Source of the DNA: Thiothrix subterranea
Lineage (GTDB): Bacteria; Pseudomonadota; Gammaproteobacteria; Thiotrichales; Thiotrichaceae
Reading direction: 5' to 3'
Assembly: GCF_030930995.1 (NCBI RefSeq)
Contig: NZ_CP133217.1
Location: 930,001-994,000 of the forward strand
Length of the DNA stretch: 64,000 nt
Shown here one piece after another: positions 1 through 64,000 of the stretch. The first letter of the stretch is position 1; every line of letters starts with the position of its first letter. Made by a program: the position numbers and the translations under genes. The notes under the pieces were generated by a model. It saw only the letters and a program-made list of their open reading frames with translations. It made no database searches and was not told where the DNA came from.

Positions 1-850
1 CGTGATAGCGAAAACCTTCCTGTTGTTTGAGGGAAGCATCGTGTTCTTCGTCAATCACAATCAGCGCGAGGTGGGGTGCAGGGGTGAAAATCGCCGAGCG
101 CGTGCCAATAATGATTTGCGCCGCGCCGCTGCGGGCTTGCAACCACGCTTTGAGGCGGTCGCCATCACTCAAGCCGGAGTGCAAACATGCCATCGGGGTA
201 TCGCCAAAAAAATGGGCAAAACGTAACAGCAATTGTGGAGTCAAGCCGATTTCGGGAACGATGACCAGCACTTGTTTTCCCGCTGCAAACAGTGGCGCAA
301 TCAGGCGCAGGTAAATTTCGGTTTTGCCGCTGCCAGTAATGCCGTGCAATAAGATCGGGCGACGCGGGATTTGTGCATTCCATTGCTGGATGTAGTGCAG
401 GCATTGTTGTTGTTCGTCCGTCAATTGCAAGCGGGCGGGGTTGGGTGATGTTGCAGCGGTCGGGGTCGACGACACCAGCAATTTTTGCAGGCGCGTGGAA
501 AGTGGTTTTGGTTTGCGCAACGCAACGGGCAAGGCGGAAAAAATCACTTCGCCCACCGGGTGGTGGTAATAACGCGCCGCCCATTGCAACAATTCCAGCA
601 AATGCGCATCGGGCAGTGGCATCGCATCAAGCACGGCATCCACGGGCTTGATGGTAAACGGCGCATCGGGGTTGTCAGTCTCTGGCGCACGTTCGGCACT
701 GATCACCAAACCGACGGACTGTTGCTTGCCAAACGGCACGAGAACGCGCGTCCCGACCGGTAGCGCGGCATCGGCATAATGGGAGTAACTGAGCAAGGTG
801 CGCAGTGGGCGTGGCACTGCAATTTGGAGGGTGTAGGCGGTTTGACTCAT
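1..850 (-). CDS. priA: Primosomal protein N' (PriA), N-terminal part, cut by window edge
   Basis: PriA is the 3'-5' helicase that reloads the replisome at stalled forks. The frame is open from the ATG at 850 to base 1, giving about 283 residues; the rest lies outside the window. The N-terminal DNA-binding region (VPRPLRTLLSYSH, then VGTRVLVPFGKQ) is followed by a P-loop, GITGSGKTEIYL, near residue 172, by IIGTRSAIFTP, and by a DEEHD Walker B box near residue 266. This is the PriA order. The gene faces away from the Fic gene across an intergenic region rich in DnaA-box-like sites. Identity is secure; only the 3' part is missing. Confidence 0.95.
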   Translation of the reverse strand, partial: MSQTAYTLQIAVPRPLRTLLSYSHYADAALPVGTRVLVPFGKQQSVGLVISAERAPETDNPDAPFTIKPVDAVLDAMPLPDAHLLELLQWAARYYHHPVGEVIFSALPVALRKPKPLSTRLQKLLVSSTPTAATSPNPARLQLTDEQQQCLHYIQQWNAQIPRRPILLHGITGSGKTEIYLRLIAPLFAAGKQVLVIVPEIGLTPQLLLRFAHFFGDTPMACLHSGLSDGDRLKAWLQARSGAAQIIIGTRSAIFTPAPHLALIVIDEEHDASLKQQEGFRYH

Positions 851-917
851 GCGGGCAAGTTTAGCGGAAGCTTGCCCAAACCTTAACAACTACTTGCTAC
901 ATAAGCGGAAATTCGGG

Positions 918-1119
918 TTATGCACAGAACCTGTGGATAACTCTGTGGATGAACGGCAAAAAGTGGCGGCTACGCCTTGTCAAATAAGCACTTATGCACT
1001 TTGAATAAAAATTAACCCACATTGCTTTAGTATATAAATATCAGTAACTTAAATTATTTTTTCACGCAGTTCTTGACAAACTAAGCGTAAATATGAAAGT
1101 AAGGTTACAGTGTGGACAA
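918..1119. other. Cluster of DnaA-box-like sites with AT-rich stretch
   Basis: The priA-fic intergenic region (851-1323) holds two exact DnaA boxes of the form TTATNCACA: TTATGCACA at 918-926 and, on the other strand, TGTGGATAA at 932-940. One-mismatch forms lie at 944-952, 992-1000 and 1111-1119. Between the fourth and fifth, about 1001-1075 is very AT-rich. Clustered DnaA boxes beside an easily melted stretch are typical of replication origins and of DnaA-titrating loci. No dnaA, gidA or parAB gene is visible, so calling it an origin is speculative. The remainder, to 1323, is non-coding and must contain the fic promoter. Confidence 0.45.
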
Positions 1120-1323
1120 CTCTTAAAACCGTGCCGTGAAACTAAACGCTAAGGCAGCGCATCAAGCATGGTTCAGAAATCCAGAAAATGCTAAAGTAAC
1201 GCTTCGTTTTATGGTGAAGAATTGATTACGACCATTTGACCTCTACAAGTGCCTGATTTCTCAATTTTAGCTGCGAACCACGCTCTCATATGCTGTGAAT
1301 GTTATATCCCATGCGAGCAAACC

Positions 1324-2082
1324 ATGAATAGCTTGGATTTTACCGAACTCGATGCACTCAAAGCTCGGCTAGACACCTATCGTCCACTGCCGCAATCCCT
1401 GCTGCGCAACCTGCAAGAGGACTTAGTGTTGCGTTGGACATACCATTCCAACGCTATCGAAGGCAACACGCTGACTCTGTTGGAAACCAAAGTGGTGCTG
1501 GAAGGCATTACTATTGGTGGCAAGCTATTACGCGAACATTTTGAGGCGATCAATCATCGGGATGCGATTGAATACGTCATGGCAATCGTCGCCAATGCCG
1601 AGCCATTTTCCGAATGGCAAATCCGCAATATTCACCGCTTGGTGCTCAAAAATATCGACGACGACAACGCCGGACGTTATCGCAGTTTGAATGTGATTAT
1701 CAGCGGCGCACGCCACACCCCACCCGATTGCTTGCAAGTCCCCGAACAGATGCAGGCATTGATCCATTGGTATGAAACGGCGGCAACGACCCTACACCCC
1801 GTCGAACGCGCGGCACGTTTGCACGGCGATTTTGTAAAAATTCACCCATTTGTTGACGGTAACGGGCGCACCGCACGTCTCTTGATGAACCTTGAGCTGA
1901 TGAAGTCCGGTTTTCCACCTGCCATCTTACCCGTCGAAAAACGCTTGGCGTACTACGAAGCCCTTGATCAGGCGCACGTTGACCACGATTACAGCCGCTT
2001 CATTGCCCTGATTAGTGCCTGTGTGGAAGAAAGTTTCTCCCCCTACTGGCATGTTTTAGGAACGCCAAAAGTGCTACAGTAA
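1324..2082 (+). CDS. Fic family AMP/NMP-transferase
   Basis: Fic proteins transfer AMP or another nucleotide-derived moiety to target hydroxyl groups. The 252-residue product has the catalytic box HPFVDGNGRTAR near residue 173 and, near residue 42, SNAIEGN, which fits the inhibitory (S/T)xxxE(G/N) helix of class II Fic enzymes that keeps them inactive until displaced. I chose the ATG at 1324 because the family homology starts there; the frame is open further upstream to 1249. No separate antitoxin is adjacent, as expected for a self-inhibited class II protein. The target cannot be told. A second, different Fic gene lies at 28887-29960. Confidence 0.9.
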   Translation: MNSLDFTELDALKARLDTYRPLPQSLLRNLQEDLVLRWTYHSNAIEGNTLTLLETKVVLEGITIGGKLLREHFEAINHRDAIEYVMAIVANAEPFSEWQIRNIHRLVLKNIDDDNAGRYRSLNVIISGARHTPPDCLQVPEQMQALIHWYETAATTLHPVERAARLHGDFVKIHPFVDGNGRTARLLMNLELMKSGFPPAILPVEKRLAYYEALDQAHVDHDYSRFIALISACVEESFSPYWHVLGTPKVLQ

Positions 2083-2121
2083 CACCCCATTACGCCCCAT
2101 CAGATTTTACGAGGATTCCCA

Positions 2122-3744
2122 GTGCTAGTTGCTGCCAATGTCACCATCCAGTTCGGTGCTAAACCGCTATTCGATAACGTTTCCGTCAAATTCGGCGACG
2201 GCAACCGCTACGGCTTGATCGGGGCAAACGGCTCCGGCAAATCCACTTTCATGAAAATTCTCTGCGGGCAATTAGAGCCAACGGCAGGTAACGTGTCCAA
2301 AGACCCGCACGAACGCATCGCCTATTTGCGCCAAGACCAGTTCGGTTTTGAAGACGTGCGCGTGCTGGATGTGGTGCTGATGGGGCACGAGGAAATGTGG
2401 AAAGTCATGTCCGCCAAGGATGCGATTTACGCCAATATGGACGCGACCGAAGACGATTACATGCGGGCGGCGGAACTCGAAGGGCAGTTCGCGGAAATGG
2501 ATGGCTACACCGCCGAATCGCGTGCCGGTGAATTGCTGATGGCGGTCGGCATCCCCATCGAACAGCATCAAGGCCCGATGAGCCAAGTCGCCCCCGGTTG
2601 GAAATTGCGCGTCTTGCTGTGCCAAGCCCTGTTCGCCAACCCCGATATTTTGTTGCTGGACGAACCGACCAACAACCTCGACATCAATACCATCCGCTGG
2701 TTGGAAGAAACGCTCAATAACCGCGATTCCACCATGATCATCATCTCGCATGACCGCCACTTTTTGAACCAAGTGTGTACGCACACGGCGGATTTGGACT
2801 TCGGTAAAATCCAGATTTATTCTGGCAACTACGACGACTTCATGGAAGCCTCCACCCAAGCGCGTGAACGCCAAGCCAATGCCAACGCTAAGGCAAAAGA
2901 CCGCATTCTGGAATTGCAAGACTTCGTGCGCCGCTTCTCTGCCAACAAATCCAAGGCAAAACAAGCCACTAGCCGCCGCAAGCTGATCGACAAACTCAAG
3001 CCGGAAGACATCAAGCCATCCAGCCGCCAATACCCGTGGATTCGCTTTGAGTACGATGAAAAAGAACGCCTGCACCGTTTCGCCGTCGAGGTCAACAACC
3101 TCACTTTCGGCTACGACGGCATGGACAAGCCGCTGATCAATAACTTCAGCTTTGCGATTGAAGCGGGTGAGAAAGTTGGCATCATCGGCGAAAACGGCGT
3201 GGGTAAAACCACCCTGCTCAAACTGCTCGAAGGCAAATTGCAGCCGCAGAAAGGCAGCATTAAGTGGGCTGAAAAAGTACGCATTTCCAGCTACGAGCAA
3301 GACCACGAAGACGATTTCAAAAGCGACATCAGCCTCACCGATTGGATGGCGGATTACGTGCGTAAAAGCGGCTACGAAGGTGAAGACGCTGAAACTCAAA
3401 ACCGTGGCACATTGGGGCGTTTGCTGTTCGGCGGCGATACCGTGAAAAAGCCAGTGCGCGTACTGTCGGGTGGTGAAAAAGGGCGGATGATTTTCGGCAA
3501 AATGATGCTGTCGCGCACCAATGTCATGCTGATGGACGAACCGACTAACCACTTGGACATGGAATCCATCGAATCCCTCAACGGTGGTCTGGATCGTTAC
3601 GACGGCACATTAATGTTTGTATCGCATGACCGTGTGTTCGTTGGCTCATTGGCGACGCGCATTTTTGACATGAAAGGTGATGGCACGATTGTGGATTACC
3701 GTGGGACTTACGAAGACTACTTAAGCAGCCAAGGCTTAGACTAA
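2122..3744 (+). CDS. ybiT: ABC-F family ATPase, YbiT type
   Basis: This 540-residue soluble protein has two ABC nucleotide-binding domains and no membrane segments. ABC-F proteins bind the ribosomal E site and rescue or regulate translation. Walker A boxes are GANGSGKST (near residue 35) and GENGVGKTT (near residue 357). Signature regions are QVAPGWKLR and LSGGEKGR, and Walker B boxes end in [11 protein letters not shown] and [10 protein letters not shown]. The start region and the inter-domain linker closely resemble Escherichia coli YbiT. The start is GTG at 2122 with GAGG at 2111-2114. It lies 39 bases after the Fic gene and ends at a strong hairpin shared with convergent fusA. Confidence 0.92.
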
Positions 3745-3763
3745 CGCCAGTTGGCCTAATGTG

Positions 3764-3797
3764 AAAAAGGGTGAGACGCTACCGCCTCACCCTTTTT
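3764..3797. terminator. Bidirectional intrinsic terminator
   Basis: A perfect 12-bp inverted repeat (AAAAAGGGTGAG at 3764-3775 and CTCACCCTTTTT at 3786-3797) with a 10-base loop lies between convergent ybiT and fusA. The T run at one end and A run at the other make it a good terminator for both genes. Confidence 0.88.
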
Positions 3798-3820
3798 AAT
3801 GCTGTCAAAAACCGAGAATC

Positions 3821-5917
3821 TTACTTCTCAGCTTCCAACGCTTTCTTACGTTCTTGCGCTTCTTTGATAACCTGTTCGGAAACCGATTTCGGGCAAGCCG
3901 CGTAATGTGAGAATTCCATCGAGAACTGACCACGACCAGATGTCATAGTACGCAGATCACCGATGTAACCAAACATTTCAGAAAGCGGTACGTCAGCCTT
4001 AATACGTGCACCGATAGGTGCGGTATCTTGGGATTTGATCATCGCACGGCGACGGTTCAAGTCACCGATCACGTCACCCACGTGAGAGTCTGGTGCGAAC
4101 ACGTCAACTTTCATGATCGGCTCAAGGATTTGCGGACCAGCTTTAGGCATGGTTTGACGGTAGCCGCCTTTCGCCGCAATTTCAAACGCGATGGCAGAGG
4201 AGTCAACCGCGTGGAAACCACCTTCGCGCAACGTCACTTTCACGTCAACCACCGGGTAGCCAGCCAATGGACCTTTTACCATGCTTTCCTTGAAGCCTTT
4301 GTCGATCGCAGGCCAGAATTCGCGTGGTACAGAACCACCCACGACCACGGATTCAAAACCGTAACCAGCGCCGACTTCGTTCGGTTCGATGGTGTAGTCG
4401 ATTTTACCGTATTGACCAGAACCACCGGACTGCTTCTTGTGGGTGTAGCTGTCTTCGATGCGTTGTGTGATGGATTCGCGGTAAGCAACTTGTGGTTTAC
4501 CGACGTTAACTTCCACACCGTGAGTACGCAGCAGGATGTCGACTTTGATGTCCAAGTGCAATTCGCCCATGCCTTTGAGGATGGTTTCGCCGGTTTCTTG
4601 GTCAGTTTCGATACGGAAAGATGGGTCTTCTTTCGCCATCTTGTTGAGGGCGACACCCATTTTCTCTGCACCGGCTTTGTTCTTCGGTGAGATAGCCAGC
4701 GAGATAACCGGATCAGGGAATACCATCGGTTCGAGGGTTGCAGGGTTTTTCGGATCACACAGGGTATGACCAGTCTGCACGTTTTTCAGACCAACCAATG
4801 CAATGATGTCGCCCGCTTGTGCGAAGTCAATCGCGTTTGCGTCGTCAGCGTGCATTTCCACCATGCGGCCTACCCGTTCGGTTTTGCCGGTGAAGGTGTT
4901 GAGGATGGTGTCGCCAGTCTTCATCGTACCGGAATAGATACGGGTAAAGGTCAACGCGCCGTATTTGTCGTCCATGATTTTGAACGCCAAGGCACGCAAT
5001 GGGCGGTTAGCATCAACAATCGCGAATTCACCGGTAGCGTTGCCTTCCAAGTCGACTTCAGGCTGTGGTTTTACGTCAATCGGGCTTGGCAGGTAGTCAA
5101 CTACGCCGTCCAACACCAACTGCACGCCTTTGTTTTTGAAGGAAGAGCCTGCGAAGGTTGGGAAGAAGTCCAGCGCAATCGTGCCTTTACGGATGCAACG
5201 CTTGATGTCTTCCAAGGCTGGTTCTTCACCACCGAGGTACATTTCCATCAGATCGTCGTCTTGCTCGACGGCCATTTCGATCATCTTTTCGCGCCATTCT
5301 TCGACCAGACCTTCCATATCCGCCGGAACGTCTTCAATGGTGTACTTCATCGGGTCGCCGGAGCTGTCCCACACCCATGCTTTACGGGTTAACAGGTCAA
5401 CCACGCCCACGAAGTTGTCTTCCAGACCGATCGGTAATGTCATTGGCATTGGGCGTGCGCCGAGTACGTCTTCTACCTGTTTGACTACGCGGTAGTAGTC
5501 AGCACCGATACGGTCGAGTTTGTTGATGTAAATAACACGGGCAACGCCAGAGTCATTCGCATAACGCCAGTTGGTTTCTGATTGAGGTTCAACACCGCCG
5601 GAACCGCAGAATACGCCTACGCCGCCATCGAGAACTTTCAAAGAACGGTAAACTTCAATGGTGAAGTCAACGTGCCCTGGGGTGTCGATAACGTTGAAAC
5701 GGTGACCTTTCCAGAAACAGGTGGTCGCTGCCGACTGGATGGTGATCCCGCGCTCAGCTTCCTGCGCCATGAAGTCCATGGTGGATGCGCCATCGTGAAC
5801 TTCACCCAGCTTATGGATTTTACCTGTTAATTTCAGGATACGTTCTGTGGTGGTGGTTTTGCCCGCGTCAACGTGGGCAAAAATGCCGATATTCCGGTAA
5901 AGTGTTAAGTCAGTCAT
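3821..5917 (-). CDS. fusA: Elongation factor G, EF-G2/FusB-type paralogue
   Basis: EF-G is the GTPase driving ribosome translocation and, with RRF, recycling. The 698-residue length and all five domains fit. G1 is AHVDAGKTT, followed by [13 protein letters not shown] and NKLDR. The N-terminus ([13 protein letters not shown]) and the stretch [21 protein letters not shown] match the second EF-G paralogue found in Vibrio, Pseudomonas and relatives rather than the str-operon copy. Consistent with that, rpsL, rpsG and tuf are not adjacent. Transcribed alone, ending at the shared terminator. Whether it acts in elongation or mainly in recycling cannot be read from sequence. Confidence 0.95.
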
Positions 5918-5965
5918 GTGTCCAAATCTCTAAGAATAAGCGCAGGAACTGCGGATAAGGGGGCG

Positions 5966-5994
5966 ATTGTAATCCATCTTGGAGCATGGAGTAA
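5966..5994 (-). promoter_or_regulatory. Candidate sigma70 promoter for fusA
   Basis: On the minus strand, TTACTC (5994-5989) and TACAAT (5971-5966) are separated by 17 bases, about 50 bases before the fusA ATG. The -35 is weak and the -10 good. The rest of the divergent 5918-6319 region shows no gene. Confidence 0.4.
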
Positions 5995-6260
5995 GGGGAA
6001 ATTCAAGCAGGAATTGCAGAAACCCATGATTTTTCTGTTATCACACGCGGAACGACGGCATTCGACTTGCAGCGCTGCACAGAATCTGCAAATGATTTCC
6101 GACGGATCTCCACATTATGGGGATAAAGCCTGCACATCGCCTCGGTAGCATACATTCCTGACACTACTCACCGAAACGGGTACTGACGATGACAACAATA
6201 ATCTTTAGATTACGGTCAGTTTTCCCGGCGGGTTTACACAAATCCGTAGACTCCTGGATT

Positions 6261-6313
6261 CCGATCGACGGCGCGACACCCGTTGATCGGAGTTTTCTAT
6301 TTTTTGCTACAAT
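6261..6313 (+). promoter_or_regulatory. Dyad and promoter in front of the two-component operon
   Basis: CCGATCGACGG (6261-6271) and CCGTTGATCGG (6280-6290) form an 11-bp inverted repeat with one mismatch and an 8-base loop. TTGATC (6283-6288) inside its right arm and TACAAT (6308-6313) could be -35 and -10 with a 19-base spacer. The T-rich sequence after the dyad means it could instead be a terminator or attenuator. The -10 sits 7 bases before the ATG and no Shine-Dalgarno is present, so the message may be leaderless. Confidence 0.4.
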
Positions 6314-6319
6314 ACTCCC

Positions 6320-7018
6320 ATGAATAAACATATCCTCATTGCCGACGACGACCCTCATATCCGCGATGTGATTAGCTTTGCGCTGGAAAAAGCCGGGATG
6401 CAAGTGACGCAAACCGAAGACGGTCGCCAAGCCCTCGACACCTTCCGCCGTCATACCGCTGATTTAATCGTACTCGACATTAATATGCCGGAACTCGACG
6501 GGCTGGAAGTTTGCCGTGAAATCCGTAAGTTTTCGGAAGTGCCGATTTTATTTCTCTCGTCCCGCGATGACGAAATTGACCGGATTCTAGGCTTGGAAAT
6601 CGGTGGCGATGATTACGTGACCAAACCGTTCAGCCCGCGTGAATTGGTGGCACGCATTAATGTCATCCTCAAACGCACGCAACAGCAGAGCAAAGCAGCG
6701 CCGGAGCCAGAGCACGGCACACTCCGTTACGGCAAGCTCAGTATTCAGCCCGAACAACACACCGCGAGTTGGGATGGCAAAGCGCTCAACCTAACCGCGA
6801 CTGAGTTCGCCATGCTGCAATTATTTGCCCGTCAACCCACCCGCGTTTTCAGCCGCGACAGCATTATGGGCAACGCTTACGACGGCAATGTGTATGTCAG
6901 TGACCGCACCATTGATAGCCATATTCGCCACATTCGCCAGAAATTTGCGGACATCGGCTGTGAAAATGTGATTGAAACGGTGCATGGAGTCGGTTATAAA
7001 CTTGCCACATGCCAATAA
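6320..7018 (+). CDS. OmpR/PhoB-family response regulator
   Basis: The 232-residue regulator has an N-terminal receiver domain with the acidic pair (ADDD) near residue 9, the phospho-acceptor Asp in IVLDINMPELDG (near residue 53) and the conserved Lys in VTKPFSPREL. A C-terminal winged-helix domain follows (LTATEFAMLQLF, then a VYVSDRTIDSHIRHIRQK recognition region). It overlaps the histidine kinase gene by 10 bases, so the two are co-translated partners. The stimulus and regulon are unknown. The dyad just upstream could be an autoregulatory site. Confidence 0.92.
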   Translation: MNKHILIADDDPHIRDVISFALEKAGMQVTQTEDGRQALDTFRRHTADLIVLDINMPELDGLEVCREIRKFSEVPILFLSSRDDEIDRILGLEIGGDDYVTKPFSPRELVARINVILKRTQQQSKAAPEPEHGTLRYGKLSIQPEQHTASWDGKALNLTATEFAMLQLFARQPTRVFSRDSIMGNAYDGNVYVSDRTIDSHIRHIRQKFADIGCENVIETVHGVGYKLATCQ

Positions 7019-8649
7019 ATGCCCGCCTACCATTGCCACGCAAAACGCTGTTCCGCTTGCGGAGTATTCTGCTGTTGGTGATGTTGGCGGTATTGGCACT
7101 GCCGTTGGGTGGGCTGTATTTTTTCCGTATTTACGAGAATGAGTTAGTCCAGCAAACCGAGTTGGAACTGATTTCGCAATCGGCAGCACTGGCGGCTACC
7201 TACCGGCAATTGGTGCGCCAGCAGCAGGGGGTTGAATACGGTTATATTCGGTTTTCTACGTCGTTGACCCAGCCCGATCTGCCGTATACCAAGGAACAGC
7301 CGCTGGACGATCCGTTTTACACGCCAGTTACGCCTAGCGTGGATTTGATTGCGCCGATTGAGCCGCCGCGCCCCGAAGCCCGCCCTAGCACCCAGGCGGT
7401 TGATCCTTTAGCCCGCCAGATTGGTGAGCAAATGAACCAAATATTGCGCGATACCCAGCAGGTGACGCTCTCCGGTATGCGTTTGCTCGACCCGAACGGT
7501 ACGGTGATTGCGGGGCGTGAAGAGGTCGGCTTGTCACTGGCACACATTCCCGAAGTCAAACAGGCGCTGCAAGGAAAATACGCCAGCGTGATCCGCCAGC
7601 GCATTTCTGACGAGCCACCACCACCGCTGTATTCGATCAGCCGGGGTAGCCAGATTCGGGTGTTCACGGCGTTCCCGATTATTGAGAGTGAACGTTTGCA
7701 AGGTGTGCTGCTGTTGTCGCGTACCCCGAATAATATTATCAAACACTTGTATGCGAATAAGGGCGTGGTATTGCTTGCTACCTTGAGCTTATTGGTACTG
7801 GCGGTATTATTGATTTTATTGGTGTCGTCGACGATTTCGCGCCCAATTCGCGAATTGTTGAAGCAAACTGAACGGGTGCGCCAAGGCGAACAGCGTGAAG
7901 TGCAAGCAATCCAGAATCCCGTCACCAAAGAAATTGCCCAACTGTCAGAAAGTTTTGCGGGAATGTCGCACGCACTGGCGGAACGTTCCGACTACATCCG
8001 CCGCTTTGCCACCCATGTGTCGCATGAATTCAAAACGCCCTTAACGGCAATGCAGGGCGCATTGGAATTGCTGCATGACCACATTGACACCATGCCCGCC
8101 GAACGCCGGGAAAAATTTATTCAAAACTTATTGGCGGATACTCAGCGCCTCAAACAATTGGTGAATCGCCTGTTGGAATTAGCGCGTGCGGATTCACTCG
8201 AAACCCGCAAAGAAACCAGCACGTTGCCTGCTTTGTTCAAAGCCTTGCACAACCGTTATCTGGAGCGGGGTTTGCAGGTGCGCATTCATAACGCCCTGCC
8301 TAATACACCGCTGGCGATTGCACCGGATGCGTTGGAAACCATTGTCATCAACCTATTCGATAACAGCTTGCAGCACGGTGCCAAGCGCGTGGATGTGTAC
8401 ACCCATGCTTCAGGGGATCAGTTGCGCTTGCGTTTGCACGACAACGGGGAAGGCATTTCAGCGGCAAATCGTGACAAGATTTTCACCCCATTTTTCACCA
8501 CCAAACGCACCAAAGGCGGGACGGGTTTGGGGTTGGAAATCGTTGCCTCCATTCTAAAAGCTTACAACGGCAGCATTCGGCTGGGGGATGTGACCCAAGG
8601 GGCGGAATTTATCCTGCTATTGTCGCTGGAAAAAAGCGAGGGGAAATAA
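7009..8649 (+). CDS. Sensor histidine kinase (HAMP, HisKA, HATPase)
   Basis: The 546-residue inner-membrane kinase is the partner of the upstream regulator. A membrane segment at about residues 17-38 is followed by a roughly 200-residue periplasmic sensor and a second segment at about 247-270 (VVLLATLSLLVLAVLLILLV). A HAMP linker precedes the H box VSHEFKTPL, the N box (NLFDNSLQHG), the G1 box HDNGEGIS, the F region FFTTKRTKGG and G2 GTGLGLEI. The sensor contains a Pro-rich stretch (EPPRPEARP). All catalytic motifs are present. The signal is not recognisable. Confidence 0.92.
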   Translation: MPINARLPLPRKTLFRLRSILLLVMLAVLALPLGGLYFFRIYENELVQQTELELISQSAALAATYRQLVRQQQGVEYGYIRFSTSLTQPDLPYTKEQPLDDPFYTPVTPSVDLIAPIEPPRPEARPSTQAVDPLARQIGEQMNQILRDTQQVTLSGMRLLDPNGTVIAGREEVGLSLAHIPEVKQALQGKYASVIRQRISDEPPPPLYSISRGSQIRVFTAFPIIESERLQGVLLLSRTPNNIIKHLYANKGVVLLATLSLLVLAVLLILLVSSTISRPIRELLKQTERVRQGEQREVQAIQNPVTKEIAQLSESFAGMSHALAERSDYIRRFATHVSHEFKTPLTAMQGALELLHDHIDTMPAERREKFIQNLLADTQRLKQLVNRLLELARADSLETRKETSTLPALFKALHNRYLERGLQVRIHNALPNTPLAIAPDALETIVINLFDNSLQHGAKRVDVYTHASGDQLRLRLHDNGEGISAANRDKIFTPFFTTKRTKGGTGLGLEIVASILKAYNGSIRLGDVTQGAEFILLLSLEKSEGK

Positions 8650-8752
8650 CGGCTATCGTTTTTCCACTACCGCTAACCCCGGTGCATTTTCCTTTGTTAG
8701 CGCCTGGCGTTACAGAATAGCCGTGACTTCACAATAGTATCGGGATCAGCGT

Positions 8753-9571
8753 ATGCGTTACCTCAAAGCCTTGTTATTGGTATTGCTCACTTGTCTGCCT
8801 TTGCAGCTCTGGGCATTCACCGCACCTGCTCAAGTTCAGGTGGAAAGCGAGTGGGGCGAAGCCAACCCCGATGACGTCAAAGCGGTGTTGAATTCAGTCA
8901 TCGAGGTCATTTCACCTTATATGGCGGGGCGCACCTTCGGCAATGTGATCGTCAGGAATGACAAAAGCGGCCCGATTGCGCTGTATGAAAAAAGCCCGAA
9001 TGATGAATACATCGTCATGCTCAATGTCGGTGGGCGTTACTGGGCGCAACTGGCTTACCAGTTTTCCCACGAAATGTGCCATTTGATCTCCAATTACGAC
9101 CTTGCCCCCAATAACATCACCCAGCAGCAATGGTTTGAAGAATCGTTGTGCGAAGCGTTCAGTTTGTTTGCCTTGGAAAAAATGGCACAACACTGGGAAG
9201 CCAATCCGCCTTACCCGCATTGGCAGGAATATGCCCCCAAATTCCGCGAATACCAGCAAGATATGTTCAAGCAAACCCATCGCCAGCTTCCCAAAAGCAT
9301 GAAATTACCCAAATGGTATCAAGCTTACGCCAAAACGCTCAGTGCTGACCCTTATGCGCAAGATCGTGACCTGAACGAATTGGTTGCCAACCAATTGTTA
9401 CCTATTTTTGCAGCAAAACCAGAGACGTGGATAACCCTTAATTATTTAAACCTTGGTGAAGATAGCGGGGATAAAACACTGGATAAATACCTAACGGATT
9501 GGGAAAACAATGTACCGTCTACTTGGCAGCCAACGATTCAAGAAATTAAGAAAATTCTAATAAAGAGCTAA
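8753..9571 (+). CDS. Exported protein with HExxH zinc-peptidase-like motif
   Basis: I do not recognise a named family. The 272-residue product begins with a clear signal peptide (MRYLKALLLVLLTCLPLQLWA). HEMCH at residues 106-110 fits the zinc-binding HExxH motif, and an acidic run, WFEESLCEAF at about 127-136, could give the third zinc ligand as in gluzincins. It is therefore probably a periplasmic metal-dependent peptidase or a relative. It lies 103 bases after the kinase gene on the same strand and could be under its control, but no promoter evidence links them. Confidence 0.65.
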   Translation: MRYLKALLLVLLTCLPLQLWAFTAPAQVQVESEWGEANPDDVKAVLNSVIEVISPYMAGRTFGNVIVRNDKSGPIALYEKSPNDEYIVMLNVGGRYWAQLAYQFSHEMCHLISNYDLAPNNITQQQWFEESLCEAFSLFALEKMAQHWEANPPYPHWQEYAPKFREYQQDMFKQTHRQLPKSMKLPKWYQAYAKTLSADPYAQDRDLNELVANQLLPIFAAKPETWITLNYLNLGEDSGDKTLDKYLTDWENNVPSTWQPTIQEIKKILIKS

Positions 9572-9705
9572 GCAACAAGCCGCTCTTCGGAAAAAGGTTT
9601 TTTGTGCGAATAAATTATTTTATTATACTCTATACAAAAATATGAACTTTCAAACTGACTGCCTGTCATAAAAATTAACAACAGCAGACAGGAAGGGATA
9701 CTAGG

Positions 9706-10263
9706 GTGTATGTAATGAACAAAAAACCTCTGCTACTTTTATTAGCACTTACCATTTTTATGATTGGGTATTGGATACCCGAAGACCGCCACGTACCCGT
9801 TGCTAACGCCAAACCTTACGCAGGTAGTCCTACCGTCTACGGTTACAAAGTTGGCGGCATCCATGCGCAAAAAGGCATTACTATTTTTGCCGACCAAGGT
9901 GCGGCTGTCGAAGCTGTTACCAGCGGCTTGGTGCTTTACCGCGAAGATACCCCCAAAGGCGATAATTCCGTCTGGGTATTGGGTGCTAAATGGCGATTAC
10001 ACCACTATGCCAACCTCGACAAAGTTGAGGTGAAACCCGCTTCTTGGGTTAAAACGGGTGAGAAAATTGGCACAATTGGTACGCCTAAACAAGCTAAACC
10101 AACCAAGCCAGCAGCGGCTAACCTGTATTACTCGATTCGCAGCTTGCCACCGCTGGTCACAGAGTGGAAAGCGGAACAGCCTCTGGGTTTGGATCAGGTG
10201 TTTTACGTGAATCCACATGAATTTTTGACGTCTTACCAGAACGAAGACAAAGCCGCGCATTGA
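9706..10263 (+). CDS. M23-type (LytM-like) protein, probably catalytically degenerate
   Basis: M23 peptidases cut peptidoglycan cross-links. The 185-residue product has an N-terminal membrane anchor or signal (LLLLLALTIFMIGYWI) and the M23 pattern GGIHAQKGITIFADQG, then HHYANLDKVEVK and GEKIGTIG. The usual Asp after the first His is a Thr region here, and the usual His-x-His near the end reads YYSIR, so most zinc ligands are missing. It may act like EnvC/NlpD, which regulate amidases without cutting. The start is GTG at 9706, placed by AGGAAGG at 9690-9696; an ATG at 9715 is the alternative. Confidence 0.65.
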   Translation: MYVMNKKPLLLLLALTIFMIGYWIPEDRHVPVANAKPYAGSPTVYGYKVGGIHAQKGITIFADQGAAVEAVTSGLVLYREDTPKGDNSVWVLGAKWRLHHYANLDKVEVKPASWVKTGEKIGTIGTPKQAKPTKPAAANLYYSIRSLPPLVTEWKAEQPLGLDQVFYVNPHEFLTSYQNEDKAAH

Positions 10264-10275
10264 TTTAACCTCGCG

Positions 10276-10303
10276 GTAGAGACGCGAGATTTTGCGTCTC
10301 TAC
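10276..10303. repeat. Dispersed palindrome GTAGAGACGC...GCGTCTCTAC, copy 1
   Basis: Ten-base perfect arms surround the loop GAGATTTT between two convergent genes. The same palindrome recurs at 18462-18489. It can serve as a terminator hairpin, but recurrence suggests a small dispersed repeat. Confidence 0.75.
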
Positions 10304-10315
10304 GGTGGTGAAAAT

Positions 10316-11344
10316 TTATTTTTGGTTCGGTTGCGTCATCAGTACACGTCTTACAGTTTCCATCTGATTCACATCTTTATCGCGTTCACTTGCCGACAAT
10401 GCTTCCCACAATACGAGGGATGGGTGTAGCTTTCGTTCATTATCACGCACGGCTGCGTAGCGCCAGCCATTCAGCAGGCGCTCGTATCGCCATGAACGGT
10501 GTTCTAAACGGCTCAACAACTCCCGTCGGGCGGGTGGTTCATCCAACCGAAAGTTTTCATCCAATACCAACGGTTTGCCCGGTTCGGGGACATACCCAAG
10601 ACTTGCGAGCTTTACCGCAAAATGATCACCGGCGCGGCGGTTGGCTTCCCGGTAAGTTTCCGCCAATTCTTCCCACGGTTTCAGGCTTTCTGATGTGGCA
10701 GCCGCTTCAGGATCCGTCAACAACAAGGTTTGCCGGTAAGCTTCGTGTACGGCACGCGCATTGCGCTCGACGGCTGCAATTTGTACTTGATCGTGTACTT
10801 GTTCTTCCATACCGAAGGGAATTAATCCAGCAGGTAACGCCGCTGCACCGGCATGTGCTTGGTAAATGTAATACGGCACATCTTGCGGTAGCGCTTCACG
10901 CAGATTGATCGCGCAATGGGCATTCCAATCAGCATCGGCAGCGCAACACAATACGGCGGTGACGGGTATGTCGACCACTTGCACGGCTTCCAGATGGCAA
11001 TCGGTATCGCATTCCAGCGCATACAATCCAGTGATCACTTGTTCTGCGCCGGTTCTGCCATTTGCAAACACCGGGTAACGGGCGATCAAGGCTTGGCGGT
11101 GCGCTTCCGCATTCTGATCAAGCAGTGTAAAAACGGGCGGGGCAAAATCTTTGTAGGGTGAAATTTTGGCGTATTGGCATAGCAAGGCTTCGACCAAAGG
11201 GCTGAAACCCGCAAACACCAAATGCACTTGCGATTGCCCGTGCTGGTCTGCCCAAACATGGGGTGGATATTGATTGAAATACCAGCGTGCCAGCCAGTTT
11301 GCGGTGTTTTTGTTTGTAGCGCTTGGCATATTGCAATCCGTCAT
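10316..11344 (-). CDS. RyR-domain protein with putative NAD-binding N-terminus
   Basis: The C-terminal 90 residues (LEHRSWRYERLLNGWRY, VRDNERKLHPSLVLWEAL, then KDVNQMETVRRVL) match the RyR domain, first described in ryanodine receptors and found in bacteria and phages. The N-terminal half has VHLVFAGFSPLVEALLCQYA and alternating hydrophobic strands (VFTLLDQNAEAHRQAL), as in the TrkA-N/Rossmann proteins that RyR domains are often fused to. Bacterial RyR proteins are suggested to bind nucleotide-type ligands. No clear Shine-Dalgarno marks the start: the ATG at 11344 is my choice, 11329 or upstream 11428 are possible. Function unknown. Confidence 0.7.
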   Translation of the reverse strand: MTDCNMPSATNKNTANWLARWYFNQYPPHVWADQHGQSQVHLVFAGFSPLVEALLCQYAKISPYKDFAPPVFTLLDQNAEAHRQALIARYPVFANGRTGAEQVITGLYALECDTDCHLEAVQVVDIPVTAVLCCAADADWNAHCAINLREALPQDVPYYIYQAHAGAAALPAGLIPFGMEEQVHDQVQIAAVERNARAVHEAYRQTLLLTDPEAAATSESLKPWEELAETYREANRRAGDHFAVKLASLGYVPEPGKPLVLDENFRLDEPPARRELLSRLEHRSWRYERLLNGWRYAAVRDNERKLHPSLVLWEALSASERDKDVNQMETVRRVLMTQPNQK

Positions 11345-11495
11345 GATTGAAAAAACAATGATTGGCTTAAAGTGTAACGCAAAATCATGGGCGCAAGGCA
11401 GATTGTCCGCCCTACGGATACGATACAATATATGACGCGCTGCCCGCCCCGCGTTAGAATGCTTTTTTATACCGATTTTCGTTTAGGAGTACACC

Positions 11496-13346
11496 ATGCC
11501 CGTTTACCGTTCCCGCACTTCCACCGGCGGTCGCAATATGGCTGGCGCACGCGCTTTGTGGCGTGCGACCGGCATGACCGATGCGGATTTCCAAAAACCA
11601 ATCATCGCGATTGCCAATTCCTTCACTCAATTTGTCCCCGGTCATGTCCACCTCAAAGACATGGGGCAGTTGGTGGCACGAGAAATCGAAGCCGCTGGCG
11701 GTGTCGCTAAAGAATTCAATACCATTGCTGTCGATGATGGCATTGCGATGGGGCATGGCGGGATGTTGTATTCGCTGCCTTCCCGCGAACTGATCGCCGA
11801 TGCGGTGGAATACATGGTGAACGCGCATTGCGCCGACGCGCTGGTGTGCATTTCCAACTGCGACAAAATCACGCCGGGGATGCTGAATGCTGCGCTGCGC
11901 CTGAACATTCCCACTATATTCGTTTCCGGCGGGCCAATGGAATCAGGCAAAGCGGTGATTGGTGGCAAGCTGGTGAAATTGGATTTGGTGGATGCAATGG
12001 TGTCCGCCGCCAACAGTGCCGAAAGCGACGAAAATGTGGAAACCATGGAACGTTCCGCCTGCCCTACCTGCGGCTCGTGTTCCGGCATGTTTACCGCTAA
12101 CTCGATGAATTGCTTGACCGAAGCCCTCGGTTTGAGCTTGCCGGGGAACGGTTCGACGTTGGCGACGCATTCTGATCGCAAGCGTTTGTTCCTCGAAGCG
12201 GGGCGCATCATTGTCGGTTTGGCGAAACGTTACTACGAACAGGACGACGCATCCGTATTGCCGCGCTCGATTGCGACCATGGAAGCGTTTGAAAACGCGA
12301 TGTGTTTGGACATTGCAATGGGTGGCTCCACCAATACCATCCTGCACTTGCTGGCAGCGGCGGAAGAGGCGGGTGTCAATTTCACCATGAACGACATTGA
12401 CCGCTTGAGCCGCAAAGTGCCGCAATTGTGCAAAGTTGCGCCTTCCACCCAGCTTTACCACATGGAAGACGTACACCGTGCGGGCGGGGTATTCGGCATT
12501 CTCGGCGAACTCGACCGCGCCGGATTATTGCACCGTGAAGTCGGCACAGTTCACGCCACCAATATGGCAGAAGCCTTGTCGTTGTGGGATGTACGCCTGA
12601 CCGACGATGCCAAACGCCACGAATTCTTCCGCGCAGGCCCCGGCAATGTCCCGACGCAAGTGGCGTTCAGCCAAAGCAAACGCTGGGAATCACTCGACCT
12701 TGACCGCGAACACGGCTGTATCCGCGACAAAGCCCACGCTTACAGCACTGAAGGCGGGTTGGCGGTATTGTTCGGCAATATTGCATTGGATGGTTGCGTG
12801 GTCAAAACCGCAGGGGTGGATGACAGCATCCTCAAATTCTCCGGCCCTGCGCGACTTTTTGAATCGCAAGATGACGCGGTGGCAGGCATTCTCGGCGATA
12901 AAATCGTCGCGGGCGACATCGTACTGATCCGCTACGAAGGCCCACGCGGCGGCCCCGGAATGCAGGAAATGCTTTACCCGACCTCCTATATCAAGTCGAA
13001 AGGCTTGGGCAAAGCGTGTGCGCTGATCACGGACGGACGTTTTTCCGGCGGCACATCGGGCTTGTCCATCGGACACGTTTCCCCCGAAGCGGCGGAAGGC
13101 GGCGCGATTGGTTTGGTGGAAGAAGGCGATATGATCGACATCGACATTCCGAACCGTACCATTAATGTGCGCATCAGTGATGAAGTGCTGGCAACCCGAC
13201 GTGCGGCGATGGATGCGCAAGGCAAAGCGGGTTGGAAGCCGGTGAACCGTGAACGTTACGTGAGTGCGGCGTTGAAAGCGTATGCGGCCATGACCACATC
13301 AGCTTCACGCGGTGCTGTGCGCGATGTGACCCAATTAGAAAAGTAA
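11496..13346 (+). CDS. ilvD: Dihydroxy-acid dehydratase
   Basis: IlvD dehydrates 2,3-dihydroxy-isovalerate and -methylvalerate in valine and isoleucine synthesis. The 616-residue length is standard. Iron-sulfur cluster cysteines occur in [10 protein letters not shown] and in [26 protein letters not shown] and the C-terminal [20 protein letters not shown] are family signatures. The ATG is preceded by TAGGAG. Monocistronic, followed by a hairpin (13356-13385). No other ilv gene is nearby. Confidence 0.97.
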
Positions 13347-13355
13347 TCACAAACA

Positions 13356-13385
13356 GTCGGGGAAGGCGTAGATGCCTTCTCCGAC
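13356..13385. terminator. Hairpin between convergent ilvD and META gene
   Basis: GTCGGGGAAGGC (13356-13367) pairs with GCCTTCTCCGAC (13374-13385) with one mismatch. There is no long T tract, so it is a plausible rather than certain terminator. Confidence 0.55.
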
Positions 13386-13396
13386 ACACCACACAC

Positions 13397-13927
13397 TCAC
13401 AAACTGCCGTATTTTTTTCCAAACACCACTGACGATTCACCATTGCGGTTATAGAAATGCAGGGTGTTGCCTTCTTGTTGTACGCTGCCTGCTCGTTGCA
13501 GGGTGCGCAAATAGCTGCCTTCCCAATTGCCAACATTAATCGTCGGGCCGCCCGGTGTGGTGGGCAATACCCGGCAAATGTCGTTGCCTCTTTCCAGCCC
13601 TGTCATCATGAAGCCGCTGTGTCCTACCCGTTTAAAGGTGGTGGAGTATTGGTTGCACCCAGCGAAACCCTTCAATTCATCTTCGCCAACGCTGAGGCTG
13701 ATGTCTAATTCAGCCGGTACGGGCGTGCCATACACCGACAGTAAACGCCATTGGGTTCCCAATAACGATGAGCCACCGCTGTTCAGCGGGCAAGCACCTA
13801 CGGGTAAAGGGGGAGTGGCGGTATCCGGTTCAGCCGATAGCCCCGTGCTGGTCAACGATAAGGTGATCAGCAACAAAGCCTGTCTGCAATAACGAGCAGC
13901 TTTAACAATAGCAACAGAATGTGTCAT
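13397..13927 (-). CDS. META/HslJ-domain exported protein
   Basis: The 176-residue product has an N-terminal signal segment (ALLLITLSLTSTGLSA). A META domain follows: LLGTQWRLLSVYG, LKGFAGCNQYSTTFKR, then TGLERGNDIC. META domains occur in HslJ-like heat-shock or novobiocin-resistance lipoproteins, whose molecular role is poorly known. The canonical C-terminal strand FYNRNGESSVVFGK is present. It lies just downstream of the pseudokinase-like gene on the same strand (43 bases), so the two may form an operon. Confidence 0.75.
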   Translation of the reverse strand: MTHSVAIVKAARYCRQALLLITLSLTSTGLSAEPDTATPPLPVGACPLNSGGSSLLGTQWRLLSVYGTPVPAELDISLSVGEDELKGFAGCNQYSTTFKRVGHSGFMMTGLERGNDICRVLPTTPGGPTINVGNWEGSYLRTLQRAGSVQQEGNTLHFYNRNGESSVVFGKKYGSL

Positions 13928-13970
13928 CGCGGTTGGTCTTTTCCTAAAGTAATGAATGGGGTAGTCGGGT

Positions 13971-15245
13971 TTACCAATGGTTACGCAGTTCCAGTGTCTT
14001 GTCTTCCAGTGTGCGCTGCGCCCTCTCCAGATGGTTTAAGCCGAATTCTTGGATGAGTTGACGGCTAAGCGGCAGAATCCTCTCGGCATCCGTCAGATTG
14101 TGGATTAAGGCTACTCGTACTTGGCGTAAGTACGCCGCCGTGATTTCTTGCCCCAGCCGTGCGACTTGCGGGTGTTGAGGCGCTTTACCACGCAATTTTC
14201 GGGTGAAATACAGCGCACCGTCTGACCCTAAATTGCCCGCATTCAGCGCGGCATAGGCTTGTGCGATTAGGCTCTCAAGACTGTTGTCGTCATCCGTCGC
14301 TACGGTTGTTTGTGGTGGTACGGTTGCTTGCACCGGTGGCGGTGTTACTTTGGGTTTGGCTGCTGCAACCGCCGGTGATTTTTTGGGAGCAGTCGAGGCA
14401 ACGACAGCGGATTTTTTTTTCTTGGTATCCGTTATGGCGCGTGGCTTAGGTTTAGTGGCAGTGGAATCGGCAATTTCAACGAGTGGCGTGTCGTGATGCG
14501 TTTGCTGTCCGTGATTAACGGTTAAAACACTTGCGTGTGATGGCGGTGTCAGTGCCGTCGGCGACAAGGGTTCGCTCGGTTCAGACACGCTGGCTGACAC
14601 CGGGTAAGGGGCTGCCACGGTTTCCAAAACAGCATTGCCTGCCACGGCGGTAAAAATACCAAACAAGGTCAGCAACGAACCCGTCATCAGGGCATGACTG
14701 ACGTGTTTGCGCGGTATTACACGGTGCGAGCCGCGTTTTTCCAATTGCTGAACTTGGGGGGATAAGGCCGTTGCTAAGATGTGTACATCTGTTCCGGCGA
14801 CGCACAGCAGTAAAGCGGGGTCAATGTGCTCATCCAGATACCGATTTTTTATCAATGGCTTGAGATTTTTTGAAGCATTGCGTTGGCAAGGGGATGGTTG
14901 CCCGGCTTGTGCGAGCAGGCTTTGCACTTCCCAAGTATCCGGGCTTGCCAACACAACATAAGCCTGCCCGTTGTCATGCCCGTAAGCCAATGGCGTCAGA
15001 ATCCACGGCAACGCGAGGCGCTGACTGGTGATGGTAATGTGTTGGAACAGCGCATCCAATGCCCAAGCGGATGCTTCATTCGGCAACACATGAATCAAAA
15101 TGCGGGATTCTAGCCCTTGGTGTTTGACCTGTTCCAGATCCCGCCCACGGTAGATTTTTCCTGCACCCGATACCGCTATGCAACTTAACAATGCATAGCG
15201 ATTATTCAGGACAAGGTGTTTGCCTGACTCAATCAAAGCCCCCAT
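13971..15245 (-). CDS. Pseudokinase-like membrane protein with Pro/Ala/Lys linker
   Basis: The N-terminus (LNNRYALLSCIAVSGAGKIYRGRD) resembles the Gly-loop start of bacterial Ser/Thr kinases, but no HRD or DFG motif follows, so I infer a degenerate kinase fold. A membrane segment (LMTGSLLTLFGIFTAVAGNAV) lies at about residues 188-208. A low-complexity Pro/Ala/Lys/Thr periplasmic linker and a C-terminal alpha-helical region (LIAQAYAALNAGNLG, TPR-like) follow. The 424-residue protein faces away from the regulator at 15657, with 411 bases between them. Its role may be signalling or envelope scaffolding, which the sequence does not settle. Confidence 0.5.
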   Translation of the reverse strand: MGALIESGKHLVLNNRYALLSCIAVSGAGKIYRGRDLEQVKHQGLESRILIHVLPNEASAWALDALFQHITITSQRLALPWILTPLAYGHDNGQAYVVLASPDTWEVQSLLAQAGQPSPCQRNASKNLKPLIKNRYLDEHIDPALLLCVAGTDVHILATALSPQVQQLEKRGSHRVIPRKHVSHALMTGSLLTLFGIFTAVAGNAVLETVAAPYPVSASVSEPSEPLSPTALTPPSHASVLTVNHGQQTHHDTPLVEIADSTATKPKPRAITDTKKKKSAVVASTAPKKSPAVAAAKPKVTPPPVQATVPPQTTVATDDDNSLESLIAQAYAALNAGNLGSDGALYFTRKLRGKAPQHPQVARLGQEITAAYLRQVRVALIHNLTDAERILPLSRQLIQEFGLNHLERAQRTLEDKTLELRNHW

Positions 15246-15656
15246 GCCACGACTCCATTTCTCATGAAAAAATACGGAAAATAAAAAAACTCTTGAATAA
15301 CTGTTCGGCGACGTTGCGGCTGCCGATTTTGCGAATAGCTCTCAATAACCCTAAGCTCGTTAACACTATCTTAACGTTATATTCATACAAGCCAAGTAAA
15401 ACCCGCGTGTTACCCGTAACAGCAAGTGGTTTTTCACACATTGAATAAGCCCGAATTTTCGGCAAAAGCAGTGGGGTTTTCCTGTAAGTAATTGAATTAT
15501 TTTGATCGATTTTGGTGAAAAGCTTAAGCGTGACCAAGCGTGACAATTAACGGCTTGTTGGCATGTGGCTTTCATGCAACTATTGCCGCCGAGTGGTTCA
15601 GTTATGGTTATAGATGTACTTTGTGAGTTATTTTTATTAAGAAGAAAATAGATTTT
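15246..15656. promoter_or_regulatory. Divergent intergenic region with tandem 9-mer repeats
   Basis: No gene is seen in these 411 AT-rich bases. AAGCGTGAC occurs at 15526-15534 and 15536-15544, one base apart, so the repeats start 10 bp apart on the same face of the helix. That is a reasonable binding site for a regulator, possibly the product of the 15657 gene. Specific promoters cannot be assigned with confidence. Confidence 0.35.
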
Positions 15657-17258
15657 ATGGAAGAAAAAGAATGGATTCAAAAAGAACTCAGTCAAATATT
15701 AGCTAGTCGCTTATTGGAGAATAAAAAACAAGCCTGCAATTTTCTAACCTATATTATTGAAGAAACATTGGCAGGTCGTGGTGAAAAAATAACGCAATAC
15801 GGCATTGCGCTTGAAGCCTTAGGCAAACCAGCGGATTTTTGCCCCACCGATAGCCCAGCGGTACGGGTGGAAGCTGGTCGGGTACGCAAATTGCTGGAAG
15901 AGTATTACGCGAGTGAAGGCCGTCACAGCAAATACCGAATTATCTTGCCCAGTGGCAGCTACCAGCCCAATTTCGAGCGTATCCAACCCAGTGCGTTACC
16001 GGCAGTGCAATACTTTGCCCCCAAAAGTATCCAGTCGCTAGGCCCTAAAGTGCATATTAGTTACCCCGATACGGAGCTGATTCGCGATGATGCCTTGCGC
16101 GGTTTGGTGTATAACCTGCGTTCCTTATTACCGATGACGTTGGGAAATTTCCGTGAAACCCGGATCGCTTTGGCGCGAGTCAGTCAACCCAAAGGTCACA
16201 AAGTGGATGAGTTGGAAGCCGCCTGGCGGCATCATCAAGCGGAATTCTTGCTGCAATGTACCGCCGAAGGGGTGGATACCGGTTTCGTGCTTAAGTTTGT
16301 GTTGTTCCATACGCTGACGCGCGAACAATTATGGTCGGATAACGTCCAAGTGCCACTCCATTACGCGCAAGCCACTTTAGAGGCGGTGTTTAGCCAGTTG
16401 ATACTGGAAACCTTTAGTTTGCACCGGGGCGTTGCCATGGCTTATTGGAGCCGCTATTGGAAAACGCACGCTGACATTCCCTGTCATTACCGGGTACTGG
16501 TCGAGCACATCGCTTTTCTTCAGGATGAGGCGGGGGATACAAATCTTCAAGCATTTTTGGACGCCTGCCAAGACCGTACCCAGCGTTACCATGACGATGC
16601 TTTGGCGCATTTGCACTACGCGGTATGGTGTTTGTACGCTTATATGTTACGTGCCGAGCCGACCGCTGCCTTAGAGATTCAGTGGCACCGTTTGGCGCTG
16701 CGTGCGTTGGAACTCAACCCCGGCAATGCGTTGGCGCACAGCATTTTTGCGCTGGAATGCTTTCATCGTGGCGATCATGAAATGGGCAAACTGGAAATTG
16801 AAACCGCCCGCCAAGTAAACCCGTTTGACCGCACCGGCGGGCATTTGTTGGCGGTAGGGCTGTGCGCCCTGCGGCATTGGGAGCTGGCATTCACCTTGTT
16901 ACGCGATGTGGCGGGGCTGGATTCGCGTTACCCCGATCCGTTACGAGCGGTGCCTTGCTTGTTCTATTTTCGCCAAGGCGAGTTTGCGAAAGCAGCGCGT
17001 TCTAGCGTTCAGTTTGCCGCGCTGGGTGGTTGGGAAACTTTCGGTACTTTGGTTAGCCATTGCCGGGCGGATGATTGCAAGGGCTGTATTCAAACCCTGA
17101 GCCAAGCAGTGGATAAATTGCCTGCCAACCTTAGCCGTAACACATTACCTGCCAGTGATTTCTGGGAAAATATTCAACAGAATGCGCCAAAACCGGCAAC
17201 ATCCAGCGCATTAATGACAACCGCGACCGCAACGGATACCTTGACGGCTTCGGAATGA
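15657..17258 (+). CDS. DNA-binding-domain/TPR regulatory protein
   Basis: The first about 110 residues (LSQILASRLLENKKQACNFL, ITQYGIALEALGKPADF, VRVEAGRVRKLLEEYY, IILPSGSYQPNFE) match the N-terminal domain often found in front of adenylate-cyclase-like or TPR proteins and thought to bind DNA. The remaining part is helical and TPR-like (ALRALELNPGNALAHSIFAL, WELAFTLLRDVAGL). No cyclase catalytic motif is visible. It probably acts as a cytoplasmic regulator, and its divergent orientation to the pseudokinase-like gene suggests local control. Length 533 residues; start ATG at 15657. Confidence 0.6.
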   Translation: MEEKEWIQKELSQILASRLLENKKQACNFLTYIIEETLAGRGEKITQYGIALEALGKPADFCPTDSPAVRVEAGRVRKLLEEYYASEGRHSKYRIILPSGSYQPNFERIQPSALPAVQYFAPKSIQSLGPKVHISYPDTELIRDDALRGLVYNLRSLLPMTLGNFRETRIALARVSQPKGHKVDELEAAWRHHQAEFLLQCTAEGVDTGFVLKFVLFHTLTREQLWSDNVQVPLHYAQATLEAVFSQLILETFSLHRGVAMAYWSRYWKTHADIPCHYRVLVEHIAFLQDEAGDTNLQAFLDACQDRTQRYHDDALAHLHYAVWCLYAYMLRAEPTAALEIQWHRLALRALELNPGNALAHSIFALECFHRGDHEMGKLEIETARQVNPFDRTGGHLLAVGLCALRHWELAFTLLRDVAGLDSRYPDPLRAVPCLFYFRQGEFAKAARSSVQFAALGGWETFGTLVSHCRADDCKGCIQTLSQAVDKLPANLSRNTLPASDFWENIQQNAPKPATSSALMTTATATDTLTASE

Positions 17259-17337
17259 ACGCCTAAAGCGCATTCATCGCTAGATGACCGCGCCGCGTCT
17301 CCCGTATACTTTAAGCCCCCTGTTGTTGAGATGACGC

Positions 17338-18450
17338 ATGAAAGACGCAATTATTGTCGGTGGTGGCATTTTAGGTATGTTGACAGCCCGTTTCCTGCAC
17401 GAAGCGGGGATGAAAGTCATGATCATCGACCAAGGCGAATTGGGTAAAGAATCGACATGGGCGGGCGGTGGTATTTTGTCCCCGCTCTACCCGTGGCGTT
17501 ACCCGGATGCTATTTCACGGCTGAGCCAATACAGCCAGCAACATTACCCTGCCTTGTGTGAAACCTTGACGGCTGCCACGGGTATTGATCCGCAATGGAT
17601 TCGTTCTGGCTTACTGATGACGGATGCGAACGAATCCGCCCGCGCACAAGCATGGGCGCAAACTTGGGGTTACGCCTTGCAGCCGCTAAGCTCAACAGCA
17701 GAAATGCAAACTTGCGAACCACAATTGGCAGAATCTTTCTCGCAAGGCATGTTTATGCCTGACATTGCCCAAATGCGTAACCCTCGGATTGCTGACTCGT
17801 TGCGCACCAGCTTGCGCTTGTTACCGATTGAAATCGCGGAACATTACCCCGTTACGGGGTTGGAAACGGCGAATGGGCGTGTGACCGGGGTGAAGTTGGG
17901 CAATGAAGTTTTCAAAGCGAATAATGTGATTCTCACCACGGGGGCGTGGACGGGCTTGTTCCCGGAAATGCAGGCATTGCATGTGGATATACGCCCGGTG
18001 CAAGGGCAAATGATTTTGTTCCGAGGACCGAAAGGTTTGCTTAAGCACATTGTATTGCACGAGGGGCGTTACCTGATCCCGCGTCAAGATGGGCGTATTT
18101 TGTGCGGTTCCACCTTGGAAATGCGCGGGTTTGATAAGCAAACTACCACCGAGGGTTTGGATGAATTGCGCGAAACGGCTTACGCAATCATGCCAGCGTT
18201 ACGCGATTTGCCGATCAACAACCATTGGAGCGGTTTACGCCCTGGCTCACCGAATGGCGTTCCCTATATTGACGAGCACCCGGAAATTGCGGGGTTGTAT
18301 GTGAATGCCGGGCATTACCGTTATGGGGTGACGATGGCGTTGGCATCGGTGCAATTGCTGACGGATGTAATGTTGGGGCGCACGCCGGGTCTTGATCCGA
18401 CACCTTACCGTTTGGATGCGGTGCGTACACCCACCGCTGAATTCTGTTAA
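17338..18450 (+). CDS. thiO: Glycine oxidase ThiO (FAD-dependent oxidoreductase)
   Basis: ThiO oxidises glycine to iminoglycine for the thiazole ring of thiamine. The 370-residue protein opens with an FAD-binding GGGILG motif and VMIIDQGELGKESTWAGGGI. It has the family segment RPVQGQMILFRG and ends with WSGLRPGSPNGVPYI and YVNAGHYRYGVTMA, typical of the DAO/ThiO family. No thiG or thiS gene is adjacent, so ThiO is preferred over other D-amino-acid oxidases on similarity alone. Confidence 0.85.
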   Translation: MKDAIIVGGGILGMLTARFLHEAGMKVMIIDQGELGKESTWAGGGILSPLYPWRYPDAISRLSQYSQQHYPALCETLTAATGIDPQWIRSGLLMTDANESARAQAWAQTWGYALQPLSSTAEMQTCEPQLAESFSQGMFMPDIAQMRNPRIADSLRTSLRLLPIEIAEHYPVTGLETANGRVTGVKLGNEVFKANNVILTTGAWTGLFPEMQALHVDIRPVQGQMILFRGPKGLLKHIVLHEGRYLIPRQDGRILCGSTLEMRGFDKQTTTEGLDELRETAYAIMPALRDLPINNHWSGLRPGSPNGVPYIDEHPEIAGLYVNAGHYRYGVTMALASVQLLTDVMLGRTPGLDPTPYRLDAVRTPTAEFC

Positions 18451-18461
18451 TGCTTCTGCTG

Positions 18462-18489
18462 GTAGAGACGCAAAATGTTGCGTCTCTAC
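18462..18489. repeat. Dispersed palindrome GTAGAGACGC...GCGTCTCTAC, copy 2
   Basis: GTAGAGACGCAA and TTGCGTCTCTAC form perfect 12-bp arms around a 4-base loop, between convergent thiO and the DMT transporter. It matches the palindrome at 10276-10303. Confidence 0.75.
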
Positions 18490-18497
18490 GGTGTTGC

Positions 18498-19394
18498 TTA
18501 CGCCCGCACAACTGGCGGTACGCGCCGCACTAGCCATACGCCCAGCATCGTCAACGCCATGCCGAACCATTGCAGCAAGGTTAACCATTCATCAAACAGC
18601 AACCACGCAATCAAAGTCGTCACCGCCGGTGTCAGGTAAAACAAGCTGGTCACATTGGTCGCGCCTTGATGCCGAATCAATAGGTTAAGCAAGCTGATTG
18701 CGCCCAAAGACAGCACGATTACCAACCATCCCAGCGCAAAAATGAAATCGCCGGTCCACTCAATTCGCCATTCACCGATCACGGGCACAAACAACCCCGT
18801 TACGAGTAACGACGGCACAAACTGCACCACCGACCCCGTGCGCAAATCAAAATGCGAACAAAAGCGCTTTTGGTATAACGTCCCAAACGTAATGCCTAAC
18901 AATGCACATAACGCCGGAATCACCGCTTCCCACCCAAAGCTATGCGTAGCCCCCGCACCGGCTTTTTCCGCGAGCACGAGAATAACACCCAGCAAACCCG
19001 TCGCAATCCCCACCCACTGATAACGCCGCACCGTTTCGCCCAGCAAAATCCCCGCAAACAGCGCGGTGAGCAACGGCTGCAAACCCACAATCAAACTGGT
19101 TAACCCAGCGGGCAAGCCGTGGCTAATCGCCACAAATACCCCACCCAGATAGGTTGCTTGCAACAGCAAACCCGCCACCATCAAATGGAATAATTGCTTC
19201 GGGTTGGTTTCCCATACGGCTTTGCCCGCCCACGCCAAAACGGAGAGGGCGGCAATCACCAGCACATAGCGTGCCACCAGAAACGCCAGCGGATCGGCAT
19301 ACGGCAGCCCGTATTTTGCACCGATAAAGCCCGTACTCCACAGCAACACAAACAGGGCTGGAAATGCGTCCAGCAAACGCGGTGGCAGTACCAT
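18498..19394 (-). CDS. EamA/DMT-family membrane transporter
   Basis: The 298-residue protein has about ten hydrophobic segments in two EamA repeats, for example FPALFVLLWSTGFIGAKYGL, GLLLQATYLGGVFVAI, SLIVGLQPLLTALFAGILLGE and VTTLIAWLLFDEWLTLLQW. DMT proteins export metabolites or amino acids, and the substrate is unknown. The gene lies 12 bases downstream of glyS in the same direction and may be co-transcribed with glyQS. Confidence 0.88.
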   Translation of the reverse strand: MVLPPRLLDAFPALFVLLWSTGFIGAKYGLPYADPLAFLVARYVLVIAALSVLAWAGKAVWETNPKQLFHLMVAGLLLQATYLGGVFVAISHGLPAGLTSLIVGLQPLLTALFAGILLGETVRRYQWVGIATGLLGVILVLAEKAGAGATHSFGWEAVIPALCALLGITFGTLYQKRFCSHFDLRTGSVVQFVPSLLVTGLFVPVIGEWRIEWTGDFIFALGWLVIVLSLGAISLLNLLIRHQGATNVTSLFYLTPAVTTLIAWLLFDEWLTLLQWFGMALTMLGVWLVRRVPPVVRA

Positions 19395-19406
19395 GCAATT
19401 CCTGAT

Positions 19407-21467
19407 TTAGAGTACGGACAAATCAGCGACGCGCAGGAACAGCCCACGCAAGCGATTCAGCAACGCCAGCCGATTGTTTTTCAAGTCCACATCGTCCGCC
19501 ATGACCATGACATCATCAAAGAACTTGTCCACGGGTTCGCGCAATTCCGCCAATGACAGCAACGCGGCTTCGTATTGACCCGCTGCAAACAACGGCAAAA
19601 CTTTGTTTTCCTGATACTGTACCGCACTGGCTAAGGCTTTTTCTGCCTCAAGCTGCAACAAGGCCGGATTCACGCTTTCCGGCAAATTGCCTTCGACTTT
19701 TTTCAAGATATTGCCAATACGCTTGTTCGCCGCCGCAAGGCTTCCAGAAGCGGTCAATTGGCGGAACGCGGCAACCGCTTTCACACGGCGATCAAAATCC
19801 AGCGGCTGGGTGGGCTTGAGGGAGGCTACCGCTTCTACCAATTCCGCGCCAATGCCTTGTTCCTGATAGTAAGCACGTAGGCGTTCGAGGATATAATCCA
19901 AGGCTGCTTGCGTATCCGGCTTGCTACCAAGATGTGGGGCTAAACCGTCAGCAGCTTTATCCAGCAAATCAGCTAAATCCAGCGGCAATTGCAACTCGAT
20001 CAAGATACGCAACACACCTAACGCCGCACGGCGCAATCCGAACGGGTCTTTTGCGCCCGTCGGTTTTTGCCCGATGCCGAAAATGCCGGTGAGGGTGTCC
20101 AGTCGTTCTGCCAATGCCAGAATGCGTCCGGTAGCCGTGGCTGGCAGTTCATCACCCGCAAAGCGTGGCATGTATTGTTCTTCCATCGCGCTGGCAACTT
20201 CAGCCGCTTCACCATCATGGTTGGCATAATAGCGCCCCATCGTGCCTTGCAGCTCGGTGAATTCAAACACCATGCTGGTCACGAGGTCGCACTTGCCGAG
20301 TTGCGCTGCGCGGATGGCTAAGGCTTCATCCCCGCCCATGCGTTGAGCAATGTCTGCCGCCAGCAGTGCCACACGCTCGGATTTGTCGTACAACGTGCCG
20401 AGTTTTTGCTGGAATACCATTTTCTTGAGCTGTTCGCGGCGACTTTCCAGCGTTTGCTTTTTGTCTTGTGTCCAGAAAAATTCGGCATCGCTGAAACGTG
20501 GGCGGATGACGCGCTCATTTCCCGTCGAAATTTGCGCAACATCGCGGCTTTCGATATTGGCGACGGTGATGAAGTTCGGCATCAGTTTGCCCGCCGCATC
20601 CACCAGCGCGAAATATTTCTGGTTGTCCTGCATGGTGGAAATCAAGGCTTCCTGTGGCACGTCGAGGAAACGTTCCTCAAAGCGCCCTGCCACGGGAACA
20701 GGCCATTCGACCAAGCCGGTGACTTCATCCAACAGCTCTTCCGGCATGATGGCAGTGCCGCCGAGTTCAGCAGCAAGCGCTTCGACTTTAGTTTTGATCA
20801 TGTCACGCCGCGCTTCAAAGCGAGCGACCACATACGCATCACCCAGTTGCACCGCGTAATCCGCAGGCGAGGTAATCGCCACCGGAGCAGGCGCGTGGAA
20901 ACGGTGTCCACGGGTTTCGCGTCCGGTTTTGATACTGAGCATTTCGGCATCAATCACGGTGGCGTCTGCCAGCATCACGATCCAATGAATCGGGCGCACG
21001 AATTCCGCCGTGCCGCTACCCCAACGCATCCGCTTCGGGATCGGCAGTGCCGCGAGGGATTTTTCGACAATCGCGGGGAACAGCGCTGTGGTTTGTTGCC
21101 CGACTTGTTGCTGACGAAAGATCAGCCAGCCGCCTTTGTCGGTATCAATCTGTTGCAAGTCCGCAAATGCTACGCCGCACGAACGCGCAAACCCTTCCGC
21201 TGCTTTGCTGGGGTTGCCTTCTTTGTCAAACGCTGCTGCCAACGCGGGGCCTTTGCGCTCGATAATTTGGTCGGCTTGCTGCTTGGGTACGCTTTTCAAC
21301 CATACCGCCAAACGGCGCGGCGCGGCATAAGCGTGTACTTCGGCAGCAACTAAACCCGCTTCGGCAAGACCTGCAACGATACCCGCTGTAAAAGCGTCGG
21401 AGAGTTTTTTCAGGGCTTTAGGTGGCAACTCTTCCGTGCCAATTTCCACCAATAGATCGTGTAACAT
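19407..21467 (-). CDS. glyS: Glycyl-tRNA synthetase beta subunit
   Basis: With GlyQ this forms the alpha2beta2 enzyme charging tRNA-Gly. The 686-residue product starts LLVEIGTEELPPKALKKL, the family signature, and contains PIHWIVMLAD, EGLVEWPVPVAGRFEERFL-like tRNA-editing/binding segments and the C-terminal DALR-like helical region ending in FDDVMVMADD and LLNRLRGLF. Its ATG shares a base with the glyQ stop (TAATG), which shows translational coupling. Confidence 0.97.
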   Translation of the reverse strand: MLHDLLVEIGTEELPPKALKKLSDAFTAGIVAGLAEAGLVAAEVHAYAAPRRLAVWLKSVPKQQADQIIERKGPALAAAFDKEGNPSKAAEGFARSCGVAFADLQQIDTDKGGWLIFRQQQVGQQTTALFPAIVEKSLAALPIPKRMRWGSGTAEFVRPIHWIVMLADATVIDAEMLSIKTGRETRGHRFHAPAPVAITSPADYAVQLGDAYVVARFEARRDMIKTKVEALAAELGGTAIMPEELLDEVTGLVEWPVPVAGRFEERFLDVPQEALISTMQDNQKYFALVDAAGKLMPNFITVANIESRDVAQISTGNERVIRPRFSDAEFFWTQDKKQTLESRREQLKKMVFQQKLGTLYDKSERVALLAADIAQRMGGDEALAIRAAQLGKCDLVTSMVFEFTELQGTMGRYYANHDGEAAEVASAMEEQYMPRFAGDELPATATGRILALAERLDTLTGIFGIGQKPTGAKDPFGLRRAALGVLRILIELQLPLDLADLLDKAADGLAPHLGSKPDTQAALDYILERLRAYYQEQGIGAELVEAVASLKPTQPLDFDRRVKAVAAFRQLTASGSLAAANKRIGNILKKVEGNLPESVNPALLQLEAEKALASAVQYQENKVLPLFAAGQYEAALLSLAELREPVDKFFDDVMVMADDVDLKNNRLALLNRLRGLFLRVADLSVL

Positions 21468-22375
21468 TATTTTTCTCCTGCGGACAGCATCGGGAAGCCC
21501 AGAGCTTCACGGACGTTGTAATAGGCTTCGGCAATCGCACGCGACAAGGTACGCACCCGCAAAATGAAACGCTGGCGTTCGGTCACGGAAATCGCTTTTC
21601 GCGCATCCAACAAGTTGAAGGTGTGCGAAGCTTTGAGCATTTGTTCGTAAGCAGGCAAGGGCAATCCGGCTTCGATCAGGCGTTGGCTTTCGCGTTCGCA
21701 CACGTCAAAGGTGTGGAACAGCTCTTCAACATTGGCGTGTTCAAAGTTGTAGGTGGATTGCTCGACTTCGTTCTGGTGGTAGACGTTGCCGTAGGTGACA
21801 ACCCCTTGCGGGCCTTTCGTCCAGACCAGATCGTAGACGCTTTGCACGTTTTGCATGTACATCGCGAGGCGTTCCAGACCGTAGGTAATCTCGCCGCTGA
21901 CAGGTTTGCAATCCAAGCCGCCGACTTGCTGGAAATAGGTAAACTGGGTAACTTCCATGCCGTTCAACCATACTTCCCAACCCAAGCCCCATGCACCCAA
22001 GGTGGGGGATTCCCAGTTGTCTTCGACGAAACGGATGTCATGCACCAGTGGGTCAAAACCGAGCATTTGCAGTGAACCGAGGTAAAGTTCCTGAATGTTG
22101 TCGGGGGACGGCTTCAGCAAGACTTGAAACTGGTAATAGTGTTGCAGACGGTTGGGATTTTCGCCGTAACGCCCATCCGTGGGACGGCGTGACGGTTGCA
22201 CGTATGCCGCACGCCACGGCTCTGGGCCGATGGAGCGCAGGAATGTGGCTGGATGGAACGTCCCCGCGCCCATTTCCATGTCATACGGTTGCATGATGAC
22301 GCAGCCCTGTTGCGCCCAGTAATCTTGCAGAGCCAGAATCAGCCCTTGAAAGGTGGAAAGGTCATAGTTAGCCAT
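21467..22375 (-). CDS. glyQ: Glycyl-tRNA synthetase alpha subunit
   Basis: This is the catalytic class II core of the bacterial glycyl-tRNA synthetase. The 302-residue product starts with [18 protein letters not shown] and contains [40 protein letters not shown], and [19 protein letters not shown], all GlyQ signatures. It is the first gene of the glyQS operon. The 113-base upstream stretch on the minus strand includes TATACT near 22414-22419 as a possible -10. Confidence 0.97.
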
Positions 22376-22488
22376 AACTTACTTGCTTTACGTTTATGCC
22401 TGAAAGGGGGCAAGTATACTGCAAGCTGCTGTCGCATTCAGCACTCTAACCGAATGTGCGGTAGGAAATCGGAGTTTTCTGGCATATC

Positions 22489-23295
22489 TTAGCGCATCAA
22501 AATCCGCGCCAACACATACCCATCCCGAATACTCAAAAAGTGCGAACGTGGCACTGTCCAATATTCGGACTTACCGCGCAGGGCAAACGTATTGTTCATG
22601 TCTTGGCTGTAAGTTGGCACCACAAAATCAAAGCGATCAGGGCGCATCTGGTTATCTCGCACCACCGACACATAACGGATGGGCGGATGCGGCTGGTGAT
22701 TCAGCCAATACAAAAACCGCCCCGGCTGTTCCACGCGCAGATCATCGTACAAATCATCCGGCTCACTGCTCCATTTATCAAAGCCCATCATGTCCGCGAA
22801 AAAGCCCATTGGGGTATCGGTTGCTAAACTCGCCAAATCCGCGCTGGGTGTGCCAACGTGCGGGGTTGCCAGCGTTACCAAGGTATCCACCGGCACACTG
22901 TTGGCGCTCACCAGCCAAGCGCGTGCGACTAAACCACCCGCCGAATGCCCGACCAAAGTCAGTGGCTCTTGGCGTTGGGTGTGAAGGTGTTGCAAATAAG
23001 CGTTTAACCAATACGTTTGCAGCATAATCGGTGCACGCGATGGCAATTCCAAGGTGTAGAAAATGCGTTCTGGTTTAACCGCTGGGTTGCTGATGCTGTA
23101 AGCGCCCTGTGGGGTCATGACCACATTGCCGCCGTCTACCAAGCCGTATTGTTGCAATACGGGGGTAACGCCTTGTTTGCGCCAATCCATGCCGGTGCTT
23201 TGAAAGCCGTGTACCAGTACCACGGTTTGCGCCCATAATGATGCGGGGAATAACAACAGGCTTGCTGCCAGTACTATTAAATGACGGATTTTCAT
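22489..23295 (-). CDS. Exported alpha/beta hydrolase (lipase-like)
   Basis: A signal peptide (HLIVLAASLLLFPASLWA) is followed by the lipase start VVLVHGFQSTGMDW and the nucleophile elbow LVGHSAGGLVARAW, where GHSAG contains the catalytic Ser. VTLATPHVGTPSADLASL is also typical of triacylglycerol lipases and PGAP1-like esterases. The 268-residue protein is probably periplasmic or secreted. The Asp and His of the triad cannot be fixed by eye; HFLSIRDG near the end is a candidate for the His. Confidence 0.85.
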   Translation of the reverse strand: MKIRHLIVLAASLLLFPASLWAQTVVLVHGFQSTGMDWRKQGVTPVLQQYGLVDGGNVVMTPQGAYSISNPAVKPERIFYTLELPSRAPIMLQTYWLNAYLQHLHTQRQEPLTLVGHSAGGLVARAWLVSANSVPVDTLVTLATPHVGTPSADLASLATDTPMGFFADMMGFDKWSSEPDDLYDDLRVEQPGRFLYWLNHQPHPPIRYVSVVRDNQMRPDRFDFVVPTYSQDMNNTFALRGKSEYWTVPRSHFLSIRDGYVLARILMR

Positions 23296-23374
23296 GTCAG
23301 CCTCCTTTGATGATGATTGTGTTAGCGAATGCTAATATTACCCCTAAATTCTAACCCATATCGTGAGTAGCATC

Positions 23375-24058
23375 ATGACTATACGCTGTATTGCTTTTGA
23401 CCTTGACGACACCTTGTGGCCGGTAAAGCCGGTGATTCAACAAGCGGAACGGCATTTTTATGGGTGGTTGCAGCAACATTACCCGCTGATCACCGCGCAG
23501 TATGCGCTACCTGAGCTGATTAAACATCGCATGAACTACATGCAGCAATACCCTGAATTGCACTATAATCTTACCCAATTACGCAAAAACTGGCTGGCAA
23601 CCTTGGCGCAAGCACACGCTTATCCCGATACCTTGGTGGCGGAGGGGTTTGAAGTGTTTTGGTTGGCACGCAATGAAGTGACCTTCTTTGAAGGGGCGTT
23701 GGAGGCGCTGGAGTCACTCTCGGCACGTTTTTTGCTTGGCGTTATCAGTAATGGTAATGCCAGTGTCCATCACATTGGTGTTGGGCATTTGTTTCAATTT
23801 ACGCACAGTTCTGCCGAGGCCGGGGTCGCCAAACCACACCCGGCTATTTTCCACCAAGCATTAGAACGTGTAGGCATTTCTCCGCACCAAGCCGTCTACG
23901 TGGGCGATGATCCGGTGCGGGATATTCAGGGGGCAGCCAGTGCAGGCTTGCGTACCGTCTGGTTTAATCCCGAACGCCAAACTTGGCCGGGTGGGAGGGA
24001 ACCGGATGCGACCATTCACCACCTTGCGCAACTGGAGGCTGTTATTGCAACACTATAA
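23375..24058 (+). CDS. HAD-family phosphatase (YigB-like)
   Basis: The 227-residue protein begins with the catalytic FDLDDTLWPV (nucleophile Asp and acid/base Asp) and continues with motif II (VISNGNA), a Lys in AGVAKPHPAIFHQAL and motif IV GDDPVRDIQGAASAG. This fits the HAD subfamily IA that includes YigB, an FMN phosphatase, but the substrate is not proven. I prefer the ATG at 23375 to the GTG at 23363 because family homology starts there. relA follows 36 bases downstream. Confidence 0.85.
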   Translation: MTIRCIAFDLDDTLWPVKPVIQQAERHFYGWLQQHYPLITAQYALPELIKHRMNYMQQYPELHYNLTQLRKNWLATLAQAHAYPDTLVAEGFEVFWLARNEVTFFEGALEALESLSARFLLGVISNGNASVHHIGVGHLFQFTHSSAEAGVAKPHPAIFHQALERVGISPHQAVYVGDDPVRDIQGAASAGLRTVWFNPERQTWPGGREPDATIHHLAQLEAVIATL

Positions 24059-24094
24059 ATAATAACTATTTGTTAGAGAGGAAGCATTGCTGAC

Positions 24095-26248
24095 ATGCGA
24101 CATAGCCGAACCAACGATACCGAGTCACGAACCCGTCAGGCGTGGATTGAGCGCTTTTGGGTGTCCGATAATGAACGCGATTTTTACCTGATTGGGCAAA
24201 TTATCGACAATTTGTTGCAATCCCCGCCGCCGACTGACCCCTTACAACCTTGTAGCTTGGATGTCGCTGAAATCCTGCGTCATTTGGATGTCGATCAAAC
24301 CACCTTAATGGCAGCCTTGCTGTGCGATAGCCGTTTCCAGAAAAACCTGAGTTTGGATGAGGTGGAAAAAGAGTACGGGCAAGCCGTGCGGCGCTTGTGT
24401 GAAGACATGCGCAATCTGCAACGTTTCCGTGACTGCGTGGAAAACACTGACCCTAGCAGCTCGCGCCAAGAACAGGGCGAACAGTTGCGGCGCATGTTGA
24501 TGGCGATGATTAAAGACATTCGCACCGTGCTGATTAAGCTGGCGTGGAGCTTGCAACACCTGCGCTTGCTGTCGCGGGAGGAGCTGTCGGATTTGCACCG
24601 TTGTGTGGCGCGGATGAGCATGGATTTGTACGCGCCGATGGCAAACCGTTTAGGTATTAGCCAAGTCAAATGGGAATTGGAGGATTTGTCGTTCCGGTTT
24701 TTGCACCCTGACATTTATAAAGGTATCGCCAAATCATTAGCCGATAAGCGCATTGAGCGTGAGCAATACATTGCTGATTTTATCCACATCCTCAAAGAAT
24801 TATTGGTTAAAAATGACATTCAAGCCGAGGTATACGGTCGCCCCAAACACCTGTATAGCATTTGGAAGAAGATCAGCCGCAAGCAGATTGGGATTGACGA
24901 ACTCTACGATTTACGCGCGGTACGGGTGATGGTGGCGGACACCGGTACTTGCTACCGCACGCTGGATGCGGTGCACAATACTTGGCGGCATATTCCCGAA
25001 GAATACGATGATTATATTAGTAATTCCAAGCCCAACGGTTACGAGTCTATCCACACCGTGGTGGTGGGGCCGGAAAGTAAATTTGTGGAGGTGCAAATCC
25101 GTACCCACGAGATGCACCGTTTTGCCGAGCTAGGGATGGCGGCGCATTGGTATTACAAAGAAGGCGGACGCCAAGATCAAGCCATGAGCGATGCGATCAA
25201 TTCGATGCGGCGTTTATTGGACAGCAACGACAGTGACAGCGATTTGATGGAAGATTTTCGCACGGAAGTCTTCAGCGACCGAGTGTTTGTGATTACGCCC
25301 AAGGGTCGAATTATTGACATGCCGAAAGGCTCAACGTCGGTGGATTTTGCTTACCATGTGCACACCAGCGTCGGACACCGTTGCCGAGGGGCAAAGGTGA
25401 ATGGCAATATTGTGCCGCTCAATTACGCGCTGCGTAATGGCGATCAGGTTGAAATTCTCACCAGTAAAAACGAGCACCCGCGTCAGGATTGGATGAAACC
25501 CGAACTCGGTTTCGTCAAATCCGGCAGTACCCGCCAAAAAGTACGCCAATGGTTTAGCCAGCAAAACCACGAACAGAATGCCAAAGATGGCGAACGCATT
25601 CTCGACAAAGAACGCCACCTGCTCAACTTGGGTAAATTGGATTACGCGGAACTGGCACGGCAATTCAGTCGCCCCAGTGAGCGCGATTTTCTGATTGCGG
25701 TCGGGCGTAATGAAGTGTCTCCGGCGCAAATTCGCCGCTTTTTGCTGAGCACCCACGAAGCCGAATTCAAATTACGCAAGACCCGTAGCCTCGATACGGT
25801 GAGCAGCGATATTGAGGTACGCGGGGTCAGCAAGCTGTATACCCAGTTGGCGACCTGTTGCCACCCGGTCAATGGTGATCCGATTGCGGGGTATTTGTCG
25901 CAAGGGCGTGGCGTGATTGTGCACCGCACCGATTGCCCCGACTTTGCGAATTTACGCAAGGAACGTGAGGAACGCATTATCGAGGTGGACTGGGGCAGCC
26001 ATACCGCCGCGTATGCCGCCGATATTACGGTGTCGACGTACAATAAATCGGGGGTGTTAGGTGACATTGCCAGTTTGCTGGCGAAGGAAAAGGTAAATAT
26101 TCACAGCCTGCATACCCGTGACACGCACGACCCTTGTCTGGCGGTGATGGATTTCACGTTGGAAATCCGCGATGTGCAACAACTCGGCGAGGTATTGGAA
26201 AAGCTGTTGCAATTGCCATCGGTGATTGATGCGCAGCGCAAGGGGTGA
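24095..26248 (+). CDS. relA: (p)ppGpp synthetase, RelA type
   Basis: RelA makes (p)ppGpp when uncharged tRNA enters the ribosome. The 717-residue protein has a degenerate N-terminal HD hydrolase region (ALLCDSRFQ where bifunctional SpoT/Rel has catalytic His-Asp), suggesting synthetase only. The synthetase domain is intact (YGRPKHLYSIWKK, DLYDLRAVRV-like segment, NGYESIHTVVVGP, VEVQIRTHEMH, AHWYYKEG). TGS (VFVITPKGRIIDMPKGSTSV), zinc-finger/CC (ATCCHPVNGDPIAGY) and ACT domains follow. Confidence 0.93.
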   Translation: MRHSRTNDTESRTRQAWIERFWVSDNERDFYLIGQIIDNLLQSPPPTDPLQPCSLDVAEILRHLDVDQTTLMAALLCDSRFQKNLSLDEVEKEYGQAVRRLCEDMRNLQRFRDCVENTDPSSSRQEQGEQLRRMLMAMIKDIRTVLIKLAWSLQHLRLLSREELSDLHRCVARMSMDLYAPMANRLGISQVKWELEDLSFRFLHPDIYKGIAKSLADKRIEREQYIADFIHILKELLVKNDIQAEVYGRPKHLYSIWKKISRKQIGIDELYDLRAVRVMVADTGTCYRTLDAVHNTWRHIPEEYDDYISNSKPNGYESIHTVVVGPESKFVEVQIRTHEMHRFAELGMAAHWYYKEGGRQDQAMSDAINSMRRLLDSNDSDSDLMEDFRTEVFSDRVFVITPKGRIIDMPKGSTSVDFAYHVHTSVGHRCRGAKVNGNIVPLNYALRNGDQVEILTSKNEHPRQDWMKPELGFVKSGSTRQKVRQWFSQQNHEQNAKDGERILDKERHLLNLGKLDYAELARQFSRPSERDFLIAVGRNEVSPAQIRRFLLSTHEAEFKLRKTRSLDTVSSDIEVRGVSKLYTQLATCCHPVNGDPIAGYLSQGRGVIVHRTDCPDFANLRKEREERIIEVDWGSHTAAYAADITVSTYNKSGVLGDIASLLAKEKVNIHSLHTRDTHDPCLAVMDFTLEIRDVQQLGEVLEKLLQLPSVIDAQRKG

Positions 26249-26278
26249 GTGAGGCGTAAGGTTGGGGTTGAGCGCGTG

Positions 26279-26821
26279 CTACTTCCCCAACAACGCTTTT
26301 TTCAAACCCGCTTGCACCGGCCTTTCCCCTAACCAAATGCCAAACAGTGCGCGTTTGAAATCATGCCCTGCAATCGTGGCAGCCGGTTGCCCATTCTTGA
26401 TAATGGCAAGCGTGCTGGGGGTGTAGATCAAGTCATAGACATCGCCTTCCTTGATCGCCTCTTTGAAGACGGCGATTAATTGTTCGATGCGGGGTTCGAT
26501 AGCGGGGTCATTGCTGGAGTGTTTAAAGCCTTCGCGCACGGCCGATTCCATGTTTTCACTGGTGATCATGGCGGAGGTGATTTCTAAACGCATGGCGCTG
26601 GGCAGATTGCTGTTGAGGATGGCGTTGGCATCGGTGCTTTTTTCCTGCACATACAAACCGGCGTTGTAGAGGGTGAAAAATGCCTTGGTGCGCACGCCTT
26701 TGCCATTCAAGGTCAAGTTTTGCCCGGCAAAGGTTTGTTGAGCGGGAAACTGATCGGCGCTGTGACCGACCAACGGTAGTAGGCACACTAAGGCCAGCCA
26801 GAATTTCAATAGGGTTTGCAT
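26279..26821 (-). CDS. Chalcone isomerase-like exported protein
   Basis: The 180-residue product starts at the ATG at 26821, placed by a strong AGGAGG; the frame is open upstream to 26860. A signal peptide (LLKFWLALVCLLPLVGHSA) is followed by the bacterial chalcone-isomerase-like fold: LTLNGKGVRTKAFFTLYNAG, LEITSAMITSENM, FKEAIKEGDVYDLIYTP, and FKRALFGIWLGERPV. Bacterial members are usually not flavonoid enzymes and may bind fatty acids or act in the periplasm. Convergent with relA. Confidence 0.85.
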   Translation of the reverse strand: MQTLLKFWLALVCLLPLVGHSADQFPAQQTFAGQNLTLNGKGVRTKAFFTLYNAGLYVQEKSTDANAILNSNLPSAMRLEITSAMITSENMESAVREGFKHSSNDPAIEPRIEQLIAVFKEAIKEGDVYDLIYTPSTLAIIKNGQPAATIAGHDFKRALFGIWLGERPVQAGLKKALLGK

Positions 26822-26935
26822 GATGTCCTCCTCGGTTTTGCTGTGACAATAGCCGCTCATCTATACCACGTTGGAGCACCTGCCACTAGCTGCTAGACTG
26901 GGGTAATCCGAAAAACTATTGATAAAAATAACGCC

Positions 26936-27517
26936 ATGAATACCGGACTCATTATCTTCTTCGCCCTGTTGGGTGGCCTGCTGTTATGGGGCATCCTGTT
27001 ATACAACCAATTGGTGTTACTCAAAAACAATGCCGAAAAAGCGTGGAGCAATATGGAAGTATTGCTAAAGCAACGCAATACCGAGTTACCCAAGCTGATT
27101 GCGGTTTGCAAAGAACACATGGCTTACGAACAAACCACGCTGCAAACGGTGATGGAAGCGCGTAACCGCGTGGTCAGTGCGATGCAATTCGGCAATATGG
27201 GGGCGTTGGAAGCTGCCGATAATGCCTTGCGCATTGGGTTGGGAAATTTGTTTGCGGTGGCAGAAGCTTATCCCGAACTCAAAGCCAGCGAGTCATTCCA
27301 GCATTTGCGCGAACGCATTACCGGTTTGGAAGACAGCATTGCGGATCGCCGCGAATTCTATAACGATTCTGCCGCGCTCAATAACACCCGCATTGAACAA
27401 TTCCCCGATTTAATCATTGCCAAATCGTTCAGTTTTAAGCACTTCCGTTTGTTGAGTTTCAAGTCTGAGGAAATTGCGGATGTGGACGTGGCTGCGCACT
27501 TTACTGCCGGAACCTGA
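26936..27517 (+). CDS. lemA: LemA family protein
   Basis: The product is 193 residues with one N-terminal membrane helix (GLIIFFALLGGLLLWGILLY) followed by a long helical body (LKNNAEKAWSNMEVLLKQRN, TLQTVMEARNRVVSAM, ETRIEQFPDL-like NNTRIEQFPDLIIAKSFSF), which is the LemA pattern. Function is unclear in general. It is translationally coupled to the GIDE-domain gene, as often seen for LemA neighbours. Confidence 0.9.
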   Translation: MNTGLIIFFALLGGLLLWGILLYNQLVLLKNNAEKAWSNMEVLLKQRNTELPKLIAVCKEHMAYEQTTLQTVMEARNRVVSAMQFGNMGALEAADNALRIGLGNLFAVAEAYPELKASESFQHLRERITGLEDSIADRREFYNDSAALNNTRIEQFPDLIIAKSFSFKHFRLLSFKSEEIADVDVAAHFTAGT

Positions 27518-28412
27518 GCCGGTTGCGCCATTTGCGGGCGATGCGGATGGCATCAATTGGTATAACGTCGCGCAAAATCAGCGCTTTGCGGTATTACGCA
27601 AGGGCGGGCTAATCAACCTTGCCAGCACTTGGCGTTTCGCGCTGTTTGGGGGGGCGGGGTGCTTTTTGCTGGCAGAGCAGGTGGGGCGGGAATGGTTGTT
27701 GTTGCCTGCATTGGCGAGTTTGTGGTTTGCGTTGGGCTTGTATCGGCGCTATCGCTTGATTGTGGATACGCCCACTTCACGGCTGAGCAGCAGTGCGCAA
27801 GGTTATGTGGAATTGTCCGGCACGGCAGCATTGCCGGAGGGTGAAAGTTCCCGTGGTTTGCCGCATTTGCCGGTGACGGTGTGGTTGCCGGGTTACGTGG
27901 AAGATCAGCCGTTTTTGTTGGAGGATGCGTTTGGGCGCTGTTTATTGTACCCGCAAGCGGCGGAAATTGTGACGCGCACGGGCGACAACCACCTGTTTTT
28001 ATTGCACGCGATTTACCCCGGACAAACTTTGTATGCCTTGGGCGAATTGCGCACCCAACGCCACGCGCATGGCAATGTTGCACAAGAACGGCGCGAACGT
28101 TTGGCTGTATTGCTGGCGGATTGGAAACGCGATGATCACACCTTATTGCAGAATTTCGATGCGGATGGCAATGGGCAAATCGACCCAGACGAATGGCAGA
28201 ATGTGCTGGCAGCGGCACAACAGTGGGTGGATGCGGATATTCGTGTGCAACAGCGCCTGCCGGGGACGCACGTCATGTCAGGGGCGCAGGCAGGGCAGCT
28301 TTTTTTGATCACGAATATTCCGCCGGAACAATTAGCGCGGCGTTACCAGTGGGCGGCGTGGTTGCATACGCTGGCTTGGTGGGGGTTAATGGCGGCGGCG
28401 CATATCCGTTAA
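27480..28412 (+). CDS. GIDE-domain membrane protein with EF-hand
   Basis: The start is the ATG at 27480, 9 bases after GAGG; it overlaps lemA by 38 bases. Membrane segments (FGGAGCFLLAEQVGREWLLL onward, and WLHTLAWWGLMAAAHI at the C-terminus) enclose a GIDE-like domain (AQGYVELSGTA, FLLEDAFGRCLLYPQAAE, YPGQTLYALGEL). A calcium-type EF-hand loop, DADGNGQIDPDEW, lies near residue 219. GIDE domains also occur in the mitochondrial E3 ligase MAPL, here without a RING finger. The pairing with LemA suggests a shared envelope function, still unknown. Confidence 0.75.
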   Translation: MWTWLRTLLPEPEPVAPFAGDADGINWYNVAQNQRFAVLRKGGLINLASTWRFALFGGAGCFLLAEQVGREWLLLPALASLWFALGLYRRYRLIVDTPTSRLSSSAQGYVELSGTAALPEGESSRGLPHLPVTVWLPGYVEDQPFLLEDAFGRCLLYPQAAEIVTRTGDNHLFLLHAIYPGQTLYALGELRTQRHAHGNVAQERRERLAVLLADWKRDDHTLLQNFDADGNGQIDPDEWQNVLAAAQQWVDADIRVQQRLPGTHVMSGAQAGQLFLITNIPPEQLARRYQWAAWLHTLAWWGLMAAAHIR

Positions 28413-28422
28413 GCTTTGGGGT

Positions 28423-28794
28423 TTACGACAAATCAACCGCGTGTTGTTTTAAGTCTGCCAAATCGAGGATGCGTAAGCAGTCTTGATGGGTTGCCAGCAC
28501 CCGTACCCGTGGGGCTTTGCCCGCGTCAAAGGCTTCGCGCCAACGTGCCGCACACAAACACCATTGGTCGCCCGGTTTCAAGCCGGGGAAACCGTATTCT
28601 GGCACGGGTGTCATTAGGTCGTTGCCTTGTGAGCGGCTGAATTCGAGGAAGGCTTGCGTCATGACTGCGCACACGGTGTGCGAGCCAACGTCTTGTTTGT
28701 GGGTATTGCAGGAGCCATCGCGGAAAAAGCCGGTGATGGGTTGGGTGCTGCATTCTTCCAGTGCTGTGCCTAAAACATTGAGGGATTCGTACAT
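28423..28794 (-). CDS. DUF2237 family protein
   Basis: The 123-residue protein matches DUF2237: NVLGTALEECS, TGFFRDGSCNT, GSHTVCAVMTQAFLEFS, and GDQWCLCAARWREAF. It is small and cytoplasmic with conserved cysteines (in SCNT, VCAV, WCLCAARW). Function not known to me. Convergent with the GIDE gene, 10 bases apart. Confidence 0.9.
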   Translation of the reverse strand: MYESLNVLGTALEECSTQPITGFFRDGSCNTHKQDVGSHTVCAVMTQAFLEFSRSQGNDLMTPVPEYGFPGLKPGDQWCLCAARWREAFDAGKAPRVRVLATHQDCLRILDLADLKQHAVDLS

Positions 28795-28886
28795 GAGCCG
28801 GGGTTTCCTGTATCGGTTTGCTGGGGTGCAATGTCGCTGGTAACGGTTGGCGTTGCAAGTTCCCGTACTTATCGGATTGGGGCGTA

Positions 28887-29960
28887 TTAGTCGGTTGTCA
28901 TTTTGGGAATATTGAACAGCAAATCCACCAAGGCTTTGTTCAGGTAATAATTTTCACGCCCCAGTTTGTGCTTTTCCAGCACACCATCCTGCGCTAATGC
29001 ATCCAGATAGCGGGTCGCGGTGGCACGAGACACGTTAAGATCATGTTCCAGAAATTGTACTTTGGTGTACGGGTGGCGAAAAATATTATTGATCAAATCT
29101 TGACTGTAAAAACGGTGATGACGGCGAATATGGTGTTTTTGCTGTTGCAGCAATACGCTGATGCCTTCAACCAGCGTAATCGTGTGTTTTGCGGTTGAGG
29201 CAATGCCGCGCAGCATATAGATTACCCATTCCTGCCATTCGCCGGTATCACGCACCTGTTGCAGCAAACGGTAGTAGTCCGCTTTGGTATGGTTGATGTA
29301 ACGGCTCAGGTACAACACGGGCGAGTCTAACAAGCCTTCCTTAACCAGATACAGGATGTTGATAATACGCCCTGTTCTGCCATTGCCATCGTAAAACGGG
29401 TGAATGGTTTCAAATTGATGGTGGATAAGCGCCATTTTAATCAAGGGGTCGAGTGCCGTCTGCTCATCATGCAGCAGGTATTCAAAGCCACTCATCAGGG
29501 CTGGTAAGGTTTCGGGGGACGGTGGTGCAAATACGACTTCTCCGGTGCGCTCATTACGCAGTACTGTTCCTGGCACTTTGCGTAAACCAGCGCGGCTCTG
29601 TTCCAATGTTTCTTGAATCGCAATAATAGTGTTCAAGGTGAGCAAGCCGTGTTCACGCACTCGCTGGTAGCCAACGCTTAAGCCATCTGCATAGGCTGAG
29701 ACTTCTTTGGCTGCCACATCCACCACATCGACTTGCAAGCGGTATTTAAAGAGCGCATCTTGGGTGGTAATAATATTTTCAATCGCAGAACTGTCTTGTG
29801 CTTCTTGCAAACTGAGAGTGGAGAGCAGAATTTCCTGATTGGGGATGGTTTTTGCAATGCCCTTAAGTTCTGCAAGGTGGCGATGTGCGGCCACTAACGC
29901 CTTCAGGATGGCGGGTGTTTCCATCTGCGGTAGTAAGTCTGTCAGTGAAGCCAGTTGCAT
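28887..29960 (-). CDS. Fic family protein with C-terminal winged helix
   Basis: This 357-residue Fic enzyme has an inhibitory-helix motif SSAIEN at residues 57-62 and the catalytic motif HPFYDGNGR at 187-195, so it is a self-inhibited class II type. A C-terminal region (VQFLEHDLNVSRATATRYLD) is a winged helix, typical of the Fic subfamily with a DNA-binding tail. The gene differs clearly from the Fic gene at 1324. It is the last ordinary gene before the repeat island; the 300 bases upstream of its start contain the TGGCTA repeats and a short orphan reading frame. Confidence 0.92.
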   Translation of the reverse strand: MQLASLTDLLPQMETPAILKALVAAHRHLAELKGIAKTIPNQEILLSTLSLQEAQDSSAIENIITTQDALFKYRLQVDVVDVAAKEVSAYADGLSVGYQRVREHGLLTLNTIIAIQETLEQSRAGLRKVPGTVLRNERTGEVVFAPPSPETLPALMSGFEYLLHDEQTALDPLIKMALIHHQFETIHPFYDGNGRTGRIINILYLVKEGLLDSPVLYLSRYINHTKADYYRLLQQVRDTGEWQEWVIYMLRGIASTAKHTITLVEGISVLLQQQKHHIRRHHRFYSQDLINNIFRHPYTKVQFLEHDLNVSRATATRYLDALAQDGVLEKHKLGRENYYLNKALVDLLFNIPKMTTD

Positions 29961-30073
29961 AATTTCTTCTCATCTTCTCAAAAACACGTGATTTTGGTGT
30001 ATGTCCTTTGGCATCTTCTCAAAAAACGCGATTTTTGAGAAGATCAACGACACAGCACAGCAATGGAAAGCTC

Positions 30074-30148
30074 TATAATGGTCTTTAATTAAACAATTAG
30101 GAGGTGCAGGTGCTTCTTAACGATACGGAATGTGTGCGTATTGGCTAA
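30074..30148 (+). other. Orphan promoter, Shine-Dalgarno and 12-codon reading frame
   Basis: TATAAT at 30074-30079 and a perfect AGGAGG at 30099-30104 are followed, 5 bases on, by a GTG frame (30110-30148) that reads MLLNDTECVRIG and stops. This looks like the 5' end of a gene whose body was lost at the left edge of the HIT repeat island, or a short leader peptide. No other gene fits between 29961 and 30200. Confidence 0.35.
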
Positions 30149-30189
30149 TTATGGCTATTATTGGCTAACGCTTTTCACTTTTTTGGCTA
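30141..30189 (+). repeat. Four short TGGCTA repeats
   Basis: TGGCTA occurs at 30142, 30152, 30162 and 30184, spaced 10, 10 and 22 bp, close to whole helical turns. It may be a protein-binding array or chance. Confidence 0.35.
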
Positions 30190-30200
30190 TTTATTCTTAA

Positions 30201-30404
30201 ATGAATCAGTCTACGCTTTACCCGTTCTGCCAACTCGCGGCGGCGGATATTGTGGCGGAAAATGCGTTTCATGTGGTCATTCGTGACCGTTCTCCGGTGT
30301 CGTTGGGGCATTCGCTGATTATTCCGAAGCGTCATGTGGCTTCACTGTTTGAATTTACGGCTGAAGAATTCAACGGTGCGATGGGTATTAACAGGCAACT
30401 CTGA
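30201..30404 (+). pseudogene. HIT-family gene copy 1, N-terminal fragment
   Basis: Bases 30219-30375 match the N-terminal half of the intact HIT genes at 30915, 31946 and 35061 (PFCQLAAADIVAENAFHV onward to TAEEFN). The first five codons are unrelated, and after the 17-mer that ends at 30375 the frame runs into foreign sequence (GAMGINRQL). The catalytic His triad is missing, so it cannot be an active HIT hydrolase. The break falls exactly where copy 4 (34346) starts. Confidence 0.85.
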
Positions 30405-30616
30405 TCACGGCAAGGCTTTCAGATGTCGCAGTATCCGCTAAGATTCCATCCGCAACAACGAATGACCAATTATCTTCAGCTAATAAACTCAATCCTTGCC
30501 AAATCGGATACCCAGATTTCATTGGTAGGGTCATCCATCAAGCTGACGACTTGGGCAGTGCCTGCTTCGAGATGGAAATATTTGACGAGAGCTGAAGTGT
30601 CAAAAAATAGGTTCAC
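30388..30616 (-). pseudogene. PIN-domain toxin (VapC-like), internally deleted
   Basis: From the GTG at 30616 the frame reads VNLFFDTSALVKYFHLEAG, with the first PIN acidic residue in FFDTSALVK, then stops at 30476 after 46 codons. In a shifted frame the next bases read AEDNWSFVVADGILADTATS and end at 30388; this resembles a PIN C-terminus (FVxAD...LAVI). I infer a full PIN toxin that lost its middle and went out of frame, so no active toxin remains. Its start overlaps the antitoxin stop by 4 bases (GTGA), the usual antitoxin-toxin order. Confidence 0.65.
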
Positions 30617-30831
30617 ACGCGGTCTTCCCGTTCTTCGTGGATTGTTTGGCTCAAACTGCCGGGGAGTTTGGCAAGTATCTGGCGGCAACGGGCTGCTGCA
30701 ACGCCGCGTTTATTGTGGATGGAAACTATGGTTGGTTTTTTCAAAGCATCCATAACAGATTGGATTGCCAACAGGCTTTTAAGGTCAAGCCGGGCAACTT
30801 CTTGCAATACATGATTTCTGAGTGCGTTCAT
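30613..30831 (-). CDS. Antitoxin-like small protein, partner of the broken PIN toxin
   Basis: About 72 residues from the ATG at 30831, which has AGG eight bases upstream. It begins MNALRNHVLQEVARLDLKSL and has a helical N-terminus with a basic C-terminus. Position (directly before and overlapping a PIN toxin gene by GTGA) is the main evidence that it is an antitoxin; I do not recognise its family. Its toxin is deleted, so it is now an orphan antitoxin. Confidence 0.55.
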   Translation of the reverse strand: MNALRNHVLQEVARLDLKSLLAIQSVMDALKKPTIVSIHNKRGVAAARCRQILAKLPGSLSQTIHEEREDRV

Positions 30832-30914
30832 GGTCATCACCTGTGGTTGCTGCTATGTGAAAAGTATAACATCTTATTTTTCAGGAATCTTTTGGGTTTC
30901 TAAGGAGTAATCGC

Positions 30915-31301
30915 ATGACCACTGCGCCCTCTTGCCCGTTTTGCCAACTCGCGGCGGCGGATATTGTGGCGGAAAATGCGTTTCATGTGGTGATTCGTGA
31001 CCGTTTTCCGGTGTCGTTGGGGCATTCGCTGCTTATTCCGAAGCGTCATGTGGCTTCACTGTTTGAACTCACGGCTGAAGAATTCAACGCTTTGCATGAA
31101 TTGCTGCATATCACCAAGCAGCAACTCGACACGCAATATCAGCCCGCAGGCTATAACGTCGGCGTGAATGTCGGGGAAGCGGCAGGGCAAACGGTGTTTC
31201 ACCTGCATGTGCATGTGATGCCGCGTTATGTGGGTGATCAGGAAGATCCGCGTGGTGGCGTGCGGTGGGTTTTTCCTGAAAAGGCGGTGTATTGGGAATG
31301 A
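30915..31301 (+). CDS. HIT family hydrolase, copy 2 (intact)
   Basis: HIT proteins are nucleotide-phosphate hydrolases or transferases (Hint/Fhit-like). The 128-residue product has CPFCQLAAADIVAEN, GHSLLIPKRHVAS and the His triad HLHVHVMPRY at residues 96-105. AAGGAG just before the ATG is part of the repeated unit: the copies share sequence from AAGGAGTAATC to TGACGGTCA beyond the stop. It is divergent from the orphan PIN antitoxin. Copies 3 and 5 are near identical. Confidence 0.93.
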   Translation: MTTAPSCPFCQLAAADIVAENAFHVVIRDRFPVSLGHSLLIPKRHVASLFELTAEEFNALHELLHITKQQLDTQYQPAGYNVGVNVGEAAGQTVFHLHVHVMPRYVGDQEDPRGGVRWVFPEKAVYWE

Positions 31302-31317
31302 CGGTCAGGATAACAAA

Positions 31318-31647
31318 TCAAACCACCTCGACCAAAAAAGCTCCAGCTTCCAACTCTTGCTTGATTGTTTCCCAATGCTTTCTGAAAATTTCCAGCAATT
31401 TCTGCTTTGAGCAATTACCAATCCGCACCCAAATGATTTTGGGGTACAGCTTGCTGACAGAAGCTCGAAACTGAAAATCATCGTCCTTGGTAATGATTAC
31501 CCAATCGTTTTCCAGTGCAAATGACCAGATTTCTCCATCATCGGCTTCCAACAAACCTGCATCCAGCACATGAATGGCTTCTTCACCCAAACTCGCGAGA
31601 AATCGCGCCAGTGCAGGCGGTAATTGTGCATCAACGACAAAACGCAT
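31318..31647 (-). CDS. DUF5615 PIN-like toxin
   Basis: The 109-residue protein has the DUF5615 pattern: MRFVVDAQLPPALARFL, HVLDAGLLEADDGEIWSFA and VIITKDDDFQFRAS, with the acidic residues expected of a PIN-like RNase site. It starts on the base where the DUF433 antitoxin stops (TAATG), so it is translationally coupled to it. DUF433-DUF5615 pairs are known as toxin-antitoxin modules. A second copy at 34591-34762 has been inactivated by a 158-bp deletion. Confidence 0.85.
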   Translation of the reverse strand: MRFVVDAQLPPALARFLASLGEEAIHVLDAGLLEADDGEIWSFALENDWVIITKDDDFQFRASVSKLYPKIIWVRIGNCSKQKLLEIFRKHWETIKQELEAGAFLVEVV

Positions 31648-31880
31648 TAGGCAGCCTGCAAGATAGGGTGATCAAATTGGCGAGCGGCATACATCAGCAC
31701 GGCGCGGATGTCGGCTGCTTCCAAATAGGGGTAGTCCTCCAGAATCTCTTTGGTTTCCATGCCTTCCGCCAGCATCCCCAGCACATCTTGTACACGGATA
31801 CGCAAGCCGCGAATGCAAGGGCGACCGCCACATTTGCCTGTTTCAACCGTGATGCGGCTTAACAAATTTTCTGATGTCAT
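31647..31880 (-). CDS. DUF433 antitoxin, copy 1
   Basis: The 77-residue product has the DUF433 signature: RITVETGKCGGRPCIRGLRI, VQDVLGMLAEGM, and ILEDYPYLEAADIRAVLMYA. DUF433 proteins have a helix-turn-helix and act as antitoxins and autorepressors. The start is taken at ATG 31880; the frame is open upstream, but that part overlaps the divergent HIT control region. It is near identical to the copy at 34762-34995. Confidence 0.88.
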   Translation of the reverse strand: MTSENLLSRITVETGKCGGRPCIRGLRIRVQDVLGMLAEGMETKEILEDYPYLEAADIRAVLMYAARQFDHPILQAA

Positions 31881-31945
31881 GTTATAACCCACTTGAGTAT
31901 TGGTGTTTCCGACTTTGCTGAAACAGTAACATAAGGAGTAATCAC

Positions 31946-32332
31946 ATGACCACTGCACCCTCTTGCCCGTTCTGCCAACTCGCGGCGGCGGATATTGTGG
32001 CGGAAAATGCGTTTCATGTGGTCATTCGTGACCGTTTTCCGGTGTCGTTGGGGCATTCGCTGCTTATTCCGAAGCGTCATGTGGCTTCACTGTTTGAACT
32101 CACGGCTGAAGAATTCAACGCTTTGCATGAATTGCTGCATATCACTAAGCAGCAATTGGATACCCAACACCAGCCCGCAGGTTATAACATCGGGGTGAAT
32201 GTCGGGGAGGCGGCAGGGCAAACGGTGTCTCACCTGCATGTGCATGTGATGCCGCGTTATGTGGGCGATCAGGAAGATCCGCGTGGTGGCGTGCGGTGGA
32301 TTTTTCCTGAAAAGGCGGTGTATTGGGAATGA
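31946..32332 (+). CDS. HIT family hydrolase, copy 3 (intact)
   Basis: The 128-residue protein is near identical to copies 2 and 5, with the triad HLHVHVMPRY preserved; the residue before it is Ser instead of Phe. The region upstream, shared with copy 5, lies between the gene and the divergent DUF433 antitoxin and carries TAAGGAG. Members act on nucleotide phosphoramidates or related nucleotides; the substrate here is unknown. Confidence 0.92.
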   Translation: MTTAPSCPFCQLAAADIVAENAFHVVIRDRFPVSLGHSLLIPKRHVASLFELTAEEFNALHELLHITKQQLDTQHQPAGYNIGVNVGEAAGQTVSHLHVHVMPRYVGDQEDPRGGVRWIFPEKAVYWE

Positions 32333-32367
32333 CGGTCAGATAGGCAAACGGAATTGGTTGCGAAAAT

Positions 32368-32564
32368 TTACCAACTGCTTGGCTTGGTAATGGATGTTCC
32401 GGGTATCTTATGAGGCAATTGTGCTTGTGCCATATCGTCTAACTTAAGCACTTTCACCCAATGGGATAAGGCTTTCAGTTCCTTGCAGATATGCCGATGA
32501 TCAGAGCTGGCAATCGGCGTGACCAAACCCACTCGCACAGCGGGGCAGTTCGCAAAATATCTAT
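32368..32564 (-). pseudogene. NYN-domain gene copy A, internally deleted
   Basis: Compared with the intact NYN gene at 35483-36148, this copy keeps the start context and the C-terminal part (CPAVRVGLVTPIASSDHRH onward) but has lost about 469 bp in between. Its ATG has become ATA, and the deletion shifts the frame, so the two ends are no longer joined. All catalytic acidic residues are gone. Confidence 0.8.
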
Positions 32565-32710
32565 TCTCCAGAAATGACAAAACCGCCCGAAGGCGGCTTG
32601 CCGCCCCAAGAGCATTTGACCTAGCCAAACGGTCAAGGGGAGAGTCGTTCCCCTATGATAGGATGTTGTAACAGTCACTACAATGCCCTGTTTTCCTCAG
32701 TATGAAAGGA

Positions 32711-33961
32711 TCAAAACCGGAAAGCCTGCGCCATCCTTTCCTGTTCAGACCTGCTGATACCGATAGCTTTTGCCTTCTCCGCCCAATGGCTGACACTCCG
32801 GCAAACCTCTTGTTGAATGCTTTTGGCGCGGGTGGGCTTAACCCTAAAATAATCGGCAACTTCTTGCGCTAAGGCAAAATCCAATTGGTTACTGGATTCG
32901 TTAATGTTCAAGTGCAAGCCGTGGGCAGGCGTAACCGGGTTGATGTCGTATGCCGGTGACAAGCGCCAGCCCTGCGTATCCAGAATGAAACCGTGATTAC
33001 GCAAATGATCGTCGGTATTGGAAATGGCGATGTTGAAAACAATGCGCCGCCAGAGTTGCTCCAAATCTTGCTGGGTTTGTGAGCCGTGGAAGGTAATGAA
33101 CTCCGCTAACTCCAGATAACTGGCTTCATAGTCACCGTCATAATAGCCAAGTTGGGTCATGGCTGAGGTAAAGTGCAGCCGCCTGTTTCCATTACGGTCA
33201 AAACGTTGGGTCAGAAAGGTGTGGTGGGGGCTGTTGAAGCGTAGTAGGCGGGATTTTGCCATGTGTACGCCCGCATCCAGTGCCAATTGGTATGCTACAT
33301 GTTCCCAAGCACCGATGTCGTAATCATCGTAACGGCTGGGAAATTTGGCGATCCAGAGCGAGCCATCGGTATCCTTTACGCAGGCTTTGGGTCTGGCTCC
33401 ACCCAAGGAGGAGCCGGGTGAAATTAGCATGAATAGCCATTTCAGGTAATCGGGATCGTCTGTGTGACGGTCTTCTTCAATCTGGCTGGCAGCGTATTCC
33501 AGTTCTCGCAGCGAACTGATGGGAGGTGCTGCCAATTTGTCGTTATTGTCCAGAAACGAACCATTGGTATCCCGCTTAAAACGTAGACCACCCATACGGT
33601 AATGGTCATGTACGCCCAGCAGGTAATCCACCTCCAGCAGCACGTTGGCGCGGCGTTCTTCCCGTCTGGCGATGGCGGCTTCGCGACGTTTCATCAGCAA
33701 GCGACCCCAGCGATCAGGGCAGGAATCCAGAAATACCCGGAAATTTTGACTTTCACTGAACTGGCGACCAGCAAACAAGTGCAGATCAGGGTCTATGGGA
33801 AGGGCATGGGAAGATGCAAGCCATTCAGCGGCATACTCAAAATTGAACAACTCTTTGTTGCGAGTCAGGGTAGAGGTCAGTGTGCCAACCAACTGCGGTG
33901 CAGGTAGCCCGCCACCATCGGGTAGAATCCAGTCGGCGTATACGTGGATGGTCGTTTCCAT
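32711..33961 (-). CDS. hipA: HipA family Ser/Thr kinase toxin
   Basis: HipA toxins phosphorylate targets such as GltX and cause dormancy. The 416-residue protein has an N-terminal subdomain (LVGTLTSTLTRNKELFNFEY), a Gly-rich loop (SPGSSLGGARPKA), a Lys in LWIAKFPSRYDDYD, and the catalytic loop ISNTDDHLRNHGFIL with a DINP metal motif. It overlaps hipB by one base (TAATG), the classical antitoxin-first order. Intact, so a functional module is plausible. Confidence 0.9.
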   Translation of the reverse strand: METTIHVYADWILPDGGGLPAPQLVGTLTSTLTRNKELFNFEYAAEWLASSHALPIDPDLHLFAGRQFSESQNFRVFLDSCPDRWGRLLMKRREAAIARREERRANVLLEVDYLLGVHDHYRMGGLRFKRDTNGSFLDNNDKLAAPPISSLRELEYAASQIEEDRHTDDPDYLKWLFMLISPGSSLGGARPKACVKDTDGSLWIAKFPSRYDDYDIGAWEHVAYQLALDAGVHMAKSRLLRFNSPHHTFLTQRFDRNGNRRLHFTSAMTQLGYYDGDYEASYLELAEFITFHGSQTQQDLEQLWRRIVFNIAISNTDDHLRNHGFILDTQGWRLSPAYDINPVTPAHGLHLNINESSNQLDFALAQEVADYFRVKPTRAKSIQQEVCRSVSHWAEKAKAIGISRSEQERMAQAFRF

Positions 33962-34284
33962 TATTTTCCGCCCTTCTTGTCAGCACCCAGCAATTTAGCG
34001 TCCTGCAATTTGCGCCCAAATTCATCATCCTGCGCTACGTTGGCAAGGTCTTCCGCTAGATTCAGTGCTGCCAACATAGTCAGGTAGTGACCGATGGAAA
34101 CTCCAGCATCTCCCTTTTCGATTTTACGCAAAGTGATGGGGCTGATACCGGTGCGTTCGCTGATCAGTTTCTGGGTAAGCTGGCGGCGTTTGCGTGCCAA
34201 CTTGATGTTTTCTCCCAAGGTGCGCAGGATTTTTTGCTGCTTGGGGAAGAGGATAGCTTTGCGTCGGTCTACCAAGTCATTCAT
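33961..34284 (-). CDS. hipB: HipB-type XRE antitoxin
   Basis: The 107-residue protein has a helix-turn-helix (LARKRRQLTQKLISERTGIS, then ITLRKIEKGDAGVSIG) of the Cro/CI type as in HipB, which binds HipA and the operon operator. Its C-terminus is basic (LGADKKGGK). The gene sits 61 bases from the truncated HIT copy 4 on the other strand. The region upstream includes TATTATAGTA, a possible promoter. Confidence 0.88.
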   Translation of the reverse strand: MNDLVDRRKAILFPKQQKILRTLGENIKLARKRRQLTQKLISERTGISPITLRKIEKGDAGVSIGHYLTMLAALNLAEDLANVAQDDEFGRKLQDAKLLGADKKGGK

Positions 34285-34345
34285 AAAGACACTATTCTCA
34301 TGCTTTGTCGGGAAAAAGCATATTATAGTATCTTTTCAAGCAGAA

Positions 34346-34574
34346 GGCTGAAGAATTCAACGCTTTGCATGAATTGCTGCATCTCACCCAGCAGCAATTG
34401 GATACCCAACACCAGCCCGCAGGCTATAACATCGGGGTGAATGTTGGGGAGGCGGCAGGGCAAACGGTGTTTCACCTGCATGTGCATGTGATGCCGCGTT
34501 ATGTGGGCGATCAGGAAGATCCGCGTGGTGGCGTGCGGTGGATTTTTCCTGAAAAGGCGGTGTATTGGAAATGA
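34346..34574 (+). pseudogene. HIT-family gene copy 4, C-terminal fragment
   Basis: Homology to the other HIT genes begins abruptly at GGCTGAAGAATTCAACG (34346-34362) and runs to the stop. It keeps HLHVHVMPRY but lacks the N-terminal half, and no Shine-Dalgarno precedes its first internal ATG at 34365. Its left edge is the same 17-mer at which copy 1 ends, so copies 1 and 4 read like two halves of one gene. Confidence 0.85.
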
Positions 34575-34590
34575 CGGTCAGGAGAACAAA

Positions 34591-34762
34591 TCAAACCACC
34601 TCGACCAAAAAAGCTCCAGCTTCCAACTCTTGCTTGATTGTTTCCCAATGCTTTCTGAAAATTTCCAGCAGTTTCTGCTTTGAGCAATTACCAACCCGCA
34701 CCCAAACTCGCGAGAAATCGCGCCAGTGCAGGCGGTAATTGTGCATCAACGACAAAACGCAT
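34591..34762 (-). pseudogene. DUF5615 toxin copy 2, 158-bp deletion
   Basis: Aligned with 31318-31647, this copy lacks 158 bp between two direct ACCCAAA repeats (31427 and 31585 in the intact copy), leaving one ACCCAAA at 34700-34706. The frame reads MRFVVDAQLPPALARFLASLG and then stops. The toxin is dead while its antitoxin gene is complete. Confidence 0.85.
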
Positions 34763-34995
34763 TAGGCAGCCTGCAAGATAGGGTGATCAAATTGGCGAGC
34801 GGCATACATCAGCACGGCGCGGATGTCGGCTGCTTCCAAATAGGGGTAGTCCTCCAGAATCTCTTTGGTTTCCATGCCTTCCGCCAGCATCCCCAGCACA
34901 TCTTGTACACGGATACGCAAGCCGCGAATGCAAGGGCGACCACCACATTTGCCTGTTTCAACCGTGATGCGGCTTAACAAATTTTCTGATGTCAT
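34762..34995 (-). CDS. DUF433 antitoxin, copy 2 (orphan)
   Basis: This 77-residue protein is near identical to the DUF433 antitoxin at 31647-31880 and fully intact. Its own toxin is deleted, so it can only act on the product of the first copy or regulate DNA. The ATG at 34995 corresponds to that used for copy 1. Confidence 0.85.
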   Translation of the reverse strand: MTSENLLSRITVETGKCGGRPCIRGLRIRVQDVLGMLAEGMETKEILEDYPYLEAADIRAVLMYAARQFDHPILQAA

Positions 34996-35060
34996 GTTAT
35001 AACCCACTTGAGTATTGGTGTTTCCGACTTTGCTAAAACAGTAACATAAGGAGTAATCAC

Positions 35061-35447
35061 ATGACCACTGCGCCCTCTTGCCCGTTCTGCCAACTCGCGG
35101 CGGCGGATATTGTGGCGGAAAATGCGTTTCATGTGGTCATTCGTGATCGTTTTCCGGTGTCGTTGGGGCATTCGCTGATTATTCCGAAACGCCATGTGGC
35201 TTCACTGTTTGAACTTACGCCTGAAGAATTCAACGCTTTGCATGAATTGCTGCATCTCACCAAGCAGCAACTCGACACGCAATATCAGCCCGCAGGCTAT
35301 AACGTCGGCGTGAATGTCGGCGAAGCCGCTGGGCAAACGGTGTTTCACCTGCATGTGCATGTGATACCGCGTTATACGGGCGATCAGGCTGATCCGCGTG
35401 GTGGCGTGCGGTGGATTTTTCCTGAAAAAGCGGTGTATTGGGAATGA
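35061..35447 (+). CDS. HIT family hydrolase, copy 5 (intact)
   Basis: The 128-residue protein has the intact triad HLHVHVIPRY and a few substitutions relative to copies 2 and 3 (TPEEFN, RYTGDQADP). It is preceded by the same AAGGAGTAATCAC leader as copy 3 and stands divergent to the DUF433 gene. Presence of three intact, slightly diverged paralogues suggests that gene conversion or dosage keeps them alive. Confidence 0.92.
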   Translation: MTTAPSCPFCQLAAADIVAENAFHVVIRDRFPVSLGHSLIIPKRHVASLFELTPEEFNALHELLHLTKQQLDTQYQPAGYNVGVNVGEAAGQTVFHLHVHVIPRYTGDQADPRGGVRWIFPEKAVYWE

Positions 35448-35482
35448 CGGTCAAATAGGCAAACGGAATTTGTTGCGAAAAT

Positions 35483-36148
35483 TTACCAACTGCTTGGCTT
35501 GGTAATGGATGTTCCGGGTATCTTATGAGGCAATTGTGCTTGTGCCATATCGTCTAACTTAAGCACTTTCACCCAATGGGATAAGGCTTTCAGTTCCTTG
35601 CAGATATGCCGATGATCAGAGCTGGCAATCGGCGTGACCAAACCCACTCGCACAGCGGGGCAATGCTGGCGAATTGCCTTCAATGCTCCTTCCATATCGC
35701 TGTCATTGCTGCATAACACCACTTGTTCACATTGCCCAAGGAATGCTGCTGTCAGCATATCACTGGCAATGTTCACGTCGGTTTTTTTCTCAGTCAGCGT
35801 GATAACCCTCGCCATCGTCAACTCTGGTGCTGCCGGAATCGGTTCCGCAAGGCGCAGAATGGGAGTGCTTTTAACCAGTTTCCCTTCAAAAACAGCAATC
35901 TTTTCTGGGTGTAATTTGCGTAATGCTTGCAGGTATTGCCGTTGGCGTTGGGGGGATGCGGGATCATCGCACAACGAACCCAATACCGGTGCGGTGTAAT
36001 AACGCACTTCCAGTAATTCTGTTTCTGGCAACAAGAGGCGTTCTTGGAATAGCTTGAAAATATCCAGCCACTTGTAAGGTGTGTGCCGCACTATGCCGTA
36101 GTACAAGTTGTAGCCGTCAATGAAAACGATGGTTCGCAAAATATTCAT
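35483..36148 (-). CDS. NYN-domain (PIN-like) nuclease
   Basis: NYN proteins share the PIN/FLAP RNase fold. The 221-residue protein has RTIVFIDGYNLYYG near the N-terminus, EKKTDVNIASDMLTAAF in the middle and VVLCSNDSDMEGALKAI near residue 145, each with acidic residues expected at the metal site. The ATG at 36148 is only one base from GGAG; the in-frame TTG at 36139, nine bases from GGAG, is a better-spaced start and fits the family N-terminus. No antitoxin partner is apparent. Confidence 0.82.
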   Translation of the reverse strand: MNILRTIVFIDGYNLYYGIVRHTPYKWLDIFKLFQERLLLPETELLEVRYYTAPVLGSLCDDPASPQRQRQYLQALRKLHPEKIAVFEGKLVKSTPILRLAEPIPAAPELTMARVITLTEKKTDVNIASDMLTAAFLGQCEQVVLCSNDSDMEGALKAIRQHCPAVRVGLVTPIASSDHRHICKELKALSHWVKVLKLDDMAQAQLPHKIPGTSITKPSSW

Positions 36149-36165
36149 TCTCCAGAAATGACAAA

Positions 36166-36181
36166 GCCGCCCGAAGGCGGC
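36166..36181 (-). promoter_or_regulatory. UUCG-loop hairpin in the NYN leader
   Basis: On the minus strand GCCGCC-TTCG-GGCGGC makes a very stable tetraloop hairpin followed by TTTGTCATTT, about 20 bases before the NYN start. It could attenuate transcription or protect the message. The same hairpin (with one terminal change) precedes the deleted copy A near 32585. Confidence 0.5.
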
Positions 36182-36298
36182 TTGCCGCCCCAAGAGCATT
36201 TGACCTAGCCAAACGGTCAAGGGGAGAGTCGTGTTTCTATGATAGGATATTGTAACCGTAACTACAATGCCCAGTTTTCCTCAGCTTAAATTGAATCA

Positions 36299-36421
36299 AC
36301 GGTGTTTCACCTGCGTATGCATGTGATGCCGCGTTATGTGGGCGATCAGGAAGATCCGCGTGGTGGGGTGCGGTGGATTTTTCCTGAAAAGGCGGTGTAT
36401 TGGGGGGTTATTTCGGAGTAG
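36299..36421 (+). pseudogene. HIT-family gene copy 6, C-terminal remnant
   Basis: Forty codons match the C-terminus of the HIT genes (RYVGDQEDPRGGVRWIF, EKAVYWG) but the triad now reads HLRMHVMP, so one catalytic His is Arg. There is no start codon or leader. The remnant ends against the 3' end of the sulfur-binding-domain gene. Confidence 0.8.
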
Positions 36422-36424
36422 CTC

Positions 36425-36916
36425 CTAAGTCGATGTCACGTCTATTTCTAGCCCCACACCATCCAACACATCTTGATGAATTGAGGAAGGATAGTTGTCG
36501 TTTAGCAAGATCATTGCTGCCTGTTCCAGCAGTTCAGGATTAGCGGTGAGTAAGGCAAATGCTTCCGTGCTAAAGCCGCCTTCGATTTTATGGTCACGGA
36601 GGCATTTCCTGCTGACACGACCGGATTTTGTGGTGGGTACGGTATGGCTTTGTGGAATTTCCCAGATTTCCTCTGAGCGTAAACGCCAGAAAGGGTATTC
36701 AGGATGAGGTGGGCGATTGGGGCCGAAGTCTTCGATTATTTGTTGTAATTTTTCCTCAATTTCATCGAAGGGCATTAAGCGTGGTTTTCCGGCTTGAATT
36801 CGTGCTAAGGCGAGTAGCAGCATTAATGGCTTATGTGGTTCGCGTCGTCCATCGGCATACCAGACGTTCATATCGGAAATGTAATTGAGAAATTTTTGTG
36901 GAATCATGGGCTTCAT
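36425..36916 (-). CDS. Sulfur-binding-domain protein lacking HNH nuclease (ScoMcrA/SprMcrA-like SBD)
   Basis: The 163-residue product matches the SBD of phosphorothioate-dependent restriction endonucleases: NVWYADGRREPHKPLMLLLA with RIQAGKPRLMPFDEIEEKL, PPHPEYPFWRLRSEEIWEIP, and the end PSSIHQDVLDGVGLEI. In those enzymes an HNH domain follows directly after this point; here the protein stops. The SBD should still be able to bind phosphorothioated DNA. The gene ends four bases from a HIT remnant, so its 3' half was probably lost in that rearrangement. It stands divergent to the Ssp-like operon. Confidence 0.75.
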   Translation of the reverse strand: MKPMIPQKFLNYISDMNVWYADGRREPHKPLMLLLALARIQAGKPRLMPFDEIEEKLQQIIEDFGPNRPPHPEYPFWRLRSEEIWEIPQSHTVPTTKSGRVSRKCLRDHKIEGGFSTEAFALLTANPELLEQAAMILLNDNYPSSIHQDVLDGVGLEIDVTST

Positions 36917-36953
36917 TTTTCAATGTTTATTTTCTATCAAAAAAACAGCCAAT

Positions 36954-37007
36954 TTGAATGTTGCTTTTATCTATGTAATGTTACACTTAAAATGTTATGT
37001 GACATAG
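36954..37007 (+). promoter_or_regulatory. Promoter/operator of the Ssp-like operon
   Basis: CTATGT (36971-36976) and ACATAG (37002-37007) form an outer dyad containing two inner palindromes, GTAATGTTAC (36975-36984) and TATGTGACATA (36996-37006), about 21 bp apart. TTGAAT at 36954-36959 can be a -35. Paired palindromes in front of a ribbon-helix-helix gene suggest autoregulation. Confidence 0.45.
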
Positions 37008-37027
37008 TGCTAATGGAGCAAAATAGT

Positions 37028-37243
37028 ATGGCAAGGGGCGTGAGTGGCAGAATTGTCATTGAAATAAATCCAGATATAAAACAAGAATTATATGAACAAC
37101 TTATGGTGAATAACGTTAGTTTGAAAAGCTGGTTTTTGGAAAATGTTGAATCTTTTCTCAAGGGCAAGCAGCAACTCACATTATCATTGACCCCGCCTAT
37201 CATTTCAAAAGAAAAAGTAGATAATGAGCGAGCATCTGCATGA
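37028..37243 (+). CDS. Small ribbon-helix-helix-like regulator
   Basis: The 71-residue protein (GRIVIEINPDIKQELYEQLM then VSLKSWFLENVESFL) has the strand-helix-helix layout of RHH/CopG-type DNA-binding proteins. The ATG at 37028 has GGAG nine bases upstream; a second ATG at 37013 has no suitable site. It overlaps the DUF4007 gene by ATGA, so it is the first gene of the operon. Probably an operon repressor acting on the palindromes at 36971-37007; that role is inferred. Confidence 0.6.
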   Translation: MARGVSGRIVIEINPDIKQELYEQLMVNNVSLKSWFLENVESFLKGKQQLTLSLTPPIISKEKVDNERASA

Positions 37244-38172
37244 AATTCAACCCTAAAAAAATGTCTTTTGGAAGGCATGAAACATTCCCCTTGCGTTACA
37301 GTTGGCTAACCAAAGCCTATCAAGAGGTAGCAAACGATTCAGCAGTATTTGATGCAGATGACGCGACTGTTAGACTTGGCGTTGGTAAAAATATGGTCAA
37401 TGCTATTCGTTACTGGGCGCAAGCTACCCAAATCATCGAAAAAACAGAAACAGGCTACCAACCGACACAGCTAGGTGATTTTATCTTTGATGAGAACGAA
37501 GGTGTTGATCCCTATCTTGAGGATGAAGCTACAATTTGGTTATTACATTGGCACATGGCAAGCAATCCTGAACAGGCAACTTGCGCCTACTGGATGTTCA
37601 ACCGTTATCACAAACCAGAGTTCACATCAGAACAAGCTATTGATTCTTTGGTGGATTTTGTAAGGCAGAACAGCACTACAAAACCATCGAAAAATACACT
37701 TAAAAATGATGTGGCTGTCGCTTTGCGTATGTATTCCGATACCCGCCCGAAAGCTAAACAGTTTTCAGACGAATTTTTGGATACGCCGTTTGCGTCCATC
37801 AAGCTCTTATCCTTATTGCCTGATAACAAAACGTATAAGGTACAAGTGGGTGATCATGGACACTTGTCTATCGAGGTACTAGCTTATGCAGTTGCATCGC
37901 TGTTCAATGCAACAGGAGAAAAGGCATTGGCTATCGAAGATTTGATGTATGGCAAAAATGACTATCCAGCACCGGGAGCTGTATTTTGCCTGACTGAAAG
38001 TGCTTTTCTCTATAAACTAGAAAAATTAGAGCAGAGAAAAGATACGCCGTTCAGGTTTCGGGAAACAGCAGGAGTCAGGGTGCTTTTCAGAACAAGTGAT
38101 GCCCAACTTGAACCTATGAGCTACCTGCGCCGTTACTACAAACAATCGAACTTTATTGAGGCAGCAGCATGA
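37240..38172 (+). CDS. sspB: DUF4007 protein, SspB-like
   Basis: The 310-residue protein starts with the DUF4007 signature SFGRHETFPLRYSWLTKAYQ and continues VRLGVGKNMVNAIRYWAQA and IWLLHWHMASNPEQAT. From memory, DUF4007 is the domain of SspB, the nicking component of the SspABCD single-strand phosphorothioation system; the gene order here (DUF4007, ATPase, PAPS-reductase-like) fits that assignment. It is coupled by ATGA overlaps to both neighbours. AT-rich base composition, unlike the flanking chromosome. Confidence 0.8.
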   Translation: MKFNPKKMSFGRHETFPLRYSWLTKAYQEVANDSAVFDADDATVRLGVGKNMVNAIRYWAQATQIIEKTETGYQPTQLGDFIFDENEGVDPYLEDEATIWLLHWHMASNPEQATCAYWMFNRYHKPEFTSEQAIDSLVDFVRQNSTTKPSKNTLKNDVAVALRMYSDTRPKAKQFSDEFLDTPFASIKLLSLLPDNKTYKVQVGDHGHLSIEVLAYAVASLFNATGEKALAIEDLMYGKNDYPAPGAVFCLTESAFLYKLEKLEQRKDTPFRFRETAGVRVLFRTSDAQLEPMSYLRRYYKQSNFIEAAA

Positions 38173-41100
38173 GCTTAGCCGGACAAATACAAGTCAATAC
38201 AAATTACACACGTTCAATTAACCTTGAGCGCGATGCTGACTCACTAGCTATTGTTAATGCCTATATTCCAACCACTCGTGCATTGGATACATTGGCGCGT
38301 GTCGGCGAAACCATTACAACAGTGAAAAGTATGCCTCGCGCATGGACGCTAATGGGGCCATATGGTTCGGGAAAGTCATCCTTTGCCGTATTTCTTTCGC
38401 ACTTGTTAGGCGCAGCAGATGATGTAGCCACGGATGCGGCTCAAGCAGTCCTAGCACGTTGCAATGAGATAGTTATTGACCAGTTTTGGGATGAAAATGG
38501 GGAGTCATTGGAGCATTGCAGAGTTTTCTTGACCGGCAGCCCTGAGCCACTAAGTAAACGACTTGCTAAATCATTACATGAGGGAGCTACGGCATTCTTC
38601 TCTCGTGGACAACGGCAGTATCCGTTAGTACTTGAACAATTAGCTCACTTATCTGCACAAGATCATATTACCGTTACGGAAACGATTGATACGATCAACC
38701 AGTTACAAGAAGCAGTGGCTAGTGCAGGAGGCTACGGTGTTTTGATTGTGATTGATGAGCTAGGTAAGTTCCTAGAGTATGAAGCTCGTCACCCTGAAGC
38801 AAACGATATTTACTTGTTACAAGCATTGGCTGAGCAGGCATATAAAGGCTGTGAAGATGAGAAAGGAGCAATTCTTTCAGTGTTCGTGTTGCTGCACCAA
38901 TCGTTTGAACAATATGCGCGTGGATTAGGTCGTACTCAACGTAATGAATGGGCAAAAGTTCAAGGACGTTTTGAAGTTATTCCTTTCCTAGAGTCCGCAG
39001 AACAAACTTTACGAATTGTTAGTAAAGCCGTTGAACAACCTAAAAAACTTCCAAAGGCAGTAACGAAAGAAACAGAACAATTATCTGATTTATTAGGTAA
39101 GTGGCAGGCTTTGCCAAGCACTTTAGATCAGCATTCTGCTAGTCAATTGTTCCAACAATGCTATCCGTTACACCCTATCAGTGCATTGTTGTTGCCACTG
39201 CTTTGCCAAAAAGTGGCTCAAAATGAGCGCACCTTATTCAACTATTTGGGAAGCACAGAGGCATTTGGGTTTCAGGATAGTCTCAAACGTTTAGAGCGTC
39301 TTGGTGATTGGATTTACCCTTGGGAAATTTACGACTACTTTATTAGTAACCAACCTGCTGCGGTCGTTGACCATCTTACACATCGTCGTTGGACAGAAGT
39401 TGTCACCGCGTTAGAGCGTTTAGGCGATGATAACCCTGATGCAGTGAGAGTTCTGAAAACCGTGGGTTTGTTGAATCTGATCGGGGCGCAAGCGGGCTTA
39501 AAAGCCTCTAAGGAAATCCTCAGTTATTGTTTGCATGACTCTGATGCTGTCACGAATGCGTTGGAAGTGTTGCAGAAACGTGCAGTTCTACAATTACGCA
39601 AGTACAATAACGAGTACCGTGTATGGCAAGGTAGTGACTTTGATTTAGAACTCCGCTTGCAGGAAGAACGCGGTAAATTAGGTGTATTCAGCCTTGCAGA
39701 ACGCCTTAGTAGGCAACATGGTGGAATGCCGATTGTTGCACGCAAATTCTCCATTCAAAAAGGAGCAATGCACTATTTCACGACGGCGTTTACTGATGCC
39801 AGTTCAGTGAATCAAATTGGCGAAAGTGCGAGTGTTCCGCGTATTGTTTTCTATCTCGCTGAAGATCAACGGGACGATGAAACCTTTATTAAGCAAGTCG
39901 TTGCTCATGCCTCGCCGCTTGATGTATTGGTGAAATACCCTCATGCAGCAGCACTACGCGATGCAGTTGCCGATGTTTTAGCATTAGAAGCCGTGCAAAA
40001 CAAATCCCAAGAGCTACATTCTGATCCAGTCGCACAACGAGAGTTCAGAGATTACTACCAAGCGGCACTACAGGCGGAAGAAACTCAAGTTCACCTACTG
40101 TTAGAGCAGCCTCAGCGTAGCCAATGGTATTGGCAAGGTAAACCTGTTCAGATTGATGGTAAACGGGCGTTTCAAAACAAACTATCTGACATATTAGGTA
40201 GCTTGTATTGCCGAATGCCAACGATCAAAAATGAACTGATCAACCGCGACAAACCATCAAGCCAAGCAGCCGCAGGGCGTAACAAATTACTTGAAATGAT
40301 GCTCTTGCATCCAGATAAAGAAGCCTTAGGTATTGAAAAATTCCCGCCTGAAAAAGCTATGTATCTTGCGTTATTGCGTGAGTCCGGCATTCATCGGCAG
40401 GATGAAACAGGTAAATGGGGATTTTTCTCACCCACTAGTGGCAGTTCTTTACAGGCAACTTGGGCGGAAATTGAGGAGTTTCTGAATTCAACTGAGCAGA
40501 AAGCTCGACCTTTCAGTGATCTGGATGGCATCTTAACTTCAACACCATTTGGTCTAAAAAATGGTGTGTTGCCTGTGTTGTATTTGGCGGCTTACTTTGT
40601 ACATCAAGACGAATTAGCTTTATACGAAGACGGTCAGTACCTCCCGACACTCAGTAAAGATGTCTTAGAACGTTTTGTGAAAACACCAGAACTGTTTAAG
40701 GTGCAACTGTTTAGAATTGAAGGTATCCGCGCCACTATTTTCAAAGAATACATGACTGCCTTATTCACCGATGGCAAGACACGAAGTGTAGTTCAGGCTA
40801 TCAAACCACTAGCTACATTTGTGGGTGGTTTGAATGAATACACACAAAAGACTAGTGATCTGCCTGAACACGCCAAGGCATTCCGCAATGCATTCCACTT
40901 ATCTAAATCACCCGAACAATTACTGTTTGAGGGAATACCCCAAGCACTAGGTTTCGAGATAAGAGCAACCGAACAAGCCAAATTCGATGGTTATGTTGAA
41001 AGGCTCAAGGATACGCTAAGTGCATTGAAACATGCTTACTCTAAGATGTTAGATGATCAACAAAAGCTCTTAGCACAAGCTTTACGCCTGAAAGCTAATG

Positions 41101-41645
41101 CTACGATTCCTGAGATGAGACGCATCACGGGGCGTTATGTAGGACTTGATGCATATACGGTAGATACCGACGGATTGAAAGCATTCATCAACCGACTGAC
41201 CAATTCGGATAAAGTTGATCACGATTGGTTTATCAGCATCCTTATGTTTCTTGGCAAGAAATCACCGGAAAAATGGCTGGATGGCGATAAAGCACAAGCA
41301 GACATGCGGCTGAGTGAATATTCTCGACGTATGCTTGATCTTGAGGCTTTACGGATTCATGACCAAAAAAGACAAAATACCCAAGATGAATTTGATGTTA
41401 TCTTATTGAAATCAATAAAAAAAGGTGAAAAAGAGCGTCAACAACCTGTTGCAATAAGTAAAATGCAGAGAGAAGCCACAGATGAGCTAAAAAGCCGATT
41501 AAATCATCAATTATCTGGTGCTGATAAAGAATTACAACTTGCAGTATTAGCTGAATTAGTGGATGATTTCTTGCGTGATTATCAGACAACTCAACGCCCC
41601 AAAGTAGTTGCCCCTAAGCAATTGAGTAAAGTTAAACATGACTAA
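38169..41645 (+). CDS. sspC: Large P-loop ATPase, SspC-like
   Basis: The 1158-residue protein has Walker A GPYGSGKSSF at residues 63-72 and Walker B VLIVIDELGKFLEYE near residue 195. The rest is mostly helical and ends in a charged region. Position between DUF4007 and PAPS-reductase-like genes, with a 4-base overlap at the start and 8 bases at the end, supports SspC, the ATPase of the modification complex. BREX BrxC proteins also look like this, but no BREX pglX, pglZ or brxL is here. Intact. Confidence 0.75.
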   Translation: MSLAGQIQVNTNYTRSINLERDADSLAIVNAYIPTTRALDTLARVGETITTVKSMPRAWTLMGPYGSGKSSFAVFLSHLLGAADDVATDAAQAVLARCNEIVIDQFWDENGESLEHCRVFLTGSPEPLSKRLAKSLHEGATAFFSRGQRQYPLVLEQLAHLSAQDHITVTETIDTINQLQEAVASAGGYGVLIVIDELGKFLEYEARHPEANDIYLLQALAEQAYKGCEDEKGAILSVFVLLHQSFEQYARGLGRTQRNEWAKVQGRFEVIPFLESAEQTLRIVSKAVEQPKKLPKAVTKETEQLSDLLGKWQALPSTLDQHSASQLFQQCYPLHPISALLLPLLCQKVAQNERTLFNYLGSTEAFGFQDSLKRLERLGDWIYPWEIYDYFISNQPAAVVDHLTHRRWTEVVTALERLGDDNPDAVRVLKTVGLLNLIGAQAGLKASKEILSYCLHDSDAVTNALEVLQKRAVLQLRKYNNEYRVWQGSDFDLELRLQEERGKLGVFSLAERLSRQHGGMPIVARKFSIQKGAMHYFTTAFTDASSVNQIGESASVPRIVFYLAEDQRDDETFIKQVVAHASPLDVLVKYPHAAALRDAVADVLALEAVQNKSQELHSDPVAQREFRDYYQAALQAEETQVHLLLEQPQRSQWYWQGKPVQIDGKRAFQNKLSDILGSLYCRMPTIKNELINRDKPSSQAAAGRNKLLEMMLLHPDKEALGIEKFPPEKAMYLALLRESGIHRQDETGKWGFFSPTSGSSLQATWAEIEEFLNSTEQKARPFSDLDGILTSTPFGLKNGVLPVLYLAAYFVHQDELALYEDGQYLPTLSKDVLERFVKTPELFKVQLFRIEGIRATIFKEYMTALFTDGKTRSVVQAIKPLATFVGGLNEYTQKTSDLPEHAKAFRNAFHLSKSPEQLLFEGIPQALGFEIRATEQAKFDGYVERLKDTLSALKHAYSKMLDDQQKLLAQALRLKANATIPEMRRITGRYVGLDAYTVDTDGLKAFINRLTNSDKVDHDWFISILMFLGKKSPEKWLDGDKAQADMRLSEYSRRMLDLEALRIHDQKRQNTQDEFDVILLKSIKKGEKERQQPVAISKMQREATDELKSRLNHQLSGADKELQLAVLAELVDDFLRDYQTTQRPKVVAPKQLSKVKHD

Positions 41646-42465
41646 GCATTTGACGTTACAAGAAGCTTCAGAACTCGAAGATTCACGCCATGTCCTCGGA
41701 CTATCGGGCGGTAAGGATAGTGCTGCTCTCGCTATTTATCTTCGAGATCACTATCCAGACATTCATAATCGGGTTGAGTATTTCTTCACTGATACTGGCG
41801 CTGAGCTTCAAGAAGTTTATGATTTTCTTGATAAATTAGAGGCTTACTTAGGCAAGGAAATTAAAAAACTGAGTCCTGAACGAGATTTTGAACATTGGTT
41901 AAAAATACATAACAACTATCTACCATCGCCTCGGCAGCGTTGGTGTACATCAATGATGAAGATAAAACCATTTGAGAAATTCGTTGGCAATGATCCAGTT
42001 GTGACCTATATCGGCATTCGGGCAGATGAGAATCGAGAAGGTTATGTTAGCCAGAAAGAAAATATTCAAGCAGTTTTTCCTTTTATGGAAGATGGATTAA
42101 TTCGGTCAGATATTTTCCGCATTTTAGAAAATACTGTTGGTATTCCAGAATATTATCGGTGGCGTAGTCGTTCAGGTTGCTACTTCTGCTTCTTCCAACG
42201 TCAAGATGAATGGTTAGGATTAAAGCGCGAACATCCTGATCTTTTTGCAGAAGCTGTTCGCATTGAGAAAGAGTCAGGGCAAGGTTATACGTGGGTGCAA
42301 GGCAAGACGCTTGAAGAAGTAGTTGCACACGCTGAAAAGAAAGAAGGAACACGAACAGCTAATCGTAATGCTAAGAGTGTTCATACAATAAAGTGGCAAG
42401 ATGCTTTAAGAGATCAAGAAGACGATGATCCTGAAGATCAAGCTTGTATGATTTGCTCTCTTTGA
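41638..42465 (+). CDS. sspD: PAPS-reductase-family sulfurtransferase, SspD/DndC-like
   Basis: The protein activates the DNA backbone with ATP and transfers sulfur in phosphorothioation. The 275-residue product has the PP-loop GLSGGKDSAA (Ser23 to Ser28), RWCTSMMKIK with Cys103, and paired cysteines C181-x2-C184 and C270-x2-C273 suited to an iron-sulfur cluster as in DndC. It is about half the length of DndC, closer to SspD. It overlaps the ATPase gene by eight bases and is followed after 22 bases by the DUF262 effector. Confidence 0.85.
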   Translation: MTKHLTLQEASELEDSRHVLGLSGGKDSAALAIYLRDHYPDIHNRVEYFFTDTGAELQEVYDFLDKLEAYLGKEIKKLSPERDFEHWLKIHNNYLPSPRQRWCTSMMKIKPFEKFVGNDPVVTYIGIRADENREGYVSQKENIQAVFPFMEDGLIRSDIFRILENTVGIPEYYRWRSRSGCYFCFFQRQDEWLGLKREHPDLFAEAVRIEKESGQGYTWVQGKTLEEVVAHAEKKEGTRTANRNAKSVHTIKWQDALRDQEDDDPEDQACMICSL

Positions 42466-42487
42466 GCACATTTAAGAGATACACATT

Positions 42488-44824
42488 ATGTCAAAAGTAT
42501 CGGATACTTTTACTTCTCAAGCATTATCCATTCAAGACACTTTCTTACTCCATAATAGCAATGTTGGATATAGAGTTCCAATTTATCAGCGTGGTTATCG
42601 TTGGAATGAGGAAAATATTTTTAGGCTTTTTGAATCAATTCTTCATGGCATTGTTCTGCTTGATGAAGATAGTTCCATAAGATTCATAGGAACGATAATA
42701 TTATCTAGCGATAAGGAAAAGAAAGAAAAAGAATTTGGTGGGATTTCATTATCAATAGTAGATGGACAACAAAGATTAAGTACAATTTCATTAATTATCT
42801 GCCGATTAATGAATCAAATAATGCTTAACTTGAAAAAAGTTGATAATTTGAGCGATGAGTTATCTGTGCTATTAAACTCTTTACGTAGCTGCATAGTCGG
42901 AAGAAAAAATAGCACTATAATTAGAAGCTATTTATCAGAGTTTTATCCGAGATTAGTTCGAGAATCTATTGATGCAAGAGGACACACTCCTTTATTGAAA
43001 AAGTATGACTCATTCATAGCGGAGTATTTATTCAGTTTTGGCAGTCATTATTATGATTTCATTTCCGGTGATTTAGATTACAATGACTTTGATTTTACTA
43101 TATCCAATGCAATAAATGGCATCGAAGATCAAGAGTTTTTTAAAAAAGCAATCAATCATATTGATATTTACATAGCTCGCATTGCAAGTGGAAAAAGTTT
43201 AACTGATGATTCCGATAATGAAATATTCCCTTCAACAAACAAACTCCTCAACGACGACAATTATACTAAAGTACTTGAAAGCTGTGGCTTTAGCATCGGC
43301 ACTCATAACTTAGAAGGCTTGAGTGACCCATTATTAAGAATCATTTTTTTCTCTGGCTACTTATTAAATAATGTATCACTTACGTGTGTTCAAGTAGAAG
43401 ATGACAAGTACGTTTTTGACATATTTGATGCACTTAATACTACAGGTGAACCATTAACAGCGATAGAAACATTTAAGCCTGAAGTGATAAAATTCATAGA
43501 AGACAGAAAAGATATAACGGGGGATTTTTCAAGCTCAAACAGTAGACTTTTTTTTGATGAAATAGATAAATATTTGTCTATGAAAACTGAGAATTCAAAA
43601 AGACAAAAAGAAACGAAAGAAATAATAACATCCTTTGCCTTGTATATAAATGGAGACACCCAAAACTATGATTTAAGTGGTCAGCGATTATATCTTAGAA
43701 ATAAGTATGCTTTGATTCCATTGAGTCATAAATCATATGAAAAGAAAGAGCGCTTCGTAAAAGCTTTAAGAGATATAGCCATTTATCGAGAAAAATTTTG
43801 GGAGGAATCATCCCTTACAAATTCATTGCCTGAAATAAAGGATCATCAAGAAAGGCAAAAAATATTATTATGTCTAGATTTTATTAGAAGCATGGATACG
43901 ACCTTAGCGATACCTATTCTGGCAAGATACTATTTTGACGCAGAAAAAACAAAATCATGGGATATTTTCATCAAAGCAGTAAAGTCGGTAACTGCATTTT
44001 TAGCCATTAGACGAGCAGCAACAGGAACAACGGCTGGAATTGATTCTGATTTCAGAAACCTAATGAAAAAAGGACATAAGAAATTAGAATCAAAACATAT
44101 AAAATTAGGTTTATTAGATGACAATGAACTAGCCTCACCTGAAGAACTGAATGTTTATCTGTTATCCTATTTGGACTCACCTAAATTAGGCACTAATAAA
44201 AATAAGATTCTTGATGAAGAAAGCTGGACAAACAAAGTAGTTAAGCAACCTCTTTATGATAAATCCAAAGCTTTATGTAAATTTTTATTATTAGTAGCTT
44301 CGCACAATTCTATAGAAGGCACGGAAAAAAAATATATTCTCTCAAAAGAAGGACGTGATAACTGTAATTTTCTAGAATTAACTAAGTGGCGTGATCACCT
44401 TTATCAAACGGTTGAACATATTGCTCCACAGAATGCAAGAGATCAAAACACTAAAGGGTTATGGAAAGATGAATTATATAATGATATTGATACCATACAC
44501 ACTATTGGGAATTTAATTCTTCTTCCGAAATTAGAAAACACAATTATTGGAAACAAACCCTGGCCTCAAAAGAAAATGTTTTTTAAGGCATTTGCTCAAG
44601 AAGATCAAAAGGAAATACCTAAAGTTATTGAAGAAGCGAAAGAAAAAGCAATTCCGTTTTCTGCGGCAGCAATAAAGGCGATCAATGATGGAAAATACAT
44701 GCCACTAATATCTTCAATTACAGATATAGATGACTGGAATATTGATGTAGTAACAGAAAGAGGCAAAAATATTTGTCATTTAGCTTGGCACGAGCTTTCA
44801 CGGTGGTTAGGCATCGTTACATAG
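42488..44824 (+). CDS. sspE: DUF262/DUF1524 effector, SspE-like
   Basis: SspE senses phosphorothioate on host DNA, hydrolyses nucleotide and nicks phage DNA. The 778-residue protein has the N-terminal DUF262 motifs RVPIYQRGYRW (29-39) and VDGQQR (91-96) with FDALNTTGEPLTAIETF, and a C-terminal DUF1524 HNH-like region: VEHIAPQNAR near residue 643 and HTIGNLILLPKLEN near 672. GmrSD-type enzymes share these domains, so assignment to SspE rests on the operon context. Full length, apparently functional. Confidence 0.82.
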   Translation: MSKVSDTFTSQALSIQDTFLLHNSNVGYRVPIYQRGYRWNEENIFRLFESILHGIVLLDEDSSIRFIGTIILSSDKEKKEKEFGGISLSIVDGQQRLSTISLIICRLMNQIMLNLKKVDNLSDELSVLLNSLRSCIVGRKNSTIIRSYLSEFYPRLVRESIDARGHTPLLKKYDSFIAEYLFSFGSHYYDFISGDLDYNDFDFTISNAINGIEDQEFFKKAINHIDIYIARIASGKSLTDDSDNEIFPSTNKLLNDDNYTKVLESCGFSIGTHNLEGLSDPLLRIIFFSGYLLNNVSLTCVQVEDDKYVFDIFDALNTTGEPLTAIETFKPEVIKFIEDRKDITGDFSSSNSRLFFDEIDKYLSMKTENSKRQKETKEIITSFALYINGDTQNYDLSGQRLYLRNKYALIPLSHKSYEKKERFVKALRDIAIYREKFWEESSLTNSLPEIKDHQERQKILLCLDFIRSMDTTLAIPILARYYFDAEKTKSWDIFIKAVKSVTAFLAIRRAATGTTAGIDSDFRNLMKKGHKKLESKHIKLGLLDDNELASPEELNVYLLSYLDSPKLGTNKNKILDEESWTNKVVKQPLYDKSKALCKFLLLVASHNSIEGTEKKYILSKEGRDNCNFLELTKWRDHLYQTVEHIAPQNARDQNTKGLWKDELYNDIDTIHTIGNLILLPKLENTIIGNKPWPQKKMFFKAFAQEDQKEIPKVIEEAKEKAIPFSAAAIKAINDGKYMPLISSITDIDDWNIDVVTERGKNICHLAWHELSRWLGIVT

Positions 44825-44842
44825 AATATAGAGGCATCCAAG

Positions 44843-45099
44843 TTGAATTTTGACAACCTTTTATCAAGAGCCGACGATTCAGCACTACAATATTTGTTAG
44901 GTGCTGACTTGATGCGTTTAATCCTTCTACTTGATTCAAAGCTTGCAACACCGCAACACCTACGAAAATTAATAATAAACTACCGAACTCCATACTCTCT
45001 ACTGTCATCGAAAGATACAAGAGAAGTATTGTTTGACTTACTTCCAACTAATCAGGCAAGGCTTCTAGCTCAGGTGCTAGGTGTAGATTACAGCCAAAA
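44843..45099 (+). pseudogene. 5' part of helicase gene, cut off by IS66
   Basis: A TTG start with GAGG eight bases upstream opens a frame (NFDNLLSRADDSALQYLLGA, DTREVLFDLLPTNQARLL, LGVDYSQ) that runs into the IS66 left end. Across the 8-bp target duplication AGCCAAAA the frame continues exactly as SQNDLYFSLKN on the right of the element. It is therefore the first about 85 residues of the SF2 helicase at 47430, now separated from it by 2.4 kb. Confidence 0.85.
45092..45099. repeat. Target-site duplication, left copy (AGCCAAAA)
   Basis: AGCCAAAA at 45092-45099 is repeated at 47472-47479, immediately outside both ends of the insertion. Eight bases is the usual IS66-family duplication length. 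Confidence 0.92.
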
Positions 45100-45107
45100 G
45101 TAAACGG

Positions 45108-46725
45108 TCATTCTAGCCCGTCGTTGACATCCGCAAACAAATCCGAGCGCAATGGCTTATCCGCAAACCGTTGTTTCCAACATCTTGGCGTAAGGTCTTG
45201 TACCTGAGAAGCGGGATGCTCACTAACGCGCAACAGAACATCCATCAGATAGACATACGGGTTAATGTCATGCAGGCGGCAGGTGGTGATCAGGCTTTGG
45301 ATGATGCCCACGTGTTCCGCGCCGAGTTCTGTCCAGCAGAACAACCAGTTTTTCCTGCCCATGGGGATGGGGCGCAGGGCGCGTTCGATGTGGTTGGTAT
45401 CCATTGGCACGTCGGGATCTTCCAGAAACACGCGCAGTTCGTGTTCGCGGCGGATGACATAACCAAGGGCTTTGGTGAGCGGGTTGGAGGGGATTAAATC
45501 GGCACGTTGTAATCGGGTTTGGCACCATTCAAAGAACTGGTCGACCAACGGCTTGCTGTGGGTGAGGCGGTAGGTACGTTTGGCTTCCCCGTCGAGTTTT
45601 TTCTCGTTAATCCGGGCTTCGTGCTGATAGAGTGCCGCGATGGTGTCCAGTGCCTGACGCACCGCTTGTGGTTCAGCGGTTTCGGCGGCAATGAAGGTGC
45701 GACGGCTGTGTACCCAGCATTGGGCATGGGTAATCTTGTCATTGGCGTTGACGTAACTGGCATAAGCACGGTAACCGTCGCTGAGCAGTGTGCCGCTGAA
45801 CTGTTGGCGAAGGGTCTTTTCAATGTGTTGCCGCCCACGGCTGGCGGAGAAGGTGAAGACGATTTCGTCCTGATCCCCGTACAGCGGCCAGAAGTAGCCT
45901 TGCTTCATCTTGCCGTTGCCTGCGGGGCTGGCTTTGATGGGGGTTTCGTCCATCGCCAGCAGCTTGCTTTGCAGTACGCTGGCGAGTTGCGCTTCGGCAA
46001 TGGGTTTGAGTAGGTCGATGGTGCGTTTCACCGCATTGGTCAGCGTCGTGCGGCTGAGGGTGATCCCCGCTTGGGTCAGGCGTTGGTGCTGGCGGTACAG
46101 GGGCAGGTGATACTGGAACTTGTCGACCAACATCCCCACCAAAAAGCTGACATCGGTGACGCTGCGTTCCAGCACGTTGGCGGGTGCAGGGCTGGGAAGC
46201 GGTGGGTTGCTGAGCGAAGCCGAAGCACTGCCCTTACGTTTGATGACGGGGCGCTCGTATTGCAGGATCAGGTAGCTGGCAGGGCGTTGCGCCACCCGAT
46301 GGGTCACCTGGGTGCCGATCACCTCATACTGGTCAGCCTCTTCCCCTGAAGTTCCGGCGGGGTGAGGTGAATCACCTTGACCGGGACATCGGCGGTAAAG
46401 CGTAACCCGCTGTCATTCACGCAGTCATCGGGGCGCAGCTTGGGGGCTTTGCCGCGTTGGTAGGTGACGGTAATGCTTTCACCCTTGGTGCGGCAACCGG
46501 GGTGGCGGCGGGGGCAAACAACGGCAACTGCGCCACCGGTATCTCAACCGGACGCTTTTCCGATTTGCTGCCAAAGGCATGTTGCCTGAACCACGCTAAT
46601 TGGCGTTTTAATTCGGCTATATCCTGTTTCAGGGCAGCATTTTCCTCACGCAACGCCAGCATTTCCGCCACAATCGGCGGCATGGGAACGCTGGTGTCAG
46701 ACGGGGTGGATGGCTTTAAAATCAT
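45108..46725 (-). pseudogene. tnpC: IS66 transposase TnpC, two frameshifts
   Basis: Three consecutive reading frames together give a full IS66 transposase. Frame 1 (46725 to about 46485) carries the leucine-zipper-like start (MLALREENAALKQDIAELKR). Frame 2 (to about 46340) has the zinc-finger part ITVTYQRGKAPKLRPDDC. Frame 3 (to 45108) holds the catalytic domain (LLAMDETPIKASPAG, LLSDGYRAYASYV, DTNHIERALRPIPMGRKNW). The second shift is a missing G in a run near 46345. Either a decayed gene or sequencing errors. Confidence 0.8.
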
Positions 46726-47096
46726 GGGCTTATTGTACCAGAATGTGGCTGCACAGGATACTGGTAACGCTTGAATTGTCTGGATTTTTGCACCTCAATG
46801 CCTGCTAAAATCAACTGCAAATCCGTCCGGGTCAGTTCGCGCTGCCCGCTAGTTGTCGGCTGCACCCGGTATTGCCCTGCTCCAGGCGTTGGCCTCCATA
46901 AGCAATAGCCGCTGGGTTCAAAATAGAGGATCTTCATCTGGGTTTTACGCAGGTTCACAAACACGAAATAATGCCCACTCAGGGGATTTTGCCCTAACTG
47001 GTTTTTCACCAAAGCGGTCAGCCCCGTAAAGCTTTTGCGCATGTCGGTGGCTTGGGTGCATAGCCAGATGCGGGCGGTGGCTGCGGGGGCAAACAT
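46722..47096 (-). CDS. tnpB: IS66 accessory protein TnpB (Orf2)
   Basis: The 124-residue protein has the TnpB signature: ARIWLCTQATDMRKSFTGLT, HYFVFVNLRKTQMKILYFE and a C-terminal LTRTDLQLILAGIEV. Residues after GYCLW (RPTPGAGQYRV) differ from the family pattern in a way that could reflect a compensated local frame change. It overlaps tnpC by four bases and tnpA by one. Confidence 0.88.
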   Translation of the reverse strand: MFAPAATARIWLCTQATDMRKSFTGLTALVKNQLGQNPLSGHYFVFVNLRKTQMKILYFEPSGYCLWRPTPGAGQYRVQPTTSGQRELTRTDLQLILAGIEVQKSRQFKRYQYPVQPHSGTISP

Positions 47097-47386
47097 CAGC
47101 GTTGGCTCAGGCGTAGTTCAACACCATTCCCCAAACTCAGCACAATGTGCCAGCCTTGCCCCAGCGCGGCATGACCCGCCGATAATGCTCCCAAGTCGAT
47201 GAAGGTATTGGCGGAAACGGCTGGTTCCTCCACGCCATCTGCGGAGCGTAGACGCTGCCGCCATTGGCAAAAACTGGCGTAACCGATACTGTGCTGTTCA
47301 CAAAATGCCGGGGCGGATAAGCCGCTGGCTTGCCATTGGCTGATGAGGGTTTGCCATTCGCTGGCACGGCGGTGAGGGCGTTTCAT
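47096..47386 (-). CDS. tnpA: IS66 protein TnpA (Orf1)
   Basis: The 96-residue helix-turn-helix protein (WQTLISQWQASGLSAPAFCE, YASFCQWRQRLRS) is the first gene of the IS66 operon. Its start lies 85 bases inside the right end of the element; tnpB begins at its stop. Confidence 0.88.
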   Translation of the reverse strand: MKRPHRRASEWQTLISQWQASGLSAPAFCEQHSIGYASFCQWRQRLRSADGVEEPAVSANTFIDLGALSAGHAALGQGWHIVLSLGNGVELRLSQR

Positions 47387-47429
47387 TGAGGTTTCCTTCG
47401 GTTGTTCAGGTTGGAAACCAGTTTAGGGC

Positions 47430-48836
47430 GTGGAAATCGCGAGGGCTAGACGTGCTGAAATGGCCGCTTACAGCCAAAATGATTTATATTTTTCACTGAA
47501 AAATGTAAATATCAGAAAAGGATCTGAGAGAGAACAAGCTGTATTTGACTTCTTTGAAATATCTTTGCCTACTATTTTTATAGAAGAGGAAAAGCCCTCA
47601 GTGTCTCAGAAGGAGGGACAATACTCTTTATTTTTACATCAGCGTTCCGCATCTCGAAAAGTAAATGACTTACTTAAAAGTAATACAAAAAGAGTTGTAT
47701 TACATATGCCTACGGGGTCAGGAAAAACACGTACAGCAATGAGTATAATTGCCGATCACTTGCGAAAAACCGAACCTACATTAGTTATTTGGTTAGCTCA
47801 TAGTGAAGAGCTATGTGAACAAGCAGCTTCAGAATTTGAAAAAGCATGGAGCTGTTTAGGCAATCGATCAGTAGGTATTTTCAGATATTGGGGAGATCGC
47901 TCTCTTAATCTTAATGATGTAAAAGATGGAATTCTTATTGGTGGATTATCTAAAGTATATAGCACAACAAAAAATAGTTTAAACTTTATTATTACTTTAT
48001 CTAGCCGAACATCATTAGTTGTTATTGATGAAGCCCATTCAGCAATTGCAGAAACCTATAAATTAGTCCTAGATGCATTAGTTATTATGCGGCATCCTAA
48101 TCCGGCGCTCTTAGGTTTGACTGCAACTCCGGGAAGAACATGGGCAGATATACATGTAGACGAACAACTATCAAACTTCTTTTCAAAACAGAAAGTTACA
48201 TTGAAAATTGAAGGATATATAAATCCTGTTGATTATTTAGTTGAAGAAAAATACTTAGCGAAAGCAGTTTACAAACCTCTTTTTTATGAGAGTGGAACTA
48301 ATTTTAATGATAGTGATCTAAGAAAAATTCAAGAAAACTTTGATGTGCCGGATAATATTTTAGATCGATTAGCTGAAGATGAAAAGCGAAATTTAGCAAT
48401 TGTTTCTTCAATTGAGAATTTAGTAAAAAGTCATCAGCGAATTATTGTGTTTTCAACAACAGTGAAGCATTCTGATCTTTTAGCTGCAATTTTACAGTTA
48501 AGAGGGCATAGGGCTTACTCAATTACTGGAAAAACAGATGCGAACTTAAGAAAAAATATCATAAATAAGTTCAAAGAAAAAAATGATGACACACAAATTA
48601 TTTGCAATTTTGGTGTATTGACCACTGGATTTGATGTACCTAAGATTAGTGCCGCACTAATTGCAAGACCAACTAAATCACTTGTTCTATACAGTCAAAT
48701 GGTAGGAAGAGCGATAAGAGGAGAAAAAGCGGGTGGCAATGAAATGGCTGAAATCATAACTGTAATAGACCATAGTTTACCGGGGTTCGGTAGTGTTGCC
48801 GAAGCATTTAATAATTGGGAAGATATTTGGGCTTAA
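47430..48836 (+). CDS. SF2 DEAD/DEAH helicase of phosphorothioation restriction, 5'-truncated by IS66
   Basis: Restriction-type helicase with Walker A MPTGSGKTRTA, DEAH-type VVIDEAHSAI, motif III GLTATPGRTW and motif VI SQMVGRAIRG. It resembles the family named DNA phosphorothioation system restriction enzyme (TIGR04095, from memory). The first 13 codons, from GTG 47430 (or ATG 47460), come from the IS66 end; original sequence starts at YSQNDLYF. The native N-terminus is at 44843-45099, so the ancestral protein had about 540 residues. All helicase motifs survive, so a truncated enzyme might be made from the IS-supplied start. Confidence 0.8.
   Translation: MEIARARRAEMAAYSQNDLYFSLKNVNIRKGSEREQAVFDFFEISLPTIFIEEEKPSVSQKEGQYSLFLHQRSASRKVNDLLKSNTKRVVLHMPTGSGKTRTAMSIIADHLRKTEPTLVIWLAHSEELCEQAASEFEKAWSCLGNRSVGIFRYWGDRSLNLNDVKDGILIGGLSKVYSTTKNSLNFIITLSSRTSLVVIDEAHSAIAETYKLVLDALVIMRHPNPALLGLTATPGRTWADIHVDEQLSNFFSKQKVTLKIEGYINPVDYLVEEKYLAKAVYKPLFYESGTNFNDSDLRKIQENFDVPDNILDRLAEDEKRNLAIVSSIENLVKSHQRIIVFSTTVKHSDLLAAILQLRGHRAYSITGKTDANLRKNIINKFKEKNDDTQIICNFGVLTTGFDVPKISAALIARPTKSLVLYSQMVGRAIRGEKAGGNEMAEIITVIDHSLPGFGSVAEAFNNWEDIWA
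47472..47479. repeat. Target-site duplication, right copy (AGCCAAAA)
   Basis: This copy directly follows the IS66 right end and lies inside the helicase frame. See the left copy at 45092-45099. Confidence 0.92.
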
Positions 48837-48838
48837 AT

Positions 48839-50641
48839 ATGGAAAATACTCACGACATAGTTCCTACACACCTTGTTGTCAATGCCATGCGTGACAACGG
48901 ATACAAGAATGCGGCATATGCGATTGCTGAATTGATGGATAACTCTATTCAAGCAGGAGCAACAATCGTTGAGCTTTTATGTGGTGAACGAATAGAACAG
49001 TTAAAACAGCGTGCAAGAGCACGTATAAGCGAAATAGCAGTGTTAGACAACGGTCACGGAATGACTTCTGATGTGTTACAAATGGCTCTCCAATTTGGTA
49101 ATGGAACACGTTTAAATGATTTCAGTGGTATTGGACGATTTGGTATGGGATTACCAAATTCATCAATATCTCAAGCACGAAGAGTAGAAGTTTGGAGTTG
49201 GAGAAATGGTTCTGAAAATGCAATCTATAGCTATCTTGATATAGATGAAATTGAGAAATCACAATTAAAATCCGTGCCAACACCTATTATTAAGGAAATA
49301 CCAGATATATGGAAAGAAGTCGGTTCTAATTTTGGAATGACGGGAACGCTTGTTGTTTGGAGGAACATAGACAAAATTATGTGGCGTACTGCCAGCTCTA
49401 TTATTGATAATTCAGAATTAATTATTGGACGAATGTATCGCTATTTTTTAGTCGATGACTCAGTGGTAATCAAGCTTAAATCATTTGACATGAGTGCGAT
49501 GCCAATGCTTCGCCAAGTATCATCTCGTAACGCATTACCAAATGATCCTTTATATTTATTTGCTAAAACATCATGTCCAGAACCATTTGATAACGAACCA
49601 ATGTTTGAAAATGGTGATTTTAAAAACACAGAGTTTGAAATTAACTTCAATGATAGCCGTCATATTGTTACAGTAAAGTTTGCTTATGCTAAAGAATTAG
49701 CACGATCAGGTCATAATCCTGGTGCACGCCCTTATGGCAAACATGCTGCAAAAAATCTGGGCGTATCTATTGTGCGAGCAAATCGTGAACTTGATTTAGA
49801 TACATCTTGGTCTGATCCCTCAGATCCCCGTGATCGTTGGTGGGGAGTAGAAGTGAATTTTCCACCAGCATTAGATGATTTGTTTGGTGTAACTAATAAC
49901 AAACAATCAGCTCGTAATTTTTCTGAATTAGCCAAAGTTGATTTAGAGTCTTTACTTGAAGATGGTCAAACAATTGCTTCAGCAAAAGAATACTTAGATG
50001 AAAATGAAGATCCTAGATTGCCATTAATAGAGTTGGCTCAGCATATACGGAAAAATATTAGTACAATTCGTCGGTTAATTAAAGCACAAACAACGACCAA
50101 CGAATCTAAAAAGAGACATGACTCGCCTCATTCAGAAGAAAAAGGCACTGAAGCAACCCGTAAACGTCAGAACGAAGGCTATGAAGGAAAAAGTGACACT
50201 CAAGAAAAAACACTACCTCCTGATGTGCGTGAAAAAGAAATTGCTGATGTACTTACAGAAGCAGGGGCAACGACAGAAGCAGCTAAAATCTTAGCAGCTA
50301 GAACGGTCAAACAAAATTTAAAATATACTTTTGTTAAATCAAATTTAAGTACGCCTGCTTTTTTCGATGTTCAATCTCGTGGTGGCGCAATCATATTGTC
50401 ATTGAATGTTGATCATCCTGCATACAATCATCTTATTGAATTATTACAGGATGACATTGATGAGGCTAATGAATCCGTATTGCGTACTCGATTAATGAAA
50501 GCTCGTGAGGGGCTAGAATTACTACTGATGGCATGGGCGCGTTATGAAGATGAACAACCTGATGGTCAAAGAAGAACTAAGGCTCAAGAGGCACGTTGGG
50601 ATTGGGGACGCATGGCTAGAGAATTTCTTGTTGATGAATGA
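48839..50641 (+). CDS. GHKL (HSP90/MORC-like) ATPase of the defence island
   Basis: The 600-residue protein has a Bergerat ATP fold: N box AIAELMDNSIQAG, G1 VLDNGHGM, and G2 FSGIGRFGMGLPNSS. Such ATPases clamp DNA or partner proteins (MORC, MutL, Hsp90). The last about 104 residues form a domain also present in the next gene (PAFFDVQSRG to EQPDGQRRTKAQEARWDWGR). I chose ATG 48839, just after the helicase stop at 48836; ATG 48815 would overlap it. Position suggests it belongs to the phosphorothioate-linked restriction set, possibly an SspFGH-type component; I cannot verify which. Confidence 0.7.
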   Translation: MENTHDIVPTHLVVNAMRDNGYKNAAYAIAELMDNSIQAGATIVELLCGERIEQLKQRARARISEIAVLDNGHGMTSDVLQMALQFGNGTRLNDFSGIGRFGMGLPNSSISQARRVEVWSWRNGSENAIYSYLDIDEIEKSQLKSVPTPIIKEIPDIWKEVGSNFGMTGTLVVWRNIDKIMWRTASSIIDNSELIIGRMYRYFLVDDSVVIKLKSFDMSAMPMLRQVSSRNALPNDPLYLFAKTSCPEPFDNEPMFENGDFKNTEFEINFNDSRHIVTVKFAYAKELARSGHNPGARPYGKHAAKNLGVSIVRANRELDLDTSWSDPSDPRDRWWGVEVNFPPALDDLFGVTNNKQSARNFSELAKVDLESLLEDGQTIASAKEYLDENEDPRLPLIELAQHIRKNISTIRRLIKAQTTTNESKKRHDSPHSEEKGTEATRKRQNEGYEGKSDTQEKTLPPDVREKEIADVLTEAGATTEAAKILAARTVKQNLKYTFVKSNLSTPAFFDVQSRGGAIILSLNVDHPAYNHLIELLQDDIDEANESVLRTRLMKAREGLELLLMAWARYEDEQPDGQRRTKAQEARWDWGRMAREFLVDE

Positions 50642-50656
50642 TTTAGAGATTGGCAG

Positions 50657-51313
50657 ATGTACTTGAAAGAAGAGTGGCACGTAAGGAAAATTATATTGGA
50701 AGCTGCTTTAGATGTGCTTTCTGATGGGCAGAACTATACTGCTCGTCAGATTATTTCTCAATTAGAAAAGAAAAACATTAATGCACCAAAGAAGCTTGTA
50801 AATAGCGTATTATTTAGTGAAGGTCGTCGTTATGTAACTTACAACAAATCTTCATTTTTTTATCAATTAAAATCAGTTGACGAGTCTGAAATAGAACAGA
50901 GTGAAAATATTATTGGAACTTCTTTTGTGGAAGTTATTGGCAATAACTGCGATGCAATTAAAGCCAAATATATAGGGAGAAATGACGAGTTTGTTTTTAC
51001 TAGTAAGACATCTACAAGTCCAGCTTTTTTTGATGTTTATGCGAAAGGAAAAACTATTGAAATCTCTTTCAATGAAAACCATCCGTTGTTTCCCGATTTA
51101 AATAAGTTGCTATTTTCTTTAATGGGGAATGAAAATCATGAAAGCCATCTCATGGCGCGTAAAACTATTGAGTTAATAATTTTAGCTTGGGCTAAACATG
51201 AAAGCGAACAGCCGGAAGGAATGAGAAAAAATAAAACAGAAGAGGCAAGAATAGATTGGGGTAGAAATGCTAGAGATATTCTTTTGAGCGAATTAATACA
51301 AGATGTTGAGTAA
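50657..51313 (+). CDS. Winged-helix protein sharing its C-terminal domain with the GHKL ATPase
   Basis: The 218-residue product starts with a winged-helix-like domain (IILEAALDVLSDGQNYTARQ, LEKKNINAPKKLVNSVL, EGRRYVTYNKSSFFYQL), similar in layout to HARE-HTH. From about residue 111 it carries the same domain as the preceding ATPase C-terminus: PAFFDVYAKGKTIEISFNEN, then EQPEGMRKNKTEEARIDWGR. I do not know a name for this shared domain. It lies 15 bases after the ATPase gene, so both proteins probably act together. Confidence 0.6.
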   Translation: MYLKEEWHVRKIILEAALDVLSDGQNYTARQIISQLEKKNINAPKKLVNSVLFSEGRRYVTYNKSSFFYQLKSVDESEIEQSENIIGTSFVEVIGNNCDAIKAKYIGRNDEFVFTSKTSTSPAFFDVYAKGKTIEISFNENHPLFPDLNKLLFSLMGNENHESHLMARKTIELIILAWAKHESEQPEGMRKNKTEEARIDWGRNARDILLSELIQDVE

Positions 51314-51319
51314 CTATCT

Positions 51320-53896
51320 ATGATGGGGAAAATAATAGGAAATGATGTTTATATTTCTATCGTCTCCGTAGATAAATTAAATAGTTTTCATAAACATATA
51401 TTTGAGCGATATTTCCATGATTTGAGCGAAGATGTTAAGCTGAAAATCAATGTAATTCGTGTTAATAGCTATGATAAAGACATTTCATTCTTAGAGTATG
51501 AAAATTTAAGTGAGGAAGCATTTCCAAAACTTTTTACCTCAATTCGAGCTGGTAATGATTTCCCATATCCGCGTAAGACTGACTATAGTTGTAGTAACAA
51601 TCCCCCCATCCTCCACCGCAAAGAACTCCTCCTTCCCCCCGATCACCCCGACATTCCCAAATTCGCCGCGCTGACCAAGCAGCTCGAAGATGCTGGACTG
51701 TTCAAAGACTCCCGCAAAATCGGCTATAAAAAACAATGGGAAGAACGCCTCCGCAATGCAGGCTACAAAGTCGTCGATCACAAGCTGGTTAAACTCGATG
51801 GAAGTGAAATAGCACCACCCGAAACCACCGAAAAGACTTCCAACGTCGAGCGCCACCGCACCGCGCTAACCCGCTACGCCCTCTCCAAACCCATGCAACT
51901 TCTCGCCAAGCATGACTTTCTGGAAGGCAAACACACCATTTTCGACTATGGCTGCGGCAAAGGCAGCGATGTCGACATCCTGCGCCAAAACAACCTCACC
52001 GCCAACGGCTGGGATCCGCATTTCTGCCCCGACAACGCCAAACACACCGCCGATATTGTCAACCTCGGTTTCGTCATCAACGTGATCGAAGACAAAACCG
52101 AACGCATGGAAGCCGTGTTAGGCGCATACCAACTCTGCACCCAATTCCTGTGCGCGGCGGTCATGCTCGGCGAACAATCCTCCGAACGTGGGCGTTTGTT
52201 CCGTGATGGCGTACTCACCAGCCGCAACACCTTCCAACGCTATTACTCCCAAGAAGAATTCCGCGAATACCTGCGCCAAGTACTCGATGAAGACCCAGTA
52301 GCCGTCGGCCCCGGCGTATTTTTCGTATTCAAAGACAAAGACGCAGAACAAGCATTTCTGGAACGCCGCTACCGCAACCGCGCTACCGCCAACCGCCTGA
52401 TCAGCCAATTACCCAAAGTGCCGAAAGCCCCCAAAGCCGAACGCGCCGCCCGCCTCACCAAAGCCGACAAAGAACGCGCCTTCTACGAACAACACGCAGC
52501 TTTATTGGATGCACTCTGGCTACGCTGGCTAGAACTGGGCAGACCGCCCCAAGACGACGAATTCCCCGACCTTGCCGCCAGCAAAGAACTATTCGGCACA
52601 ACACAACGCGCCTTGAAATTCCTGCAACGCTTCCACGGTGATGAACTGCTGAAACTCGCCTTCGACAGCCGCCGCGATGACCTCACGGTGTACTTTGCGA
52701 TGCGCCGTTTCGACCAGCAACGCATCTACCGCCATTTGCCGGAAAGCCTCAAGCGCGATGTCAAAGCCTTCTTCCAAAACTACCCACACGCCCAAACCGA
52801 CGGCGAACGCCTGTTATTCTCAGCAGGCAACCCCGCGTTGCTGCGCCAAATGTGCCAACAAGCCGCCGCGCAAGGCTACGGCTATCTCGATGAAGAAGGC
52901 GCGTTCACCTTCCACACCGCGCAAGTCGTGGCATTGCCGCCGATTTTACGGGTCTACATCGGTTGCGCCACCTTCGTTTTCGGTGACGTGACCTCCGCCG
53001 ATTTGCTGAAAATCCACGCCGAATCCGGCAAGTTGTCGCTGATGAAATACGATGACTTCGAGGAATCGCCCCTGCCGCGCTTGCTAGAACGCATCAAAAT
53101 CAGCCTAGTCAACCAGCGTTTCGAGTATTACAAATACGGCGACACCTACACCCCGCCTTACCTGTACCGGAAAGCGCGTTTCCTCACCCCCGATTTCCCG
53201 CACTACGCCGAACAACTCGCCTTTGACCAGGTGCTGGCAACCCACCCTGAATTTGCCTTAGACGGTTACGGAATGCCCCCCGAACAATTCGATGCCACCT
53301 TGCAGCGTTTACGCTTGGCAATCGTGGGCTTTGAACTGCAACCCGCGCAACACACCCCCGCGTTGAATGACCCCTGCGGTCAATACCACACCTTCCGCGA
53401 TTTCATCGAATGCGGCGCAACCCAAGCCAACACCGGCTTACCCAACCTGCCCAAACAGCCTGACACCTATAACGCACTCGCCGCGCTTGCCCTGCACATT
53501 ATCGACCCAGTAATGGATTACTTTGGCGGCATCGAACTCACCTACGGCTTCTGCTCCCCCGAACTCGCCAAACACATCAAGGGCAGCATCGACCCCAAAC
53601 GCGACCAACACGCCGCCCATGAAGTGAATACCCGTGGCAACCTGATCTGCGAACGCAAGGGTGCGGCCTGTGATTTCATCGTCCCCGACGAAAACATGCT
53701 GGAAGTCGCGCAATGGATCGTGCAAAACACCCCGTTTGACCGCCTGTATTTCTACGGCAACGACAAACCGCTACACGTCAGCTACGGCGATGAACACAAC
53801 CGTGCCATAGTGCTGATGTTACCGGGAAAAAGCGGGCGGCTCGTGCCGAAAGTGGTGACGGCGGAAAGATTCGCCGCGATGACGACAGAAGTTTAG
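51320..53896 (+). CDS. DNA phosphorothioation-associated putative methyltransferase, chimeric
   Basis: The 858-residue protein contains the core of TIGR04096-type proteins (named from memory): ERHRTALTRYALSKPMQLLA, a SAM-binding TIFDYGCGKGSDVDILRQN and ADIVNLGFVINVIEDKTERM. A domain of about 110 residues is duplicated, once at the N-terminus (ISFLEYENLSEEAFPKL to NPPILHRKELLLPP) and once after residue 550 (LSLMKYDDFEESPLPRL to PPYLYRKARFLTP). The C-terminus (HAAHE, GAACDF, LHVSYG) resembles an M15-type peptidase fold. Bases 51320-51600 are AT-rich like the operon; the rest is GC-rich like the chromosome. Confidence 0.8.
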   Translation: MMGKIIGNDVYISIVSVDKLNSFHKHIFERYFHDLSEDVKLKINVIRVNSYDKDISFLEYENLSEEAFPKLFTSIRAGNDFPYPRKTDYSCSNNPPILHRKELLLPPDHPDIPKFAALTKQLEDAGLFKDSRKIGYKKQWEERLRNAGYKVVDHKLVKLDGSEIAPPETTEKTSNVERHRTALTRYALSKPMQLLAKHDFLEGKHTIFDYGCGKGSDVDILRQNNLTANGWDPHFCPDNAKHTADIVNLGFVINVIEDKTERMEAVLGAYQLCTQFLCAAVMLGEQSSERGRLFRDGVLTSRNTFQRYYSQEEFREYLRQVLDEDPVAVGPGVFFVFKDKDAEQAFLERRYRNRATANRLISQLPKVPKAPKAERAARLTKADKERAFYEQHAALLDALWLRWLELGRPPQDDEFPDLAASKELFGTTQRALKFLQRFHGDELLKLAFDSRRDDLTVYFAMRRFDQQRIYRHLPESLKRDVKAFFQNYPHAQTDGERLLFSAGNPALLRQMCQQAAAQGYGYLDEEGAFTFHTAQVVALPPILRVYIGCATFVFGDVTSADLLKIHAESGKLSLMKYDDFEESPLPRLLERIKISLVNQRFEYYKYGDTYTPPYLYRKARFLTPDFPHYAEQLAFDQVLATHPEFALDGYGMPPEQFDATLQRLRLAIVGFELQPAQHTPALNDPCGQYHTFRDFIECGATQANTGLPNLPKQPDTYNALAALALHIIDPVMDYFGGIELTYGFCSPELAKHIKGSIDPKRDQHAAHEVNTRGNLICERKGAACDFIVPDENMLEVAQWIVQNTPFDRLYFYGNDKPLHVSYGDEHNRAIVLMLPGKSGRLVPKVVTAERFAAMTTEV

Positions 53897-53959
53897 TCTA
53901 AGCAATTAACGCCGTAAGAGACTTGCCAGACCACTACAAATGGTTGTATATATGACACC

Positions 53960-54391
53960 ATGAAAACACGAATTGTGATTGATACCAATGTGATGTTGTC
54001 GGCGTTACGCTCCAGTAAAGGCGCTTCTTACGCGCTTGTTTCACAATTGCCGTTGGAACATTTTCAGGTGGCGTTGTCTGTACCCTTGTATACCGAGTAT
54101 CAGGATGTGCTGACCCGCGACGAACACATGACCGGGGCAAGCAGCAAAGCAGAAATTCTTCAGTTTTTGCGTTACATCTGCGGAATCACGAGCCATCACG
54201 ACATTTTCTTTTTATGGCGACCGTGGTTAAGCGATCCAAAAGACGACATGGTACTGGAACTGGCGGTTGCCTCCTCTAGCCGTTACATCGTGACACACAA
54301 CCTGCGTGATTTTGCCAATATTGATACCTTTGGAATCGAAGCGATTACGCCGGGGCGTTTTCTTGAATTATTAAGAGGTCAAACATCATGA
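53960..54391 (+). CDS. PIN-family toxin (putative TA toxin)
   Basis: The 143-residue protein starts RIVIDTNVMLSALRSSKGAS with the first PIN aspartate and ends with DPKDDMVLELAVASSSRYIV and VTHNLRDF, the pattern of PIN toxins. It should be a Mg-dependent RNase. The gene comes first and overlaps the ribbon-helix-helix antitoxin by ATGA, the less common toxin-first order. Weak dyads before the start (TTGTATATATGAC) might be the operator. Confidence 0.88.
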   Translation: MKTRIVIDTNVMLSALRSSKGASYALVSQLPLEHFQVALSVPLYTEYQDVLTRDEHMTGASSKAEILQFLRYICGITSHHDIFFLWRPWLSDPKDDMVLELAVASSSRYIVTHNLRDFANIDTFGIEAITPGRFLELLRGQTS

Positions 54392-54624
54392 CTACACTGA
54401 CATTGCGTTTACCCCAATCATTGCATGAGAAGATCAAAGAGCTGGCAAAGGCGGATGGTGTCTCGATCAATCAATTTTTGGTAACAGCGGCGGCTGAAAA
54501 AATGTCTGCCTTGCTGACCAAAAATTATTTGGCACAAGAAGCTGCTCAAGCCTCTCGTGCAGATTTTCTCAAGGTCATGCGTGCCGTACCGAATGTTGAG
54601 CCGGAGGCATTCGACCGTTTGTGA
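54388..54624 (+). CDS. Ribbon-helix-helix antitoxin
   Basis: The 78-residue protein (TTLTLRLPQSLHEKIKELAK, GVSINQFLVTAAAEKMS) has an N-terminal RHH/Arc DNA-binding fold as in HicB-tail or CopG antitoxins, followed by a tail that likely wraps the PIN toxin. Coupled to the toxin gene by ATGA. Confidence 0.85.
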   Translation: MTTLTLRLPQSLHEKIKELAKADGVSINQFLVTAAAEKMSALLTKNYLAQEAAQASRADFLKVMRAVPNVEPEAFDRL

Positions 54625-54685
54625 TCCACTGTTGCCGAGGAAGAATGAGCGGCTTAATCAACTAAAAATGATAAAAAATTGAGTA

Positions 54686-56551
54686 ATGGCTAAGTTAATT
54701 CCCTCTTTACAAAGTTGCCTCAACCGCATGACTTCCGGCGAAAAGCGTTTTGCGCGGCGTTTGGAACAGTTATTGGAAGATGATTACCTGTGTTGGTATG
54801 AGCCGCGTGTGGGTGAGGGGTTTCGCCAGCGTTACGCCGATTTCATTATTGTGCATCCTTGGCGGGGCTTATTGCTGCTGGAAGTCAAAGATTGGAAGTT
54901 GGATAGCATTCAGTCTATCGACAAAGCCTCAGCCACTTTGCTAACCCCGCAAGGCGTTAAAACCGTCACCAACCCGCTGGAACAAGCGCGGCAATGTGCT
55001 TATAAGTTGGTGCAGCAACTCGAACAAGACCCGCAATTGACTCAATACGCGGGCAGGCATCAGGGCAAATTGGCGTTCCCTTACGGCTATGGCGTGGTAC
55101 TGACCAATATGAGCCGCCAGCAGTTTAGCAATACCGATTTGCAAGCCGTGTTGCCGTGGAATCGCACCCTGTGCAGTGATGAAATGCAGGAAAATACTGA
55201 CCCGGAAGATTTCCAGCAGTGTTTGTGGAATATGTTCGATTACCAGTTCAGTAAACCGCTGACCGTGCCGCAATTGGATCGTATCCGTTGGCATATTTTC
55301 CCAGAGATTCGCATTGCCTCCCAAGGCAGTTTGTTTGCTGACCCACTGGCGGACGTTGCGGATAAACCCCTCGAAACCGTGTTGCCCGATATTCTGAAAG
55401 TGATGGATCTGCAACAGGAACAACTGGCTCGCAGCATGGGGCGTGGGCATCGCGTCATTCACGGGGTTGCCGGTTCTGGCAAAACCTTGATATTGGCGTA
55501 CCGTTGTTTGTATCTGGCAAAGGTGTTAGCCAAACCCATTTTGGTGCTGTGTTACAACATTGCATTAGCGGCGCGGTTACGGGCATTGATGCAAGAAAAA
55601 GCCATTGATGACAAGGTAAGCGTTTACCACTTTCACGATTGGTGCGGTGAACAATTGCGGGCATATCACATCGACCGCCCAACGGAACACGGGCTTGAGT
55701 ATCTGGATGCGCTGGTGAATACCGTCAGTGCTGCGGTGGAAAATGGGCGGATTCCCAAAGCGCAATATGGCGCAATCATGATTGACGAGGGTCATGATTT
55801 TCAGCCCACGTGGTTAAAGCTGATTAGCGGCATGGTTGACCCGGAAAAGGATTCCTTGCTGTTGCTGTACGATGACGCGCAGTCGATTTATCAGCAAAGT
55901 AAAGCGTTGAAGTTCAGCCTGTCCAGCGTGGGAATTCAGGCACGCGGGCGCACCACCGTGCTGCGGCTTAATTACCGCAATACCGATGAAATCTTTGGGT
56001 TTGCTTACCAATTTGCGCGGCAATACTTGCAACCGCACGATAGCGACGATGACCATATACCGCTGCTTGCCCCTGAAATGGTGGGGCGGCACAGCTTTGC
56101 GCCGGTCTGCCGTTTGTTCCCCAGTTTTGCGGAAGAAACTGCACGGGTGGTGCGTTGGTTACGCCAATGGCATGAGGAACGTGGAACCGCATGGGCAGAC
56201 ATCGCGGTGTTGTACCGGCATTATCAACAGGGCGCGGCGTTGTGGCAGGCAATACAGGCGGAAGGCGTGCCTTGTGCTTGGTTGCGCGATGCCGCGAGTA
56301 AGAAAGGTTTTAACCCGGCGGACGATACCGTAAAGCTGATGACCTTCCACAGCAGCAAGGGGTTGGAATTTCCGCTGGTGGTGATTGCGGGTATTGGTTT
56401 CATCAGCCCGGATGCCACAACCGCCGCCGATGAGGCAAAGCTATTGTATGTCGCCATGACCCGCGCTACTGACCGTTTATTGCTGACTAGCCATCAGGAA
56501 ACGGAGTTTACTCGTGCCTTGCAGGGCGAAATCGCCGCTGTAACGGAGTGA
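54686..56551 (+). CDS. NERD-domain UvrD/Rep-type helicase
   Basis: The 621-residue protein combines an N-terminal NERD nuclease-like domain (VGEGFRQRYADFIIVHPWRG, LLLLEVKDWKL) with an SF1 helicase: Walker A GVAGSGKTLILAYR near residue 260, IMIDEGHDFQPTW, motif IV LRLNYRNTDEIFGFA, VKLMTFHSSKGLEFPLVVIA, and LLYVAMTRATDRLLLTSH. Such NERD-helicases occur in defence islands and in DNA processing. Intact. It lies 61 bases downstream of the PIN/RHH pair on the same strand. Confidence 0.92.
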   Translation: MAKLIPSLQSCLNRMTSGEKRFARRLEQLLEDDYLCWYEPRVGEGFRQRYADFIIVHPWRGLLLLEVKDWKLDSIQSIDKASATLLTPQGVKTVTNPLEQARQCAYKLVQQLEQDPQLTQYAGRHQGKLAFPYGYGVVLTNMSRQQFSNTDLQAVLPWNRTLCSDEMQENTDPEDFQQCLWNMFDYQFSKPLTVPQLDRIRWHIFPEIRIASQGSLFADPLADVADKPLETVLPDILKVMDLQQEQLARSMGRGHRVIHGVAGSGKTLILAYRCLYLAKVLAKPILVLCYNIALAARLRALMQEKAIDDKVSVYHFHDWCGEQLRAYHIDRPTEHGLEYLDALVNTVSAAVENGRIPKAQYGAIMIDEGHDFQPTWLKLISGMVDPEKDSLLLLYDDAQSIYQQSKALKFSLSSVGIQARGRTTVLRLNYRNTDEIFGFAYQFARQYLQPHDSDDDHIPLLAPEMVGRHSFAPVCRLFPSFAEETARVVRWLRQWHEERGTAWADIAVLYRHYQQGAALWQAIQAEGVPCAWLRDAASKKGFNPADDTVKLMTFHSSKGLEFPLVVIAGIGFISPDATTAADEAKLLYVAMTRATDRLLLTSHQETEFTRALQGEIAAVTE

Positions 56552-56573
56552 AGTCATTATTTGATTGCCCCCA

Positions 56574-56620
56574 TTAAGTCTACATTGAGCTACATTAAAC
56601 GTAACTTCATGTAGACTTAA
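56574..56620. repeat. 12-bp perfect inverted repeat with 23-base loop
   Basis: TTAAGTCTACAT (56574-56585) and ATGTAGACTTAA (56609-56620) are perfect complements; CTACAT recurs inside the loop. It lies between the convergent NERD-helicase gene and the HipA remnant. It could be a terminator or a recombination/operator site. Confidence 0.6.
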
Positions 56621-56636
56621 CTTGCGATGCAACCGA

Positions 56637-56783
56637 TTAAACACTTAGCAAATAACTGCGCCCATAGGTGAAATAATGCAATTGCCCCCGTCTGACAATA
56701 CGCCCAGCAACCACGGGTTCAGTCTGCCCTGGCAACCAAATCCATACATAAGCGCTGTCTGCTGGCTGTTGGTCAGAAATCAT
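56637..56783 (-). pseudogene. HipA N-terminal remnant (48 codons)
   Basis: An ATG at 56783 overlapping the end of the HipB-like gene opens a frame with AYVWIWLPGQTEPVVAGRIV and HYFTYGRSYLLSV, the N-terminus of HipA proteins, then a stop. The whole kinase domain is missing, so no toxin is made. Position and the 11-base overlap with the XRE gene are typical for hipBA. Confidence 0.75.
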
Positions 56784-57096
56784 TATCCAACTCCACTTTG
56801 ATTGTTCGGGCGCGTTCGGGGAGCAAGCTGGCGAGATTCGCTACGGTGGTCGAAAGACGCTGCAATTCACGGGCGTTGTCGGTTAGCAGTGGGATGCCGA
56901 CAATTGTTGCTGCTTCAAACACTGCACCGATGGAAACCTTTGCATCCCCTTTTTCAATGGCACTGATGGTTTGGCGGCTAACGCCCAAACGTTCCGCTAG
57001 TTCGGCTTGTGGCATCTTTCTTTCCAAACGTGCAGCACGGATCATGTGACCAAAAACTTCCAGTGTGATGGTAGTACGAGCGGATAATGTCAGCAT
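56773..57096 (-). CDS. HipB-like XRE antitoxin (orphan)
   Basis: The 107-residue product has the helix-turn-helix MIRAARLERKMPQAELAERL, GVSRQTISAIEKGDAKVSIG, and a C-terminus ending in ARTIKVELDNDF. It is the antitoxin of a hipBA pair in which hipA is reduced to 48 codons. It may still bind its own operator or the intact HipA at 32711. Confidence 0.85.
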   Translation of the reverse strand: MLTLSARTTITLEVFGHMIRAARLERKMPQAELAERLGVSRQTISAIEKGDAKVSIGAVFEAATIVGIPLLTDNARELQRLSTTVANLASLLPERARTIKVELDNDF

Positions 57097-57277
57097 ATTT
57101 GAACATCTTGGTTAACTTAATCACGGTTAAGGTTAATTATAGTATGCTTTTGATGGTAAACGGCAAGTTTCCCTAAACCTCGATGTTTTGCTCTATCACT
57201 GACGGTGCTACACTCTTACCCCTATTCGCGGGTGCAGCAGTGGGGCGACCCGTATTCCTTGATTGACGGAGTTTGTG

Positions 57278-58402
57278 ATGGTAAAGGTTGGTTTTGTCGG
57301 TTGGCGCGGTATGGTCGGTTCGGTACTGATGGAACGGATGCGTGCGGAAAACGATTTTCAGGGCTTTGAGCCAGTATTTTTCACCACTTCACAGTCCGGC
57401 AAACCCGGCCCTGACGTCGGCATGGGCGCGAAACCGCTGGAAGATGCAATGAATATCGACAAGCTGGCGGAAATGGACATTATCCTCTCCTGCCAAGGCG
57501 GTGATTACACCACGGCTGTCTACGCCCCACTTCGCGCCCGCTGGAACGGCTACTGGATCGACGCGGCTTCCACCTTGCGCATGGCTGATGACGCCATCAT
57601 CGTACTCGACCCGGTAAACCGCACTGTCATCGACGCAGGCTTGCAAAGCGGCATCAAGAATTACATCGGCGGCAACTGCACCGTTTCCCTGATGCTGATG
57701 GCCTTGGGCGGCTTGTTTGAAAAAGGTTTGGTGGAATGGATCACCTCCATGACTTACCAAGCGGCTTCCGGTGCGGGCGCGAAAAACATGCGCGAATTGC
57801 TGACCCAAATGGGCGAACTCAACGGCGAAGTCGGTGATTTGCTGGCAGACCCTGCTTCTGCGATTCTCGACATCGACACCAAAGTCACCGCGAAATTGAA
57901 TGACAGCACGCTTTCCACCGCCAACTTCGGTGCGCCATTGGCTGGTAGCCTAATCCCGTGGATCGACAAGCTGTGGGAAAACGGGCAAACCAAGGAAGAG
58001 TGGAAAGGCATTGCCGAAACCAACAAAATCCTCGGCAAAACCGCAGCGAACCTCATCCCCGTCGACGGACAGTGCGTGCGTATCGGCGCGATGCGTTGCC
58101 ATTCGCAAGGTTTCACCATCAAGCTTACGCAAGATTTGCCGCTGGCGGAAATTGAAAGCATCATTGCCGGTCACAATGAGTGGGTTAAAGTCATCCCGAA
58201 TGATAAGGAATCCACCTTGCACGGCCTGACTCCGGTACAAGCGTCTGGCACGCTGACTGTTCCGGTTGGGCGTATCCGTAAAATGAACTTGGGGCCGGAA
58301 TACCTCACCGCGTTCACCGTCGGCGACCAATTGCTGTGGGGTGCGGCTGAACCGGTGCGCCGCATGTTAAAAATTGCGCTGCAACACCTCAATAATGCGT
58401 AG
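57278..58402 (+). CDS. asd: Aspartate-semialdehyde dehydrogenase
   Basis: Asd reduces aspartyl phosphate to the semialdehyde in lysine, methionine, threonine and diaminopimelate synthesis. The 374-residue protein starts [20 protein letters not shown], the Gram-negative Asd N-terminus, and has the catalytic Cys in [17 protein letters not shown] and [15 protein letters not shown]. The ATG at 57278, with GGAG six bases upstream, fits the family start; the TTG at 57263 does not. It restarts ordinary chromosome after the defence island. Confidence 0.97.
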
Positions 58403-58465
58403 TCACTAGTGGAAACCCTAAGCACCTCCTGTGAGTTCTCATGAGTAATGTCATGATTTGTCTAG

Positions 58466-58498
58466 GCTTAATCACCTATGATTTACAGGAGATTAAGC
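58466..58498. repeat. 8-bp dyad upstream of the hemerythrin-like gene
   Basis: GCTTAATC (58466-58473) and GATTAAGC (58491-58498) are perfect complements 17 bases apart, about 35 bases before the ATG. Probably an operator or a leader hairpin. Confidence 0.45.
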
Positions 58499-58532
58499 AC
58501 CAAGCAAAATACCACTACAGGAGGCCGCCCCC

Positions 58533-58979
58533 ATGATTTCATACATGGAGCTCAATGAGCAAAACCACAAAATTACTGAATTGTCCAATGTGTTAAGTTA
58601 CCTGATTAACGAACGTTCCATGTGTGATACCGAAGTATCCTGTGAATTGTTTTTCCGTTATGTCGAGCTGGTAAAAGAACATCTGGAAACCGAAGAGCGC
58701 GAGTTATACCAGTTGTTGTTGATGGATGATGACAACGATGCCCGCAATACCGGGCGCAAATTCCTCTCCGGTTCGGGCGAAATCAAGCGGGTCTTCGGGC
58801 AATATTTGAAACGCTGGTGCAAAGGCAAAGAACTGCGCATTCGCGATCATGAAGCGTTTATTCGCGATACCCGCGAGATTTTCGCGCTGGTGATTCGCCG
58901 CATTGACGACGAAATCGTGCATTTATACCCGACGTTATTGAATAACGGGCATTTGCCGATGAAAGCGCAAGCGGCTTAA
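58533..58979 (+). CDS. Hemerythrin-like (HHE) protein
   Basis: The 148-residue helical protein has the His spacing of hemerythrin HHE proteins: NHKITELSNVL, LVKEHLETEERELYQLLL with HxxxE, RDHEAFIRDTREIF, and IDDEIVHLYPTL. It may hold a di-iron site sensing oxygen or NO. A perfect AGGAGG lies eight bases before the ATG. Monocistronic, between asd and the ABC exporter. Family assignment is by motif only. Confidence 0.65.
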   Translation: MISYMELNEQNHKITELSNVLSYLINERSMCDTEVSCELFFRYVELVKEHLETEERELYQLLLMDDDNDARNTGRKFLSGSGEIKRVFGQYLKRWCKGKELRIRDHEAFIRDTREIFALVIRRIDDEIVHLYPTLLNNGHLPMKAQAA

Positions 58980-58991
58980 TGATTAGTGTCG

Positions 58992-59012
58992 GTGAGGGGG
59001 CTTGCCCCTCAC
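58992..59012. terminator. Hairpin between the hemerythrin-like gene and ABC permease
   Basis: GTGAGGGG (58992-58999) and CCCCTCAC (59005-59012) pair perfectly around a five-base loop; the right arm overlaps the stop codon of the convergent permease gene. There is no clear T tract. Confidence 0.55.
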
Positions 59013-60019
59013 TCGGTTGTCCATTTAAATGACAAGGTGCCAATCACCAGAAACAGCGCTGCCATTGCTACCAATACCAGCAATTGCACACCAATGTCCG
59101 CCAAGCCCGCCCCATCCAGCATAATCGCCCGCGCCGCACTGAGGATGTGGGTCAACGGTGACAATTGACTCACCCATTGCATGACTGGGTTAGTGCCTTC
59201 CATCGAAAACCATACCCCCGACAACACCATCATTGGCCAAGTCAGCAGATTGAGTAAACCCCCCGCCAATTCCTCGCTGCTTACCCGTGCCGCAACCACC
59301 AAGCTCAGTGCAATCAGGGTAAACGCGCCCAATACCAGCACCAACAACAGATTCCAATAACTGCCTTCCATCGTGAAATGCATGAACAAGTTAGTGCCAG
59401 TAAACACAATCGTGGTCACGAAGACGACCAGCGCCAAACGTGAAGCAATTTGCGCCAATAGGAATTCGGTAGCACTCAAGGGCGTGGCATTCAGGCGTTT
59501 CAAATAACCGCTTTTGCGGTAGCGCACGATCACAAACCCCACGCCAAACAAGCAACTGAACATCAGGTTCATCCCCAAAATGCCGGGAACCACCCAATCG
59601 ACGTAGCGGATTTCTGCGCCCTGCACACTCTGTGGCTGTAAGGCTGTTCCGCCGCTGTGTTGCAACAGCTTTTCCAGAAAGTAACCGTTTTGCGAATCGC
59701 TATTGACCCAATAACGGGCAGATTCGGCACGTAAATCCAGCAGCATATCGACCTGATGCCGCCCAACTTTGCGCACCGTTGCTTCCACCGCATCCGGTGT
59801 CACCTCATAAAATTCAACGTGTTCGGTATGCCGAAACGGGTGCTCGGTACTCTGAGCGACCACGGCGACTTTGAACAGCGGTTGTCCATCCCCCGAAAAC
59901 ACAAACGCCAAGCCAAACACCAGCGCCATTGGCAAAATGAAATTCCAGCCAAGGGTGGAACGATCCCGCAAAAATTCCAGAGAGCGGGCGTAAAACGTTG
60001 CCCAAATACGCTTGATCAT
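59009..60019 (-). CDS. ABC-2 type permease
   Basis: The 336-residue protein has an N-terminal membrane helix (LGWNFILPMALVFGLAFVF), a periplasmic loop of about 150 residues and a C-terminal set of helices (GILGMNLMFSCLFGVGFVIV, LALVVFVTTIVFTGTNLFM, LAGGLLNLLTWPMMVLSGVW, LLVLVAMAALFLVIGTL), which is the ABC-2 exporter layout. It overlaps the ATPase gene by ATGA. Substrate unknown. Confidence 0.88.
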   Translation of the reverse strand: MIKRIWATFYARSLEFLRDRSTLGWNFILPMALVFGLAFVFSGDGQPLFKVAVVAQSTEHPFRHTEHVEFYEVTPDAVEATVRKVGRHQVDMLLDLRAESARYWVNSDSQNGYFLEKLLQHSGGTALQPQSVQGAEIRYVDWVVPGILGMNLMFSCLFGVGFVIVRYRKSGYLKRLNATPLSATEFLLAQIASRLALVVFVTTIVFTGTNLFMHFTMEGSYWNLLLVLVLGAFTLIALSLVVAARVSSEELAGGLLNLLTWPMMVLSGVWFSMEGTNPVMQWVSQLSPLTHILSAARAIMLDGAGLADIGVQLLVLVAMAALFLVIGTLSFKWTTE

Positions 60020-60906
60020 GCGCGTAGCTCCTTGCCGGTGAGTGCCAGAAACAGATCTTCCAAGGTGCGGGGGCGCACTTGTAAACCCGCCAATGATGCG
60101 CCGTGTTGGATCAGCAATGCCAAGGTGGCGTTCACGTCTTGGGTGATGATTTCCACCGTGCCGGTCACTTTATCCAAATAACGGTGCGGAATGATTTTCG
60201 CCGCTTCTGGGAAATCGCGTTCGGGCAATTCGATAACTACGTCTTGGAAATGCGTGGCCAGCAAGGTATCGGGCGAACCGTGGGCGATGATTTTGCCGTG
60301 ATCCATGATCACGATTTCGTCACACAGGTTGTACGCCTCTTCCATGTAATGCGTGGTCAGCAACACCGTTTTGTGGCGGGCTTTGATGTTGTTGACCAGT
60401 TCCCAGAAATTGAGGCGGGCTTGCGGGTCGAGTCCGGTAGTGGGTTCGTCGAGGAATACCACGTCGGGGTCATTTACCAGCGCTAAGGCCAGCAACATGC
60501 GTTGGCGTTGCCCGCCGGAGAGTTTGCTGGCATCGCGGTCGAGGTAATCTTCCAAGCGGCAAATCGCGACCAATTCGTCCAGTGGTAAACTGTGCGGGTA
60601 TAAGCTGCTAAAAAACTTGAGGTTCTCACGCACGGTGAGGAAATCTTGCAAGGCGGTGGATTGAAACTGAATCCCCGCTTCTTGGCGAAAGCGTGCGCCT
60701 TGTAACTCGCCTTTGTAGCGAATTTCGCCAGAGGTGGGCTTGATAATGCCTTCGAGCATTTCGATGGTGGTGGTTTTACCCGCCCCGTTTGGTCCTAGCA
60801 AGCCAAAGCAAATGCCGGGGCGCACCGCGAAGTCGATGCCATTCACGGCATTCACGCCGGGGTAGTGTTTGTGCAGATTGCGCACTTCCAGAATCGCTTG
60901 CGTCAT
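60016..60906 (-). CDS. ABC transporter ATP-binding protein
   Basis: The 296-residue ATPase has Walker A GPNGAGKTTT, signature LSGGQRQRM, Walker B VVFLDEPTTGLD and the switch His in VLLTTHYMEEAYNL. A C-terminal extension (VVIELPERDFPEAAKIIPH, AGLQVRPRTLEDLFLALTG) is typical of ABC-2 exporters. The ATG at 60906 overlaps the stop of the MFS gene (ATGA), showing that the three genes form one operon. Confidence 0.93.
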   Translation of the reverse strand: MTQAILEVRNLHKHYPGVNAVNGIDFAVRPGICFGLLGPNGAGKTTTIEMLEGIIKPTSGEIRYKGELQGARFRQEAGIQFQSTALQDFLTVRENLKFFSSLYPHSLPLDELVAICRLEDYLDRDASKLSGGQRQRMLLALALVNDPDVVFLDEPTTGLDPQARLNFWELVNNIKARHKTVLLTTHYMEEAYNLCDEIVIMDHGKIIAHGSPDTLLATHFQDVVIELPERDFPEAAKIIPHRYLDKVTGTVEIITQDVNATLALLIQHGASLAGLQVRPRTLEDLFLALTGKELRA

Positions 60907-62060
60907 TTGCTTGATAACTCCAGTTTCCATAACAAGCCCATGCCGACCAGCATAAAGGCGGCTGCCATTAACAAACCGCCTTGGTAACTGCCGGTTGCTT
61001 CGGCAATGTAGCCGGTAATCGCGGGGGCGACGATTTGCGCCACGCCGTAACTCAAGGTCAGCCGTGCCATCGCTTTAGCAGGATTGGCAGGGTAATAGCG
61101 CCCGATAACCGTCAAGGTCAGGCTGACAATGCCGATAAAGGTTGCACCATACAACGCGGCGCTCAATACCGCTAGTAACGGGTGCTGGGATAAAGCGGGC
61201 AATAAAATCGACACAATTTGCCCCGCAAATGCCAATTGCAAGGCGCGTACATCGCCCACTCGCCGCGCCACCCGATCCCACACAAAACAGGCAGGCGTGG
61301 CGGCAAGCCCAACCAATACCCATGTCCAGTTTCCCCAGCCCGCTAATGCCGGAATTTTTTCCACCATTGCCACGGTGAAGGTGGCACTGACCACAAAGCC
61401 CACGCCCGCGCAAAAATACATCGCTACCATCAGTAATAACCAACGGCGTGACGGTGGCGCTTGGGTGTGGGTGGCTTGCGCCGTTGTCGGGAGCGGTTCG
61501 GGCAACCATAACCAAGCGGGAATAAACAGCAGCGCCGCCAGCAGACTAAGCGTCCACCATTGCTGCGCCCAATCCAGCGCCAAGGCACTCATGGCAACCG
61601 CCACTAACCCGGACACCAGAATACCACCGCCCAAGCCGCCGAAATGAATGCCAAGTTCGGGGCGATGCCCGTTACGCATCAACCAATTCAGCATTAAGCC
61701 CGAACCGATCAGCAACCCAGCGGCACTGCTCAAACCCGCGATGTAGCGCAATACCGACCAAAGCACCATGTCTTGCGTCAGCGCCATGCCTGCAATACTC
61801 AACACGCCGATGACTAAGCCAGCGCGGTAGAGTTGGTATTTGGTGTGCAGGCTGCTAATGGAGGCGGCGAGTAATGCGCCGCTCATGTAGCCCATGTAAT
61901 TGAAGGTAGCAAGCCAGCCGCCTGCGACTTCGGTGAGCCAAGTTTCTGCCCGCATCACCGGCAACATCGGTGTGTAGGCAAACCGCGCTAAGCCCACGGT
62001 GAGGATCAGGCTGCAAATGCCTGCCAGCAATACTTTTCTTGTGTCTGTCGAACGCAGCAT
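60903..62060 (-). CDS. YbfB/YjiJ-family MFS transporter
   Basis: The 385-residue protein has about twelve hydrophobic helices and the YbfB/YjiJ pattern: ILTVGLARFAYTPMLPVMRA, GGWLATFNYMGYMSGALLAA and a C-terminal PANPAKAMARLTLSYGVAQI. Substrate unknown. First gene of the operon with the ABC exporter. Confidence 0.9.
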   Translation of the reverse strand: MLRSTDTRKVLLAGICSLILTVGLARFAYTPMLPVMRAETWLTEVAGGWLATFNYMGYMSGALLAASISSLHTKYQLYRAGLVIGVLSIAGMALTQDMVLWSVLRYIAGLSSAAGLLIGSGLMLNWLMRNGHRPELGIHFGGLGGGILVSGLVAVAMSALALDWAQQWWTLSLLAALLFIPAWLWLPEPLPTTAQATHTQAPPSRRWLLLMVAMYFCAGVGFVVSATFTVAMVEKIPALAGWGNWTWVLVGLAATPACFVWDRVARRVGDVRALQLAFAGQIVSILLPALSQHPLLAVLSAALYGATFIGIVSLTLTVIGRYYPANPAKAMARLTLSYGVAQIVAPAITGYIAEATGSYQGGLLMAAAFMLVGMGLLWKLELSSK

Positions 62061-62126
62061 ACCCGCACCTGATCCTTGTGATTGGCCAACGCGGATAATG
62101 GCACAAAATATTGTTGCAGTGCGCTA

Positions 62127-62471
62127 CTATTTGCTGCTCAAATCTTGATGGCAAGTCATCAGGTGATCGAGCTGTATGATAAGTCGCTGACACTGCAAAG
62201 TTTGTTGTGCAGCATGGCTTTTGTCAGTGCGGATATTAGCACTGATATTTTCAATGGTTCGCTCTATCTGATGACAAATTGATTCAATTTCTTGAGAAGA
62301 ATTGTCGATAGAGATAACAGGTGGTGCTTCATGAACATTATCTGACGGTAATTGTTCAATTTCCGTTTCTGCTGCTTGAAGCGGAATCTGGACAATGACA
62401 TCTGAACCATGCTGGATTGATTCTTTTCGAGAAAAAATCAATCTATAAAACCATTGAAAAAAAGCGCTCAT
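62127..62471 (-). CDS. Small hypothetical protein
   Basis: I do not recognise this 114-residue protein. It begins with a hydrophobic/aromatic stretch (SAFFQWFYRLIF), then an acidic region and a helical C-terminus (IESICHQIERTIENISANIR, LQCQRLIIQLDHLMTCHQDL) likely to form a coiled coil. It lies 13 bases after the NERD protein gene, in the same direction, and shares its AT-rich composition; the three minus-strand genes to the window end probably form one operon. Confidence 0.5.
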   Translation of the reverse strand: MSAFFQWFYRLIFSRKESIQHGSDVIVQIPLQAAETEIEQLPSDNVHEAPPVISIDNSSQEIESICHQIERTIENISANIRTDKSHAAQQTLQCQRLIIQLDHLMTCHQDLSSK

Positions 62472-62484
62472 TTTATTGCTTCCT

Positions 62485-63663
62485 TTATGCTATTTCTACC
62501 TCAAGAATGGAGGCTAGTCTTACTAGTTTTGATTTTAATTCTTGTTGGTTTTTTTCAATATTGTGCAGCGAGCTTTTGATCATTTCCTCTTCTGCCTTTA
62601 ACTTTATGACTTTAGAGCGACTGTACAGTTCATCAGCATCATGTGCAGTGCTCTTATTAATTCCTTGACCTAAATTTGATACTATGCGGCTTATCACTTC
62701 ACGATGTTGATTAATAAAGTCATTATTATCAATTTCTGGGGAGATTTTTTCATTTATTAAATTGATTTCATTTTGTAAAGAATTCACATCTTGTGATTTT
62801 TTATATTTTTCATTCTCAAGCGAAAAATAATGCTGCAAAATGGAGTCGACTACATTTTTAATTTTAGCTTCATCAGGTTCAACTACTGCGACAGGTTCAA
62901 TTCCTATAACAGATTCAACTACTATAACAGGTTCAACTACTGCAACAGGTTCAACTACTACAACAGGTTCAACTACTACAACAGGTTCAACTACTGCAAC
63001 AGGTTCAACTACTGCAACAGGTTCACGACTTAGAATGGATCTAACTATAGCTTGTTGATGAGTAGAGAGTGAAAAATGCCATGATGGCTCAAAAAATTTC
63101 TGTAATCTTTTTTCAATTATCACATCATTATCTTTATTAAGTGAGTTTATTTCATCTGCGAATAAAACACGCGATTTTGAAATATGTGCAGTGCCATTTT
63201 GAATTTTATGACCTTGTAGTTGATTTTCTTTTATGTTTGTTAAAATAATGCAGTGATTTAATGGGAATATTAATTTTCCATTAAACCTTGGGTTGTCGTT
63301 TTCAGTTAGCTCTTTTGATAGAGAGTGAGTTATTAACTTGCGACTGATTTTATGCTGATAATCTCTAACTTGTTTAAGTGGATGTGTTTGAGCTTCTATT
63401 GGAGATTCCAAATCATAAGCTCTGCGTTTAAAATTAATTATGTTTTGATCTCCGTCAATGATGTTCTCAATGATCCATGATTTTACTTCAATAACTAGAA
63501 TGCCAAAGCGAGGAGAAAACACAATGAAATCAGGTCGCCTACCTTCAATCTCTGGTTCATGCAGTATAATACAGTCATCAGGTAGTCTTGTTAGTAAGTT
63601 AAACACACTTTGCTCAGCATGATTTCCATTAAAGCAAGGGGATTCTGGTATAAGAATTGGCAT
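62485..63663 (-). CDS. NERD-domain protein with VEP repeats and coiled coil
   Basis: The 392-residue protein has a NERD domain at the N-terminus (LHEPEIEGRRPDFIVFSPRF, ILVIEVKSWIIENI, LIFPLNHCIILTNIKE). After SLSTHQQAIVRSILSREPV, which in NERD-helicases leads into the P-loop, there is no helicase. Instead a six-residue VEPVAV-type repeat runs for eight units, followed by a charged coiled coil (NLQGQ-free, ISPEIDNNDFINQHREVISR; EEEMIKSSLHNIEKNQQELK). I infer a truncated or rebuilt descendant of a NERD-helicase. Confidence 0.65.
   Translation of the reverse strand: MPILIPESPCFNGNHAEQSVFNLLTRLPDDCIILHEPEIEGRRPDFIVFSPRFGILVIEVKSWIIENIIDGDQNIINFKRRAYDLESPIEAQTHPLKQVRDYQHKISRKLITHSLSKELTENDNPRFNGKLIFPLNHCIILTNIKENQLQGHKIQNGTAHISKSRVLFADEINSLNKDNDVIIEKRLQKFFEPSWHFSLSTHQQAIVRSILSREPVAVVEPVAVVEPVVVVEPVVVVEPVAVVEPVIVVESVIGIEPVAVVEPDEAKIKNVVDSILQHYFSLENEKYKKSQDVNSLQNEINLINEKISPEIDNNDFINQHREVISRIVSNLGQGINKSTAHDADELYSRSKVIKLKAEEEMIKSSLHNIEKNQQELKSKLVRLASILEVEIA
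62878..63021. repeat. 18-bp coding minisatellite, eight units
   Basis: Eight tandem units of TTCAACTACTGCAACAGG or variants (positions 10-12 of the unit are the most variable) lie inside the NERD gene. Because 18 is divisible by three, copy-number changes stay in frame and vary the VEPVxV repeat of the protein. Confidence 0.92.
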
Positions 63664-63664
63664 G

Positions 63665-64000
63665 TTAAATCTCCTCGTTGACTAGATTTTCATTGATGAC
63701 ATCATTGATACGTTTGGTTTTTTCTTCAAGAGCAATTCCAGTTTTCATATTCTCTACAAGGCTTTCAAGTGCTATTGCATATTTAACTTTTATTTCAATA
63801 AAATCCACTTCGTCTTTCAGTGTTTTGGTGGCAGCAAGTCCATTTTCTAACTGATGAGCTTTTATCAGTGAAAATGCGTCTTCAACTTTATGAGTCACAA
63901 TAGCATGATGTTTGGTATCAATGGTTGTGATAACCTTGTCTACTTCCGTATTAGCCGCTGTTTCATTAGGCAAATCATCATCATAGCTGGTTGGGCTTTT
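63665..64000 (-). CDS. Hypothetical protein, N-terminus outside window
   Basis: The reading frame stays open to base 64000, reading KSPTSYDDDLPNETAANTE inward from the edge; the apparent TTG start at 63973 is therefore probably internal. About 112 C-terminal residues are visible. They are helical and charged (VDKVITTIDTKHHAIVTHKV, EVDFIEIKVKYAIALESLVE) without a motif I recognise. It ends one base before the NERD gene start, so both are co-transcribed. Confidence 0.6.
   Translation of the reverse strand, partial: KSPTSYDDDLPNETAANTEVDKVITTIDTKHHAIVTHKVEDAFSLIKAHQLENGLAATKTLKDEVDFIEIKVKYAIALESLVENMKTGIALEEKTKRINDVINENLVNEEI

Follow-up and report, generated by a model that had tools for sequence, protein, structure and literature searches.

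A stand-alone sulfur-binding domain beside the ssp operon of Thiothrix subterranea: a candidate reader of phosphorothioate self-marks

Introduction

Why would a sulfur-binding domain (SBD) of the kind found in SBD-HNH restriction endonucleases be encoded alone, without a nuclease, beside an operon for phosphorothioate (PT) modification of DNA? The question is raised by a 64,000-nucleotide stretch of Thiothrix subterranea DNA (NZ_CP133217.1, positions 930,001 to 994,000; hereafter the window), in which a short SBD gene is transcribed divergently from a 71-aa gene and the sspBCD-sspE operon (Table 1). Encoded with the writer but free of a nuclease, such a protein may be a dedicated reader of PT as self, and a type IV restriction enzyme would here have become what looks like a partner of the modification that it once attacked.

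Table 1. Positions of the SBD gene, its putative cavity residues and the neighboring features in the window
Feature	Positions	Strand	Remark
HIT gene 3' remnant, ~107 bp	36298..36404	+	convergent with the SBD gene; 91.6-97.2% identity to the corresponding portion in four HIT copies
Stand-alone SBD gene	36425..36916	-	163-aa ORF; profile, PDB and model matches
Y74-P75	36692..36697	-	aligned with ScoMcrA Y164-P165
H28-K29	36830..36835	-	aligned with ScoMcrA H116-R117, sulfur cavity
Two palindrome-like boxes, TGTAATGTTACA and TGTTATGTGACA	36974..37004		divergent promoter region
71-aa gene, first in ssp operon	37028..37243	+	ribbon-helix-helix-like by eye; no Pfam match
sspB (DUF4007)	37240..38172	+	PADLOC model
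sspC (P-loop ATPase)	38169..41645	+	PADLOC model
sspD (PAPS-reductase-like)	41638..42465	+	PADLOC model
sspE effector (GmrSD_N/GmrSD_C)	42488..44824	+	PADLOC model

Results

The window protein is a complete SBD

We compared the 163-aa ORF with NF045808, the model of SBD-HNH restriction endonucleases, which matched over profile positions 3-155 of 284 (E 3e-41). The score of 141.4 bits fell below the 180-bit cut-off of the model because the HNH half is absent; the N-terminal SBD of this family is present in the ORF, the C-terminal HNH nuclease is not, and the protein is predicted not to cut DNA. SBD chains of ScoMcrA in the PDB also matched the ORF by sequence (5zmo, E 3.6e-9). An AF2 model of the protein (pLDDT 90.7) returned the SBDs of ScoMcrA, SprMcrA and Hga as the top matches of a structure search, and the match to 5zmo (Z 21.4, rmsd 2.0) spanned model residues 5-161, indicating that the SBD is complete. 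The true start is probably the ATG at 36907 (MIPQ..., 160 aa), since this ATG is common to all four Thiothrix copies of the gene. The profile, the AF2/5zmo match and PADLOC agree with the initial annotation that a whole SBD without its nuclease adjoins a PT-modification operon.

The roles of the cavity residues of ScoMcrA have been described (PMC6224610), and alignment placed H116, R117, Y164, P165 and A168 of that enzyme at H28, K29, Y74, P75 and R78 of the window protein, which therefore has the sulfur-cavity residues at the first four positions and an arginine at the A168 position. K29, P30, L33, P75 and W85 were invariant in 13 aligned SBDs of the stand-alone, fused and viral-contig kinds. 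Three of the four Thiothrix copies have Q at position 28, the equivalent of H116, which is reported to be among the most conserved SBD positions (PMC6224610). The substitution is not decisive against PT reading, because SprMcrA has Tyr at the H116 position and retains PT binding (PMC7470945). Isolated SBDs (the first 170 residues of the homologs from E. coli and M. morganii) bind PT-DNA in vitro (PMC6224610), and a stand-alone SBD can therefore be a reader.

The gene ends at an ancestral stop codon

The initial annotation described a frame cut at the border of a HIT remnant. The frame does end short of an HNH half and the remnant lies ~20 bp beyond the stop, but the orthologs point away from the remnant as the cause. 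The ortholog in the Thiothrix genome G053 has 163 codons from the aligned GTG, ends in ...EIDVTST and is divergent from sspB. A copy in a Thiothrix sp. MAG (L027, in G807 coordinates) is 75% identical, with a frame 7 residues longer; that of T. fructosivorans (L028) is frameshifted, and its remaining part has the same final residues and stop position. All three adjoin sspBCD, and the DNA downstream of the gene differs in all four copies. Homology between the window and G053 stops within the stop codon (match to 36426), suggesting that the rearrangement joined just behind an already terminated gene; in G053 a HIT gene lies nearby, convergent, with one other gene between. A recent truncation by a HIT-bearing rearrangement would account for the position of the remnant; however, the same C-terminus is found in G053 and T. 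fructosivorans in front of other DNA, and an HNH-tail profile detected no HNH remnant in the ~1.5 kb behind each of the four copies (the best hit had E 2.6). As a control, one of the profile's own rows returned 4e-82, and tails were detected in 11 SBD loci that were outside the profile or re-fetched. We discarded such a truncation on the evidence of the orthologs, which leave it scarcely any probability, and regard the stop as ancestral.

The SBD gene is under purifying selection. Pairwise dN/dS among the three full-length copies was 0.081, 0.088 and 0.110, with a range of 0.071-0.134 once the T. fructosivorans part was included, and the frames are intact in three species at dS 0.7-1.75.

The HIT remnant is itself part of repeated blocks at 30801-36404, composed of HIT, NYN and small toxin-antitoxin-like genes with copies 91-97% identical. 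Elsewhere in the same genome, an HNH match (G000:C2:772344-772739; 303-codon frame, profile 156-283) was considered as the lost half and set aside, because its relatives in G001 and G009 differ in frame length.

Stand-alone SBDs group with Thiothrix SBD-HNH enzymes

Phylogenetic analysis of 26 SBD domains united the four stand-alone rows in a single clade (100/100), nested in a group that also contains five SBD-HNH rows of the Thiothrix family (80/93); the SBDs of the SspF and SspB fusions made up a separate clade (100/99). The topology held after removal of the long rows (the phage row and six HNH rows), with an HNH-only clade not rejected (p-AU 0.087). The window SBD is 54% identical to the Thiothrix SBD-HNH members. 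Descent from an SBD-HNH enzyme by loss of the HNH half, as the initial annotation had claimed, is the most likely origin, given the moderate support of the tree and the wide spread of SBD-HNH; the nuclease half was probably lost once, long ago. That annotation had also reasoned that homologs of exactly 163 residues, widespread and never fused to HNH, would argue the other way. Half of this picture was found: the short form is kept in four Thiothrix genomes and is never HNH-fused there, whereas its nearest relatives are fused.

HNH-less SBDs occur with ssp genes

We surveyed a genus set of 16 Thiothrix genomes, taking an SspD at least 91% identical as the mark of a close cassette. Five genomes have such an SspD (G000, G807, G053, G028 and G049). 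An HNH-less SBD is present in four of them and in none of the other 11 (Fisher p=0.0027, the frameshifted G049 copy being counted), so that the SBD is encoded with sspBCD across species. The gene is at least dispensable, since it is absent from G028 and G025 (SspB 74% and 89% identical) and frameshifted in T. fructosivorans.

SBD-HNH genes were recovered from five of the 11 genus genomes without a close cassette (G056, G015, G009, G805 and G040) and from none of the five with one (p=0.12). The proposal of a conflict between SBD-HNH enzymes and a PT writer, to be sought in relatives without the cassette, was thus borne out in direction, and the full gene does occur in such relatives, but the difference was not significant. 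Moreover, in a family sample of 60 genomes, SBD-HNH (12 genomes) and SspB (10) overlapped in one genome, G009, which is about what chance would give (p=0.67). All three genomes with an HNH-less SBD drawn in this sample carry SspB (10/60; p=0.0035). G009 has kept SBD-HNH and has an sspFGH-type locus (SspD 50% identical) without a stand-alone SBD.

At class level, the SBD profile A1 matched in 15 of 369 genomes: one stand-alone SBD (G000), three HNH-less fusions (G003, G257 and G307), seven with HNH (G005, G078, G105, G268, G294, G359 and G418) and four fragmentary or weak matches (G141, G159, G381 and G390), which were excluded from the HNH-less count. All four full-length HNH-less SBDs lie in ssp loci. 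Profile A1 contained three SspF fusions and one SspB fusion, and the independent NF045808 model recovers the same four loci. SspB was above the cut-off in 12 of 339 class genomes, a different draw from the SBD scan; the class-level Fisher value of 9e-7 mixes the two draws, drops the four fragments and gives direction only. A phylum sample yielded SBD matches in 6 of 398 genomes, the window's being the only stand-alone one. Eleven plasmid records and one phage matched the SBD; the seven of these 12 that were examined all have HNH sequence, whole or interrupted, and SspB, SspC, SspD and SspE were not found beside the SBD in these seven (3 kb on each side where the record allows).

Two kinds of fused SBD occur in ssp loci. 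Three SspF genes directly after sspD carry an N-terminal HNH-less SBD (L066:4619-7036, L067:4260-6674 and L068:7308-9683; 805, 804 and 791 aa), with PADLOC SspF matching from about residue 210 (E 7.5e-32, 5e-29 and 3e-26), and the gene that follows scores as SspG in L066 and L132 (the L068 locus). Canonical SspF sampled in G300 and G178 has no N-terminal SBD; a class scan with a threshold of E 1e-8 recovered SspF from 4 of 303 genomes. G307 encodes a 459-aa fusion of an SBD with a DUF4007/SspB paralog (L069:7707-9086, also L130 and L131; E 5.5e-22 and 2.9e-18). Its alignment with the SspB rows was poor and was set aside. The gene clusters with SspC-like, PglZ and BrxL genes; upstream of it are sspBC and, near an IS66 transposase, a short SspD frame. 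The fusions to SspF and to the SspB paralog in a BREX-like arm suggest that PT reading has been brought to the restriction side, and they suggest where in the machinery such reading would act.

SBDs without a nuclease were also recovered from viral contigs. On a 146-kb contig (L119:6852-8402, the same as L138), an SspD frame (E 5.5e-90) lies 15 bp ahead of a 196-aa SBD frame (NF045808 E 1.5e-31); searches of the L119 record for SspB and SspC, run without a positive control, found neither. L146:8800-9324 encodes a 174-aa stand-alone SBD (NF045808 E 2.6e-6, over part of the profile) between sspBCD and a helicase gene, and genes that look endolysin-like and recombinase-like by eye lie ahead of sspBCD. 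A model of this SBD (pLDDT 90.0) matched 8h0l, the Hga SBD, in Foldseek (E 4.5e-11, TMq 0.77, 34% identity). In L141 (2159-2662), a 167-aa stand-alone SBD (E 3.4e-12) is located ~0.9 kb upstream of sspB in a locus with complete sspBCD. Of 22 viral contigs with SspB and SspC frames, 17 from one scan and 5 more from another, two (L141 and L146) carry a stand-alone SBD, a rough proportion because the contigs include near-duplicates and cut flanks. These viral scans rely on short patterns, by which relatives are missed.

The control region and the effector position

The box TGTAATGTTACA in the divergent promoter region is identical in all six aligned loci, two of them (G028 and G025) without the SBD gene. 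The 71-aa gene, which follows the boxes in G028 and G025 as well, likely encodes an autoregulator. The effector behind sspD varies: the window and G053 have a near-identical type of SspE, L027 has a distant SspE and T. fructosivorans has PbeA. As the effector varies while the SBD stays, the SBD would be tied to the writer or the marks rather than to one effector.

Discussion

The role that we propose, at slightly short of even chances, is that the stand-alone SBD is a non-cutting reader of PT self-marks serving Ssp. An SBD-HNH type IV nuclease would have lost its HNH half in the ancestor of these Thiothrix species, and the leftover SBD would have been retained beside the PT writer, traveling with the Ssp cassette in some Thiothrix. 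It would bind the PT marks laid by SspBCD (CpsCA) on self DNA without cutting, and report or guard these sites for the DNA-acting arm of Ssp; the SBDs fused to SspF and to the SspB paralog would do the same in cis. The full SBD fold, the K29/P75 core of the pocket, the missing nuclease, the purifying selection and the tight link to ssp all count for such a reader. Counted against it are the failure of SBDSpr to read CpsCA (PMC7470945), the ability of SspE to read PT unaided (PMC9646914), the Q that three of the four copies have in place of H116, the frameshift in one of the four and the dispensability of the gene.

The same properties could serve other ends. A free SBD might act as an anti-restriction shield, covering PT sites and out-competing the SBD-HNH nucleases of the genus so that the ssp island can enter or persist. 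The nearest relatives of the SBD are indeed SBD-HNH enzymes of the same genus, by identity and in the trees, these are present in five of the 11 genomes without a close cassette, and such enzymes are reported to restrict entry of a PT writer cluster (PMC6224610). We nevertheless consider a shield unlikely: none of the five cassette-bearing genomes has an SBD-HNH enzyme, so no resident enzyme needs blocking, G009 has SBD-HNH beside an sspFGH-type system and manages without a stand-alone SBD, and the fused SBDs are at odds with a pure shield. Feedback on the writer or its promoter, in which the SBD on PT sites or on the divergent promoter would limit or place the marks or repress the operon, is suggested by the divergent arrangement with a conserved control region in common, by the fusion of one SBD to an SspB paralog and by the position of the SBD directly after sspD in L119 and L146. 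In addition, the SBD of HNH proteins in Dnd neighborhoods is called a winged helix (PMC10853773). The palindromic boxes, however, persist in G028 and G025 without the SBD gene and thus more likely serve the 71-aa gene; the neighbors of the SspB-paralog fusion (SspC-like, PglZ and BrxL) resemble a restriction arm more than the writer; and the promoter has no conserved CpsCA-type site, the CCA of the window being CTA in four aligned loci. We hold feedback to be quite unlikely.

It is also conceivable that PT reading has been lost, leaving the gene with another function or slowly disappearing. A vestige would show features such as the Q for H116 in three copies, the T. fructosivorans frameshift and the lack of the gene in G028 and G025, but dN/dS of 0.08-0.11 with intact frames in three species at the dS values given above, together with the full fold and the retained K29 and P75, makes such decay improbable. 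We keep the non-cutting reader as our working proposal.

Among known systems, the SBD-HNH endonucleases (NF045808; ScoMcrA, SprMcrA and EcoWI) share with the window protein the SBD fold across its whole length and the equivalents of K/R117 and P165, and differ from it in having the HNH domain and in being rarely placed beside a PT writer; SBD-HNH genes are reported as rare near dnd genes (<3.6%; PMC7461809). The SBD variant of SspF in SspABCD-SspFGH (L066, L067 and L068) is likewise an HNH-less SBD in an ssp cassette, right after sspD, but its SBD forms one protein with the SspF ATPase and falls in a clade separate from the Thiothrix stand-alone clade. The PT-sensing effectors SspE and DndI also use a PT-reading hydrophobic pocket for self-recognition (PMC9646914, PMC11662687); unlike the SBD, they have an unrelated fold fused to an NTPase/nickase, and the window has SspE as well. 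In the full-text literature available to us, mostly outside subscription journals, we found neither a description of ssp genes accompanied by a stand-alone SBD nor one of SspF or SspB carrying such a domain. DndB-type regulators are likewise encoded by a small accessory gene beside a PT writer. DndB is described as a negative regulator (PMC7461809), and the main text of the article that defines SspFGH makes no mention of an SBD (PMC8092258).

A broader proposal, possible but rather doubtful, is that the SBD is a mobile, nuclease-free reader module that Ssp systems recruited several times, either alone (Thiothrix, a phage and two provirus-like contigs) or as the N-terminal part of SspF or an SspB paralog. 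Ssp would then couple a reader to its writer: a bound SBD would mark existing PT and steer restriction, perhaps also new modification, to or away from the sites. Many of the sites of a PT system stay unmarked, and a mobile reader, if real, could bear on how sparse PT marks still protect the host.

Further observations concern the genes behind sspD. In T. fructosivorans, the PbeA homolog (L028:308-2398, E 6e-186) occupies the sspE position behind sspBCD, and L027 and the window have SspD ~99% identical with distant SspE, an exchange of effector behind a conserved writer. The helicase gene behind sspE in the window (44843-45103 and 47430-48836) is split by an IS66 element at 45108-47386; its relatives are unsplit in G053 (L075) and L146, and in G028 the relative continues to the end of the L070 stretch.
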